A DNA stretch of 64,000 nt from positions 21,122,501-21,186,500 of the forward strand of contig AP031352.1 of assembly GCA_037833965.1 (NCBI GenBank). Direction: 5' to 3'. Both the position numbers and the translations under genes were made by a program. How positions within the stretch are numbered: the first letter of the stretch is position 1; every line of letters begins with the position of its first letter. Below the pieces are notes generated by a model. The model was not told where the DNA came from, did not search any database, and saw only the letters and a program-made list of their open reading frames with translations. Positions 1-64,000 of the stretch are shown here, piece after piece. This stretch comes from Marchantia polymorpha subsp. ruderalis. Its lineage: Eukaryota > Streptophyta > Marchantiopsida > Marchantiales > Marchantiaceae.

Positions 1-1029
1 AAGCGGAAGTGGGATGAGAGACCTGAGGACAGGCAGCCGGAAGTGCCAGCTGCGCCGACTCGTGGTCGGCCCACCCCCGAGCCTCACAGTCGACCAAAAC
101 AGAGGGCACGCAAAATGCCAACTGGTACTGAGGAGACCGGGCGAACTCCGACCCGGCGGAATCTCACACAGGAGGAGATAATCGCTCAGATTCTAGGGAA
201 GACGGCAGATACCTCTGCACAGAAGGCACCACGGCCTTCGGGAGGAGATGGACGGACTGACAGTCGGCCGACTGCGAGTCGGATGACTGAAGGCCGACAA
301 GCGGAAGGAAGGCCAACTGAACGGCGCATTGAACCGGACAGCAGGCCGGAAGCAGAAGAGAGTTTGGCTGACGAGCCAACAACCCTCAGAGGGTCGTCTT
401 CGGCGGAAGGCACTTCTGGGAAAACGCCACCAGCAAGCAGGCCAAGTGGAGTCAAGACGCGCAGGGTGTATCCGACTCCCAGTCGGACCACTGCTGGTCG
501 GCCGACTGTGAGTCGGACAACAGAGAGTCGGCCGGATTCGCCGACTGCGAGACGGATGGGGCCAACGACCAGTGTGCGGACGCCTTCGGCGGACGCACCT
601 TCAGCGAGGACACCTTCCGCGCAGATTGCGCCGGAAGGACAGGCAGCAGAAGCGGGCGGTGCAAGAGTGACAAGAGTCACTACAGCGTCGACCCCTTCGG
701 AAACCGACGATCGAGCCGGAACAGGGGCTCAAGCAGTGGGATCTCCCACTGCCCTGGATATTTTAGCAGGCAGTGGAGCAGCAGTCGCAGCGGAAGCTGC
801 TGCGCGCCACAGTTCCAGGGAGTCGCCAAGGGATTCGGTGGCGACTGAAATCCTCGAGACTGAGGATGAGACGAGCTCGGAAGAGCAGGAAGCGGATTCG
901 GTGCAGAAAACGCCAACAAGGGTGCTGTGCGAACAGATAGTTCCACTCCTGCGATATCTGGATCGCAAGACATCCAAATACGCAAGTGCTTTAAAACCGC
1001 AGTCTTATGTGGAGACTATCAGAAGAAGG
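1..1029 (+). pseudogene. Family-2 U3 ORF of LTR D, middle part; cut by element B
   Basis: The frame is open from base 1 to the insertion of element B. The conserved N-terminal domain lies outside the window; the visible part starts in the basic segment with the KWDERPEDR motif. It is a low-complexity Pro/Ser/Thr/Arg/Ala-rich linker built from repeats of the type TxSRPTxSR and PSAxxPSA, followed by an acidic stretch (about 840-900) and the beginning of the conserved C-terminal region (LLRYLDRK, near 950-970). The coding repeats contain the perfect DNA palindrome AGTCGGCCGACT (262-273). The remainder resumes near 15887. No stop is visible in either half, so before element B inserted this was an open ORF of unknown function. 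Residues after 1029 belong to the inserted LTR. Confidence 0.8.
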
Positions 1030-2215
1030 TGTGGTACCCCACTTTTGGCAATTTTGAGAAAATTAAAACATTTTTTGGAAAACTGTACCCTGGCAGCATT
1101 GTAAATAGCCTTCGGTACATCAAAACAGAGTGCATCCGGAAGATCGCGGGGATTCTCGAGGGATCTTGTAGAATCTGGGATTTGGGGTGCCGCAGCAAGC
1201 ACAGGCACCACCCTCCCTGCGAGCTACGCAGTTAGGATCTCTACGGCGCAAGGCGCAAAACCCGCCTTCGGAGGTTGCGGCCGCGGCTGTAGGGAAACCC
1301 CCGTAATTAGGTAAACCCTCGGGCGCCTTGACCAAGTTAGGGTCCAGTTGGAAAGAGCTCGACGCGCTGATTCTAACGAGCCCCAGAGCGCTTGGAACGG
1401 ACGAGGACTTAGGGAGTTATCGCTACTGGAAGAAACGGAGGCGGTCGCCTACGGCGGAAGGAGTTCGCCACCGGCGCGAATTCCGCCTACGCGGAAGGGG
1501 GATTCAAGTTTTGTCCTATGCGCGGACGAAGGCGTTCGCCTGTGCACAGGCACTTTGGCGTCGGCGGGAAATCCGCCTTGGGCCCTAGAAATGCGCCTTG
1601 TGAGGTAGAAAGTGTACGGCGCCTTCCGCGCCAGCGCAGCGCAGCGTACGTCGGAAGAGCCGCCAGAGTAATCCAATAGGTACGGACCGTGCGGACGGCA
1701 CGGGTGGATGCGCTCTTGGACGGACGGAGTTGCGGCGGCGGAAGCGCCGACGGAGAGACAAGGAACGGACAGACTGGACGGAGACGGCTGACCACGGTCA
1801 ACGCCTTCCGCGCCAGCGCAGCGCCGCGGACGGAGTTCGCCTGCGCACAGGCGAACGCCTGTGCACAGGAGGATGTTCAAGTTCCGCGCCGGCGGAGAAT
1901 CCGCCGAGGCCCCTGCCTGCGCACAGGCAGGAGTTGAATTTTTGTCCGACATGCGGACGCACGCGTCAAGGCAGAAGGAGATTGGCCGAAGGGCGGTACG
2001 AACAAGTGTACCGCGCAAGGCGGAAAACTCGCCTTCGGCGCTACGCCCCCATGTCCGGAGGGTGACACGCTCGCGGAGTTCAAATCCGCCAATTCGAGCG
2101 TGAGAGTTTAATCGACGACGGCGGAGCGTGAAGCCGCGCGTGAGAGCGAAGACCGTTCCAGCGTACAGCCGGCGCGGCCATCAAGTGAGACGTTCTTCAC
2201 GACCAAGAGACGACC
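1030..2215 (+). other. U3 leader of the 5' LTR, non-coding, rich in short palindromes
   Basis: There is no convincing gene here; the short ORFs are shadows of GC-rich dyads. Visible content: the LTR start (1030-1150), the recurrent inverted-repeat module around 1348-1392, and many copies of hairpin motifs such as GCCTGTGCACAGGC (1538-1551 and again in 1835-1872) and CGCCTTCGGCG variants. A promoter for the downstream ORF would have to lie here, but I see no clear TATA box. The same layout precedes the ORF in the other family-1 LTRs. Confidence 0.7.
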
Positions 2216-5200
2216 ATGACCTTCGACCGGGCGGCGGAGAGCGTCCCATTCTTGAATTCGCGATTCCAATCTCTTGTGCGCGCTGCGCGCATCCATCTGC
2301 TGGCTGCGGACCATTCTCGTCGTCGTCGCACAGGAGATTTCTTGTTGATTGAGGGAGAAGTGAGTGCGCGTGATTTGGAATTGAGAGCGATTAGAGTTTG
2401 CCGAGAGAGAAAGAAACGCGGACAGTGCGGAAGTAGAATGAGCGGGCGAGCGAACCCCAGGAACGCAATGACGAGACCGAGCAGATTGCGGATGGTGCCA
2501 CTTCGCCTGCCGCAGAACGGGCTGCGCGCTTTCGAAGAGCGCTTAATAGCAAGAAAGCTCGATTTCTTGCTATGGGGATGGAATTACATCTGCGCGAATA
2601 TGGTGCGCGAGTGGCTAGAGCCACAGGGACCACCCTCGCGCGGATTGCGTCCGCATGTTGATCGGTGGACAGTCCAAGATTGGGCGCAGGCGTTGGGAAG
2701 ATGTGCTGGCATGCCAGGGCATCTCCTTTTCGACAGCGAGAGCATCAAGGTGACCAAGCAAGAAGAGGCGCAATTTGTGGAGCTGTTCAAGACCGGGAGG
2801 TCTACCAAGAATGGGTACAGGACCCGTGATTACAAAGATCGATTTCGCCGGACTTTGTCCGCGGCGCTGATGCAATTACTGCAGCCGCACCGCGCCTGCT
2901 ACATCACATTGTGGCAGGTCTCTTTTGTGGAGTGCGTCATCGAGGGAACTCCAATTCACTGGGCGAGCATCCTGCACAGGGTGATGCGACAGCACGCGTT
3001 TGAGGAGAAGGGGGGAACTCTAAACCATCTTTCTCCTTTCCTCATCAATTTTTATCGACAGCGGAATTGTTTGACAGCGGCGGAGCTTGAACATTTTCCG
3101 CCATTGTCCATCGACCATCCCGGGAAGTATGTGCGGGAGAACGAGGTCGACACTGATGCGGAGGAGTCCCCGACTTCTACCCCATCGAGACGGAGAGACG
3201 AAGGGAGACACACCCCTGCAGCGCGAGTGCCGCGGAAGCGGCGATGGAGGGAAGAGTCCGAAGAGGAGCAGCATCAAGAACCCTCTGCTCCCATTCGACC
3301 GCGGCCGCTGTGCGAGCCATACAGCCGGCCGAAGCAGAAGGCACGCAGACTGGTGTTGCCAGCTGACAGTGCAGATACGGCGACGATTGCGACGGAGATA
3401 GGAAGTGCGTCGCCAGAGAGGCGAGAGGAAGCGCGGACGACCGCAGGAGCGACGGGCCACGCTGCAACCTCGTCGGGAGAGAGGCCGCCTACGGGCCAAG
3501 GGCCTCCGGAGTTACCACGTGCGATGCGGACAGATGTTCCGTTTGCGCACAGGCGAACCTCCGCGGACGGACGAGCCTCCGCGGACCGGCGAACACAAGT
3601 GGACGTGGATCTACGCTTACGCGTGGGAAGGAGCAGTCCGCCTGTGCACAGGCGCTCGCCTGTGCACAGGTCGCCTGTGAACAGAACACCTCCACACGTG
3701 CCGCCTGTGCACAGGCAAGAATCACCCCCGTTCCAACGTAGGAAGGGGAAGGAGCCGGCGGAAGAACCGCCTACGAGACACCGGCCCTCGGGGCCAGACC
3801 CTCCGGCGCACCACGCGCCGCAATTCGCGCCTTCGGCGCCAGGGCCTTCGAGCCGAGGGGATACGAGCAGAGAGCGTGCGGAGGCCGCACCGTCGGCGGA
3901 AAGTCCGCCGATAGATGCGCCTTCGGCGGTAGGGCCTATAGGCCAAGGAACATCGGGCGTGCGGCCCCCGGCCATGTCGCCTTCGGCGATAGATGTCCGC
4001 GGCGCTACGCCTGCGGCGGACAAGGCGCCGGCACATGCGCCTGCGCACGGGCCGGGCACAGCCCCCACGGACCGATCAAGGGAGCAGCAGACGGAGGAGC
4101 GGAGTGACTGTCAGCGGGATGAAATCTCGATGCGCGATGCGCAATCCAACCCCGCGCAGCCACCCTCCGCTCAATCACCTCCGGCGACGGACGACAGAGG
4201 CAGAGAGGATGCGGTAGACCATCAACAAGCGAGAGACGGGGATGCCGCACGGATACATTCGCCTTCCGCCTTAGACATTTTGGCGACGAGCAGCGAGGCT
4301 GCAGCCGTGCCTTCGCAGGCAGCACACGTCGAGGATGTGCAGCCCCACTCGGGGCAGTCGCCGACGCAATCAATGGCGACTGAAATTCTCCACTCGGATG
4401 ATGACGACGGAGGCTCCACGGAAGAAATGTCAGGAGCAGAAGACACCGAGGAGGAGGAGGAGGAAATTGTTGGAGCACCGGCGGCGGCGCTCTCTGAGCA
4501 GGTGATTCCGTTGCTGCGGTACTTGGATCGCAAGGTCGATAAATACGCCGACCCACTCCAGCCGGGATCTTACATCGAGTTAGTGCGCAGGAGGACTCGC
4601 ACTAAAGTCCACACCAGCAAGCTATTAGCTAGAGTGGACCAGGAGTTGAGGGACTTGAAGGAGAAGCATGAGTGCTTGTGGGGACAGTACAAGCTTAATC
4701 AGAAATTCTACAAGCACTCCGAGAAGATGAAGGATGAGAAACTGGGCGAGCTCACCAAGGAGCAGGTGAAGGTCAAGGAGGCACTCAACTCTGAGCAGGC
4801 CCAGAATCGGATTTTGTCAGAGGAGCTCGTGCGACAGACGCGCTTGTTGGAACAATGTCAGCTCGCACGGCAGGCGGATGAAGAATTAATCCGCAGGTTA
4901 CAGTCAGAGTGTGGCGAATTGAGGGCGCAACGTGCTGAAGCCGAATCGCAATTAGTGACCATTGAAGAGGATCGCAGGAAGGAGGCGGATCGCACGAAGG
5001 TGGAGACGGCGAGGCGAGTCGCCCACTGTCTCAAGGGCTACGCCCACTGGGAAGTGAAGGCGCAGGAGAAACTCACACTGCGTGAGTTTGAATTGTGCGC
5101 AGCCGGGTTGTTGTCAGGCGACAGTAGGAGTCGGCGGAAGGTAGCGAAGAAGCTCGAGGCCTTTCTGTCGAAGGCACAGGATACCATGTCCGCCCTCGAG

Positions 5201-5353
5201 GGGGAGGTGTCCGCGGCGTTGCAGCGGTTGGGACTGCGTAGTCGAGCGGAAGAGTGGCAGGGTAGGGAGTTAGTGCGCGGCAGTCGGCCGCGCAGGAGAC
5301 GTAGTACAGGTTCCGCGGAGTGTAGTGTAGCGTGGTTCCGTGCAGGCGTGTAG
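2216..5353 (+). CDS. U3-encoded ORF of family-1 LTR, 1045 aa, function unknown
   Basis: This is the only full-length, uninterrupted copy in the window. The start is an ATG in good plant context (GACC-ATG-ACC), conserved in H, H2 and the 3' LTR. Residues 1-310 form a conserved domain with invariant motifs (LDFLLWGWN, LGRCAG, TRDYKDR, WQVSFVE, RQHAFEEKGGTLNHLSPF) also found in family 2. About 310-750 is a Pro/Ser/Ala/Arg-rich linker containing PVHR repeats encoded by CGCCTGTGCACAGGCG palindromes and ending in an acidic DDDD/EEEEEE stretch. About 755-1000 is a predicted coiled-coil region (LLRYLDRK, then Leu/Glu/Gln/Arg heptads, GYAHWEV). The C-terminus is very basic (RPRRRR). There is no signal peptide, membrane segment, zinc knuckle or enzyme motif. 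It is not the element's Gag, which is encoded internally. I do not recognise the family; a nucleic-acid-binding or structural accessory role is only a guess. Confidence 0.85.
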   Translation: MTFDRAAESVPFLNSRFQSLVRAARIHLLAADHSRRRRTGDFLLIEGEVSARDLELRAIRVCRERKKRGQCGSRMSGRANPRNAMTRPSRLRMVPLRLPQNGLRAFEERLIARKLDFLLWGWNYICANMVREWLEPQGPPSRGLRPHVDRWTVQDWAQALGRCAGMPGHLLFDSESIKVTKQEEAQFVELFKTGRSTKNGYRTRDYKDRFRRTLSAALMQLLQPHRACYITLWQVSFVECVIEGTPIHWASILHRVMRQHAFEEKGGTLNHLSPFLINFYRQRNCLTAAELEHFPPLSIDHPGKYVRENEVDTDAEESPTSTPSRRRDEGRHTPAARVPRKRRWREESEEEQHQEPSAPIRPRPLCEPYSRPKQKARRLVLPADSADTATIATEIGSASPERREEARTTAGATGHAATSSGERPPTGQGPPELPRAMRTDVPFAHRRTSADGRASADRRTQVDVDLRLRVGRSSPPVHRRSPVHRSPVNRTPPHVPPVHRQESPPFQRRKGKEPAEEPPTRHRPSGPDPPAHHAPQFAPSAPGPSSRGDTSRERAEAAPSAESPPIDAPSAVGPIGQGTSGVRPPAMSPSAIDVRGATPAADKAPAHAPAHGPGTAPTDRSREQQTEERSDCQRDEISMRDAQSNPAQPPSAQSPPATDDRGREDAVDHQQARDGDAARIHSPSALDILATSSEAAAVPSQAAHVEDVQPHSGQSPTQSMATEILHSDDDDGGSTEEMSGAEDTEEEEEEIVGAPAAALSEQVIPLLRYLDRKVDKYADPLQPGSYIELVRRRTRTKVHTSKLLARVDQELRDLKEKHECLWGQYKLNQKFYKHSEKMKDEKLGELTKEQVKVKEALNSEQAQNRILSEELVRQTRLLEQCQLARQADEELIRRLQSECGELRAQRAEAESQLVTIEEDRRKEADRTKVETARRVAHCLKGYAHWEVKAQEKLTLREFELCAAGLLSGDSRSRRKVAKKLEAFLSKAQDTMSALEGEVSAALQRLGLRSRAEEWQGRELVRGSRPRRRRSTGSAECSVAWFRAGV

Positions 5354-5389
5354 CGTAGTGCAGTGTAGTGTTAGGTAGGACTTAGAAGG

Positions 5390-5418
5390 TATAAAATAGT
5401 TCCAGGCGTTTTGCCTGG
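5390..5418 (+). promoter_or_regulatory. LTR promoter: TATA box plus conserved hairpin
   Basis: TATAAAATA (5390-5398) lies 37 bp after the U3 ORF stop. It is followed at once by a stem-loop CCAGGC-GTTTT-GCCTGG (5402-5418). The transcription start is expected at about 5420, so the hairpin lies at or just upstream of the start of R. In other LTRs the stem is CAAGGC/GCCTTG, a compensatory change. Confidence 0.8.
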
Positions 5419-5419
5419 G

Positions 5420-6359
5420 GTTCTTTCCCATCAGAAGTGCAGATCAGGAACCCATTTCCTTTGCGTGTTTGTGTCCTTGAGTTCTGTCACCACGCACGAG
5501 GAGTTACAACTTAGCGTTCCGCATTTTGTAACTGAAGGCCTTCGGCCGAATGTTCAGAGCTAGTCCATTGGTTAGAGAATTGAGTAGTTCGGAACAGCAC
5601 CTGCGGGTGACTGCCGATGCTCAGAGCCAGTGACTAGTTAGATACTTGAACAGTTTCGCCCCTACACCTTCGAGTGTTTCTTCCTGATTGTACTCCCTTG
5701 GGATTTTTCCCCTGAATGCCAAAGTGAAGTTTTGCTACTTCGTGTAAGCCTTGGTTGTAAATTCAGGTTACGCTGCAGCAGGTGCCTTGAGGGTAACCCC
5801 TGTAGTATTTCTGGGAATGACAAGTGCCTGAGAATTCAAACTCTTCAATAGACTGTTGTTGTGTTACTGGAATGTTTCTCAGTGAGTCCTTCAGTGCGGA
5901 CCTGTGTTCTCTGCGCGTTTTGTGAGTTGAGAGTGTTGTTCACCGCGTATGAGTGACTTCGATCCGAAGTAGGCAGTCCAAACCGGGTTTCCTACACTAG
6001 CAGCAAGCTAGTGGAAGTGTTGTAAAAGCCGGAGTTGGGAGTCACTGCCCGCAGCTTTGCCGAGTGTGCTCGCGAGAGACTTTTCCCCCCTGAAATCTGG
6101 AGTAGAGGTCCTAACGGATCTCTGGGTTGTGTTTCTGTAGTTTCAGGTGTGTGTGTGTGTGTTACGCTGCACTGTGCGACCTCCGAGTGCGCTCCGAGTG
6201 GACACTTGCAGTATTTCTGGGAGTGACAGTCGCCTGAGAATTCAAACTCATCAATAGTCTGTTAAACGTGACACTTTGTACCCTGTGTGTTCCTCTGTCC
6301 TTGTGGGTTCGACCTTTCTACCACTATATTGCAGTTTTAGCCTTTAGTGGGTTATTACA
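5420..6359 (+). other. R-U5 of the 5' LTR, untranslated leader
   Basis: The end of R cannot be placed. The region includes the GGCCTTCGGCC dyad (5541-5551), the duplicated block at 5802-5857 and 6208-6262, a GT run, and the terminal GTGGGTTATTACA. The short ORF at 6035-6226 has no conservation beyond DNA identity between LTRs and is not called. Confidence 0.7.
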
Positions 6360-6381
6360 TAAGAAGCCGACAACTTCTTTT

Positions 6382-6400
6382 TGGCGCCGCTGCCGGGGAC
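6382..6400 (+). promoter_or_regulatory. Primer binding site, tRNA-Asp type
   Basis: TGGCGCCGCTGCCGGGGAC is the complement of a plant tRNA-Asp 3' end with about one mismatch in the first 18 bases, the primer type known for Athila-like elements. It lies 22 bp after the LTR end, which is an unusually long spacer. Confidence 0.85.
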
Positions 6401-6445
6401 AGTTGCGTCAACACCGGGGTTTTTACGAGCAGCCATGCTCGGTGA

Positions 6446-9277
6446 ATGTCGACTGGGGCTGGCGGGAGCAATCTAAGTGCTAGGGCTGTCCGCAAGTTCC
6501 GACGAGATTCAGAGAAGGCCGTGGAAGAGACACGGCGTCAAAACAAGAAAACACCAAGAAGAGTACCTAAGCCTAGTTCGGCCGACATCCTTGGGGAACC
6601 TACCCCCGGCGACTCGGAACCAAACTTGGTGCTTACAGTTCTACTAGATATTCCTTGCACGGACCCGCCTAGTGAAGTAGAACCGACCGCCCGAGGACCG
6701 TCGACAGACACACTGATGGCGGACGGACAAGCCAATGTGCGGCTACCTCAGCCGATTACTAAACATTCCTACCCGAAGTACAAAGGAAGTGGGGATGACG
6801 ACGATGCAGATTCATACATCAAGTTATTCGAGTCGGTGTCTATTGCCAATCGCGAGATCGCAGACGACGACCGACTAAGGATCTTTCCAAGCCTTCTGCG
6901 GAAGAAAGCGAGGAGTTGGTATAATCACGAGAGCATCGATCCGACTGGGTTGACAACATGGGTCCAGCTGAAGGAGAAGTTCCTTCGTCGCTTTCGCGAG
7001 CTCGGCTACGACAGCCGGGTTTTGACGAAGTTACGTAATTTGCAGCGAGAGAAGAAGGAGAGTCTGCGTGACTACACTGAGAGATTTCTGGACCTCCTCG
7101 ACAGAATACCGAAAACAGGACCAGGGTCCCCTTTCTCGGTACAACAAGCTGTGGATTGGTACGTGACCGGTTTAACTCGGGAGATGGAGACTTTTTGCCG
7201 ACGCAGCAAGTGCGACACTATTGAGGATGTGATTGCATCGGCAGAAGCCTTCGAAACTTCCACTCTCAACCGAAGAGGGAGAGAGAGAAGGGAGTCGAAG
7301 GAGCGCAAACCGAAAGGAGGGCGAAGACGGCGTAGAGGTACAACTCCGTCATCGGAGGAATCGTCTTCGGACGAGAACCGTTCTTCATCCGAAGAAGAGG
7401 AAACCTCATCGTCGGAGGAGGAGAAGAAGAGGAAGAAGCATGGGTCAGCAAAGAAAAAGGGCATCCGACGAGTGACTACGGACAGAGCGCCGGGAGATAT
7501 AGCTTCGAAGATGGAGACCCTGGTGAAGGACTTCGCCGATCTCAAGGTTCAAGTGGTAGGCGGGCATGATCGCAGAAAATCACCCGGGAGAGTGCGAGCG
7601 AACTTATGGTGTACTACGTGCGGGGCGGTGGGACATGCAAACACCGAGTGCCTTACCACCCGGCCGTCATATCCAGTCAACGCAGTAGAGTGGGCGCAAC
7701 CGTACTATGGAGAGCACCCTCAGTACTATGGAGAGGCTAGCGAAGAGACAGCCTACGCCGTCCAGTCGGTGCCTACCCCTCCTGCAGTTTCAGCAATGCA
7801 AGTCCCACGATATATTCCGGTGGATCGGGCCACTACGGTACCTGTGAGGCGGAGAGCACCTCCAGGGACGTTTGACCCACCGCCACCGCGAGCTTGTTAT
7901 AATTGCGGGGAAGTTGGGCACTTCTCACCGCAGTGTCCCCATCCAAAAAGGCGAAACGATTATGCTCCGACATGTAGTAATTGCAAGAAGGTCGGGCACA
8001 CTGCGCCAGAGTGTGATCAGCCACCAGTCCCTCGGCCAGTGGTACGATTTGTGAACACTCCTGCCAAGGAGGACGTGCAAGTTAACCAGGTCGAAGTAGG
8101 TTCAGACGGGGATGGCGAAGACGAAGAATGGCCGGCTGAAGAGGTTATGTGCGCACGGGTCGAAACTCGTAGCTCCAAGAAATCCAAGGAGCAAGAGCGT
8201 GACACTCGCAAGCACGAACGGAGAACCGCCGACCGGACGGGAAAAGGAAAGGAGAAGACATCCAGCAAGTCCGACTCGCGACCTGCTCGGAAGTCTTCGG
8301 CTACGCGGGAGGCACCAGCAGTGCGCCCCCAGACAGCAGTCGAGGACGAGCCAGTGCGCCTACTGAAACGGGACTATGCTCCGGATATCCGCAACGAGGT
8401 AACCAACCTGTTGAAGGAAGCGATCCGCACGCAAAAGGACCCACCGCGGCCAGACTTGACATCCTCCCTTGGGGCGAAGTTGGCAGCCACCGTGGAACCT
8501 CGCAGAGCGTCGCCGACCCCGGTGCCCCAACGCGCCCACTATGACTTGGTTGAAGATCTCGGGAGTCGAAAAGTGAACATTACGTTCAAGCAGCTCTTGG
8601 AGGACAATAAGACGTATCGGAGGATGTTGATGCTTTCGCTACGGCATCCGCGGAAGCCGCGCGCATCCACATCCTCTCAAGTATATCAAGTGGAGAGCGA
8701 AGACCAAGGGCCACCCGAGATCGATGTGGAGATAGCAGGATGTTGTGTACGCAGAGTGCCAATCGACTCTGGATCAGGAGTCAACATAATGACGGAGGAT
8801 ACAGCGAGAGCCTTGGGGTTCAGTCAATACGAACCCTCGAAGCGTGTGTTGAGATTAGCGGATCAGACGCGGAGAATGCCTGCAGGTATGCTGCGCAATG
8901 TCAAGACAACCATCGGGGGTGCGGACTTTCGGTTGACGTATATCATCCTTCAGCCGATGATGAAGCAGGGCTATGACGTTCTGCTCGGGCGACCATGGCT
9001 ATATGGTGCACAAGTCAGATGTGATTGGCGAAGACATCGCCTTAAGTTTCCTCACCCTTCGGAACTGACCAAAACCATTACGGTGCCCTGGAATAGGGTC
9101 AGGCACGAAGGAGAGACCCCATCGACAAGTGCAGGTTACACATCGGGCGAGGACAGTGAGTCGACCGCGCGATCGGATTCCAGTGGTACCGAATCCGATT
9201 ACTTCGTAGGATTCGTTGCCTGCTGTTCGGTGGAAGAAGAAGAAGAGACGGAAGCTATTCAGCCGGAAGACGAATAG
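6446..9277 (+). CDS. gag-pro: Gag-protease polyprotein of element B (943 aa)
   Basis: Residues about 105-275 are a retrotransposon Gag (capsid) domain (KKARSWYNHES, LKEKFLRRFRELG, LRDYTERFLDLL). About 275-345 is a highly charged R/K/E/S-rich nucleocapsid-like segment. Three CX2CX4HX4C zinc knuckles follow near residues 389, 483 and 508. A retropepsin-type aspartic protease lies at about 755-870, with catalytic DSGSG near 772 and the ILLGRPW-type flap (VLLGRPWLYG). The ATG is the first after the primer site and keeps the whole Gag domain. The ORF ends in a UAG followed by CAATTA, and pol continues in the same frame, so most translation should give Gag-Pro and a fraction Gag-Pro-Pol. It acts in the cytoplasmic virus-like particle. 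No disabling mutation is seen. Confidence 0.93.
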   Translation: MSTGAGGSNLSARAVRKFRRDSEKAVEETRRQNKKTPRRVPKPSSADILGEPTPGDSEPNLVLTVLLDIPCTDPPSEVEPTARGPSTDTLMADGQANVRLPQPITKHSYPKYKGSGDDDDADSYIKLFESVSIANREIADDDRLRIFPSLLRKKARSWYNHESIDPTGLTTWVQLKEKFLRRFRELGYDSRVLTKLRNLQREKKESLRDYTERFLDLLDRIPKTGPGSPFSVQQAVDWYVTGLTREMETFCRRSKCDTIEDVIASAEAFETSTLNRRGRERRESKERKPKGGRRRRRGTTPSSEESSSDENRSSSEEEETSSSEEEKKRKKHGSAKKKGIRRVTTDRAPGDIASKMETLVKDFADLKVQVVGGHDRRKSPGRVRANLWCTTCGAVGHANTECLTTRPSYPVNAVEWAQPYYGEHPQYYGEASEETAYAVQSVPTPPAVSAMQVPRYIPVDRATTVPVRRRAPPGTFDPPPPRACYNCGEVGHFSPQCPHPKRRNDYAPTCSNCKKVGHTAPECDQPPVPRPVVRFVNTPAKEDVQVNQVEVGSDGDGEDEEWPAEEVMCARVETRSSKKSKEQERDTRKHERRTADRTGKGKEKTSSKSDSRPARKSSATREAPAVRPQTAVEDEPVRLLKRDYAPDIRNEVTNLLKEAIRTQKDPPRPDLTSSLGAKLAATVEPRRASPTPVPQRAHYDLVEDLGSRKVNITFKQLLEDNKTYRRMLMLSLRHPRKPRASTSSQVYQVESEDQGPPEIDVEIAGCCVRRVPIDSGSGVNIMTEDTARALGFSQYEPSKRVLRLADQTRRMPAGMLRNVKTTIGGADFRLTYIILQPMMKQGYDVLLGRPWLYGAQVRCDWRRHRLKFPHPSELTKTITVPWNRVRHEGETPSTSAGYTSGEDSESTARSDSSGTESDYFVGFVACCSVEEEEETEAIQPEDE

Positions 9278-9283
9278 CAATTA
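9275..9283 (+). promoter_or_regulatory. Programmed stop-codon readthrough site between gag-pro and pol
   Basis: TAG CAA TTA matches the UAG-CAR-YYA readthrough motif known from tobacco mosaic virus. Gag-pro and pol are in the same frame, with no other stop between them and no ATG at the start of pol. The identical nine bases occur at the same place in B-rev (27571-27579). Confidence 0.85.
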
Positions 9284-12118
9284 ACTGTGGGACTGGGAAG
9301 GAGTGAGACGAGTCACACTGAGGGCATTGTCGACCCTAGTGACTGTCATGAAGTACAACTCAGTCCCGGCAAATGCTTGAAGGTATCAAGCGCAGTGAGA
9401 GGAGACGAGCTAAGGAAAGTACAGGCGTTCCTTAGCCACTATGTCGACGTCTTCGCTTGGAAGATCGAAGACATGAAGGGGATACCCGCACGATATGGGG
9501 AACACCGTATCGATTTACTGGACGACTCAGTACCCATACGACAGCGCCAGTATCGCCTCAACCCAAAGTACTCCTTGCTAGTGAAAGAGGAGATAGATAA
9601 GTACTTGAGCGCTGGTATTATTTATCCTGTGCTCAGCAGCGAGTGGGTGTCGCCGATTGTTATCGTACCTAAGAAGTTGACGGGTAAGATACGAGTGTGT
9701 CAGGATTTCCGGAAGTTGAATGCAGCAACACGCAAGGATCATCACCCGTTACCATTCACGGATGCCATTCTAGACCATGTTGCCGGACATGAATGTTATA
9801 GCTTCCTGGATGGGTTCTCAGGTTACAATCAGGTGTCTATCCGTGAACAGGACAAGGATAAAACTACGTTCACAACCGACTGGGGAACTTACGCATACCA
9901 CAAGATGCCCTTCGGTCTGTGCAACGCGCCTGCCACCTTTCAACGGATGATGACCAATATCTTTCAGGAACAACTGAGGAAGTTCCTGGAGATATTCATA
10001 GATGACTTCTGTGTCTTTGGGAAGCGGTCTGAACACCTAAGTCACTTGAAGCAGACCTTCGATAAATGTAGAGAGAGTAGTTTATCACTGCATCCCGAGA
10101 AGTGCTTTTTCTTCATGACTAGTGGGATCTTGTTGGGTCATCGGGTCTCGGCAGAAGGCATTGCGGTGGACATCGAGAAGGTCAAGGTTATACTCGAGCT
10201 TGAGCCACCCACGAATCTAAGAGAGCTGCGAGCATTCCTGGGTCATGTGGGCTACTACCGAAGATTCATACACATGTATGCAATACTGGCGGCGGACCTG
10301 ACCAAGTTGTTGAAGAAGGACGAGCCTTATGCTTGGGGTGCGAACCAGCAGACAGCATTTGAAGCTCTGAAAGCGAAACTCACGACTGCTCCCGTACTAA
10401 GGAGTCCAGACTGGAATCGACCATTCCATGTTTACGTTGACACTTCGGCATTCGCCATCGGTGTAGTACTGAGTCAAAAGGATGACAACAAAAAGGACTA
10501 CCCGATCTACTTCGCGAGCCGACAGCTGTCTCTAGCAGAGCGGAAGTACACCACGACGGAGAGAGAAGCGTTGGGGATGGTATACTCCTGTAAGAAGTTC
10601 CGTCACTACCTAATCTGTTACGAGTTTGTGTTCCATGTGGACCACTACGCATTGCAACACCTAGTCAAGAAAGCCGACCTATCCGGTCGAATCGCCAGGT
10701 GGGTGTTGTTACTACAAGAGTTCACCTACACAGTCCAGACCAGGAAAGGGGTGCACCACGAAAATGCGGATTACTTGTCCCGATTATGGACCCAGCCGAC
10801 AGAGGAGGAATTGGTGGACGATTTTCCAGATGAAGAGTTATTTCAGTTGTCTGCAGGACATGAGTCCCGCTATGCCGACCTGTATCGATATCTGTTAACC
10901 CTCCAGTGCCCCGAGGGCATGGATTTGGAACAGCGAACTGTCTTTACTCATAAGGCAGGCCCGTATCAACTCCAGCAGGGGGTTTTGTTCAAGAAGATGG
11001 CGGATGAGCGCTTATGCAGATGCCTGGAGGAATCAGAAGTACCAAGAATAGTGAGTGCGATGCATACAGAGGAGGCGGGTGGACACTATGCCACCAGGAA
11101 CACGGTCACAAAGATCCTAAACGCGGGGTATTGGTGGCCGACCATGTTTAAGGATGTTCTCGATTACATCCGCAAGTGCGACAGTTGCCAGAGGACGGGG
11201 AGACCGACGCCTACAACACGCTGGCCTCTGACTCCCATCATGCCTCTAGCACCTTTCGAAAAGTGGGGTATTGACTTTGTAGGGCCGATACAACCAGTGA
11301 CTAGAAGTACACGAAGGCGCTACATTCTGGTAGCAACGGACTACGCCACCAAAATGGTAGAGGCCAGAGCCACCAGAAAGGATGATGCTGCCACAGTGGC
11401 AGCATTCTTGTTTGAGTCGATCATCACACGCTACGGATGTCCCTTAGAACTAGTCAGCGACCGGGGCACGCATTTTCTGAATCAGATCATCGAAGATCTG
11501 ACACGGTATTTCCACATCAAGCACCGGAAGACTACTCCATATAATCCCAAGGCAAATGGACTGACGGAGAAGTCCAATGGTCTGCTGTGTAAAATACTAC
11601 TCAAGGTCACGGTGAATCACGCTCACGACTGGGATACGAAGCTAGCAGCCGCTCTATGGGCGTACCGCACAGCTGAGAAGATCACGACCAAACAGACACC
11701 ATACTTTCTAGTGTATGGGCAACACCCGATCCTCCCAATCGAATTTGAAGTACCCACCCATCGAACGATGGATTTGCAGAGGATGGGCGCAGAGGAGAGT
11801 CAGCTCTACAGGTTACAGGAGGTCATGCTGCTGGATGAGCGGAGAAGAGACGCCGAAGATCGCACCAGGAAAATCCAGCTCCGCCGAAAGGAGAGATACG
11901 ATAAAAAGATCAAACCGGTACTCCTGCAGGCGGGTGATTTGGCATTGCTCTACGACAGCAGACATGCCAGGTTCCCAGGCAAACTGCACCTAAGATGGAT
12001 GGGACCTTACAGGGTTGTCGAAGTCTTCCCGAATGGGTCCATCCAACTTGCGGACCTGGCCGGCGATTTGTTAGGCACCCGAGTGAACGGGTGGCGGTTG
12101 AAGAAATACCACATGTGA
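9278..12118 (+). CDS. pol: Pol polyprotein of element B: RT, RNase H, integrase
   Basis: The frame is open from the codon after the UAG; the first residues have no ATG, consistent with synthesis as a Gag-Pol fusion. Reverse transcriptase: SEWVSPIVIVPKK, DFRKLN, MPFGLCNAPATFQRMM and catalytic FIDDFC (near 9995). RNase H: YVDTSAFAIGVVLSQ, TEREALG and HVDHYAL. Integrase: HHCC zinc finger (about 11060-11190), then a D, D-35-E triad in GIDFVG (about 11270), SDRGTHF (about 11457) and GLTEKSN (about 11562). A GPY/F-like module (MGPYRVVEV) closes the protein; no chromodomain follows. FIDDFC and the tRNA-Asp primer point to the Athila-like branch. All catalytic residues are present, so the element looks coding-competent. 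About 945 codons. Confidence 0.95.
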   Translation, partial: QLTVGLGRSETSHTEGIVDPSDCHEVQLSPGKCLKVSSAVRGDELRKVQAFLSHYVDVFAWKIEDMKGIPARYGEHRIDLLDDSVPIRQRQYRLNPKYSLLVKEEIDKYLSAGIIYPVLSSEWVSPIVIVPKKLTGKIRVCQDFRKLNAATRKDHHPLPFTDAILDHVAGHECYSFLDGFSGYNQVSIREQDKDKTTFTTDWGTYAYHKMPFGLCNAPATFQRMMTNIFQEQLRKFLEIFIDDFCVFGKRSEHLSHLKQTFDKCRESSLSLHPEKCFFFMTSGILLGHRVSAEGIAVDIEKVKVILELEPPTNLRELRAFLGHVGYYRRFIHMYAILAADLTKLLKKDEPYAWGANQQTAFEALKAKLTTAPVLRSPDWNRPFHVYVDTSAFAIGVVLSQKDDNKKDYPIYFASRQLSLAERKYTTTEREALGMVYSCKKFRHYLICYEFVFHVDHYALQHLVKKADLSGRIARWVLLLQEFTYTVQTRKGVHHENADYLSRLWTQPTEEELVDDFPDEELFQLSAGHESRYADLYRYLLTLQCPEGMDLEQRTVFTHKAGPYQLQQGVLFKKMADERLCRCLEESEVPRIVSAMHTEEAGGHYATRNTVTKILNAGYWWPTMFKDVLDYIRKCDSCQRTGRPTPTTRWPLTPIMPLAPFEKWGIDFVGPIQPVTRSTRRRYILVATDYATKMVEARATRKDDAATVAAFLFESIITRYGCPLELVSDRGTHFLNQIIEDLTRYFHIKHRKTTPYNPKANGLTEKSNGLLCKILLKVTVNHAHDWDTKLAAALWAYRTAEKITTKQTPYFLVYGQHPILPIEFEVPTHRTMDLQRMGAEESQLYRLQEVMLLDERRRDAEDRTRKIQLRRKERYDKKIKPVLLQAGDLALLYDSRHARFPGKLHLRWMGPYRVVEVFPNGSIQLADLAGDLLGTRVNGWRLKKYHM

Positions 12119-12140
12119 GTGTTCGCGTGGGCGCTCACAA

Positions 12141-12155
12141 TTGAGGAGGGGGGCA
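12141..12155 (+). promoter_or_regulatory. Polypurine tract of element B
   Basis: A purine run, GAGGAGGGGGG (12143-12153), followed by CA lies directly before the 3' LTR start TGTGG at 12156; this is the plus-strand primer. The same tract occurs at the same place in B-rev (complement of about 24664-24677). Confidence 0.8.
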
Positions 12156-13341
12156 TGTGGTACCCCACTTTTGGCAATTTTGAGAAAATTAAAACATTTT
12201 TTGGAAAACTGTACCCTGGCAGCATTGTAAATAGCCTTCGGTACATCAAAACAGAGTGCATCCGGAAGATCGCGGGGATTCTCGAGGGATCTTGTAGAAT
12301 CTGGGATTTGGGGTGCCGCAGCAAGCACAGGCACCACCCTCCCTGCGAGCTCCGCAGTTAGGATCTCTACGGCGCAAGGCGCAAAACCCGCCTTCGGAGG
12401 TTGCGGCCGCGGCTGTAGGGAAACCCCCGTAATTAGGTAAACCCTCGGGCGCCTTGACCAAGTTAGGGTCCGGTTGGAAAGAGCTCGACGCGCTGATTCT
12501 AACGAGCCCCAGAGCGCTTGGAACGGACGAGGACTTAGGGAGTTATCGCTACTGGAAGAAACGGAGGCGGTCGCCTACGGCGGAAGGAGTTCGCCACCGG
12601 CGCGAATTCCGCCTACGCGGAAGGGGGATTCAAGTTTTGTCCTATGCGCGGACGAAGGCGTTCGCCTGTGCACAGGCACTTCGGCGTCGGCGGGAAATCC
12701 GCCTTGGGCCCTAGAAATGCGCCTTGTGAGGTAGAAAGTGTACGGCGCCTTCCGCGCCAGCGCAGCACAGCGTACGTCGGAAGAGCCGCCAGAGTAATCC
12801 AATAGGTACGGACCGTGCGGACGGCACGGGTGGATGCGCTCTTGGACGGACGGAGTTGCGGCGGCGGAAGCGCCGACGGAGAGACAAGGAACGGACAGAC
12901 TGGACGGAGACGGCTGACCACGGTCAACGCCTTCCGCGCCAGCGCAGCGCCGCGGACGGAGTTCGCCTGCGCACAGGCGAACGCCTGTGCACAGGAGGAT
13001 GTTCAAGTTCCGCGCCGGCGGAGAATCCGCCGAGGCCCCTGCCTGCGCACAGGCAGGAGTTGAATTTTTGTCCGACATGCGGACGCACGCGTCAAGGCAG
13101 AAGGAGATTGGCCGAAGGGCGGTACGAACAAGTGTACCGCGCAAGGCGGAAAACTCGCCTTCGGCGCTACGCCCCCATGTCCGGAGGGTGACACGCTCGC
13201 GGAGTTCAAATCCGCCAATTCGAGCGTGAGAGTTTAATCGACGACGGCGGAGCGTGAAGCCGCGCGTGAGAGCGAAGACCGTTCCAGCGTACAGCCGGCG
13301 CGGCCATCAAGTGAGACGTTCTTCACGACCAAGAGACGACC

Positions 13342-14865
13342 ATGACCTTCGACCGGGCGGTGGAGAGCGTCCCATTCTTGAATTCGCGATTCCAATCTCT
13401 AGTGCGCGCTGCGCGCATCCATCTGCTGGCTGCGGACCATTCTCGTCGTCGTCGCACAGGAGATTTCTTGTTGATTGAGGGAGAAGTGAGTGCGCGTGAT
13501 TTGGAATTGAGAGCGATTAGAGTTTGCCGAGAGAGAAAGAAACGCGGACAGTGCGGAAGTAGAATGAGCGGGCGAGCGAACCCCAGGAACGCAATGACGA
13601 GACCGAGCAGATTGCGGATGGTGCCACTTCGCCTGCCGCAGAACGGGCTGCGCGCTTTCGAAGAGCGCTTAATAGCAAGAAAGCTCGATTTCTTGCTATG
13701 GGGATGGAATTACATCTGCGCGAATATGGTGCGCGAGTGGCTAGAGCCACAGGGACCACCCTCGCGCGGATTGCGTCCGCATGTTGATCGGTGGACAGTC
13801 CAAGATTGGGCGCAGGCGTTGGGAAGATGTGCTGGCATGCCAGGGCATCTCCTTTTCGACAGCGAGAGCATCAAGGTGACCAAGCAAGAAGAGGCGCAAT
13901 TTGTGGAGCTGTTCAAGACCGGGAGGTCTACCAAGAATGGGTACAGGACCCGTGATTACAAAGATCGATTTCGCCGGACTTTGTCCGCGGCGCTGATGCA
14001 ATTACTGCAGCCGCACCGCGCCTGCTACATCACATTGTGGCAGGTCTCTTTTGTGGAGTGCGTCATCGAGGGAACTCCAATTCACTGGGCGAGCATCCTG
14101 CACAGGGTGATGCGACAGCACCCGTTTGAGGAGAAGGGGGGAACTCTAAACCATCTTTCTCCTTTCCTCATCAATTTTTATCGACAGCGGAATTGTTTGA
14201 CAGCGGCGGAGCTTGAACATTTTCCGCCATTGTCCATCGACCATCCCGGGAAGTATGTGCGGGAGAACGAGGTCGACACTGATGCGGAGGAGTCCCCGAC
14301 TTCTACCCCATCGAGACGGAGAGACGAAGGGAGACACACCCCTGCAGCGCGAGTGCCGCGGAAGCGACGATGGAGGGAAGAGTCCGAAGAGGAGCAGCAT
14401 CAAGAACCCTCTGCTCCCATTCGACCGCGGCCGCTGTGCGAGCCATACAGCCGGCCGAAGCAGAAGGCACGCAGACTGGTGTTGCCAGCTGACAGTGCAG
14501 ATACGGCGACGATTGCGACGGAGATAGGAAGTGCGTCGCCAGAGAGGCGAGAGGAAGCGCGGACGACCGCAGGAGCGACGGGCCACGCTGCAACCTCGTC
14601 GGGAGAGAGGCCGCCTACGGGCCAAGGGCCTCCGGAGTTACCACGTGCGATGCGGACAGATGTTCCGTTTGCGCACAGGCGAGGGGGAGGTGCCGCGGAC
14701 ACCTCCCTCGAGGGGGAGGTGTCCGCGGCGTTGCAGCGGTTGGGACTGCGTAGTCGAGCGGAAGAGTGGCAGGGTAGGGAGTTAGTGCGCGGCAGTCGGC
14801 CGCGCAGGAGACGTAGTACAGGTTCCGCGGAGTGTAGTGTAGCGTGGTTCCGTGCAGGCGTGTAG
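13342..14865 (+). CDS. U3 ORF of the 3' LTR, 507 aa, internally deleted in frame
   Basis: It has the same ATG and the same conserved N-terminal domain (residues 1-310) as the 1045-aa copy. Residues about 448-985 of the long form (most of the linker, the acidic stretch and the coiled coil) are missing, and only the final C-terminal segment (LEGEVSAALQRL to the basic end) remains. The loss is 538 codons exactly, so the frame is kept. The junction contains a short fold-back insertion. Near the 3' end of genomic RNA this copy would follow pol. Function is unknown, and the loss of the coiled coil probably alters it. Confidence 0.8.
   Translation: MTFDRAVESVPFLNSRFQSLVRAARIHLLAADHSRRRRTGDFLLIEGEVSARDLELRAIRVCRERKKRGQCGSRMSGRANPRNAMTRPSRLRMVPLRLPQNGLRAFEERLIARKLDFLLWGWNYICANMVREWLEPQGPPSRGLRPHVDRWTVQDWAQALGRCAGMPGHLLFDSESIKVTKQEEAQFVELFKTGRSTKNGYRTRDYKDRFRRTLSAALMQLLQPHRACYITLWQVSFVECVIEGTPIHWASILHRVMRQHPFEEKGGTLNHLSPFLINFYRQRNCLTAAELEHFPPLSIDHPGKYVRENEVDTDAEESPTSTPSRRRDEGRHTPAARVPRKRRWREESEEEQHQEPSAPIRPRPLCEPYSRPKQKARRLVLPADSADTATIATEIGSASPERREEARTTAGATGHAATSSGERPPTGQGPPELPRAMRTDVPFAHRRGGGAADTSLEGEVSAALQRLGLRSRAEEWQGRELVRGSRPRRRRSTGSAECSVAWFRAGV
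14682..14728 (+). other. Deletion junction with templated fold-back insert
   Basis: Arms CCGCGGACACCTCC (14693-14706) and GGAGGTGTCCGCGG (14715-14728) form a perfect 14 bp inverted repeat around an 8 bp loop. The right arm is native LTR sequence; the left arm is an inverted copy. It is preceded by AGGGGGAGGTG, a direct copy of the same region. Confidence 0.85.
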
Positions 14866-14901
14866 CGTAGTGCAGTGTAGTGTTAGGTAGGACTTAGAAG
14901 G

Positions 14902-14930
14902 TATAAAATAGTTCCAGGCGTTTTGCCTGG
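14902..14930 (+). promoter_or_regulatory. 3' LTR TATA box plus hairpin
   Basis: TATAAAATA (14902) and CCAGGC-GTTTT-GCCTGG (14914-14930), as in the 5' LTR. Confidence 0.75.
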
Positions 14931-15886
14931 GGTTCTTTCCCATCAGAAGTGCAGATCAGGAACCCATTTCCTTTGCGTGTTTGTGTCCTTGAGTTCTGTC
15001 ACCACGCACGAGGAGTTACAACTTAGCGTTCCGCATTTTGTAACTGAAGGCCTTCGGCCGAATGTTCAGAGCTAGTCCATTGGTTAGAGAATTGAGTAGT
15101 TCGGAACAGCACCTGCGGGTGACTGCCGATGCTCAGAGCCAGTGACTAGTTAGATACTTGAACAGTTTCGCCCCTACACCTTCGAGTGTTTCTTCCTGAT
15201 TGTACTCCCTTGGGATTTTTCCCCTGAATGCCAAAGTGAAGTTTTGCTACTTCGTGTAAGCCTTGGTTGTAAATTCAGGTTACGCTGCAGCAGGTGCCTT
15301 GAGGGTAACCCCTGTAGTATTTCTGGGAATGACAAGTGCCTGAGAATTCAAACTCTTCAATAGACTGTTGTTGTGTTACTGGAATGTTTCTCAGTGAGTC
15401 CTTCAGTGCGGACCTGTGTTCTCTGCGCGTTTTGTGAGTTGAGAGTGTTGTTCACCGCGTATGAGTGACTTCAATCCGAAGTAGGCAGTCCAAACCGGGT
15501 TTCCTACACTAGCAGCAAGCTAGTGGAAGTGTTGTAAAAGCCGGAGTTGGGAGTCACTGCCCGCAGCTTTGCCGAGTGTGCTCGCGAGAGACTTTTCCCC
15601 CCTGAAATCTGGAGTAGAGGTCCTAACGGATCTCTGGGTTGTGTTTCTGTAGTTTCAGGTGTGTGTGTGTGTGTTACGCTGCACTGTGCGACCTCCGAGT
15701 GCGCTCCGAGTGGACACTTGCAGTATTTCTGGGAGTGACAGTCGCCTGAGAATTCAAACTCATCAATAGTCTGTTAAACGTGACACTTTGTACCCTGTGT
15801 GTTCCTCTGTCCTTGTGGGTTCGACCTTTCTACCACTATATTGCAGTTTTAGCCTTTAGTGGGTTATTACATAAGAAGCCGAGGTT

Positions 15887-16644
15887 TAAGGTGGAGGAGC
15901 AAGGTGGCAAGGTGGGCCTCTAGGTGCGGAGTATATGTGGATAGGAACACCGCCCTCCAACAACACCTGGCGGTCACACAGAAACTATACCAAGCCTTGC
16001 AGCAGCAGAGGGAGGATGCGGCGACGAAAAGTCAGGCGGATGCCGAGCTAATACGGGCAAAGATCGAGTCGGAATTGCAGGAGGAGCGGAGACAGAACCA
16101 AGTCCTAGCAGCCGAGCTTGCGCGCCAGACGCGCGCCTTAGAAGAAAGTCAAAGAGCCCGCAAGGAGGATGAGGAGTTGTTGCGCAACTTGCAATCCGAG
16201 TGCTCGGATTTGAGGGCACAACGTGCGGAAGCAGAAATGCAGCTGGCAGAGGTGGAGAGCAGCTGCAGGGCGCGAGGAGAGTTGGCGACACAAGTGACTC
16301 GTTGTCTAAAAGGATACGCCCATTGGGAGGTGGCAGCTCAAGAGAGGATCACACTCAGGGAGTTTGAGCTTCGGGCGGCGGCATTGACGGAGGGTGACAG
16401 TCGGAGTCGGCGGCGAGTGGCGAGAAAATTAGAAATCTTCTTGTCGGGTGCGCGCAACACTATGGCGCACTTGCAGTCGGAAGTCACCACAGCGCTCCGA
16501 CGCCTGGGGTTACGCAGCCGGTCGGAAGACTGGCAAGGTAGAGACAGTAAGCGGAGCAGTCCGGCGCGCAGGAGGCGCAGCACCGGATCTGCCGAGTGCA
16601 GTAGAGTAGTTTGGTTTCGCGCAGATGCTGCGAGTAGTAGATAG
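15887..16644 (+). pseudogene. Family-2 U3 ORF of LTR D, C-terminal part
   Basis: This resumes the ORF broken at 1029. It holds the coiled-coil region (repeated Gln/Glu/Arg/Leu heptads, LLRNLQSEC, LRAQRAEAEMQL), then GYAHWEVAAQE, SRSRRRVARKLE, LRRLGLRSRSEDWQG and a basic RRRRSTGSAECS terminus; stop at 16642-16644. It is homologous to the C-terminus of the 1045-aa family-1 ORF and to F2a 49657-50430. No internal stop is visible. It lacks its own start. Confidence 0.82.
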
Positions 16645-16677
16645 GATAGCGTAGTGCTAGTTAGGATCTTTTGAGGG

Positions 16678-16706
16678 TATAAAGTAGATCAAGGCGTTTT
16701 GCCTTG
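16678..16706 (+). promoter_or_regulatory. LTR D TATA box plus hairpin
   Basis: TATAAAG (16678), then CAAGGC-GTTTT-GCCTTG (16690-16706). R-U5 follows to 17589 and has no gene. Confidence 0.75.
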
Positions 16707-17589
16707 GGTCTCTTCCAGTTTCAGAAGTGCAGATCAGGAATTCACTTTCTTGGCGTGTTTGTGCATTTTGGTCCTGGCACCACGTAGAGAAGCTGCAGCA
16801 TAGCGAAGTTACCGTATGTTGTAGTTGAAGGCCTTCGGCTGAATGTTCAGAGCTAGTACCCGGTTAGAGACTTGAGTAGTGCGGATCTGCACCTGCGGGT
16901 GATTTCTGATGCTCAGAGCCGGTTGCGAGTTAGAGACTTGAACAGTTCCCCCTTACTCCTTCGAGTGACATATCCTGATTGTACTCCTACGGGAAGTTTC
17001 CCCTGAATGCCAATGTGAAGTTTCATTACTTCGTGTAAACCTTGGTTTGTAATTCAGGTTGTGTGTGTGTTACTGGATCGTGTTTTCAGTAAGTTCTCAG
17101 TTGGGTCTGCACTCCCTGCGTTCGGTGTGATAGTCGAGGGTGACGTCCACGGCGTATGTAGAGGCTTCGTTCCGAAGTGGGAAGTCCAGTCCGGGTACCC
17201 CCGCTAGTTCCTGGCGGAAGGGCAGTAAAAGCCGGAGTGGGAGGCACTACCTGCAGAACCTCTGAGTGAACTTGTGAGACACTTTCCTCCTTAAATCAGA
17301 AGCGGAGGTCCTGACCGACCTCCGAGTTGTGCTTTTTGCCAGTTTGAGGTGTGTGTGTGTGTGTGTTGAGTGACCACGCTGTACCGTGCATCCTCCGAGC
17401 ATCCTCCGAGTCGAGATCCTCCTCCGAGTCGAGCATTGCAGTATTTATGGGAGTGACAGTCGCCTAGAATTCAAACTCTACAAAAGTCTGTTAAAACGTG
17501 ACACTTTTACTCTGTGTGTTGCCTCTGTCCCTGTGGGTTCGATCTTTTTACCACCATACTGCAGTTTTAGCCTTTGGTGGGTTATTACA

Positions 17590-18642
17590 CTCCTCTTCGG
17601 ACTCCTCTCTCCATCGCCGCTTCCGCGGCACTCTTGCTGCAGGAGTATTTCTCCCTTCGTTCCTCCGCCTTGACGGAGTAGAAGTCGGCGACTCCTCTGC
17701 ATCAGTGTCGACCTCGTTCTCCCGCACATACCTCCCGGGATGGTCGACGGACAACGGCGGAAAACGAGCAAGCTCCGCCGCGGTCAAACAATTTCGCTGT
17801 CGATAAAAATTGATGAGGAAAGGAGAGAGATGACTTAGAGTTCCCCCCTTCTCCTCAAAAGCGTGCTGTCGCATCACTCTCTACAGGATGCTCGCCCAGT
17901 GAATTGGAGCTCCCTCGATGATGCACTCCACAAAAGAGACCTGCCACAATGTGATGTAGTAGGCGCGGTGTGGCTGTAGTAATTGCAGTAGCGCCGTAGC
18001 CACAGTTCGGCGGAAGCGATCCTTGTAATCGCGGGTCTTGTACCCATTCTTGGTAGACTTCTCCCGCTTGAACAACTCCACAAATTGCGCCTCGTCCTGC
18101 TTAGACACCTTGACGCTCACACTATCAAAGAGGAGGTGCCCTGGGATGCCGGCACATCTCCCCAATGCGTGCGCCCAATTTTGGACCGTCCATCGATCGA
18201 CATGCGGCCGCAATCCGCGTGTAGGTGGTCCCTGTGGCTCTAGCCACTCGCGCACCATATCCACACAGATGTAGTTCCATCCCCATAGCAAGAAATCGAG
18301 CTTTCTTGCTATCAGCCGCTCCTCAAAAGCGCGCAGCCCGTTCTGTGGTAGTCGGAGCGGCAGCATCCGCAATCGGCCCAGTCTCGTCATTGCGTTCTTG
18401 GAGTTCGCCTATTCGCTAATTCTCCTTCTGCTCCGCTCGAGCTCCTTGCTTCCTCGGCAAACTCTAATCTCCCTCAATTCCAAATCACGCGCACTCACTT
18501 CTCTCTCAATCACCAAGTAATCCTCTGCGCGGCGATGTAGGGAATGCTTAGCAGCTAGCAGATGGACGCGCGCAGCTCGCACTAGAGAATGGAATCGCGA
18601 ATTCAAGAATGGGACGCTCTCCGTCTCCCGGTCGAAGGTCAT
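17590..18642 (-). pseudogene. Family-1 U3 ORF, N-terminal part, reverse, with stops
   Basis: Starts with the family ATG (MTFDRE...) at 18642. The domain is broken by stops near 18409 and 17881 (after HWASIL); fragments lie at 18642-18409, 18390-17881 and 17877-17590. It retains LDFLLWGWN, LGRCAG and TRDYKDR. It is truncated at the basic RKRRWREESEE segment by the junction with LTR D. Non-functional remnant. Confidence 0.85.
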
Positions 18643-19855
18643 GGTCGGCTCTTGCTCGTGAAGGACGACTCAATTGATGGCCGCGCCGGCTCTACGCTAA
18701 AACGGTCTCCGCTCTCACGCGCGGCTTCACGCTCCGCCGACGCCGATTTAACTCTCACGCTTGAATTGGCGGATTTGAACTCCGCGAGCGTACTACGCCG
18801 CGGACATGGGTGCGCAGCGCCGAAGGCGGATTTTCCGCCTTGCGCGGTACACTCGTTCGTACCGCTCCTCAGCCAATCCTCCTCTCCCTCGGCGCTTGTC
18901 CGCACGTCGGACAAAAGTTCAACTCCCGCCTGGGCGCAGGCGGACTTCTCGGCGGATTCTCCGCCGGCGCGGAACTTCACCCGCCTGTGCACAGGCGCTC
19001 GCCTATGCGCAGGCGAAGTCCGTCTGCGTCGATGCGCTGGCGCGGAAGGCGTTGACCGCGGTCAACCGACTCCGTCCAGACTGTCCGTTCCTTGTCTCTC
19101 CGTCGGCGCTCTCGATGCCGCAACTCCGTCCGACCAAGAGCGCATCCATCCGTCCCGTCTGTACAGTCCGTACGGTCTGTACGGATTTTACTATTCTGGC
19201 GGCTCCTTGCTCGTCCGCGCTGTTGCGTTGGCGCAGAAGGCGCCGTACAATTTCTACCTCCAAAGGCGCATTTCTAGGGCCGAAGGCGGATTTCCCGCCG
19301 ACGCCGGAGGGTCTGTGCACAGGCGAACGCCTGTGCGTAGGCAAACTTCGCGCCTACATCAAAAACCCTATTTCGCCTGTGCGCAGGCGAACTTCCTCCG
19401 TCCGCGTATAGGACAAAACCTCCTGCGCCTGTGCGCAGGCGGAAAGCTGAGTATCTTACAACCTTCATAACTCCCGGAGTCCTCATCGGTTGTTGGCGTT
19501 CTTGGGCTCGTTGGAATCAGCGCGTCGAGCTCTTTCCAACAAGACCCTAACTAGATCAAGGCGTTTGGGGATTGACCTAATTATGAAGGATTTCCCTACC
19601 GCCGAGGGCGCGACGCCGAAGGCGGATTTTGCGCCTTGTGCCGTAGGGATCATACCTTCAGAGCTCGCAGGGAGGGTGGTGCCCTTCCTTGACGCTGCAC
19701 CCAACTCCTAGATTCTACAAGGTCCCTCGAGAATCTCTGCAATCTTCCGAATTCACTCTATTTTGATGCACCGAAGGCTATTTACATTGCTGCCTTGGTA
19801 CAGTTTTCCAAAAATGTTTTAATTTCCTCAAAATTACCAAAAGTGGGGTACCACA
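18643..19855 (-). other. U3 leader of the reverse LTR, non-coding
   Basis: Homologous to 1030-2215 in reverse. It contains hairpin motifs (for example 18985-19018 and 19315-19338) and the recurrent inverted-repeat module at about 19505-19560. The long ORFs on both strands (such as 18589-19470) follow from GC-rich dyads and are not called as genes. Confidence 0.7.
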
Positions 19856-22140
19856 TATGGGGATGGAATTGGGTATGTCCGGAGATGGTACGCGAGTGAC
19901 TGCGGGAGAGGAACCAACCTCTGCGCGGATTCCGACCGCATCCGGAGAGATGGCAGGTCAGTGACTAGCAGCAAGTGTTGGGAAGGTGCGCGGGAGAGGA
20001 AGGCCATCTTCTTTTTGAATGTGAGAGTGTGCAGGTCACGAAGGAGGAAGAGATTTACTTCGGGGCTTTATTCAAGCACAGCAAGTCGAGCAAGAACGGG
20101 TACAAGACCCGTGACTACAAGGATCGCTTGCGGAGGAATGTCGCGGTAGCACTCCTCCAAATTTTGCAGCCGCACTGGACCACATACATGACTTCTTGGC
20201 AAGTGGGGTTTGTGGAGCTGGCGTTGGCTGGAGCTCCGATCCATTGGGCTCAGATTCTTTGGAAGGCAACAAGACAGCACGCACAGGAGGAGAAGGGGGA
20301 TCGATGAATCACCTCTTCCTCTTTTTGATCAATTTCTATCGGTAGATGGAATGCTTGACAACCACGGAGCGAGTGTAGTTTCCTTTGCTGTCACGCAGCA
20401 ATCCGGGCAGGTATGTGAAGGATGTCGAAGTCAACACCGACGAGGACGAGACGCCCGCTTGCACGCCACCAGCTCGACCGAGAGCAGAGGAAGAACCGCG
20501 AGCATCACGAGTGCCGCGGAAGCGAAAGTGGGATGGAGAAGCGGAGCCGAGTCAACAAGACGCTGTTGTTGCTTCCAGCCGAAGTCGAGCAATTCAGGGT
20601 CTCTCCAGTCGTCCCAAGCAGAAGGCTTGCAAGCTCGTCCTGCCGGCAAGCAGCGCGGACACCGGACGAGCTACGGAGAAGAGAAACTCGCCATCTTCGG
20701 GGGAGGATGCGAATGCACGAGCTAGCGAGAGAACAACGGACCTTCCTCCACCGAAGGCATGGACGCCTTTGGAGGAAGCAAGAAGGCCTTCCGGCCAAGG
20801 AAGACATCATGCGGCACCGACGAGTGTGCCAGCGACAGACAGGCGCTTCGACTCTAAGCAAGTGCCGTTCGACGACTCGACTTCGGGTCAAGAGCCTTCG
20901 GCGCAGGAGAAGAGTGGGGAGGAGCCTTCGTCTCAAGGGCCTTTGGCTTAGAGGACTTCGGATCAGACGCCTTCGGCGCTGATCCAATTTAAGAAATCGG
21001 CCACGGACGAAGGCCGAAAGGATGAGACACGTGTGCCTTCGGCACAAGTGCCTTCGGCGGTAGCAGATCGGATAGGAGAAGCGGACCTGCACGAAGCCAG
21101 ATCTCCCACCGCATTGGATATCTTGGCCGGGAGTGGGGCGGCGGTCGCAGCAGCAGAAGCCACGCGACCTAGTTTCAGGGAATCGCCGAGGATTTCTGTG
21201 GCGATAGAGATCCTCGACTTAGAGGACGAAGAGGACGAAGTCTCAGTATCAGAAGGGCAGGAAGTGGAGTCGGTACAGGGCAGGCCGACAGGAGTATTGT
21301 GCGAGCAGGTGGTACCACTACTGCGGTACCTTGATCGCAAGGCGGCGAAGTACGCTGATCCCCGCCATCGTGGATCCTACGTCGAATTGATGCGGAATCG
21401 GACGCGAATCAAAGTCGCGACGAATCCTGTACTGATTTCCTTGGACAACAAGTACAGAGAGTTAGAGTTGAAGAACGATGCCCTGCAAGGACATCTCACA
21501 CTCTCGCGGAAACTGCAGAAGGCAGTTAATCAGCTGCATGATGACAAGGCGGCCGAGGCACAGAGAGAATTTGAGAAGCAGCGGGAGAAGATCGAGGCGG
21601 AGCTCAATTCTGAGCGAGCCTAGAATTGCATCTTGGCAGAGGAGCTCGTGCGGAAGACACGGTTATTGGAGCAGTGTCAGATCGCAGGCCAGGCAGATGA
21701 GGAATTACTGCGTCGCCTGCAATCGCAGTGCAGCGAATTGAGAATGTAGCGTGCGCAAGCAGAGCTGCAGTTTGTAGAGTTTGAAGGCGACAACCGGCGC
21801 GCGGCAGATCGCACACGTGAGGAGTTGGTCGCGCGAGTGAACCAGTGTTAGAGAGGTTACACTCTCTGAGAGGTGGCAGCGCGAGAGAGAGTCACCTTGC
21901 GCGAGTTAGAGATCCGTGCGGCGGCCTTGATGTCGGATGACAGTCGGAGCCGGCGGCGAGTGGCGAAGCGGTTGGATGCCTTCCTGGCGAGATCGCGGGA
22001 CGTCATTGCAAACGTCGAGGCAGAGGTGACCTCGGTGTTGCGGCGGCTGGGTTTGCGCAGAAGAGTAGAAGACTGATCTGGTAGAGATGCAGTGCGCGGT
22101 AGGCCTTCGCACAGGAGGCATAGCACATGACATGAAGTGT
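19856..22140 (+). pseudogene. Decayed family-2 U3 ORF of F2c
   Basis: Recognisable blocks: WGWNW at 19858-19872, LGRCAGEEGHLLFE and TRDYKDRLRRNVA (19975-20307), a Ser/Pro/Arg linker with PSA repeats (20385-21090), the acidic DLEDEEDE stretch near 21220, LLRYLDRKAAKYADP (21315-21360), the coiled coil (21380-21840) and the basic C-terminus (21870-22076). Several stops and frameshifts separate them. Non-functional. Confidence 0.8.
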
Positions 22141-22179
22141 AGCGTAGAGTAGAGTGTTAGGTAGTTAGAACTTAGAAGG

Positions 22180-22208
22180 TATAAAGTAGTTCATGGCATT
22201 TTGCCTTG
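22180..22208 (+). promoter_or_regulatory. F2c TATA box with degraded hairpin
   Basis: TATAAAG at 22180; the following stem reads CATGGC-ATTTT-GCCTTG and has lost one pair, in keeping with age. Confidence 0.6.
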
Positions 22209-22372
22209 GGAATTTTCCAGTTTCGGAAGTGCAATTTAGGAACTCATTTTCTCTGCGAGTTTGTGTCCTTAGTTCTGTCACCGCGCAAGAGGAGCTACAA
22301 CTTGACGAAGTTACCGCATTTTGTAGTTGAAGGCCTTCGGCCGAATGTTCAGAGCTAGTGGACTGGTTAGAT

Positions 22373-23151
22373 TGTAATAACCCACTAAAGGCTAAAACTG
22401 CAATATAGTGGTAGAAAGGTCGAACCCACAGGGACAAAGGAACACACAGGGTACAAAGTGTCACATTTAACAGACTAGTGAGGAGTTTGAATTCTCAGGC
22501 GACTGTCACTCCCAAAAATACTGCAAGTGTTCACTCGGAGCTCACTCGGAGGTCGCACAGTGCAGCATAACACACACACACACACACACCTGAAACTACA
22601 GAAACACAACCCAGAGATCGGTTAGGACCTCTACTTAAGATTTCAGGGGGAAAGTCTCTCGCGAGCACTCAGCGAAGCTGCGGGTAGTGACTCCCAACTC
22701 CGGCTTTTACAACCCTTCCACTAGCTTTTTGCTAGCGTAGGGAACCCGGTTTGGACTTCCTACTTCGGATTGAAGTCACTCACACGCGGTGAACAACACT
22801 CTCAACTCACAAAACGCGCAGAGAACACAGGTTGGCACGGAGGGACTCACCGAGAAACGTTTCAGTAACACACCATAACAGTCTATTGAAGAGTTTGAAT
22901 TATTAGTCACTTGTCATTCCCAGAAATACTACAGGGGTTACCCTAAAGGCAACTGCTGCAGCGTAACCTAAATTTACAACCCAGGCTTACACGAAGTAGC
23001 AAAACTTCACTTTGGCATTCAGGGGAAAAATCCCGAAGGAGTACAATCAGGAATAGTCACTCGAAGGTGTAGAAGCGAAACTATTCAAGTATCTAACTCG
23101 TCACTGGCTCTTAGCATCGGCAATCACCTGCAGGTGTAGATCCGAACTACT
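22373..23151 (-). mobile_element. Reverse family-1 LTR tail 'L-rev' (U5 and part of R)
   Basis: On the plus strand it starts TGTAATAACCCACT, the complement of the LTR 3' end, and runs to the R region, where it is cut at 23152 by B-rev. The left flank TAGAT (22368-22372) would be its target duplication; the other end lies outside the window. It contains no gene. Confidence 0.8.
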
Positions 23152-24093
23152 TGTAACAACCCACTAAAGGCTAAAACTGCAATATAGTGGTAGAAAGGTC
23201 GAACCCACAGGGACAGAGGAACACACAGGGTACAAAGTGTCACGTTTAACAGACTATTGAGGAGTTTGAATTCTCAGGCGACTGTCACTCCCAGAAATAC
23301 TGCAAGTATCCACTCGGAGCGCACTCGGAGGTCGCACAGTGCAGCGTAACACACACACACACCTGAAACTACAGAAACACAACCCAGAGATCCGTTAGGA
23401 CCTCTACTCAAGATTTCAGGGGGAAAGTCTCTTGCGAGCACACTTAGCGAAGCTGCGGGTAGTGACTTCCAACTCCGGCTTTTACAACACTTCCACTAGC
23501 TTGCTGCTAGCGTAGGAAACCCGGTTTGAACTGCCTACTTCGGATCGAAGTCACTCATACGCGGTGAACAACACTCTCAACTCACAAAACGCGCAGAGAA
23601 CACAGGTCAGCACGGAAGGACTCACTGAAAAACATTCCAGTAACACACCATAACAGTCTATTTGAAGAGTTTGAGTTCTCAGGCACTTGTCATTCCTAGA
23701 AATACTACAGGGGTTACCCCAAAGGCACCTGCTGCAGCGTAACCAGAATTTACAACCAAGGCTTACAAGAAGTAGCAAAACTTCACTTTGGCATTCATGG
23801 GAAAAATCCCGAAGGAGTACAATCAGGAACAGTCACTCGAAGGTGTAGGAGCGAAACCATTCAAGTATCTAACTCGTCACTGGCTCTGAGCATCGACAAT
23901 CACCCGCGGGTGTAGATCCGAACTACTCAAGTCTCTAACCAATGTACTAGCTCTGAACATTCGGCCGAAGGCCTTCAGCTACAAAATGCGGAACGCCAGG
24001 TTGTAGCTCCTCTTGCGTGGTGACAGAACTAAGGACACAAACACGCAGAGAAAATGAGTTCCTGATCTGCACTTCTGATGTTGGGAAAGATCC

Positions 24094-24122
24094 CAAGGCA
24101 AAACGCCTTGAACTACTTTATA
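24094..24122 (-). promoter_or_regulatory. B-rev LTR TATA box plus hairpin
   Basis: Minus-strand TATAAAG (24116-24122) followed by CAAGGC-GTTTT-GCCTTG (24094-24110). Confidence 0.75.
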
Positions 24123-24185
24123 CCTTCTAAATCCTAACTAGCACTACACTGCACTAAGCTACACGCCTGCACGGAACCACGCTAC

Positions 24186-24230
24186 ACTACACTCCGCAGA
24201 ACCTGTGCAACAGGTTCTGCGGAGTGTAGT
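24186..24230. repeat. Perfect 20 bp inverted repeat at the U3 ORF deletion
   Basis: Arms 24186-24205 and 24211-24230 are exact reverse complements separated by TGCAA. One arm is the native end of the U3 ORF; the other is a fold-back copy. Confidence 0.92.
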
Positions 24231-24674
24231 GAGGACAAACTTTCCTCGCCTACTCGTAGGCGAGAAGCTGAGTGTCTTGCAACCTTCATAACTCCCGGAT
24301 TTCTCCTCCGTTTGTGGCGTTCTTGAGCTCGTTAGAATCAGCGCGTCAAGCTCTTTTCAACGAGACCCTAACCAAGTCGAGGCGTTTGGGAATTGACCAG
24401 GTTCTGAAGGATTCCTCTAGCGCCAAAGGCGGATTTCGCGCCTTGCGCCGAAGGGGTTATTCCTTCAGAGCCCGCATCTAGGGCGGTGCCTGTCCCAGAC
24501 GTTGCACCCAACTCCTGGATTCTACGAGTTCTCTCAAAATTCTCCGAAATCCTCCAGTTTCACTCTATTTTGATGCACCGATGGCCATTTACACTACTGC
24601 CGTGGTATAGTTTTCCAAAAATGTTTTAAATTCCTCAAAAATACCAAAAGTGGGGTCCCACATGCTCCCCTCCT

Positions 24675-27570
24675 CAATTGTGAGCGCCCACGCGAACACT
24701 CATACCAGTGTTCGCGTGGGCGAACATTCGTAAACTCGCGTGGCGTTTACGAGTGTTTGCACACTCGTAAATGCCACCCGTTCACTCGGGTGCCTAGTGA
24801 TTCTCCTATCAAGTCCGCAAGTTGGATGATTCCATTCGGGAAGACTTCGACGACCTTGTATGGTCCCATCCATCTTAGGTGCAGTTTGCTTGGGAATCAG
24901 CCATGCCTACTGTCGTAGAGCAGCGCCAAATCGCCATTCTAAAGGAGTACAGGTTTGATCCTCTTATCGTATCTCTCCTTTCTGCGGAGCTGAATTCGTC
25001 TGGTGCGTTCCTCGGCTTCGCGCCTCCTTTCCTCCAGTACCATGACTTCCTGCAACCTGTAGAGTTGACTCTCCTCCGCACTCACCCTATTTAGGTCCAA
25101 CGTTCGTTGGGTGGGTACTTTGAATTCGATCGGCAGGATCGGATGTTGACCATACACCAAAAAGTATGGTGTCTGTTTCGTCGTAATCTTCTCAGCTGTC
25201 CGGTACGCCCACAGCGCGGCTGCTCACTTCGTATCCCAGTCGTAAGCGTGGTTTACCGTGACCTTGACCAGTATTTTACACAACAGACCATTGGACTTCT
25301 CCGTCAATCCATTCGCCTGGGGATTGTATGGGGTAGTCTTCCGGTGCTTGATGTGAAAATGCCGTGTCAGATCTTCGATTATCTGGTTCAAAAAGTGCGT
25401 GCCTCGGTCGCTGACTAGTTCTAAGGGACATCCGTAGCGCGTGATGATCGATTCGAACAAGAAGGCTGCTACTGTGGCTGCATCATCCCTTCGAGTGGCC
25501 TTGGCCTCCACCATCTTGGTGGCATAGTCCGTAGCTACCAGGATGTAGCGCCTTCGTGTGTTTCTAGTCACTGGTTGTATTGGCCCTACGAAGTCGATGC
25601 CCCACTTCTCGAAAGGTGCTAGAGGCATGATGGGAGTCAGGGGCCACCGTGTTGTAGGCGTTGGTCTCCCTGTCCTCTAGCAGCTGTAGCATTTTCGAAT
25701 GTAACATCCTTAAACATGGTCGGCCACCAATACCCTGCATTTACAATCTTCGTGACTGTATTCCGGGTGGCATAGTGGCCACCCGCATCTTCGGTGTGCA
25801 TCGTGCTTACTACCCTTGGGACCTCTGATTCCTCCAGGCATCTGCACAGACGTTCGTCTGCCATCTTCTTGAACAAAACTCCTTGTTGGAGTTGGTATGG
25901 GCCAGCCTTATGTATAAAGACAGTCCTTTGTTCCAAGTCCATGCCCTCGGGACACTGAAGCGTGAGCAGGTACCGGTACAACTCTGCATATCGGGACTCC
26001 TACCCCGCGGACAACTGAAACAGTTGTCGTCCAGAAAGTCGTCCACCAGTTCCTCCTCGGTAGGTTGGGTCCATAATCTGGATAAGTAATCCGCGTTTTC
26101 GTGATGCACCCCCTTCCTGGTCTGGATCGTGTAGGTAAACTCCTGCAGCAGCAGCACCCATCTGGCTATCCGACCAGACAGATCTGCTTTCTTGACTAGG
26201 TGCTGCAAGGCGTAGTGATCCACATGGAACACAAACTCGTAGCAGATTAAGTAGTGTCTAAACTTCTTGCAGGAGTACACCATCCCCAACGCCTCTCTCT
26301 CCGTCGTGGTGTTCTTCCTTTCTGCTAGAGACAGCTGACGGCTCGCAAAATAAATCCGGTAGTCCTTTTTGTTGTCATCCTTCTGGCTCAAAATGACACC
26401 GATGGCGAATGCCGATGTGTCGACGTAGACATGGAAAGGTCGATCCTAGTCTGGACTCCTTAGTACTGGAGCGGTCGTGAGTTTCGCTTTAAGAGCCTCG
26501 AATGCTGACTGCTGCTTCTCACCCCAGTCATAAGGCTCGTCCTTCTTTAACAACTTGGTCAGGTCGGCCGCCAAGATCACATACATGTGTATGAATGTGA
26601 TGCCCACATGATCCAGAAATGCTCGCAGCTCCCTCAGATTCGTCGGTGGCTCTAGCTCGAGGATGACCTTGACCTTCTCGATGTCCACTGCAATGCCGTC
26701 CGACGAAACACGATGGCCTAACAAGATTCCACTAGTCATAAAGAAAAAACACTTCTCGGGGTGCAGCGATAAACTGCTCTCCCTGCATTTATCAAAGGTC
26801 TGTTTCAGGTGACTCAGGTGTTCTAACCACTTTCCAAAGACACAGAAGTCGTCTATGAATATTTCTAAGAACTTCCTCAGCTGCTCCTGAAAAATATTGA
26901 TCATCATCCGCTGAAAGGTGGCAGGTGCATTGCACAGACCGAAGGGCATCTTGTGATACGCATAGGTTCCCCAATCGGTTGTGAATGTCGTCTTATCCTT
27001 GTCATGTTCCCGGATAGACACCTGATTGTAGCTTGAGAACCCGTCTAGGAAGCTATAGCACTCATGTCCCGCGACATGGTCTAAAATGGCATCCGTGAAC
27101 GGCAGAGGGTGGTGATCCTTCCGCGTTGTTGCGTTCAACTTTCTGAAATCCTGACACACCCGTATCTTACCTGTCAACTTCTTGGGTACGATGACAATCG
27201 GTGATACCCATTCACTGCTGAGCACTGGGTAAATAATACCGGCGCTCAGATACTTATCTATCTCCTCCTTAACTAGCAAGGAGTATTATGGGTTGAGGCG
27301 ATACTGGCGTTGACGTATGGGTACGGCTTCATCCAGTAAATCAATGCGGTGTTCTCCATACCGCGCTGGTATCCCCTTCATGTTTTCTATCCTCCAGGCG
27401 AAGACGTCAACGTAGTGGCGAAGGAAGGCCTGTACCTCCCTTAGCTCTTCTTCTTTCACCGTGCTTGATACCTTCAAGCACTTGTCAGGACTGAGTTGTA
27501 CTTCGTGACAGTCACTAGGATCGACAATGCCTTCTGTGTGACTCGTCTCACTTCTTCCCAGTCCCACCGT
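24675..27570 (-). pseudogene. pol: Pol of B-rev, broken
   Basis: Same RT-RNase H-integrase order as element B pol. RT (MPFGLCNAPATFQRMM, FIDDFCVFG) is within 27279-26446, RNase H within 26391-25810, the integrase zinc finger about 25830-25690, and the integrase core (GIDFVGPI, SDRGTHF, GLTEKSN) within 25628-25224. Defects include an in-frame stop near 27286 (after RQYRLNP), a TGG-to-TAG stop at about 26449, and frameshifts near 25810, 25690 and 25220. Not functional. Confidence 0.9.
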
Positions 27571-27579
27571 TAATTGCTA
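27571..27579 (-). promoter_or_regulatory. Readthrough site of B-rev, conserved
   Basis: Minus-strand TAG CAA TTA at the gag-pro/pol border, identical to 9275-9283 although flanking codons have changed. Confidence 0.85.
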
Positions 27580-28154
27580 TTCGTCCTCCGGCTGAATAAC
27601 GTCTGGTTTCTCTTCTACAGAACAGCAGGCAACGAACCCCACAAAATAATCGGATTCGGTGGCACTGGAGTCTGATCGGACGGACGAATCACTGTCCACC
27701 CCCGATGTGTAACCCGCACTAGTCGACGGTGTCTCCCCTTCATGATGAATCTTGGTCCAGGGAACAGTAATAGTCCTGGTCGGCTCCTTGGGATGGAGGA
27801 ACTTAAGGCAATGCCTACGCCAGTCACATCGTACTTGTGCGCCATAAAGCCACGGTCGCCCGAGCAGGATGTCATAGCCTTGCTTCAGCAAGGGCTGCAG
27901 GATGATATAGTTCAACGGAAACTCTGCACCACCGATGTTGGTTCGGATATTGCGCAGCATACCTACAGGCATCCTCCGCGTCTGATCCGCTAACCTCAAC
28001 ACACACCTCGAAGTTTTGAAGTCACTGAACCCCAAAGCTCGCGCAGTGTCCTCCGTCATTATGTTGACTCCTGATCTGGAGTCTACTGGTACCTTGCGTA
28101 CACAACATCCTCCTATCTCCACATCGATCTCTGGAGGACCTTGGTCTTCACTGG
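27577..28154 (-). pseudogene. gag-pro: Gag-protease of B-rev, C-terminal part (protease)
   Basis: Covers the protease: SRSGVNIM stands where element B has SGSGVNIM, so the D-S-G core has become D-S-R and the active site is probably lost. It retains DILLGRPWLYG and the acidic C-terminus ending QPEDE. Truncated upstream at 28154 by insertion of F2b, just before the SEDQGPPEIDVEI block. Confidence 0.88.
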
Positions 28155-29252
28155 TGTGGTAACACACTTTTTGTTTTTTTTGCGGAATTTAAACAATTTT
28201 GAAAAAGAAGTACCAAAGCAGTGTCTGTAGTTAGGAAATGGTACGTTAAATAGAGTGAATTGAGGAGATCGCGGGTCACAAAGAATCACGGAGTTGGGCG
28301 CAACGGCGCCAAACGCCTTCGGCGCCTTCGGCAAGATCTCCTTTGCTGAGGTGTCTTTACCCACGCGCCTCCGGCGCTTCGGGAAGGTACGCTTTCGGCA
28401 CAGACACCTCCGGTGGAGATGTCGCTGAAGACGTCAGAAGCCGGCAAGGACCTCTGAACGCTTCCGACCTGGAGTGCGCCTTCGGAGATGCGCCGTTGGC
28501 GCGGGAGAGAAAATTTCATAACGATCAGGGTTCACAGTAGTTCTATTTGGTTAAGGTCTCATTGGAAAGAGCTCGGGACGCTCGTTCTAACGAGCCCAAG
28601 AACGCCTGAGATGGATCAGGGACGAGGGAGTTATGAGCATCGGTAAACTCGCATCCAGCAATGCGCTGTTCGCGCTAGGGTTCACCTTCGGGAAGAACAC
28701 CCGTACGCCGTCGGCGATGCGCCTTTGGCGGAACCACGCGCTCATGAGAGGAGATCAAGTCGAAGGCGGAAGCGCCTTCGGCGGCTATGCGGCGGAAGAG
28801 AAGCGCCGAGCTGATGTACGCCTCCGGCGTGGCGCGGACAGGCAGATGCGCTGGCATAATTCGCGCCGGCGGGATACGCGCCTTCGGCGATATGCGGGGC
28901 AGAACGGACAAAAGAAGTTGTACAAGTACGTGTCGGCGTAATTCGCGCCGACTTGATGTGCGCCTCCAGCGAGGCGACGACGGAGAAGGAGTACGCCTTT
29001 GGCGATACGCCTCTGGTGATGGGCAGGTTGGGAGAAGACAAACTAGTCGGAGCGTACGCTCCACTACGGCGAACTCGAGGTCGGAAGCCCTCGGTGATGA
29101 CAAACTCAGAGCCGGCGGACGATGGCGGCGGGAGAATTCAACGTTCACGCATGCGAATGCGCGCAGTGCGGAGGCGTGAATTCAAGCAGGCGAGGGAGAA
29201 CCGTTAGGCCGCATAGCCGGCTGCGTAGTCAAGTGGGATTGTACCCACTGTG
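28155..29252 (+). other. U3 leader of F2b, non-coding
   Basis: Collinear with 46684-47555 of F2a. It holds CGCCTTCGGCG-type dyads and the inverted-repeat module at about 28553-28600. No gene is supported; short ORFs on both strands reflect the dyads. Confidence 0.7.
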
Positions 29253-30465
29253 TGAGCCGAACCTTCCCACCCTTCAGCGTTTGTAGTCCAGGTGGGGGTT
29301 CGAATTCCCATAATCTAACTTCTCTGATCACAAGCCATGTTCTCACAGTGTATTCAAGACAATGAAATGATAAACACTTGCTTTTCCATAGACAAATTGT
29401 CCAAAACTGAAACTAACACCTGCTGCCTACTATTTCCATAAGAGCATCAGACAAGCTCTTTGTTACATAAAGATCTAACCCAACTCTAGGTGACTTCCTC
29501 AATACTACAGCCGCTGTGGGCTTTCCTAGATCCCAGTCCCACTCCCAATTCCTACTCAGATCTCAGCATCGATTTCTCAGCTTCCACCTTCAGACCCTAC
29601 CAGATTCCTCTCTCAGATTCAACTCTCCCTTTCCAGTTTCAAATTCAGACTCCGACTGTAAGATTTCAGTCTCAGATTTCACTTCACTCTCAGCTCCCAT
29701 TCTCAGATCTTCCACTCTGATTTCAACTCCCACTCACAGACTTTACACTTCAATCTCAGATCCAATTTAATTTCACTCTCTGATACAACTCTCCACCCAC
29801 GAGAGTTTGCTTCCTCCTACTTCGAACTCTCCACACTCCCCTCCTAATTCTCACCACTTATCTGCGAAAAATCACTCACACCCATACCATATTCCTCCTA
29901 CTGATCCCACCTTCGATTTCCACACCCTGGCACACCACCAGCTCTCAGCTCCCAGGCCGAGCACACCACTTCCGTTTCCACACACGCACACCACCAGCTC
30001 TCCGTTCCCAGGCCGAACTCCCCACTTCGAAGTCCAAGGCCGAAACACACACACAGCCCGCCTAAATGCCCCACTCGCAAATGATGGGTAGCTGCCTGCT
30101 CCCCCTGCGCGACTTCACGCCGCTGCCGCCACCACACCTGTACATTCTACATTCCTGACCACCTGATCTCCGCCGGAGGGAATCTTCTTCCGCGCACCGC
30201 CGAAGGCATCCACCCGCCGAAGACGCACGACCGCACCTTTGCCTATCTATAACAGTCACTCCCGACACCCATAACTCACGGATCCTTGCTCCGTTTCAAG
30301 AGTTCATGGCTCGTTGGAACGAGCAGATCGAGCTCTTTCCAATGAGACCCTAATTGAGTCAACCCGTTACGAATTGCGAAAGTTATGCCGGTTTTACCCT
30401 TCGCCGAAAGCACACCGCCGAAGGCCTGTTATCTGTTATCGCCGAAGGCGGCCGCACGATGTTCG

Positions 30466-30540
30466 CCGGTTGGATGTCTTCCGGTTGGATGTCTTCCGGT
30501 TTGATATCTTCCGGTTTGATATCCTCCGGTTCGATGTTGT
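30466..30540. repeat. Tandem array, five 15 bp units
   Basis: Units begin CCGGT and read CCGGTTGGATGTCTT, diverging to CCGGTTTGATATCTT and CCGGTTCGATGTTGT; no length variation. Confidence 0.9.
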
Positions 30541-30765
30541 CATACCCTATCCGCCGCTTTCGACGCTCATAACTCAGTGACGCCTTATCCGTTTGAAGAG
30601 TTCTTGGTCTTGTTGGAACGAGCGTCGCGAGCTCTTTCCAACGAGACCCTAAATCAAGTCAAACCGTTAACAAATGAATTAGATATGCCGATTTTACTGT
30701 TTCGCCGATGGCCCTTCCCCCGAAGGCCCCTTATCTGGTATCGCCGAAGGCCCCTGCACGATGTT

Positions 30766-30870
30766 CACCGGCTCGGAGATCGCCGACCCCGAGTTCGCCG
30801 AACCCAAGTTCGCCGATTCGGAGTTAGCCGACTTTGATTTCGCCGACCCCGAGTTCGCCGTCCTCGTATT
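30766..30870. repeat. Tandem array, seven 15 bp units
   Basis: Unit of the type CGCCGACCCCGAGTT. It is the reverse complement, in type, of the 15 bp array in LTR E (51811-51885). Confidence 0.85.
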
Positions 30871-30904
30871 GCCGAAGCCCTGCTCGCGGTTGTCGCGAAG
30901 TCGT

Positions 30905-31010
30905 CCGAAGCCGGAGACGTCCGGAGCCGGAGACATCCGGAGCCGAAGGCGTCCGAAGCAGGAGACGTCCGGAGCCGAAGGCGTCAGAAGCCGGAGACGT
31001 CCGGAGCCGA
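30905..31010. repeat. Imperfect tandem array of about 12-30 bp units
   Basis: Repeats of GGAGACGTCCGGAGCCG and GAAGGCGTCCGAAGC in alternating order. Confidence 0.75.
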
Positions 31011-31436
31011 ACTCGCCTCAACCCTTCCCATCAGTAACTTCCGACACTCACAACTTAGTGATGTCTCATCCGTTTCAAGAGTTCTTGGTCTCGTTGGAAC
31101 AAGCGTCGCGAGCTCTTTCCAACAAGATACTAATTGAGTCAAGGCGTTACACATTGAAAACGTTATGAGGGTTTCACTGTTTCACCGAAGGCCTTTCCCT
31201 GAAGGAACTTCACCGAAGGCACTTCGCCGGAGACCCTGCCCTAAAGGCCCCCTTCCGCACCTTTGTCTACTAACTATTACACCAACTCCTAATCTTGCCA
31301 AAACTTCCAGAAAACTCCAAGCACAACTTTGCAAGAGCTTAAATCTAAACTATTAACTCTCATAAGGTTAAAAAGACATGTGAGCATAGTTTTGTGCTCA
31401 CACACTGCCTACGAAGAGCGTTGTGCGATCTTGATT

Positions 31437-32637
31437 TGTGGTACCCCACTTTTGGTAATTTTGAGGAAATAAAAACATTTTTGGAAAACTGTACCACGGC
31501 AGCAGTGTAAATAGCCTTCGGTGCATCAAAATAGAGTGAATTCGGAAGATCGCAGAGATTCTCGAGGGAACTCGTAGAATCTAGGAGTTGGGTGCAGCGT
31601 CAAGGAAGGACACCACCCTCCCTGCGAGCTCTGAAGGTATGATCCCTTCGGCGCAAGGCGCAAAATCCGCCTTCGGCGCTGCGCCCTAGGCGGTAGGGAA
31701 ATCCTCCATATTTAGGTCAACCCCCAAATGCCTTGACCTGGTTAGGGTTTCGTTGGAAAGAGCTCGACGCGCTGATTCCAACGAGCCCAACAACGGATGA
31801 GGACTCCGGGAGTTATGAAGGTTGTAAGATACTCAGCTTTCCGCCTGCGCACAGGCGAAGAAAGTTTTGTCCTATGCGCGGACGAAGGAAGTTCGCCTGC
31901 GCACAGGCGAAATAGGGTTTTGATGTAGGCGCGAAGTTCGCCTACGCATAGGCGTCCGCCTGTGCACAGGCGCTTCGGCGACGGCGGGAAATCCGCCTTC
32001 GGCCCTAGAAATGCGCCTTCGGAGGTAGAAATTGTACGGCGCCTTCTGCGCCAGCGCAACGGCGCGGACGAGCAAGGAGCCGCCAGAATAGTAAAATTCG
32101 TACGGACCGTACGGACTGTACGGACGGGACGGATGGATGCTCTCGTGGTCGGGCGGAGTTGCGGCGGCGAGAGTGCCGACGGAGAGACAAGGAACGGACA
32201 GTCTGGGGGGAGGCTGTTGACCGCGGTCAACGCCTTCCGCGCCAACGCATCGACGCGGACGGACTTCGCCTACGCGCAGGCGAGCGCCTGCGCACAGGCG
32301 GGTGAAGTTCCGCGCCGGCGGAGAATCCGCAAAAGTGTGCCTGCGCACAGGCGGGTGTTGAACTTTTGTCCGACGTGCGGATGGGCGCCGGGGCGGAGGA
32401 GGATTGGCTGAGGAGCGATACGAACGAGTGTACCGCGCAAGGCGGAAAAGACGCCTTCAACGCTGCGCACCCATGTCTGTGGCGTAGTACGCTTGCGGAG
32501 TTCAAATTCGCCAATTCGAGCGTGTGAGTTAAATCGGCGTCGGCGGAGCGTGAAGCCGCGCGTGAGAGCGGAGACCGTTTTAGCGTAGAGCCGGCGCGGC
32601 CATCAATTGAGTCGACCCTCACGAGCAAGAGCCGACT
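31437..32637 (+). other. U3 leader of LTR H, non-coding
   Basis: Equivalent to 1030-2215. It contains the inverted-repeat module (31750-31795) and many CGCCTGCGCACAGGCG-type dyads (for example near 31845, 31900 and 32280). No gene is supported. Confidence 0.7.
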
Positions 32638-32682
32638 ATGACCTTCGACCGGGAGACGGAGAGCGTTCCATTCTTGAATTCG
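32638..32682 (+). pseudogene. U3 ORF of LTR H, first 15 codons
   Basis: The family ATG (MTFDRE) at 32638, followed by the conserved start, is cut at 32682 by solo LTR S1; the frame resumes at 36638 after the ATTCG duplication. Confidence 0.85.
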
Positions 32683-33330
32683 TGTGGTACCCCACTTTTG
32701 GCAATTTTGAGGAAATTAAAACATTTTTGGAAAACTGTACCCTGGCAGCATTGTAAATAGCCTTCGGTACATCAAAACAGAGTGAATCCGGAAGATCGCG
32801 GGGATTCTCGAGGGATCTTGTAGAATCTGGGATTTGGGGTGCAGTAGTAAGGTCAGGCACCACCCTCCCTGCGAGCTCCGCAGTTAGGATCTCTACGGCG
32901 CAAGGCGCAAAACCCGCCTTCGGAGGTTGCGTCCGCGGCTGTAGGGAAACCCTCGTAATTAGGTAACCCTCGGGCGCCTTGACCAAGTTAGGATCCCGTT
33001 GGAAAGAGCTCGACGCGCTGATTCCAACGAGCCCAAGAACGCTTGGAACGGACGAGGACTTAGGGAGTTATTGCTACTGGAAGAAACGGAGGCGGTCGCC
33101 TGCGGCGGAAGGAGTTCGCCACCGGCGCGAATTCCGCCTGCGCGGAAGGGGGATTCAAGTTTTGTCCTATGCGCGGACGAAGGCGTTCGCCTGTGCACAG
33201 GCGAAGTAGGGTTAGGGAAGGCGCGAAGTCCGCCTACGCACAGGCGTTCGCCTGTGCACAGGCACTTCGGCGTCGGCGGGAGATCCGCCTTGGGCCCTAG
33301 AAATGCGCCTTGTGAGGTAGAAAGTGTACG

Positions 33331-35622
33331 GTGCCTTCCGCGCCAGCGCAGCGCAGCGTACGTCGGAAGAGCCGCCAGAGTAATCCAATAGGTACGGACC
33401 GTGCAGACGGCACGGGTGGATGCGCTCTTGGACGGACGGAGTTGCGGCGGCGGAAGCGCCGACGGAGAGACGAAGGGAGACACACCCCTGCAGCGCGAGT
33501 GCCGCGGAAGCGGCGATGGAGGGAAGAGGCCGAAGAGGAGCAGCATCAAGAACTCTCTGTTCCCATTCGACCGCGGCCGCTGTGCGAGCCATACAGCCGG
33601 CCGAAGCAGAAGGCACGCAGACTGGTGTTGCCAGCTGACAGTGCAGACACGGCGACGATTGCGACGGAGATAGGAAGTGCGTCGCCAGAGAGACGAGAGG
33701 AAGCGCGGACGACCGCAGGAGCGACGGGCCACGCTGCAACCTCGTCGGGAGAGAGGCCGCCTACGGGCCAAGGGCCTCCGGAGTTACCACGTGCGATGCG
33801 GACAGATGTTCCGTTTGCGCACAGGCGAACCTCCGCGGACGGACGAGCCTCCGCGGATCGGCGAACACAAGTGGACGTGGATCTACGCTTACGCGTGGGA
33901 AGGAGCAGTCCGCCTGTGCACAGGTCGCCTGTGCACAGGTCACCTGTGCACAGAACACCTCCACACGTGCCGCCTGTGCACAGGCAAGAATCACCCCCGT
34001 TCCAACGTAGGAAGGGGAAGGAGCCGGCGGAAGAACCGCCTACGAGACACCGGCCCTCGGGGCCAGACCCACCGGCGCACCACGCGCCGCAATTCGCGCC
34101 TTCGGCGCCAGGGCCTTCGAGCCGAGGGGATACGAGCAGAGAGCGTGCGGAGGCCGCACCATCGGCGGGAAGTACGCCGATAGATGCGCCTTCGGCGGTA
34201 GGGCCTATAGGCCAAGGAACATCGGGCGTGCGGCCCCCGGCCATGTCGCCTTCGGCGATAGATGTCCGCGGCGCTACGCCTGCGACGGACAAGGCGCCGG
34301 CAAATGCGCCTGCGCACGGGCCGGGCACAGCCCCCACGGACCGATCAAGGGAGCAGCAGACGGAGGAGCGGAGTGACTGTCCGCGGGACGACATCTCGAT
34401 GCGCGATGCGCAATCCAACCCCGCGCAGCCACCCTCCGCTCAATCGCCTTCGGCGACGGACGACGGAGACAGAGAGAATGCGGGAGGCAATCAACAAGTA
34501 AGCGACAGGGATGCCGCTCGGATACATTCGCCTTCCGCCTTAGACATTTTGGCGACGAGCAGCGAGGCTGCAGCCGTGCCTTCGCAGGCAGCACACGTCG
34601 AGGACGTGCAGCCCCACTCGGGGCAGTCGCCGACGCAATCAATGGCGACTGAAATTCTCCACTCGGATGATGACGACGGAGGCTCCACGGAAGAAATGTC
34701 AGGAGCAGAAGACACCGAGGAGGAGGAGGAGGAAATTGTTGGAGCGCCGGCGGCGGCGCTCTCTGAGCAGGTGATTCCGTTGCTGCGGTACTTGGATCGC
34801 AAGGTCGATAAATACGCCGACCCACTCCAGCCGGGATCTTACATCGAGTTAGTGCGCAGGCGGACTCGCACTAAAGTCCACACCAGCAAGCTATTAGCTA
34901 GAGTGGACCAGGAGTTGAGGGACTTGAAGGAGAAGCATGAGTGCTTGTGGGGACAGTACAAGCTTAATCAGAAATTCTACAAGCACTCCGAGAAGATGAA
35001 GGATGAGAAACTGGGCGAGCTCACCAAGGAGCAGGTGAAGGTCAAGGAAGCACTCAACTCTGAGCAGGCCGAGAATCGGATTTTGTCAGAGGAGCTCGTG
35101 CGACAGACGCGGTTGTTGGAACAATGTCAGCTCGCACGGCAGGCGGATGAAGAATTAATCCGCAGTTTACAGTCAGAGTGTGGCGAATTGAGGGCGCAAC
35201 GTGCTGAAGCCGAATCGCAATTAGTGACCATTGAAGAGGATCGCAGGAAGGAGGCGGATCGCACGAAGGTGGAGACGGCGAGGCGAGTCGCCCACTGTCT
35301 CAAGGGCTACGCCCACTGGGAAGTGAAGGCGCAGGAGAAACTCACACTGCGTGAGTTTGAATTGCGCGCAGCCGGGTTGTTGTCAGGCGACAGTAGGAGT
35401 CGGCGGAAGGTAGCGAAGAAGCTCGAGGCCTTTCTGTCGAAGGCACAGGATACCATGTCCGCCCTCGAGGGGGAGGTGTCCGCGGCGTTGCAGCGGTTGG
35501 GACTGCGTAGTCGAGCGGAAGAGTGGCAGGGTAGGGAGCTAGTGCGCGGCAGTCGGCCGCGCAGGAGACGTAGTACAGGTTCCGCGGAGTGTAGTGTAGC
35601 GTGGTTCCGTGCAGGCGTGTAG
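33331..35622 (+). CDS. U3 ORF of S1, 763-codon frame lacking the conserved N-terminus
   Basis: From 33472 to the stop at 35620 the frame equals residues about 328-1045 of the 1045-aa protein (linker with PVHR repeats, acidic stretch, coiled coil, basic tail) without a stop. The start ATG and N-terminal domain (MTFDRE to NEVDT) are deleted; upstream codons come from non-coding U3 leader, and the frame simply runs through them without a family-type ATG. If translated it would need a new start such as GTG or an internal ATG. Best seen as a truncated but still open copy. Confidence 0.6.
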   Translation: MPSAPAQRSVRRKSRQSNPIGTDRADGTGGCALGRTELRRRKRRRRDEGRHTPAARVPRKRRWREEAEEEQHQELSVPIRPRPLCEPYSRPKQKARRLVLPADSADTATIATEIGSASPERREEARTTAGATGHAATSSGERPPTGQGPPELPRAMRTDVPFAHRRTSADGRASADRRTQVDVDLRLRVGRSSPPVHRSPVHRSPVHRTPPHVPPVHRQESPPFQRRKGKEPAEEPPTRHRPSGPDPPAHHAPQFAPSAPGPSSRGDTSRERAEAAPSAGSTPIDAPSAVGPIGQGTSGVRPPAMSPSAIDVRGATPATDKAPANAPAHGPGTAPTDRSREQQTEERSDCPRDDISMRDAQSNPAQPPSAQSPSATDDGDRENAGGNQQVSDRDAARIHSPSALDILATSSEAAAVPSQAAHVEDVQPHSGQSPTQSMATEILHSDDDDGGSTEEMSGAEDTEEEEEEIVGAPAAALSEQVIPLLRYLDRKVDKYADPLQPGSYIELVRRRTRTKVHTSKLLARVDQELRDLKEKHECLWGQYKLNQKFYKHSEKMKDEKLGELTKEQVKVKEALNSEQAENRILSEELVRQTRLLEQCQLARQADEELIRSLQSECGELRAQRAEAESQLVTIEEDRRKEADRTKVETARRVAHCLKGYAHWEVKAQEKLTLREFELRAAGLLSGDSRSRRKVAKKLEAFLSKAQDTMSALEGEVSAALQRLGLRSRAEEWQGRELVRGSRPRRRRSTGSAECSVAWFRAGV
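33461..33471 (+). other. Microhomology deletion junction in S1
   Basis: GACGGAGAGAC occurs once here but twice in the element B 5' LTR, in the U3 leader (about 1753) and in the ORF (about 3189). Sequence between the two is missing in S1. Confidence 0.85.
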
Positions 35623-35658
35623 CGTAGTGCAGTGTAGTGTTAGGTAGGACTTAGAAGG

Positions 35659-35687
35659 TATAAAATAGTTCCAGGCGTTTTGCCTGG
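35659..35687 (+). promoter_or_regulatory. S1 TATA box plus hairpin
   Basis: TATAAAATA (35659) and CCAGGC-GTTTT-GCCTGG (35671-35687). R-U5 follows to 36632 and has no gene. Confidence 0.75.
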
Positions 35688-36632
35688 GGTTCTTTCCCAA
35701 ACTCAGAAGTATAGTTCAGGAACCCATTTCCTTTGCGTGTTTGTGTCCTTGAGTTCTGTCACCACGCACGAGGAGTTACAACTTAGCGTTCCGCATTTTG
35801 TAGCTGAAGGCCTTCGGCCGAATGTTCAGAGCTAGTCCATTGGTTAGAGACTTGAGTAGTTCGGATCTGCACCTGCGGGTGACTGCCGATGCTCAGAGCC
35901 AGTGACTAGTTAGATACTTGAACAGTTTCGCCCCTACACCTTCGAGTGTTCCTTTCTGATTGTACTCCTTGGGATTTTTCCCCTGAATGCCAAAATGAAG
36001 TTTTGCTACTTCGTGTAAGCCTTGGTTGTAAATTCAGGTTACGCTGCAGCAGGTGCCTTGAGGGTAACCCCTGTAGTATTTCTGGGAATGACAAGTGCCT
36101 GAGAATTCAAACTCTTCAATAGACTGTTGTTGTGTTACTGGAATGTTTCACAGTGAGTCCTTCAGTGCGGACCTGTGTTCTCTGCGCGTTTTGTGAGTTG
36201 AGAGTGTTGTTCACCGCGTAGGAGTGACTTCGATCCGAAGTAGGCAGTCCAAACCGGGTTTCCTACACTAGCAGCAAGCTAGTGGAAGTGTTGTAAAAGC
36301 CGGAGTTGGAAGTCACTGCCCGCAGCTTTGCCGAGTGTGCTCTTGAGAGACTTTCCCCCTGAAATCTTGAAGTAGAGGTCCTAACGGATCTCTGGGTTGT
36401 GTTTCTGTAGTTTCAGGTGTGTGTGTGTGTGTGTTACGCTGCACTGTGCGACCTCCGAGTGCGCTCCGAGTGGACACTTGCAGTATTTCTGGGAGTGACA
36501 GTCGCCTGAGAATTCAAACTCCTCAATAGTCTGTTAAAACGTGACACTTTATACCCTGTGTGTTCCTCTGTCCCTGTGGGTTCGACCTTTCTACCACTAT
36601 ATTGCAGTTTTAGCCTTTAGTGGGTTATTACA

Positions 36633-37953
36633 ATTCGCGATTCCATCTTCTAGTGCGAGCTGCGCGCGTCCATCTGCTAGCTGCTAAGCATTCCCGACAT
36701 CGCCGCGCAGAGGATTACTTGGTGATTGAGAGAGAAGTGAGTGCGCGTGATTTGGAATTGAGTGAGATTAGAGTTTGCCGAGGAAGCAAGGAGCTCGAGC
36801 GGAGCAGAGAGAGAATTAGCGAACAGGCGAATTCCAAGAACGCAATGTCGAGGCTGAACCGATTGCGGATGCTACCGCTCTGACTTCCACAGAACGGGCT
36901 GCGCGCCTACGAGGAACGTCTGATAGCAAGAAAGCTCGATTTCTTGCTATGGGGATGGAACTACATTTGTGTGGATATGGTGCGCAAGTGGCTAGAGCCA
37001 CAGGGACCACCTTCGCGCGGATTGCGTCCGCATGTCGATCGGTGGACGGTCCAAGATTGGGCGCAGGCATTGGGGAGGTGTGCCGGCATCCCAAGGCACC
37101 TCCTCTTTGATAGTGAGAGCGTCAAGGTGTCTAAGCAGGACGACGCGCAATTTGTGGAGTTGTTCAAGCGGGAGAGGTCTACCAAGAATGGGTACAAGAC
37201 CCGCGATTACAAGGATCGCTTCCGCCGAACTGTGGCTACGGCGCTGCTGCAATTACTAAAGCCACACCGCGCCTGTTACATCACATTGTGGCAGGTCTCT
37301 TTTGTGGAGTGCATCATCGAGGGAGCTCCAATTCACTGGGCGAGCATCCTGCACAGAGTGATGCGACAGCACGCTTTTGAGGAGAAGGATGGAACTCTAA
37401 ATCACCTCTCTCCTTTCCTGATCAATTTTTATCGGCAGCGAAATTGTTTGACCGCGGCGGAGCTTGCTCGTTTTCTGCCGTTGTCCGTCGACCATCCCGG
37501 GAAGTATGTGCGGGATAACGAGGTCGACACTGACGCAGAGGAGTCGCCAACTTCTACTCCGCCAAGGCGGAGGGACGAAGGAAGAAACACTCCCGTAGCA
37601 AGAGTGCCGCGGAAGCGGCGATGGAGAGAGGAGTCCGAAGAGGAGCAGCATCAAGAACCCACTGCTCCCATTCGGCGGCGGCCGTTGCACGAAGTGTGCA
37701 GCCGGCCGAAGCAGAAGGCGCGCAGGCTTGTGTTATCAGCCAGCAGCGCGGACACGGCGACGATTGCCACGGAGAAAGGAAGTGCGTCGCCGGAGAAGAA
37801 CGAGGGAGCGCGGACGTCTGCAGGAGCAACGGACCACGCTGCACCTTCGACGGACGAGAGGCAGCCTATGGGCCAAGGGCCTCCGGAGTTACCACGTGCG
37901 ATGCGGACGGGTGTTCCGCCTACGCACGGGCGTGCCTCGACGGAAAGGCGACC
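36633..37953 (+). pseudogene. U3 ORF of LTR H, N-terminal domain and start of linker
   Basis: Resumes the ORF after S1. A CGA-to-TGA stop lies near 36881 (after LRMLPL), and the frame is open again from 36944. It contains LLWGWNYICVDMV, LGRCAGIPRHLLFDSE, TRDYKDRFRRT and GTLNHLSPF. Cut at 37953 by element A. Confidence 0.85.
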
Positions 37954-38811
37954 TGTAAGACTGGGTGTTGCACATATGTACTAAGTCTTAAAAGTGGTCA
38001 AGGGAATAAGGATGATTAGCCAAGGCATAGCTAAGACTAGCTAGTTATGACTAAACTAGTTAGTTATAACTAAGTTTATCTAGTCATGACTAAGTTTAGC
38101 TACAATCTCTATAGTTGGCGGAATAATTAGCGGAGTTCTAGAAGAATGGAGTGAGCACTTCTATTTTGTCTTTCACAAGGAATGAGCACTTCTATTTTGT
38201 CTCATACAAAAGTTCTAGATTCCAAGGGATTAGATATTTGACTAGAAGCTTGGATTTGATTGGTTTGACTAAATGTATGAAAGATGATTGGCTAGACTAA
38301 GTCTAATGTTGACTTAGTGGCTAGGAAGCTTGTAGAAGTTTAAAAGCTTCAAATGGCATGTCGCCACCTCAACCTTGGATTCCAGAAGCTTCTAGAAGGT
38401 TTAGGTAGGCCAATGGCATGTTGCCACGTAGAGAAGGTTAGTCAAACTTACCTAGGTAAAAGTAAGTTAGGAGAAATTACCACATGTTACTATGGTAACT
38501 TCTCAAGTAGTATAAATAGAGAGGTAGAGTAGCACCTCTCAAGCAAGTTTGGAGAGTCATGTGTGAGGACTTGTTTCAGTAATGAAGGAGTGAAGTTTTT
38601 GAGTATCTTGGAGTATCGACGTGTGTTTGCATTTATGTGAAGAGGGTGATGTGAGGAGAGTTGTGTGTGAGTTGGAGTGATACATGAGAGTTTGTAAGAG
38701 AAGGTGTTTGGGACATGAGTGAGAGTATGAATCTTAGTCTTCTAGAACCATGATGCGCTACCACAAAGCCATCAGAGGTAAACCTGAGTGAGAGTCAGCC
38801 CGGAGGTTGCA
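37954..38811 (+). repeat. 5' LTR of element A (858 bp)
   Basis: TGTAAGACTGGG...GGAGGTTGCA. It includes a short direct repeat (GAGCACTTCTATTTTGTCT, twice at about 38151-38201) and a candidate TATA box, TATAAATAG (38512-38520). Confidence 0.95.
38512..38520 (+). promoter_or_regulatory. TATA box of element A 5' LTR
   Basis: TATAAATAG is about 300 bp before the LTR end; the same sequence lies in the 3' LTR at about 45510. Confidence 0.65.
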
Positions 38812-38815
38812 TTTT

Positions 38816-38834
38816 TGGTTCCGTTGCCGGGACC
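38816..38834 (+). promoter_or_regulatory. Primer binding site of element A, tRNA-Asp-like
   Basis: TGGTTCCGTTGCCGGGACC begins 5 bp after the LTR. It resembles the tRNA-Asp complement seen in element B, with mismatches at positions 4-5 and near the end. The exact primer tRNA is uncertain. Confidence 0.65.
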
Positions 38835-38890
38835 TCAATCTAGAAGGCGGAATGTTTAGGATTCGATTTCTAGCTCGAGAGAAAGTATCC

Positions 38891-39022
38891 ATGAGGGATC
38901 ACTTGGTGTTAACATTGGGGAATGAAAGAGCGGAGAGTGTGCTTGAGAGCGAAATTCCATTTGTTTATCCCATAGTCTCATATGATAGCCTAGAAGTGAT
39001 TTTGTATGTTTTGTTCACGTAA
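38891..39022 (+). CDS. Small leader ORF of element A, repeat copy 1 (43 codons)
   Basis: Encodes a short hydrophobic-rich peptide with the motif L-x3-LG-x-ERA-x3-LE-x2-IPFV-x-P-x3-Y. The same motif is encoded again at 39935-40099. The ORF can be extended upstream without ATG to 38807. Function unknown; it may be part of a once longer leader ORF. Confidence 0.45.
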   Translation: MRDHLVLTLGNERAESVLESEIPFVYPIVSYDSLEVILYVLFT

Positions 39023-39488
39023 ACATGTCTTTTTGAGAGAAAAGTGATCTTAGACACCGAAAAGTATTTTTGAAGGTATTCTTCAAAGTTTTTATTGATT
39101 TTAGAGTGAAAGATAGAGAAAATTTACGTTTTTGTTTCAGGTCCAGATCATGTGTTAACAGAAAGATATGAGAGTTAGAAGTTGAGTGGGTTTTCACGGG
39201 TATCAAAAGTCTGCTCTCTGGAAAGTTTGTACAGAGTTGATTACTTTTTCTGTATTTCAATTTAGGCTTTGAAACTTCGTACGAGTGTGTATTGGAAGAT
39301 AAGCTACGTTTGAGTCAAAATTTCACTGAGAGATCACGTCTAGAGACGAAGTTATGTTGATTTGAAGTTGAGGGGGTACAAAAGCAAGATAACAAAGCAA
39401 AAGTTTTTGATTTCTTTATTCACAGTTTTCGTCAAGTAGATAGCGTTTCTGGGAGAGGTCTTTTGAGTGGTTTCTACCTTATGGGAAA

Positions 39489-39932
39489 ATGAGTGAACAA
39501 GAAGGTTGGAAGGTTAGGTTATCCAAAGTACCTCAAGGCTTGGATGTTATAGTGTCTTTAGACTCCAATACAAGAGAATTCAAGGTGGAGTTTGAAGAAA
39601 GAGTAGTGAGTCAATCTCCAAGAGTCAAACGTGAAACTTGTTTTTATTGTGGAGAGGAGGGCCATAAGGTTGTCAATTGTTCCCTGCGGAACAAAGATAG
39701 AAGATTGAGGAGCAAGAGGAACTTGGGAGATTTGAAACTTCACTTGGGACCATCATCGCCACATGAATCCCAAAGCGCCACCTTCTGTGACAATTGCGGA
39801 GTGATTGGGCTACCAGCGGGACACGAATGCAGCGGAGTGAAGGCACTTCTGGAATCACTTGTGGAAGGGTTTGACGGCAAGCTAAGTGCTGAAACAGAGA
39901 AAGTGACCTCAGCGGGTTCAAGCTCCAACTGA
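39489..39932 (+). CDS. Leader ORF of element A: zinc-knuckle protein, 147 aa
   Basis: A true ATG start. Residues 56-69 form a canonical CX2CX4HX4C zinc knuckle (CFYCGEEGHKVVNC), typical of Gag nucleocapsids and of cellular CCHC proteins. A second Cys/His cluster (CDNCGVIGLPAGHEC) lies near residue 97. It is separate from gag-pol, whose own knuckle is at about 40960-41000. Ty3 elements of the Tat/Ogre type also carry an ORF before gag, but I see no homology to call. It could be a captured host sequence or an accessory nucleic-acid-binding protein. Confidence 0.6.
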   Translation: MSEQEGWKVRLSKVPQGLDVIVSLDSNTREFKVEFEERVVSQSPRVKRETCFYCGEEGHKVVNCSLRNKDRRLRSKRNLGDLKLHLGPSSPHESQSATFCDNCGVIGLPAGHECSGVKALLESLVEGFDGKLSAETEKVTSAGSSSN

Positions 39933-39934
39933 AG

Positions 39935-40099
39935 ATGGAGATCATCATTCGAATGATGGAGAAGATGATGATGAGGGTAAGACTCATCGTATGCCTAGGA
40001 GAGGAGAGAGCTTTGGCTATCTTGGAACAACCAATTCCTTTTGTGTTTCCTTTGATGAATTACTCAAGGATGGAGTTAGTGTTGTTTATATTGTATTAG
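39935..40099 (+). CDS. Small leader ORF of element A, repeat copy 2 (54 codons)
   Basis: ATG at 39935, stop at 40097-40099, in a different frame from the zinc-knuckle ORF that ends 2 bp upstream. Its C-terminal 42 residues align with copy 1 at about 19 identical positions (LG-x-ERA, IPFV-x-P), which shows a protein-level duplication. Function unknown. Confidence 0.45.
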   Translation: MEIIIRMMEKMMMRVRLIVCLGEERALAILEQPIPFVFPLMNYSRMELVLFILY

Positions 40100-40124
40100 G
40101 AAGCCCCATATAAATTTCCAATAG

Positions 40125-40151
40125 AAAAAAAAAAAAAAAAAAAAAAAAAAA
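40125..40151 (+). repeat. Poly(A) tract of 27 bases before gag-pol
   Basis: An uninterrupted A run, 26 bp after the stop of the last leader ORF and 10 bp before the gag-pol ATG. Confidence 0.95.
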
Positions 40152-40161
40152 TTAGTTGGAA

Positions 40162-43100
40162 ATGGGGAAGCTTCCGGTATTTTATGGGAGGGAGAATGAG
40201 GATGTAGAAGCTTTTGTTAGGGACTTCAAGAGGGCTTGCATAGGAAACAATGAGAGGAAGAAAGACGAGTGGGCTATGCTTTTGCCGGATTTCTTGGAGG
40301 ATTCTGCTCTCAAGTGGTACAAGGAGTACAAGAGGGAGCATTCGGAGGACGACACGTGGGAGACATTAACGGAGAACCTGATCGAAAACTTTCTTCCCAG
40401 TGAAAGTTATGAAAAGTTGATGTGTGAGGTCACCTTCTTGAAACAAGGAGAGAACGAGAAGGTGAGGACCTATGTGGAGAGAACCGAGAAGTTGGAATCT
40501 AGATTCCACGTGGTGTTGAGGAAGGGCGGAGACGAAGTGGATGCTACAATGGTGGGGATAAGGGCGATGCTCATGAAGAACTTCGTTGGAGGTTTGAGAC
40601 CAGAGATTCGAAGTAAGGTGAGATACGAGAAGCCCTCTTCTAAGGCTGAAGCCATTCGAATTGCTATTAGAATGGAGGAGAGCTTAGAAGATGATGATTC
40701 TAGCTTGGTGGCTAGAGAAGTAGCTCCACCGGTTGTAGGAAGGTCTATTGTTTCAAACACTTCTACTTCATCCACGATAGCGAATCCTAGTGTGGATTTT
40801 CAAAATGAGTTGAAATCTATCACGGAGACTCTAGCAGATCTCAAGATCAATGTAGTACAGTTGTGGGAGAAGAGGAATCAGAACGTAGTAGGAGGCTCTA
40901 GGGGGTATGGAAATTATCCTCCAAGAGGAAATCCACCTTCAGGAAACTTTGCGGTTTCTTGCTTTTCTTGTGGAGGTCCTCATTTTCAGAGGAATTGTCC
41001 TAACCCTCGACAACATGATGGAGTTCGGCACAACAACAATGCACCGGCCACGCAACAAGCCAAGGATAAGGGAGTAGCATCCATTGATGTATTCCCTCAT
41101 CAATGCACTTTTGAGAAAGGGGAGAGCTCAAAATCGAAAGTGGATATCCTTGCTCATGAGAAGAAGCGGGCCCGATTTGCGGACGAGTCGATTTTCATGG
41201 AAGACACGCCAAGTCGAAGTACACGGTCAAGTGGAGTGAGTCAACCAAGAGTACCAAGGAAGAAGTTGGGCATGGATGACTTTTCCATTTCATCTTCTCA
41301 AGCTAAGTATGACGTGGTGGAGGATGTAGGAAATCAGAAGGCCAATATAACAGTTGGTCAGCTGATTGCCTTGAATCCAGCCATTCGGAAGGAGTTAAGA
41401 GGAGGTCTTATCTCCACAAGGACCAAGAAGCGGAAATCTAAGGGGAAGGCTCACATGACCAATGTGGGAGTTGGGGTGGTGGATGCGGCTGCTTCGGAGG
41501 TATGTACACATGCTTCAAAGATCGAAGTGAGGATCAATGGACATGATGTATCAGATGTGTTGGTTGATGGTGGATCGGCTGTGAATGCCATGTCTGAGAG
41601 GTTGATGCAGAAGTTGGGTATGCAACCTTCTAGACCTTCTAGCATAATTGTTGGTATGGCCAACAAACAGAAGGTAAGACCACTGGGGGTGGTAGACAAA
41701 GTTGTGGTTAGTGTGAGGGGAGTGCAAACTTTGCTTTCCTTCCAAATTCTCAAGGAAGCTAGCTACGACTTGCTGTTGGGACGTCCTTGGTTGAGGGCGG
41801 TAAGGACTACGGACCGATGGCACAAGGGCTATTTGAGGATAGGCCCAAAGAACCATCGAGTTAAGGTTCCTTTGACGAGAGGAGGGGAATCCACCACTGA
41901 CTCAGATAGACCAACTGACGAGTATTGGGAATCTGAGAGTGAAGAGAGTGGTAGCTTTTCAGAAGTTGACACAGACATCTCAACTTCTGATCAAGAAACA
42001 TCATCGGAGTACTCTTCTGATGATAATGTTCAAGTACAAGTCATTGCTGCCATGGAGTTGTTGCCTAGGCCTGGAGTGAAGAAAGATCCTGACAAAGTGG
42101 AGATGAGCGAAGAGGAGGTGTGTCGACGACTGTCCACTCTCAGGTTTGGTCCCAAGGTTACCAAGGAGGAAAAGGCAAAGTTTCTGGATATATTTCGCAA
42201 ATATATTCATGTTTTTGCCTTTAGTTACAAGGATCTTAAGCATGTGACGTTGGAGACTCATCGCATCGAGTTGGAGGAGAAAGCTCGTCCTATTCGGCAA
42301 AAGCAACGCCGAATAAATCCACCTACGGCTCTTGTGGTGAAGGAGGAGATCGACAAGCTCAAGGAGGCTGGCTTCATCTACGAGGTAGAAAATTCTGAAT
42401 GGGTGTCTCCAATTGTGATAGTGAAGAAGAAGAATGGTAAGCTACGAGTGTGCGTAGATTACAAAAAGTTGAATGCTGTCACAAAGAAAGACTACTATCC
42501 CTTGCCTTTCATAGATGAGATTCTAGAGGAGGTTGCTGGCCATGAGTGGTATAGTTTTGGAGATGGTTATAGTGGCTATAACCAAATCCAAATTGCCTTA
42601 GAAGACCAACTCAAAACAACTTTTACTACTCCATGGGGAACCTTCGCTTTTAGAGTGATGCCGTTTGGTCTATGTAATGCTCCTGCCACTTTTCAAAGGT
42701 TCATGAATAGAGTGTTTGAACCTTTCATTGGAAAGTTTGTAAGGGATTTCATAGATGATTTTTGTGTTTACGGGAGGAAAGCGGATCATTTTGATCATTT
42801 GATCAAAATACTTCAACGGCTGGAGGAAGCTAAGGCTTCACTCAATCCAGAAAAATGCATTTTTGGATGTGAGGAAGGCCTATTGTTGGGGCATATCATC
42901 TCCAAGAATGGTATAGCGGTGGACCCAGAGAAGGTGACACGGATCATGGAGTTACCTTTTCCGGCGACTTTAACCAAGTTGAGGCAATTCCTTGGTATGG
43001 TGGGGTACTATCGACGGTTCATCTTGTCCTTCTCCAACAAAGCTCATGCCTTGACAAATTACATGAAGAAGGGAGTGGAGTACGAACTCATTTTCAAGGA

Positions 43101-44928
43101 TGAAGCTGCAAAGACGGCGTTCGAAGTTCTCAAGAAGGCGTTGGTGACGGCTCCAATTTTGGCGAAACCGGATTGGGGTAAACCTTTCATTCTCTACACA
43201 GATGCATCAAATATTGCTGTAGGATGCACCTTGAGTCAATTAGATGATGAAAAGCATGATCATCCAATTGCCTATGCTAGTAGACAAATGGTTCAAGCGG
43301 AGAAGAACTACTCAGTGACAGAGAGAGAGGCGTTAGCTGTAATCTTCTCACTTAAGAAGTTTCGACATTATTTGTTGGGTGGGACATTCACTATAGTGAC
43401 TGATCATAAGGCTTTGAAATACATTTTCAACAAGCCTAATGCTGAAGGGAGGATAGCTAGATGGAAGCTACTACTAGCAGAGTTTGATTATACCATTGAG
43501 GATAGACCTGGAAAGAAGCATGCTAATGCGGATTTGATGTCGAGAGCATATGATGATGGAGGAGATCAGTCAGTAGATGACACCTTTCCGGATGAGGACT
43601 TGCTAGTCATGGACACGGTGACAACAGTACCGGAGGAGTACAAGGAAATTTGGGATTTCATCTCTAAAGGAGAGTTTTCTCAAGGAATGCATCAAAGGGA
43701 GAAAAATGCATTAGTGAAGAGATGTCAACCATATATGATCATGGAGAAGGTACTTTTTCATCAAGGAGCTGACGGACTTCTACGAAGGGCGGTTGGGAGA
43801 GGAGAGGCATTACAACTCATGAAGGAGTTTCATGATGGTGCAGTATGTGGAGGACATTTTGCGGGGAAGGTAACTGCCTTCAAAATTCTTGATGCTGGTT
43901 ATCATTGGAAGGGTATTTTTAAGGATTGTGTGGAATATTGCAAAAGTTGTGATGTGTGTCAAGCTTTTGCTAAAAAGTCCATGAAAACCCCTCCTATGAT
44001 TTCTGTACCAGTGTTAGGTCCTTTTGAAAAGTGGGGAATAGATTTTGTAGGTCCTTTGAATCTTACTCCTCGAGGGAATAAGTTCATTGTGATAGCTACA
44101 GATTATCTTACGAAGTGGGTAGAGGCAAGACCACTTAAATCTACTAATGAGAAGGAGGTTGGTAGATTTTTATATGAGAGAATCATTACTCGATTTGGTT
44201 GTCCATTGGAGTTAGTATCAGATAGAGGAGGAGAATTTGTGGGAAGTATGATTCAAGCCATGTTGGAGCACTTTTCCATCAAGGCTCGAGTGACCACTTC
44301 CTACAAACCTAACGCTAATGGGTTGGCGGAGCGGACCAACTACACTTTGTGTATGATGTTGGCCAAGGATGCAGACATGGACGGGAGTAAACACAATTGG
44401 GACAAGAGGCTCCATGCTATCTTATGGGAGTATCGCACAACATGGAAGACATCTACTGGATACTCACCTTTTCGGATGGTGTATGGAGTTGAGTCAAAAC
44501 TTCCCATACAGTTTGACTTGACAACATTCACAACAATCCAGCAAAGGTTGAAGAAATCAAATGGAGCAGAAGCCATCAAGTCTCGCCAACAACAATTGAT
44601 GGAATTGGAGGAAGCTCGAGCACTAGCCATGGTACGAGTGGAGCGGGCTCAACAGTTGCAGAAGAAGTATCACGACAAACGAAGTGGAAACCAGAACTTG
44701 AAACCGTTCAAGGAAGGTGATTGGGTGATGCTCTTTGATGCAATTAGATACAAGAGAGCTAGGAAAAAGTTTCTTCCTAAGTATTTTGGACCTTTCATAG
44801 TTGAGAAGGTGTGGGGAAATTTCACTTATGACATCAAGGAGTTAGGAGGACGTCACTTCGATCGAGTCAACCACGACAAGTTGAAGTTATTCCATCGAAG
44901 ATCAGATTCTTTCACTCCGAGGGCGTAG
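40162..44928 (+). CDS. gag-pol: Gag-Pol polyprotein of element A, 1588 aa
   Basis: Start taken at the first ATG after an in-frame stop (40153). The Gag domain is at about residues 5-200 (SALKWYKEYK, LIENFLPSE, VRTYVERTEKLE). A shortened zinc knuckle, CX2CX3HX4C, lies near residue 270. Aspartic protease: DGGSAVNAM near 469 and LLLGRPWLR. RT: SEWVSPIVIVKKK, MPFGLCNAPATFQRFM and catalytic FIDDFC near 863. RNase H: LYTDASNIAVG near 1010 and TEREALAV. Integrase: HHCC finger (about 1225-1268) and D, D-35-E in GIDFVG (about 1292), SDRGGEF (about 1353) and GLAERTN (about 1389), then a FGPFIVEKV module. No chromodomain is seen. Gag and Pol are one frame with no stop, unlike element B. It appears fully intact. 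Confidence 0.96.
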   Translation: MGKLPVFYGRENEDVEAFVRDFKRACIGNNERKKDEWAMLLPDFLEDSALKWYKEYKREHSEDDTWETLTENLIENFLPSESYEKLMCEVTFLKQGENEKVRTYVERTEKLESRFHVVLRKGGDEVDATMVGIRAMLMKNFVGGLRPEIRSKVRYEKPSSKAEAIRIAIRMEESLEDDDSSLVAREVAPPVVGRSIVSNTSTSSTIANPSVDFQNELKSITETLADLKINVVQLWEKRNQNVVGGSRGYGNYPPRGNPPSGNFAVSCFSCGGPHFQRNCPNPRQHDGVRHNNNAPATQQAKDKGVASIDVFPHQCTFEKGESSKSKVDILAHEKKRARFADESIFMEDTPSRSTRSSGVSQPRVPRKKLGMDDFSISSSQAKYDVVEDVGNQKANITVGQLIALNPAIRKELRGGLISTRTKKRKSKGKAHMTNVGVGVVDAAASEVCTHASKIEVRINGHDVSDVLVDGGSAVNAMSERLMQKLGMQPSRPSSIIVGMANKQKVRPLGVVDKVVVSVRGVQTLLSFQILKEASYDLLLGRPWLRAVRTTDRWHKGYLRIGPKNHRVKVPLTRGGESTTDSDRPTDEYWESESEESGSFSEVDTDISTSDQETSSEYSSDDNVQVQVIAAMELLPRPGVKKDPDKVEMSEEEVCRRLSTLRFGPKVTKEEKAKFLDIFRKYIHVFAFSYKDLKHVTLETHRIELEEKARPIRQKQRRINPPTALVVKEEIDKLKEAGFIYEVENSEWVSPIVIVKKKNGKLRVCVDYKKLNAVTKKDYYPLPFIDEILEEVAGHEWYSFGDGYSGYNQIQIALEDQLKTTFTTPWGTFAFRVMPFGLCNAPATFQRFMNRVFEPFIGKFVRDFIDDFCVYGRKADHFDHLIKILQRLEEAKASLNPEKCIFGCEEGLLLGHIISKNGIAVDPEKVTRIMELPFPATLTKLRQFLGMVGYYRRFILSFSNKAHALTNYMKKGVEYELIFKDEAAKTAFEVLKKALVTAPILAKPDWGKPFILYTDASNIAVGCTLSQLDDEKHDHPIAYASRQMVQAEKNYSVTEREALAVIFSLKKFRHYLLGGTFTIVTDHKALKYIFNKPNAEGRIARWKLLLAEFDYTIEDRPGKKHANADLMSRAYDDGGDQSVDDTFPDEDLLVMDTVTTVPEEYKEIWDFISKGEFSQGMHQREKNALVKRCQPYMIMEKVLFHQGADGLLRRAVGRGEALQLMKEFHDGAVCGGHFAGKVTAFKILDAGYHWKGIFKDCVEYCKSCDVCQAFAKKSMKTPPMISVPVLGPFEKWGIDFVGPLNLTPRGNKFIVIATDYLTKWVEARPLKSTNEKEVGRFLYERIITRFGCPLELVSDRGGEFVGSMIQAMLEHFSIKARVTTSYKPNANGLAERTNYTLCMMLAKDADMDGSKHNWDKRLHAILWEYRTTWKTSTGYSPFRMVYGVESKLPIQFDLTTFTTIQQRLKKSNGAEAIKSRQQQLMELEEARALAMVRVERAQQLQKKYHDKRSGNQNLKPFKEGDWVMLFDAIRYKRARKKFLPKYFGPFIVEKVWGNFTYDIKELGGRHFDRVNHDKLKLFHRRSDSFTPRA

Positions 44929-44942
44929 TGAAATCTTGGTCC

Positions 44943-44951
44943 GGGGGTAAA
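44943..44951 (+). promoter_or_regulatory. Polypurine tract of element A
   Basis: GGGGGTAAA directly before the 3' LTR start. Confidence 0.65.
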
Positions 44952-45809
44952 TGTAAGACTGGGTGTTGCACATATGTACTAAGTCTTAAAAGTGGTCAAG
45001 GGAATAAGGATGATTAGCCAAGGCATAGCTAAGACTAGCTAGTTATGACTAAACTAGTTAGTTATAACTAAGTTTATCTAGTCATGACTAAGTTTAGCTA
45101 CAATCTCTATAGTTGGCGGAATAATTAGCGGAGTTCTAGAAGAATGGAGTGAGCACTTCTATTTTGTCTTTCACAAGGAATGAGCACTTCTATTTTGTCT
45201 CATACAAAAGTTCTAGATTCCAAGGGATTAGATATTTGACTAGAAGCTTGGATTTGATTGGTTTGACTAAATGTATGAAAGATGATTGGCTAGACTAAGT
45301 CTAATGTTGACTTAGTGGCTAGGAAGCTTGTAGAAGTTTAAAAGCTTCAAATGGCATGTCGCCACCTCAACCTTGGATTCCAGAAGCTTCTAGAAGGTTT
45401 AGGTAGGCCAATGGCATGTTGCCACGTAGAGAAGGTTAGTCAAACTTACCTAGGTAAAAGTAAGTTAGGAGAAATTACCACATGTTACTATGGTAACTTC
45501 TCAAGTAGTATAAATAGAGAGGTAGAGTAGCACCTCTCAAGCAAGTTTGGAGAGTCATGTGTGAGGACTTGTTTCAGTAATGAAGGAGTGAAGTTTTTGA
45601 GTATCTTGGAGTATCGACGTGTGTTTGCATTTATGTGAAGAGGGTGATGTGAGGAGAGTTGTGTGTGAGTTGGAGTGATACATGAGAGTTTGTAAGAGAA
45701 GGTGTTTGGGACATGAGTGAGAGTATGAATCTTAGTCTTCTAGAACCATGATGCGCTACCACAAAGCCATCAGAGGTAAACCTGAGTGAGAGTCAGCCCG
45801 GAGGTTGCA
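44952..45809 (+). repeat. 3' LTR of element A (858 bp)
   Basis: Same length as the 5' LTR, with no difference seen by eye. Confidence 0.95.
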
Positions 45810-46683
45810 GACCCCAAGCGGACGTGGACCTACGCCTACGAGTAGGCAGAGGCAGTCCGCCTGTGCACAGGCGTTCGCCTATGCACAGGTCGCTTGTGCA
45901 CATGCCGCCTGCGCACAGGCAGGATTCACCCCCGTTCCAACGTCGGAAGGGAAAGGAGCCGGCGGAAGATCCCCCTACGGGTCACGGGCCTTCGGGACCA
46001 GACCCTCCGGCGCCCAACGCGCCGCGATTTGCGCCTTCGGGTCAACGAGATGCGAGCAGGGAGCGTGCGGAGGCCGCACCTTCGGCGGGTAATCCGCCGG
46101 TAGATGCGCCTTCGGCGGTAGGGCCTTTGGGCCAAGGGACATCGGGCGAGCAGCCTCCGGCTTTGTCGCCTTCGGCGATAGACGCCTTCGGCGCTGCGCC
46201 TGCGGCGGACAAGGCGCCGGCATTTGCGCCTGCGCACAGGCTTGACACAGTCCTCGCGCAGGACCGATCGAGGGAGCAGGACCTAACGGAGGAGCGGACT
46301 GTCTGTTCGCGGGACGAAATTCCGGTGCGCGATGCGCAATCAAACCCCGCGCAGACACACTCCGCTCGATCGCCTTCGGCGGCGGACGTCGGCGGCAAAG
46401 AGGATACGGTCGAAGATCGACAAGCGGGCGGCGGGGATGTAGCACGGCCACATTCGCCCACCGCCTTGGACATTTTAGCGAAGAGCAGCGAAGCTGCAGC
46501 TGTGACTTCGCAAGCAGCAGCCGTAGACGACGTGCAGCCCCACTCGGGTCAGTCGCCAACGCAATCAATGGCGACTGAAATCCTTAACTCGGATGATGAC
46601 GACGGAGGCTCCACAGAAGCAATGTCGGGAGCAGGGGATACTGAGGAGGAGGAGGAGGAAATTGTTGGAGCGCCGGCGGCGGC
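45810..46683 (+). pseudogene. U3 ORF of LTR H, linker and acidic stretch
   Basis: Continues the ORF broken by element A. It encodes PVHR/PAHR repeats, PSA-rich linker, HSPTALDILAKSSEAA and the acidic DDDD...EEEEEE stretch. Frame open from 45824. Cut at 46683 by F2a (codons for GAPAAA). Confidence 0.85.
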
Positions 46684-47694
46684 TGTGGTAACACACTTTT
46701 TGTTTTTTTTTGCAGAATTTAAACAATTTTAGAAAACAAGTACTGAAAGCAGTGTCTGTAGTTAGAAAAGGGTACGTTAAATAGAGTGGATTGAGGAGAT
46801 TGTCACGAGGTCACGAAGAATCGCGAAGTTGGATGTACCGGCGCCAAATGTCTTCGGCGCCTTCGGCAAAAGCTCCTTTTCTGAGGTGTCTCTACTCACG
46901 CGCTTCCAGCGTTTAAGGAAGCTACGCTTCCGGCGCAGACACCTCCGGAGGAGATTTTGCTAAAGACGTCAGAAGAACGGCAAAGACCTCTGAAGGCTTC
47001 CGACCATGAGTGCGCCTTCGGCGATGCGCCGCTAGCGCGGAAGGGGAAACCTTCATAACGATCTGAATACACGGTAGTTCCAGTTGGTTAAAGTTGCATT
47101 GGGAAGAGCTCGGGACGCTCGTCCTAACGAGCCCAAGAGTGTTGGAGATGGATCAAGGACGAAGAAGTTATGAGCATCGGAAAACTCGTAGCCGGACATG
47201 CGCCATTCGCGCTAGGGTTCACAGTCGGAAAGGACTCTTGCACGCCTCCGACGTGGCGCGGATAGGCAGATGCGCTGGCATGATTTGCGCCGGCGGGATA
47301 TGCGCCGACTTGATGTGCGCCTCCAGCAAGGCGCCGACGGATAAGGAACACGCCAGCGGCGACACGCCTCCGGTGATGGTCGGGTTAGGAAAAGACAACA
47401 TAGCTGACGCATACACTGCGGCGAACTCGAGTCCGGAAGACGGTGGCGGCGGGAGAATTCAACATTCACGCATGCGAATGCGCGCAGTGCGGAGACGTGA
47501 ATTCGAGCATGTGAGGGCGAACCGTTAGGCCGTATAGCCGGCTGCGTAAATTGTAACCAGTAAGAACGTTGGACGATCTTGAATTCGGAGAAGAAAAGAC
47601 TGCTCTCCAGTCTCATTCTCTCATTCTTGATTTTGCGATTTCCAGCTTCCAAGATTACGCGCAAGGGCGGAGAGACCTACAGTGAGAGGAGAGA
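46684..47694 (+). other. U3 leader of F2a, non-coding
   Basis: Collinear with 28155-29252 and then 60329-60440 of F2b. It carries the inverted-repeat module at 47092-47140. No gene. Confidence 0.7.
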
Positions 47695-50430
47695 GTGCGG
47701 AGACGATTGCGCAAGGATCTTGACAGACCTTGGAGAGAAATTGCGAGTAGCGAACTTGAGCGCGAGAGAAGAGAGAGAGACAGCAGTCAGTACTTGAGCG
47801 GCCGACGCGCAGCGGCGATTGTGAGAGAGCGAGCGGAGGGGAGAACGTCTTTGTGTGCAAGAAACGCAATGTCGAAGGTCCCCCAGCTGCGAGTGTTTCC
47901 ACTCAGAGTGCCGCAGATCGGTCTGCGCACATTCCAAGATGTGCTGACAGGGCTGAAGCTCGATTTCCTCCTGTGGGGATGGAACTGGACATGTCTGGAG
48001 ATGGTGCGCGAGTATCTGCAAGAGAGACACAAGCCCTCACGCGGATTCCGTCCACATCCATAGAGGTGGGACATTTGTGACTGGGCGCAGGTGTTGGGCA
48101 GGTGTGCCGGCGAGGAAGGGTTTCTCCTCTTCGAGGCCGATAGCGTGAAGGTGTCCAAGGAGGGAGAAATCTCCTACAATGAGCTTTTCAAAGTTGCCAG
48201 GCATCCCAAGAACGGTTTCCGGACACGGGATTACAAAGATCGATTGCGGAGAAATGTCGCGACTGCATTGCTGCAGATATTGCAGCCGACCAAGACCGCT
48301 TACATGCATGGTTGGCAAGTAGGATTTGTGAAGCTAGTGTTGTCAGGAGCTCCAGTTCATTGGGCACGGCTCCTGTGGAAGGTGACGCGCCAACATGCGC
48401 AAGAAGAGAGAGGAGGAACCCTCAATCATCTTTCGCCTTACCTGATTGTGTTTTATCGGGCGATGGGATGTTTGACAAATTCGGAGCGGACACGGTTTCC
48501 GCTGCTGACCCGGAGCTATACAGGAAGATACTCGCGGGAGGCCGAAGTAGACACGGATCCGGACGAGGCACCTGCCAGTCCACCTCCGGCTCCGCCTCCA
48601 GCAAGAGCAGCAGAAGAACGTCGAAGTGAGCGCGCTCCGCAAAAGCGGAAATGGGATGAGAGACCTGAGGACAGGTAGCCGGAAGTGCCAGCTGCGCCGA
48701 CTCGTAGTCGGCCAACCAACGAGCCTCACAGCCGACCGAAACAGAGGGCACGCAAAGTGCCAACTAGTACTGAGGAGACCGTGCGTGCTCCGGTCCGGCA
48801 GAGTATCCTGCCCACGCAGGAGGAGATAATCGCGCAGATTCTAGGGAAGTCGGCGAATACCTCTGCGCAGAAGGCACCGATGCCTTCGGAAGAAGACAGT
48901 CGGACAAACAGTCGGCCGACTACGAGTCGGGCGACTGAAGGTCGACAAACGGAAGGAAGGCCGACTGAGCAGCGCGTTGAACCGGACAGCAGGCCGGAAG
49001 CAGAAGGGAGTTTGGCTGACGAGCCAACAACCCTCAGAGGGTCGTCTTCGGCAGAAGGCACTTCTGGGAAAACGCCGCCAGCAAGCAGGCCAAGTGGAGT
49101 GAAGACGCGCAGGGTGGATCCGACTGCCAGTCGGACAACTGCTAGTCGGCCGACTGCGAGTCGGTCAACAGAGAGTCGGCCAGATTCGCCAACTGCGAGA
49201 CGGACAGGGCCGGCGACCATTGTGCGGACGCCTTCGGCGGACGCACCTCCACCGAAGACACCTTCCGCGCAGATCGCGCCGGAAGGGCAGGCAGCAGAAG
49301 CGGGAGGTGCAAAGGTGACAAAAGTCACTGCGGCGTCAACCCCTTCGGAAACCGAAGATCGAGCCGGAACAGGGGCTCAAGCAGTGGGATCCCCCACTGC
49401 CTTGGATATTTTAGCAGGGAGTGGAGCGGCAGTCGCGGCGGAAGCTGCTGCGCGCCACAGTTCCAGGGAGTCGCCAAGGGATTCGGTGGCGACTGAAATC
49501 CTCGAAACGGAGGATGAGACGAGTTCGGAAGAGCAGGAAGCGGACTCTGTGCAGAAAACGCCAACAGGGGTGTTGTGCGAGCAGATAGTTCCACTCATGC
49601 GCTATCTGGATCGCAAGACATCCAAGTACTCGGGTACCGGAAAACCGTAGTCTTACGTGGAGACTGTCAAGCGCAGGACGAGGAGCAAGGTGGGCACTTG
49701 GGCCTCTAGGTGCCAAACATTGCAGGATAGGAACACTACCCTCCGACAGCACCTGGCGGTCACGCAGAAGCTATACCAAACCTTGCAACAGCAGAGGGAG
49801 GATGCGGCGACGAAAAACCAGGCGGATGCCGAGCTAATGCGGGCAAAGATCGAGTCGGAATTGCAGGAAGAGCGGAGACAAAACCGCATCTTAGCAAAAG
49901 AGCTTGCGAGCCAGAAGCGCGCCTTAGAAGAAAGTCAAAACACACGCAAGGAGGATGAGGAATTGTTGCGCAACTTGCAATCCGAGTGCGCGGATTTGAG
50001 GGCGCAGCGCGCAGATGCGGAAATGCAGCTAGCAGAGGTGGAAGGCAGCTGCCGGACGCGAGAAGAGTTGGCGACGCGGGTGACTCACTGTCTAAAAGGA
50101 TACGCCCATTGGGAGGTGGCAGCCCAAGAGAAGATCACACTTAGGGAGTTCGAGCTTCGGGCGGCGGCATTGACGGAGGGTGACAGTCGGAGTCGGCGGC
50201 GAGTAGCAAGGAAATTAGAAGCCTTCTTGTTGGGTGCGCGCGACACTATGGCGCATTTGGAGTCGGAAGTGACTGCAGCCCTCCGGCGTCTGGGGTTGCG
50301 CAGCCGGTCGGAAGATTGGCAAGGTAGAGATAGAGAGCGAGGCAGTCCTGCGCGTAGGAGGCGCAGCACCGGATCTGCATAGTGCAGTAGCGTAGTTTGG
50401 TTTCGTGCAGGTGTTGCGAGTAGTAGATAG
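47695..50430 (+). pseudogene. Family-2 U3 ORF of F2a, four premature stops
   Basis: The segments 47695-48063, 48091-48678, 48685-49650 and 49657-50382 are all in one frame order and separated only by TAG stops. Two are clear CAG-to-TAG changes (about 48676 and 49648); others are at 48061 and 50380. Domains: N-terminal LDFLLWGWNWTC, LGRCAGEEGFLLFE, TRDYKDRLRRN and GTLNHLSPYL; linker with TASRPTASR and PSA repeats; acidic ETEDETSSEEQE; LMRYLDRKTSKY; coiled coil; GYAHWEVAAQE; basic tail. Restoring the stops in thought gives a protein of roughly 900 residues homologous throughout to the family-1 ORF. No function known. Confidence 0.88.
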
Positions 50431-50462
50431 GATAGCGTAGTGTTAGTTAGGACCTTTGAGGG

Positions 50463-50491
50463 TATAAAGTAGATCAAGGCGTTTTGCCTTG
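50463..50491 (+). promoter_or_regulatory. F2a TATA box plus hairpin
   Basis: TATAAAG (50463) and CAAGGC-GTTTT-GCCTTG (50475-50491). R-U5 follows to 51351 and has no gene. Confidence 0.75.
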
Positions 50492-51810
50492 GGACTCTTC
50501 CAGTTTCGGAAGTGCAGATCAGGAACTCACTTTCTTGGCGTGTTTGTGCATTTTGGTCCTGGCACCACGTAGAGAAGCTGCAGCATAGCGAAGTTACCGT
50601 ATGTTGTAGTTGAAGGCCTTCGGTTGAATGTTTAGAGCTAGCACCCGGTTAGAGACTTGAGTAGTGCGGATCTGCACCTGCAGGTGATTTCTGATGCTCA
50701 GAGCCGGCTGCGAGTTAGAGACTTGAACAGTTCCCCCTTACTCCTTCGAGTGACATATCCTGATTGTACTCCTACGGGAAGTTTCCCCTGAATGCCAAAG
50801 TGAAGTTTTATTACTTCGTGAAAGCCTTGGTTTGAAATTTAGGTTGTGTGTGTGTGTTACTGGATTGTGTCTCAGTTAAGTTCTCAGTCGAGCCTGTACT
50901 CCCTGCGTTTGGTGTGAGTCGAGGGTGACGTCCACAGCGTATGAAGGGGCTTCGTTCCGAAGTGGGAAGTCCAGTCCGGGTTCCCTACGCTAGTTCCTGG
51001 CGGAAGGGCAGTAAAAGCCGGAGTGGGAGTCACTACCTGCAGAACCTCTTAGTGAACTTTTGAGACACTTTCCCCCTGAAATCCGAATGCGGAGGTCCTG
51101 ACCGACCTCCGAGTTGTGCTTTTGCCAGTTTCAGGTGTGTGTGTGTGTTGAGTGACTACGCTGTACTCTGCATCCTCCGAGCATCCTCCGAGTCGAGTAT
51201 CCTCCTCCGAGTCGAGCCTCCCAGTCAAGCACTGCAGTATTTCTGGGAGTGACAGTCGCCTGAGAATTCAAACTCTACAAAAGTCTGTTAAACGTGACAC
51301 TTTTACTCTGTGTGTTGCCTCTGTCCCTGTGGATTCGATCTTTTTACCACATGTGGTAACCCACTTTTTGTTTTTCGTCGGAATTAGAACATTTTTGATT
51401 AGTAAGTACCGTGGTAGCAGCTGTAAATAGTAATCGGTACGCAAAGCCAGAGTAAAAAGAGGATCGAGGACAGTCAAGGGGTTTTGGGCTTAGGCCACAG
51501 TGGAACGCTTGGAATGGAACGGGCGGTTCACGCTGCAGGACTCGCTTCGAGCACCTTCGGCGGTAGATCACTCATAACTTCCTCAATTCTTAACGCCTTG
51601 AGTTACTTAGGGTCTCGTTGGAAAGAACTCGACGCGCTCGTTCTAACAAGCCCAAGAAAGCCTGGAACGGATGAGGACTCAGGGAGTTGTGACTGTCGGA
51701 AGATGCGAAGGAGAACACCTACGGATAGGCGGAAGGAGTTCGTCGTCAGCAGAATATCCACCTTCGGCCCTAAATGTTCGCCTTCGGCGGTCAACGCCTT
51801 CGGAGAACTC

Positions 51811-51885
51811 GGAGTCGGCGAACTTGAGGTCGGCGAACTCGAGGTCGGCGAACTTCAAGTCGGCAAACTCGGAGTCGGCAAAACG
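51811..51885. repeat. Tandem array, five 15 bp units in U3 of E
   Basis: Units such as GGAGTCGGCGAACTT and GAGGTCGGCGAACTC. Confidence 0.9.
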
Positions 51886-52183
51886 GATGCGGTTTAGAGA
51901 TCTTGCGGAGTCCATATCTTTGCGATGGACGGTCGGATGGATCTGAAATTTGGTGGGGCCGTTGATCTCAGTTGGCCACGCATGCCTGCAAATATTCAGC
52001 CTCAGATCTCGGATGTAAAGACGCTGGCGGCTCTGTACAGTAGGCTTAGGATTCAGATTTAGGGTTAGGGTTAGATTTAGGTTGTAAGTTAGAGGGGAAG
52101 GTAGCCGCCGACTCCTCAGGTGTAGGATCTGTTGCGGCTCGCACCCTAGCGGGTAGCGTAGTGTTAGTTAGGACCTTAGAGAG

Positions 52184-52212
52184 TATAAAGTAGTTCAAGG
52201 CGTTTTGCCCTG
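52184..52212 (+). promoter_or_regulatory. LTR E TATA box plus hairpin
   Basis: TATAAAG (52184); stem CAAGGC-GTTTT-GCCCTG with one mismatch. Confidence 0.7.
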
Positions 52213-53163
52213 GGACTCTTCCAGTTTCGGAAGTGCAGATCAGGAACTCACTTTCTTGACGTGTTTGTGCATTTTGGTCCTGGCACCACGTAGAGAAGCT
52301 GCAGCATAGCGAAGTTACCGTATGTTGTAGTTGAAGGCCTTCGGCTGAATGTTCAGAGCTAGTACCCGGTTAGAGACTTGAGTAGTGCGGATCTGCACCT
52401 GCGGGTGATTTCTGATGCTCAGAGCCGGCTCCGAGTTAGATACTTGAACAGTTCCCCCTTACTCCTTCGAGTGACATATCCTGATTGTTCTCCTACGGGA
52501 AGTTTCCCCTGAATGCCAATGTGAAGTTTCATTACTTCGTGTAAACCTTGGTTTGTAATTCAGGTTGTGTGTGTGTTACTGGATCGTGTTTTCAGTAAGT
52601 TCTCAGTCGGGTCTGCACTCCTTGCGTTTTGTGTGATAGTCGAGGGTGACGTCCACGGCGTACGTAGAGGCTTCGTTCCGAAGTGGGAAGTCCAGTCCGG
52701 GTACCCCCGCTAGTTCCTGGCGGAAGGGCAGTAAAAGCCGGAGTGGGAGGCACTACCTGCAGAACCTCTGAGTGAACTTGCGAGACACTTTCCTCCTGAA
52801 ATCCGAAGCGGAGGTCCTGACCGACCTCCGAGTTGTGCTTTTTTGCCAGTTTCAGGTGTGTGTGTGTGTGTGTGTTGAGTGACCAAGCTGTACTGTGCAT
52901 CCTCCGAGCATCCTCCGAGTTGAGATCCTCCTCCGAGTCGAGCCTCCGAGTCGAGCCTCCGAGTCGAGCACTGCAGTATTTCTGGGAGTGACAGTCGCCT
53001 AGAATTCAAACTCTACAAAAGTCTGTTAAAACGTGACATTTTTACTCTGTGTGTTGCCTCTGTCCCTGTGGGTTCGATCTTTTTACCACCATACTGCAGT
53101 TTTAGCCTTTGGTGGGTTATTACACCACCATACTGCAGTTTTAGCCTTTGGTGGGTTATTACA

Positions 53164-53953
53164 ACGGCGCTCTCTGAGCAGGTGATACCGTTGCTGAAGT
53201 ACTTGGATCGCAAATTTGATAAATACGCCGATCCACTCCAGCCGGGATCCTACATCGAATTAGTGCGCATGCGGACTCGCACTAAAGTCCACACTAGCAA
53301 GCTACTAGCTAGGACGGACCGGGAGTTGAAGGACTTGAGGAAGAAGAATGCCTGTTTGTGGGGTCAGTACAACCTTGTGAGGAAATCGCACGCCCTCGAC
53401 AAGATGAAGAAGGAGAGACTGGAAGAGCTCACCAGGGATGTGGTGAAGACCACGACAGATTTGATGTTTGAGAAAACTCAGAATCAGATTCTGTTAGAGG
53501 AGCTCGTGCGACAGACGCGTTTGTTGGCGGAGTGTCAGCTCGCACGACAGGCGGATGAGGATTTAATCCGCAAGCTACAGTCGGAGTGTGGGGAATTGAG
53601 AGCGCAGCGTGCGGAAGCCAAATCGCAGTTGGTGGTAATTGAAGATGATCGCAGGCGAGAGGCAGATCCCACGAAGGAGGAGATGGCAAGGCGTGTCGCC
53701 CACTGTCTCAAGGGCTACGCCCACTGCGAAGTGGCGGCGCAGGAGAAACTCACACTGCATGAGTTAGAGCTTCGCGCAGCAGGGTTGTTGGCAGGTGACA
53801 GTAGGAGTCGGCGGAAGGTGGCGAAGAAGTTAGATGCTTTTCTGTCGAAGGCGCGGGATACCATGTCCACCCTCGAGGTGGAGGTGTCCGCGGCGTTGCA
53901 GCGGTTAGGACTGCGCAGTCGAGCGGAAGACTGGCAGGGTCGGGAGTTAGTGT
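53164..53953 (+). pseudogene. U3 ORF of LTR H, coiled-coil region
   Basis: Resumes after F2a at ALSEQVIPLLKYLDRK. Coiled coil rich in Glu, Lys, Leu and Gln, then GYAHCEVAAQE, SRSRRKVAKKLD and LRRLGLRS-type end. The frame is open through 53953, where solo LTR H2 inserts. Confidence 0.85.
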
Positions 53954-55144
53954 TGTGGTACCCCACTTTTGGTAATTTTGAGGAAATTAAAACATTTTTG
54001 GAAAACTGTACCACGGCAGCAATGTAAATAGCCTTCGGTGCATCAAAACAAAGTGAATTCGGAAGATCGCAGAGATTCTCGAGGGACCTCGTAGAATCTA
54101 GGAGTTGGGTGCAGCGGTAAGGAAGGGCACCACTCTCCCTGCGACCTCTGAAGGTATGATCCCTACGGCGCAAGGCGCAAAATCCGCCATCGGCGCTGTG
54201 TCCGCGGCGGTAGGGAAATCCTTCATATTTAGGTCAACCCTCAAACACCTTGACTTAGTTAGGGTCTCGTTGGAAAGCGCTTGACGCGCTGATTCCAACG
54301 AGCCCAAGAACGCCAATAACGGATAAGGACTCTGGGAGTTATGAAGGTTGTAAGATACTCAGCTCTTCGCCTGCGCATAGGCGGAGAAGTTTTGTCCTAT
54401 GCGCGGACGAAGGAAGTTCGCATGCGCACAGGCGAGATAGGGTTTTGATGTAGGCGCGAAGTTTGCCTACGCACAGGCGCTTCGGCGTCGGTGGGAAATC
54501 CGCCTTGGGCCCTAGAAACGCGCCTTGTGAGGTAGAAACTGTACGGCGCCTTCTGCGCCAGCGCAACGCCGCGGACGAGCAAGGAGCCGCCAGAATAGTA
54601 AAATCCGTACGGACCGTACGGACTGTACGGACGGGACGGATGGATGCGCTCTCGGACGGACGGAGTTGCGGCGGCGAGAGCGCCGACGGAGAGACAAGGA
54701 ACGGACAGTCTGGACGGAGTCGGTTGACCGCGGTCAACGCCTTCCGCGCCAACGCATCGACGCGGACTTCGCCTGCGCGCAGGCGCTCGCCTGTGCACAG
54801 GAGGGTGAAGTTCCGCGCCGGCGGAGAATCCGCCGAGGAGTCCGCCTGCGCGCAGGCGGGAGTTGAACTTTTGTCCGACATACGGACACACGCGCCGAGG
54901 CAGAGGAGGATTGGCTGAGGAGCGGTACGTATGAGTGTACCGCGCAAGGCGGAAAATCCGCCTTCGGCGCTGCGCACCCGTGTCCGCGGCGTAGTACGCT
55001 CGCGGAGTTCAAATTCGCCAATTCGAGCGTGAGAGTTAAATCGGCGACGGCGGAGCGTGAAGCCGCGCGTGAGAGCGGAGACCGTTTCAGCGTAGAGCCG
55101 GCGCGGCCATCAATTGAGTCGTCCTTCACGAGCAAGAGCCGACC

Positions 55145-58100
55145 ATGACCTTCGACCGGGAGGCGGAGAGCGTCCCATTCTTGAATTCGCGATTCCATTC
55201 TCTAGTGCGAGCTGCGCGCGTCCATCTGCTGGCTGCTAAGCATTCTCGACATCGCCGCGCAGAGGATTTCTTGGTGATTGAGGGAGAAGTGAGTGCGCGT
55301 GATTTGGAATTGAGGGCGATTAGAGTTTGCCGAGGAAGAAAGGAGCTCGAGCGGAGCGGAAGGAGAATGAGCGAGCGGGCGAACTCCAAGAACGCAATGA
55401 CGAGACTGGGCCGATTGCGGATGCTGCCGCTCCGACTCCCACAGAACGGGCTGCGCGCTTTCGAGGAGCGCCTGATAGCAAGAAAGCTCGATTTCTTGCT
55501 ATGGGGATGGAACTACATCTGTGTGGATATGGTGCGCGAGTGGCTAGAGCCACAAGGTCCAGCTTCGCGCGGATTGCGTCCTTGCGTTGATCGGTGGACG
55601 GTCCAAGATTGGGCGCAGGCATTGGGGAGATGTGCCGGCATGCCAGGGCACCTCCTCTTCGATAGTGAGAGCGTCAAGGTGACCAAGCAGGAAGAGGCGC
55701 AATTTGTGGAGCTATTCAAGAAGGGGAAGTCTACCAAGAATGGGTACAAGACCCGCGATTACAAGGATCGATTCCGCCGGACTTTGTCTACGGCGCTGCT
55801 GCAATTACTGCAGCCACACCGCGCCTGTTACATCACATTGTGGCAGGTCTCTTTTGTGGAGTGCATCATCGAGGGAACTCCAATTCACTGGGCGAGCATC
55901 CTGCATCGGGTGATGCGACAGCACGCTTTTGAGGAGAAGGGGGGAACTCTAAATCATCTCTCTCCTTTCCTCATCAATTTTTATCGACAGCGAAATTGTT
56001 TGACCGCGGCAGAGCTTGCTCGTTTTCCGCCGTTGTCCGTCGACCATCCCGGGAGGTATGTGCGGGAGAATGAGGTTGACACTTATGCAGAGGAGTCGCC
56101 GACTTCTACTCCGTCAAGGCGGAGAGACGAAGGGAGAAATACTCCTGCAGCAAGAGTGCCGCGGAAGCGGCGATGGAGAGAAGAGTCCGAAGAGGAGCAG
56201 CATCAAGAACCCAGTGCTCCCATTCGACCGCGGCCGTTGTACGAATTGTACAACCGGCCGAAGCAGAAGGCGCGCAGGCTTGTGTTACAAGCCAGCAGCG
56301 CGGACACGGCGACGATTGCGACGGAGAAAGGAAGTGCGTCGCCAGAGAAGAACGAGGGAGCGCGGACGTCCGCAGGAGCAACGGATCACGCTGCACCCTC
56401 AACGGACGAGAGGCCGCCTACGGGCCAAGGGCCTCCGGAGTTACCACGTGCGTGGCGGACAGGTGTTCCGCCTGCGCACATGGGAGCCTCGACGGACAGA
56501 CGACCACAAGCGGACGTGGGCCTACGCCTACGCGTGGGAAGAAGCAGTCCGCCTGTGCACAGGCGCTCGCCTGTGCACAGGTCACCTCCACACGTGCCGC
56601 CTGTGAAGAGGCAGGAGTCACCCCCGTTCCAACGTAGGAAGGGGAAGGAGCCGGCAGAAGATCCGCCTACGAGACACCGGCCTTCGGGGCCAGACCGTCC
56701 GGCGCACAACGCGCCGCGATTTGCGCCTTCGGCGCCAGGGCCGAGGAGATGCGAGCAGGGATCGTGCGGAGGCCGCACCATTGGCGGGTAACCCGCCGGT
56801 AGATGCGCCTTCGGCGGTAGGGCCTCAGGGCCAAGGGACCTCGGGCGAGCGGCCCCCGCCTATGTCGCCTTTGGTGATAGACGTCCGCGGCGCTGCGCCT
56901 GCGGCGGACAAGGCGCCGGCATTTGCGCCTGCGCACAGGCCGGACACAGCCCCCGCGCAGGACCGATCGAGGGAGAAGCACCTGACGGAGGAGCGGATTG
57001 ACTGTCCGCGGGACGAAATTTCGGTGCGCGATGCGCAATCGAACCCCGCGCAGACACCCTCCGCTCGATCGCCTTCGGCAGCGGACGTCGGCGGTAGAGA
57101 GGATACGGTAGAAGACCAACAAGCGGGCGACGGGGATGTAGCACGGCCACATTCGCCCACCGCCTTGGACATTTTGGCAAAGAGCAGCGAGGCTGCAGCG
57201 GTGCCTTCGCAGGCAGCACATGTCGACGACGTGCAGCCCCACTCGGGACAGTCGCCAACGCCATCAATGGCGACTGAAATCCTCCACTCGGATGATGACG
57301 ACGGAGGCTCCACCGAAGCAATGTCGGGAGCGGGGGATACCGAGGAGGAGGAGGAGGAAATTGTTGGAGCGCCGGCGGCGGCGCTCTCTGAGCAGGTGAT
57401 TCCGTTGCTGAGGTACTTGGATCGCAAAATCGATAAATACTCCGATCCACTTCAGCCGGGATCTTACATCAAATTAGTGCGCAGGCGGACTCGCACTAAA
57501 GTCCACACTAGCAAGCTACTAGCTAGGGTGGACCAGGAGTTGAAGGAATTGAAGGAGAGGCATGCCTGTTTATGGGAGCAGTACAACCTTGAGAGGAAAT
57601 CGCACGCCCTCGACAGGATGCTGAAGAATAGAGTGGAAGAGCTCACCAGGAATGTGGTGCAGACCACGCAGGATTTTATGTTTGAGAAAACTCAGAATCA
57701 GATTCTGTCAGAAGAGCTCGTGCAACAGACACGTTTGTTGGCGGAGTGTCAGCTCGCACGGCAGGCGGATGAGGATTTAATCCGCAGGCTACAGTCAGAG
57801 TGTGGCGAATTGAGAGCGCAGCGTGCTGAGGCCGAATCGCAATTAGTGGTAATTGAAGAGGATCGTAGGCGAGAGGCAGATCGCACGAAGGAGGAGACGG
57901 CGAGGCGTGTCGCCCATTGTCTCAAGGGCTACGCCCACTGGGAAGTGGCGGCGCAGGAGAAACTCACACTACGTGAGTTTGAACTTCGCGCAGCAGGAGT
58001 CGGCGGAAGGTAGCGAAGAAGCTCGACGCTTTTCTGTCGAAGGCGCGGGATACCATGTCCACCCTCGAGGTGGAGGTGTCCGCGGCGTTGCAGCGGTTGG

Positions 58101-58222
58101 GACTGCGCAGTCGAGCGGAAGACTGGCAGGGTAGGGAGTTAGTGCGCGGCAATCCGTCGCGCATGAGACGTAGCACCGGTTCCGCGAAGTGTAGTGTAGC
58201 GTGGTTCCGTGCCGGCGTGTAG
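55145..58222 (+). pseudogene. U3 ORF of H2, two frameshifts
   Basis: The ATG at 55145 matches the family start. It is open to about 56745, where a small deletion in a GCGCCAGGGCC context shifts the frame. It continues in a second frame from about 56750 to 57995, then a deletion of about 25 bp (GCAGCAGGAGTCGG) shifts it again. The order of domains is as in the 1045-aa copy: N-terminal domain, PVHR linker, acidic stretch, coiled coil, basic tail. Close to intact; probably inactivated recently. Confidence 0.88.
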
Positions 58223-58258
58223 CGTAGTGCAGTGTAGTGCTAGGTAGGATTTAGAAGG

Positions 58259-58287
58259 TATAAAATAGTTCAAGGCGTTTTGCCTTG
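58259..58287 (+). promoter_or_regulatory. H2 TATA box plus hairpin
   Basis: TATAAAATA (58259) and CAAGGC-GTTTT-GCCTTG (58271-58287). Confidence 0.75.
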
Positions 58288-59233
58288 GGTTCTTTCCCAA
58301 ACTCAGAAGTGCAGATCAGGAACCCATTTCCTCTGCGTGTTTGTGTCCTTGAGTTCTGTCACCACGCACGAGGAGTTACAACTTAGCGTTCCGCATTTTG
58401 TAGCTGAAGGCCTTCGGCCGAATGTTCAGAGCTAGTACATTGGTTAGAGACTTGAGTAGTTTGGATCTGCACCTGCGGATGACTGCCGATGCTCAGAGCC
58501 AGTGACTAGTTAGATACTTGAACAGTTTCGCCCCTACACCTTCGAGTGCTTGTTTCTGATTGTACTCCTTCGGGATTTTTCCCCTGAATACCAAAGTGAA
58601 GTTTTGTTACTTCGTGTAAGCCTTGGTTGTAAATTCAGGTTACGCTGCAACAGGTGCCTTGAGGGTAGCCCTTGTAGTATTTCTGAGAATGACAAGTGCC
58701 TGAGAATTCAAACTCTTCAATAGACTGTTGTTGTGTTACTGGAATGTTTCTCAGTGAGTCCTTCAGTGCGGACCTGTGTTCTCTGCGTGTTTAGTGAGTT
58801 GAGAGTGTTGTTCACCGCGTCTGAGTGACTTCGATCCGAAGTAGGCAGTCCAAACCGGGTTTCCTACGCTAGCAGCAAGCTAGCGGAAGTGTTGTAAAAG
58901 CCGGAGTTGGAAGTCACTACCCGCAGCTTCGCTGAGTGTACTCTCGAGAGACTTTTCCCCCCTGAAATCTTGAGTAGAGGTCCTAACGGATCTCTGGGTT
59001 GTGATTGTGTAGTTTCAGGCGTGTGTGTGTGTGTGTTACGCTGCACTGTGCGACCTCCGAGTGCGCTCCGAGTGAACACTTGCAGTATTTCTGGGAGTGA
59101 CAGTCGCCTGAGAATTCAAACTCCTCAATAGTCTGTTAAACGTGACACTTTGTACCCTGTGTGTTCCTCTGTCCCTGTGGGTTCGACCTTTCTACCACTA
59201 TATTGTAGTTTTAGCCTTTAGTGGATTATTACA

Positions 59234-59315
59234 AGTGCACGGCAGTCCGTCGCGCAGGAGACGTAGCACAGGGTCCGCGGAGTGTAGTGTAGCGTGGTTC
59301 CGTGCAGGCGCATAG
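59234..59315 (+). pseudogene. U3 ORF of LTR H, final basic tail
   Basis: Last fragment of the H ORF after H2, encoding the basic SRRRRSTGSAECS-like end and a stop near 59313. Confidence 0.75.
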
Positions 59316-59351
59316 CGTAGTGCATTGTAGTGCTAGTTAGGACTTAGAAGG

Positions 59352-59380
59352 TATAAAGTAGTTCAAGGCGTTTTGCCTTG
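59352..59380 (+). promoter_or_regulatory. LTR H TATA box plus hairpin
   Basis: TATAAAG (59352) and CAAGGC-GTTTT-GCCTTG (59364-59380). R-U5 follows to 60323 and has no gene. Confidence 0.75.
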
Positions 59381-60676
59381 GGTTCTTTCCCAATTTCGGA
59401 AGTGCAGATCAGGAACTCATTTTCTCTGCGTGTTTGTGTCCTTAGTTCTGTCACCACGCAAGAGGAGCTACAACTTGGCGTTCCGCATTTTGTAGCTGAA
59501 GGCCTTCGGTCGAATGTTCAGAGCTAGTACATTGGTTAGAGACTTGAGTAGTTTGGATCTACACCTGCGGGTGATTGCCGATGCTGAGAGTCAGTGACTA
59601 GTTAGATACTTGAATAGTTTCGCCCCTACACCTTCGAGTGTCTGTTCCTGATTGTACTCCTTTGGGATTTTTCCCCTGAATGCCAAAGTGAAGTTTTGTT
59701 ACTTCGTGTAAGCCTTGGTTGCAAATTCAGGTTACGCTGTAGCAGGTGCCCTCAGGGTAACCCCTATAGTATTTCTGGGAATGACAAGTGCCTGAGAATT
59801 CAAACTCTTCAATAGACTGTTGTTGTGTTACTGGAATGTTTCTCAGTGAGTTCTTCTGTGCGGACCTGTGTTCTCTGCGCGTTTTGTGAGTTGAGAGTGT
59901 TGTTCACCGCGTATGAGTGAGTTCGATCCAAAGTAGGCAGTCCAAGCCGGGTTTCCTACGCTAGCAGCAAGCTAGTGGAAGTGTTGTAAAAGCTAGAGTT
60001 GGAAGTCACTACCCGCAGCTTCGCTAGGTGTACTCTTGAGAGACTTCCCCCCTGAAATCTTGAGTAGAGGTCCTAACGGATCTCTGGGTTGTGTTTCTGT
60101 AGTTTCAGGAGTGTGTGTGTGTGTGTTACGCTGCACTGTGCGACCTCCGAGTGCGCTCCGAGTGGACACTTGCAGTATTTCTGGGAGTGACAGTCGCCTG
60201 AGAATTCAAACTCCTCAATAGTCTGTTAAACGTGACACTTTGTACCCTGTGTGTTCCTCTGTCCCTGTGGGTTCGACCTTTCTACCACTATATTGCAGTT
60301 TTAGCCTTTAGTGGGTTATTACATGATTTCAGAGAAGAAAAGTCTGCTCTCCACTCTCATTCTCTCATTCTTGATTGTGAGTTTTTCAGCTTCAGAGCTT
60401 GAGGCGTGCAGCTCAATCAGGCGGAGAGACCTTTGGTGAGTTGGAGAGAGTGCAGGAATCAGTGAGCAAGAAGGAGTGCGTAGCAACCAGGCGCGCGGAA
60501 GTGCATTGCGCGAGGATCTTGACGGACCCTGAAGAGAGTTTGCGAGTAGAGAAATTGAGCGCGCAAGGGAGGAGAGAGCAATTTCAGTTAGTGTCTAAGC
60601 GGCCGACGCGCAGCGGCGATTGTGAGAGATCGAGCGGGAGGCAAGAGCGTCTGTGTGTGCAGGGAGAGCAAGAAAT

Positions 60677-63242
60677 ATGTCGAAGGTCCCCCAGCTGCGA
60701 GTGTCTCCACTCAGAGTGCCGCAGATCGGTCTGCGAGCATTCCAGGATGTGTTGACAAGGTTGAAGCTTGATTTCCTCCTGTGGGGATGGAATTGGACGT
60801 GTCCGGAGATGGTGCGCGAATATTTGCGGGAGAAACACCAGCCCGCGCGCGGATTCTGCTCCCATCCAAAGAGGTGGGACATTAGTCACTGGGCGCAGGT
60901 ATTAGGAAGGTGTGCAGGCGAGGAAGGGTATCTCCTCTTCGAGGCCGAAAGCGTGAAGGTGTCGAAGGAGGAAGAGAACTCCTACAATGATCTTTTCAAG
61001 GTTGGCAAGCAACCCAAGAACGGCTTCCGGACGCGGGATTACAAAGATCGATTGCGGAGAAATGTCGCGACTGCATTGCTTCAAATATTGCAGCCGACTA
61101 AGACCGCCTACATGCATGGTTGGCAAGTGGGATTTGTGGAGCTAGTGTTGTCAGGAGCTCCGGTTCATTGGGCACGGCTCCTGTGGAAGGTGACGCGCCA
61201 ACATGCGCAAGAAGAGAGAGGAGGAACCCTCAATCATCTTTCGCTTTACCTGATCGTGTTCTATCGAGCGATGGGATGTTTGACAGCTTCAGAGCGGGCG
61301 CGATTTCCGCTGCTGACCCGGAGTAATCCGGGTAGATACTTGCGGGAGGCTGAAGTGGACACAGATCCGGACGAAGCACCTGCCAGTCCAGCTCCGGCTC
61401 CGGCAAGAGCAGAAGAAGAGCATCAAAGTGAGCGCGCACCGCGGAAGCGGAAATGGGATGAGAGGCCAGAAGACAGGCAGCCGGAAGCTCCCGCTCGGCC
61501 GACTTGCAGTCGGCCAACCCACGAACTTTACAGCCGGCCGAAACAGAGGGCACGTAAGATGGTGTTGCCGACTAGCAGTGAGGAGACCGGGCGTACTCCG
61601 GTCCGGCGGAATGTCCTGCCCACGTAGGAGAAGATAATCGCACAGGTTCTGGGGAGGTCGATGAACCCCTTTGCGCAGAAGGCGCGGATGCCTTCGGAAG
61701 AAGTCAGGCGAACTGAGAGTCGGCCGACTACGAGTCGGGCGACTGAAGGTCGGCCAACTGCAGGTCGGAAGCAAAAGAGAACAGCGTGTTGAACCGGACA
61801 GCAGGCCGGAAGCAGAAGAGAGTTTGGCTGCAGAGCCAACGACTCTCAGAGAGTCCTCTTCGGAAGAAGACGCTTCTGAGGAAGCGCCTCCAGCGAAGCG
61901 ACCAAGTGGAGTGAAGACATGCAGAGTGGATCCGACTGCCAGTCGGACAACTGCTAGTCGGCCGACTGCGAGTCGGTCAATTGAGAGTATTCCAGATTCG
62001 CCGAGTGCGAATCGGATAGACCCGGCGACCATTGTGCAAGCGCCTTCGGCGGACACACCTCCGGCGAGGACACCTTCCGCGCAGATCGCGCCGGAGGAGC
62101 AAGCAGTAGAAGTGGGCGGTGCAGAGGCGACAAGAGTGACTGCGGCGCAGACCCCTTCGAGAACAGGAGATCAAGCCGGAGCGGAGGCTCAGGCAGTGAA
62201 ATCCCCCACTGCCTTGGATATCTTAGCAGGGAGTGGAGCGGCAGTCGCGGCGGAAGCTGCCACGCGCCACAGTTCCAAGGAGTCGCCAAGAGCTTCTGTG
62301 GCGACTGAAATCCTCGAAACAGAGGATGAGACGAGTTCGGAAGAACAGGAAGCGGACTCTATGCGTGGGACGCCAACAGGGGTACTGTGCGAGCAGATAG
62401 TGCTACTCTTGCGATATTTGGATCGCAAGGCAGCAAAGTACGCGAATCCTAGAAAACCGCAGTCTTATGTGGAGTTAGTCAAGAACAGGACGAGGAACAA
62501 GGTGGCCATTTGGGCCACTAGGTGCCATTTGGAGATGAAGAATACTGCCCTCCAACAGCACCTGACGATCACGAAGAGGCTATAACAAACCCTGCAACAA
62601 CAGCGTGAGGATGTGGCGATAAAAGCCCAGGAGGATGTCGAGCTGATGCGGGCAAGGATTGAGTTGGAATTGCAGGAAGAGCGGAGACAAAACCGCATTC
62701 TGATAGAGGAGCTTGCGCGCCAGACGCGCGCATTAGAGCAAGGTCAAAGCACGCGCAAGGCGGATGAGGAGTTGTTGCGCAACTTGCAATCCGAGTGCGC
62801 GGAATTGAGGGCGCAGCGCGCGGAGGCGGAGATGCAGCTGACAAAGGTAGAAGGCAGCAGCCGGCGCGATGCGGATCGTACGCGAGAGGAGTTGGTGGCG
62901 CGGGTGACCCACTATCTCAGAGGTTATACCCACTGGGAAGTGGCGGCGCAGGAGAAGATCACACTCAGGGAGTTGGAGCTTCGGGCGGCGGCGTTGACGG
63001 AGGGTGACAGTCGGAGTCGGCGGCGAGTGGCGAAGAAATTAGAGACCTTCTTGTCGGGTGCGCGCGATACTATGGCGCACTTGGAGTCGGAAGTGACCGG
63101 GGTCCTTCGGCGGCTGGGGTTGCGTAGCCGAGCGGAAGACTGGCAGGGTAGGGAGATAGTGCGCGGCAGTCCGTCGCACAGAAGGCGCAATACCGGATCT
63201 GCAGAGTGCAGTAGTGTAGCTTGGTTCCGTGTTGGCGTTTAG
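60677..63242 (+). pseudogene. Family-2 U3 ORF of F2b, broken
   Basis: The ATG at 60677 (MSKVPQLRV) begins the part conserved with F2a; whether translation starts here or upstream is unclear. First segment to 61627: N-terminal domain with LDFLLWGWNWTC, LGRCAGEEGYLLFE and TRDYKDRLRRN. A CAG-to-TAG stop at 61625 and a frameshift precede the second segment (61671-62585: SRPTASR linker, acidic ETEDETSSEEQE, LLRYLDRKAAKY). A stop near 62583 precedes the third (62613-63242: coiled coil, GYTHWEVAAQE, basic tail). Non-functional. Confidence 0.85.
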
Positions 63243-63286
63243 AGTAGCAGGTAGTGCAGCGTAGTCTTAGTTAGGACCTTAGAGGG

Positions 63287-63315
63287 TATAAAGTACTTCA
63301 AGGCGTTTTGCCTTG
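63287..63315 (+). promoter_or_regulatory. F2b TATA box plus hairpin
   Basis: TATAAAG (63287) and CAAGGC-GTTTT-GCCTTG (63299-63315). R-U5 continues to the window end with no gene; its TTACA end should lie within a few hundred bases beyond 64000. Confidence 0.75.
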
Positions 63316-64000
63316 GGATTCTTCCAGTTTCAGAAGTACAGATCAGGAACTCACTTTCTCTATGTGTTTGTGTGTTTAGTTCTGGCACCACGCAGAGGAG
63401 CTACAGCTTGACGAAGGTACCGCATTTTGTAGCTGAAGGCCTTCGGCTGAATGTTCAGAGCTAGTATACCGGTTAGAGACTTGAGTAGTGCGGATCTACA
63501 CCTACGGGTGATTGCCGATACTTAAAGCCGGTTGCGAGTTAGATACTTGAGCAGTTCCCCCTTACACCTTCGAGTGATTTTTCCTGATTGTACTCCTACG
63601 GGACGTTTCCCGTGAATGCCAAAGTGAAGTTTTGTTACTTCGTGTAAACCTTGGTTATCAATTCAGGTTACGCTGCAGAAGGCACCCTAAGGGCACACCT
63701 CTGTAGTAATTCTGGGAATGACAAGTGCCTAAGAATTCAAACTCTTCAATAGACTATTATGGTGTGTGTGTGTTACTGGATTGTGTCTCAATTGAGTTTC
63801 TCAGTTGGGCCTGTATTCTCTGCGCTTGGTGTGAGTTGAGGGTGACGTCCACCGCGTATGAGTGACTTCGTTCCGAAGTGGGAAGTCCAATCCGGGTTCC
63901 CTACGCTAGCAGAAACTAGCGTAAGGGTTGTAAAAGCCGGAGTGGGAGTCACTACCTGCAGAGCCTCTGAATGTACTTTTGAGAGACTTTTCCCCCTGAA

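What the first reader, a model, noticed from the sequence alone, without database searches (positions are those of the whole stretch)
1030..6359. A kilobase-scale protein gene carried inside U3 of giant LTRs
Seen: in family 1 and family 2 the long ORF lies between the LTR 5' terminus and the LTR TATA box, and solo LTRs with target duplications (S1, H, F2a, H2) confirm it is LTR, not internal, sequence. Element B separately encodes complete Gag-Pro-Pol, so the ORF is extra. Known parallel: MMTV encodes Sag in U3. Inference: each insertion installs two copies, the 3' copy lies downstream of pol in genomic RNA, and solo-LTR formation keeps one gene, so this is a way of spreading a gene that does not depend on keeping the element.
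Basis: partly seen in the sequence, partly recalled or inferred. Interest (0 to 1): 0.9.

Follow-up and report, generated by a model that had tools for sequence, protein, structure and literature searches.

The report
Conserved gene inside a retrotransposon's LTR
A jumping element in a liverwort genome (most likely Marchantia) carries, inside its unusually long terminal repeats, a conserved gene for a protein of about 1,050 amino acids that is separate from the genes it needs to copy itself.

Summary
Element B (1030-15871) is a Ty3/Gypsy-type retrotransposon whose 5,330-bp LTR holds a 1,054-codon ORF (2189-5353) ending 36 bp before the LTR's only TATA-like site (5390); Gag-Pro and Pol lie elsewhere. 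The frame is not chance: the longest ORF in 500 simulated LTRs was 347 codons, and pooled dN/dS in 11 pieces of copies not picked by this protein is 0.11 (N-terminal domain) to 0.50, against 0.78-2.1 in shifted frames. In the genome, 9 of 20 fetched copies are solo LTRs with exact 5-bp target duplications, 7 of them intact; 5 of 5 elements picked by pol carry the ORF in the 3' LTR (4 intact). An older family (56-59% identical over the N-terminal region) has it in solo LTRs too. Every named relative listed is from Marchantia polymorpha; the ORF has no Pfam, PDB or fold match. Best reading: a U3-encoded accessory protein of the element, placed like MMTV Sag but unrelated to it, without transmembrane segment, probably nuclear and oligomeric. 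Function and transcript are not shown. The LTR also carries 6-9 copies of a palindrome (CCTGYGCACAGG) confined to this family in the window, a candidate target. New variant of a known kind.

The parts
1030..6359 (+). 5' LTR of element B (TGTGG...TTATTACA), U3 of about 4.36 kb up to the TATA box
2189..5353 (+). U3 ORF, 1,054 codons stop to stop; first ATG at 2216 (1,045 aa)
2216..2467 (+). N-terminal extension, weaker constraint (pooled dN/dS 0.50)
2468..3190 (+). conserved N-terminal domain (pooled dN/dS 0.11), predicted mostly helical at low confidence; ATG 2468 aligns with the first Met of several Marchantia relatives
3191..4588 (+). low-complexity Pro/Ser/Gln/Ala-rich middle with basic clusters (pooled dN/dS 0.41)
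4589..5350 (+). coiled-coil-like C-terminal part (pooled dN/dS 0.30); the conserved LDRK..KY..P..SYIELVRRRTRTK motif straddles its start
   Evidence: coiled coil judged by eye
1539..1927 (+). four CCTGYGCACAGG sites in non-coding U3 (1539, 1840, 1858, 1916)
3641..3715 (+). three more CCTGTGCACAGG sites inside the ORF middle (encode PVHR repeats)
5390..5399 (+). TATA box TATAAAATAG, start of the genomic transcript expected just downstream
6360..6381 (+). 22-nt hairpin-like spacer between LTR end and PBS
6382..6400 (+). primer binding site TGGCGCCGCTGCCGGGGAC (tRNA-Asp type by recall)
6446..9277 (+). Gag-Pro ORF (Retrotrans_gag, zinc knuckles, aspartyl protease)
9278..12118 (+). Pol ORF (RT, RNase H, integrase), same frame after one stop; no chromodomain found
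12136..12155 (+). polypurine tract CACAATTGAGGAGGGGGGCA
12156..15871 (+). 3' LTR of element B with a 1.6-kb internal deletion; truncated ORF 13315-14865 (516 codons)
31437..60323 (+). older family-1 solo LTR split by nested insertions, TSD TGATT
32683..36632 (+). solo LTR nested in it, TSD ATTCG, 5' part of the ORF deleted
53954..59233 (+). full-length solo LTR, flanks AGTGT/AGTGC, ORF in three pieces (frameshifts)

Best explanation
The ORF is a genuine accessory gene of a Ty3/Gypsy-type retrotransposon lineage in Marchantia, lodged wholly inside U3. SHOWN: it is LTR sequence, extra to Gag-Pro-Pol, kept in frame by purifying selection, and inside the LTR in two families whose ORFs are 56-59% identical in the N-terminal region, and apparently (one locus, no duplication checked) in a third. 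INFERRED: (1) it entered U3 when the polypurine tract that marks the start of U3 shifted upstream of a gene lying 3' of pol, so that reverse transcription copies the gene into both LTRs; (2) it is expressed from the 3' LTR copy (spliced subgenomic RNA of the element, or a TATA-less promoter in the first 1.1 kb of U3) and possibly from solo LTRs; (3) the product, with a conserved N-terminal domain, a low-complexity basic middle and a coiled-coil-like C-terminus, but no transmembrane segment or zinc knuckle found, works in trans in the nucleus as an oligomer that helps the element, most likely against silencing or in control of its own LTR; (4) selection acts while elements replicate, and copies decay after insertion.
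For: Structure. Chance: 347 codons at most in 500 simulations against 1,054. Selection: 11 pieces from 9 LTR copies not picked by ORF protein similarity; pooled dN/dS 0.50 / 0.114 / 0.41 / 0.30 for the four ORF parts, shifted frames 0.78-2.1, third-position excess p from 1.6e-5 to 1.9e-43; pol 0.052 for one pair of copies. Elements picked by pol (5 of 48 listed): 5 of 5 carry the ORF in the 3' LTR, 4 intact. Solo LTRs with exact TSD: 9 of 20, 7 intact. Older family, 4 LTRs followed: 2 with exact TSD, 1 with 4 of 5 bases, 1 start not found. Distant family: polypurine tract|TGTG between pol and a truncated ORF copy at one locus, L053. No transmembrane segment (max 19-residue hydropathy 1.14), clusters PRKRRW, RRRTRTK, PRRRR. 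Decay after insertion: singleton N:S 80:83 plus 3 stops, shared 32:55 with no stop, neutral expectation about 67:29 (10 copies).
Against: No transcript, splice junction or protein was seen. A crude splice scan found one mediocre donor (6147) and two weak acceptor-like sites (12184, 12349), about 1 kb before the ATG and none close to it; six ATGs opening short frames lie between LTR start and 2216. The nuclear and coiled-coil readings rest on composition. The fold models are poor (pLDDT 37 and 56) and match nothing. The upstream shift of the polypurine tract is unsupported: no relative with the ORF outside the LTR was found, and few loci could be read. The middle and the N-terminal extension are only moderately constrained (0.41, 0.50), and the ORF as a whole less than pol.
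Confidence: 0.55

Rival explanations
1. The protein serves particle assembly or movement (a structural or envelope-like 3' gene) rather than nuclear control.
For: It lies downstream of pol in genomic order, where env-like genes of plant elements are described (passage of PMC11963269); it has a coiled-coil-like part.
Against: No transmembrane segment (max hydropathy 1.14) and no zinc-knuckle-like motif; basic clusters; no consistent Pfam match (no family hit by more than 3 of 39 members).
Confidence: 0.2
2. The ORF is a passenger that is no longer needed: a captured gene kept open only because copies are young.
For: The 44 listed protein matches are 98-100% identical; the 48 listed pol copies are 99-100%; singletons show relaxed constraint.
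Against: The frame bias is strong between copies with dS of about 0.2-0.5 and between families with near-saturated dS; domain order is shared by diverged relatives.
Confidence: 0.08
3. The ORF is a host gene fragment or domesticated gene and the LTR copies are secondary captures.
For: All named relatives listed are annotated Marchantia proteins.
Against: The relatives are spread over many contigs and look like repeat-derived gene models; one (P0096) joins an integrase end to the ORF; no single-copy host locus was noticed, though only the best matches were scored and none was sought as such.
Confidence: 0.07
4. The palindrome-rich U3 and the ORF form a cis-acting or RNA-level device (replication, packaging or recombination), and the coding constraint is incidental.
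For: 31 palindrome-like sites in the window, all in family-1 LTR stretches, 0.01 matches expected per shuffle; some lie inside the ORF.
Against: Constraint follows codon positions, strongest in the N-terminal domain, which holds none of these sites in the window LTR.
Confidence: 0.05

Closest known systems
MMTV superantigen gene sag (passages of PMC3026287 read)
   Same: A whole accessory protein gene inside the LTR, making it unusually long (about 1.3 kb there); almost all endogenous copies are said to keep the gene intact while virion genes are mutated.
   Different: No sequence or fold relation found; here 1,054 codons in a 5.3-kb LTR of a plant element without a recognised envelope gene; Sag is an immune-acting protein made from spliced RNAs, whereas here transcript and function are unknown.
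Extra ORFs of plant Gypsy lineages (Ogre, Retand, Athila; PMC6317226, passages and one section read)
   Same: Non-gag-pol ORF in large-LTR plant Gypsy elements; LTRs up to about 5 kb are reported there.
   Different: [quoted passage not shown] no ORF inside the LTR is mentioned in the passages read. None of their named domains (plant mobile domain, Transposase_28, Athila ORF-1) was hit here.
Retrosat2 / RIRE3 / RIRE8 ORF0 of rice (PMC3485330, passages read)
   Same: Large LTRs (Retrosat2 over 3.2 kb) and one extra ORF of unknown function, evolving faster than the polyprotein ORF.
   Different: ORF0 lies upstream of the gag-pol ORF and is not described as LTR sequence in the passages read; not compared directly, and the protein searches listed no named rice protein.
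VANC anti-silencing proteins of Arabidopsis VANDAL DNA transposons (PMC5735166, abstract and passages read)
   Same: Model for the novel case: an element-encoded protein that binds short motifs dense in its own element family.
   Different: DNA transposons (recalled), not LTR elements; motifs often form tandem repeats; homology was not tested beyond the Pfam scan.

Membership tests
Ty3/Gypsy LTR retrotransposon | LTR pair, PBS, gag, protease, RT-RNase H-integrase order, polypurine tract, short TSD | tested here: met
   element B lacks a clean TSD, but pair L025/L026 has GAACA; no RT phylogeny made
Chromovirus | C-terminal chromodomain in Pol | tested here: not met
   no chromodomain among Pfam hits of the Pol ORF
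Tat clade (Ogre/Retand) | second RNase H domain (aRH) | tested here: inconclusive
   Pfam shows one RNase H region; no phylogeny made
U3-encoded accessory gene (MMTV Sag type of arrangement) | complete protein ORF between LTR start and TATA box | tested here: met
[quoted passage not shown]
   no RNA data; crude scan gave no acceptor close to the ATG
Retroviral Sag protein family | sequence or fold homology to Sag | tested here: not met
   no named viral protein among the listed matches; no fold match (low-confidence model)
Plant eORF domain families (plant mobile domain, Transposase_28, Athila ORF-1, Transposase_32) | match to the Pfam model | tested here: not met
   none of them among the 23 families hit by any of 39 members at E up to 10; PF20167 not found in the genome, where the controls also rang nowhere
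Envelope-like 3' gene | transmembrane segment | tested here: not met
   highest 19-residue mean hydropathy 1.14

The most novel reading that the evidence does not exclude
The LTR is a self-contained gene-plus-target unit: the U3 protein binds the CCTGYGCACAGG palindromes clustered in the same U3 (6-9 per LTR copy, in family-1 LTRs only within this window) and keeps LTRs of its own family from being silenced, so every solo LTR with an intact frame could act as a trans-acting helper for the family.
Probability: 0.13. Interest if true: 0.92.

Novelty: new variant of a known kind. Interest (0 to 1): 0.72.

Why it matters
Placing a whole gene in U3 means an insertion installs two copies, and solo LTRs, usually thought of as inert scars, can keep a coding gene. 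The retroviral parallel at hand is MMTV sag; here the arrangement occurs in a plant Gypsy-type element, is old enough to be shared by diverged families, and is present in dozens of near-identical copies of what is most likely the model liverwort Marchantia. That makes direct tests of a U3 gene possible. It also warns that LTR finders and gene annotators can split such loci: the named relatives now sit in databases as 'hypothetical proteins'.

Tried and rejected
Fold identity: AlphaFold2 with 10 rows (pLDDT 37.4) and 39 rows (pLDDT 55.6, pTM 0.45); Foldseek against PDB (5 matches at E<=10) and BFVD (23) gave none at E<=0.001; PDB sequence searches gave no match at E<=1 and one at E 1.4. Pfam gave nothing for the ORF itself and only scattered weak hits for relatives (best E 0.00019, Extensin_1, 3 of 39). 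A relation to plant transposon domains (Transposase_32, plant mobile domain) looked possible by eye but could not be tested: PF20167 rang nowhere, controls included, and no member sequences were at hand.

Rejected: a chance ORF; an envelope; an internal-region gene misread as LTR. The protein-ranked copies were not used for dN/dS because that ranking favours synonymous change; a first count on them (variable sites 29, 22, 100 by codon position) is biased for that reason. In one search the last ORF part was read one base out of frame (dN/dS there 1.2-4.2); one search corrects it. L043 was left out of dN/dS (frameshifted and poorly aligned). One search timed out and was run again in shorter form.

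Paper searches. No listed title or abstract start describes a plant retrotransposon with a gene inside its LTR; only passages of a few papers were read (also PMC9985172; PMC11963269), and the library lacks most subscription journals. A genome count of the palindrome could not be made.
Full report
WHAT IS THERE. The window lies in a 241-Mb assembly of 9 contigs. A Marchantia polymorpha protein (P0001) matches this genome at 98% identity and one contig is only 5.6 Mb long, so it is most likely Marchantia polymorpha or a very close relative (inference). Element B (1030-15871) has the parts of a Ty3/Gypsy element: LTR 1030-6359, a 22-nt spacer, PBS 6382, Gag-Pro 6446-9277, one in-frame stop, Pol 9278-12118 with RT, RNase H and integrase in that order, a polypurine tract and a second LTR 12156-15871. 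Inside the first LTR lies an ORF of 1,054 codons, 2189-5353; the second LTR has lost 1.6 kb and keeps 516 codons. The only site matching TATA[AT]A in the LTR is at 5390, 36 bp after the ORF, so the ORF is U3 sequence.

IT IS NOT CHANCE. In 500 Markov simulations of the LTR the longest frame was 347 codons. Eleven pieces from nine LTR copies were compared with the ORF: six pieces from four copies in the window, three of these pieces being taken as one split LTR from their order; and L042, L044-L047, five of the six stretches picked by R-U5 DNA (L043 dropped). Pooled dN/dS: 0.50 for the N-terminal extension, 0.114 for the N-terminal domain, 0.41 for the middle, 0.30 for the C-terminal part; in the +1 and +2 frames 0.78 to 2.1. 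Pol between two copies gave 0.052. Against the window's other families dS is 1.4-2.9 and dN/dS 0.18-0.32, where dS is near saturation and the ratio is rough.

IT IS IN THE LTR. Of 20 copies fetched by protein match (L009-L028; L009 is the window's own), 9 are solo LTRs with exact 5-bp duplications, 6 are 5' LTRs followed by the spacer and PBS (in one of these the LTR start was not found), 3 are 3' LTRs after the polypurine tract, and 2 have both neighbours; the frame is at least 1,053 codons in 18 of 20 and in 7 of the 9 solo LTRs. Of the 44 copies listed, 38 have no stop inside the match; this list favours intact copies. Five elements were therefore picked by pol alone (5 of the 48 listed): all 5 have the ORF in the 3' LTR, 4 intact, one broken. 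Of the six stretches picked by R-U5, one has the intact 1,054-codon frame and five have breaks. The LTR pair L026/L025 shares TSD GAACA, differs at 5 of 5,391 sites, and both frames are intact: one young insertion, two genes.

IT IS OLD. In the P0001-type family (the LTRs followed here are 56-59% identical to the window ORF over the N-terminal region where it could be compared whole) four LTRs were followed to their 5' ends: two have exact TSDs (TGGGG, GTAAC), one matches at 4 of 5 bases, one start was not found. P0001's own locus has the same order ORF, TATAAAGTAG, R-U5. In a distant family (about 40% identical to the window ORF) locus L053 shows pol end, polypurine tract, TGTG, then a truncated ORF copy about 480 bp further on; no target duplication was checked there. 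Relatives P0089, P0117 and P0119 extend the family further; P0089 keeps both the N-terminal domain and the LDRK...SYVEIV...NRTRTK motif with a coiled-coil-like end. Of the 63 best rows of the P0001 search, 59 carry stop codons inside the match (counted by eye).

WHERE ELSE. Three protein searches gave 4, 50 and 126 relatives at E up to 1e-3, 1 and 10 (120 of the 126 listed); every listed one that bears a name is Marchantia polymorpha, the rest are unnamed. In the first two only the roughly 8,000 candidates sharing most words were scored. The ORF has no Pfam family and no PDB or predicted viral fold match; its relatives give only scattered weak Pfam hits.

HOW IT MAY WORK. The protein has no transmembrane segment, several basic clusters, a low-complexity middle and a coiled-coil-like end (the last by eye). 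An accessory protein acting in trans in the nucleus is the reading I favour. Six ATGs lie upstream of 2216 in the LTR, so the mRNA probably begins or is spliced close to the ORF; no splice acceptor close to the ATG was found in a crude scan. Change that is shared between copies is more constrained (32 nonsynonymous, 55 synonymous, no stop) than change found in one copy only (80, 83, and 3 stops), against a neutral expectation of about 67 to 29 (10 copies; no test of significance was run): selection while the element replicates, decay afterwards.

A CANDIDATE TARGET. The palindrome CCTGYGCACAGG occurs at 31 places in the window, all in family-1 LTR stretches, which make up 28.2 of 64 kb; shuffles give 0.01 matches. 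Each of the 20 fetched LTR loci holds 6-9 copies, of which two in L018 and two in L022 lie outside the LTR. In eight loci of other families (L029 and L041 overlap) it occurs in none of seven and once in L053. A general count of perfect palindromes of 12 or more bases shows only a mild excess in the non-coding U3 part (2 against 0.58 expected, largest simulated 3) and more in the ORF (5 against 1.16, largest 4). Shared ancestry explains much of the window count, but not the 7 copies within one LTR. Four lie in non-coding U3, three code for PVHR repeats. That the U3 protein binds them is a guess on the model of VANC (PMC5735166).

COMPARISON. MMTV Sag is the parallel for position and for intact survival of the gene in old copies (PMC3026287, passages). 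Plant Gypsy elements with extra ORFs and large LTRs are known (PMC6317226, PMC3485330), but the passages read place the ORF outside the LTR or do not mention it there. HIV nef and the foamy virus bel/bet genes overlap U3 in part (recalled, no call). I file it as a new variant: a known arrangement in an unrelated protein and lineage.

Noticed in passing
6360-6381; 15872-15882: A 22-nt hairpin-like spacer separates LTR and PBS in 8 of 8 LTRs followed by a PBS. Reverse transcription should add it to the 3' LTR end, yet the solo LTRs and the other 3' LTRs seen end at TTATTACA, so it must be trimmed before integration; element B's 3' LTR is followed by the first 11 nt of the spacer.
   Followed up: partly
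genome: C5 11.02-11.05 Mb, C4 10.35-10.37 Mb, C6 1.09 and 24.27 Mb, C9 4.79 Mb, C3 29.41 Mb: 14 of 40 listed internal copies lie in 6 same-strand arrays of period 11.2-11.7 kb; the C5 array is LTR-internal-LTR-internal (L014, L023, L024), as unequal recombination between the giant LTRs would give.
   Followed up: partly
5354-6359 against 53954-59233: R-U5 differs by 4% between LTR copies whose third positions in the N-terminal domain differ by about 20%: mosaic LTRs or strong constraint on R-U5.
   Followed up: no
9275-9277: Gag-Pro and Pol are in one frame separated by a single stop codon, suggesting read-through or a similar device; 46 of 48 listed pol copies have no stop in 946 codons and all are 99-100% identical, so the family was active recently.
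   Followed up: no
40156-44928: An intact 1,590-codon Gag-Pol frame of another Gypsy element between two identical 858-bp LTRs (37954-38811, 44952-45809): a very young insertion into an old family-1 LTR.
   Followed up: no
31437-60323: One old solo LTR (TSD TGATT) has been split by several nested insertions, among them two further family-1 solo LTRs.
   Followed up: partly
P0025: A Marchantia protein fuses the N-terminal domain to an unrelated charged C-terminus; probably a gene model across two repeats, possibly another extra ORF family.
   Followed up: no
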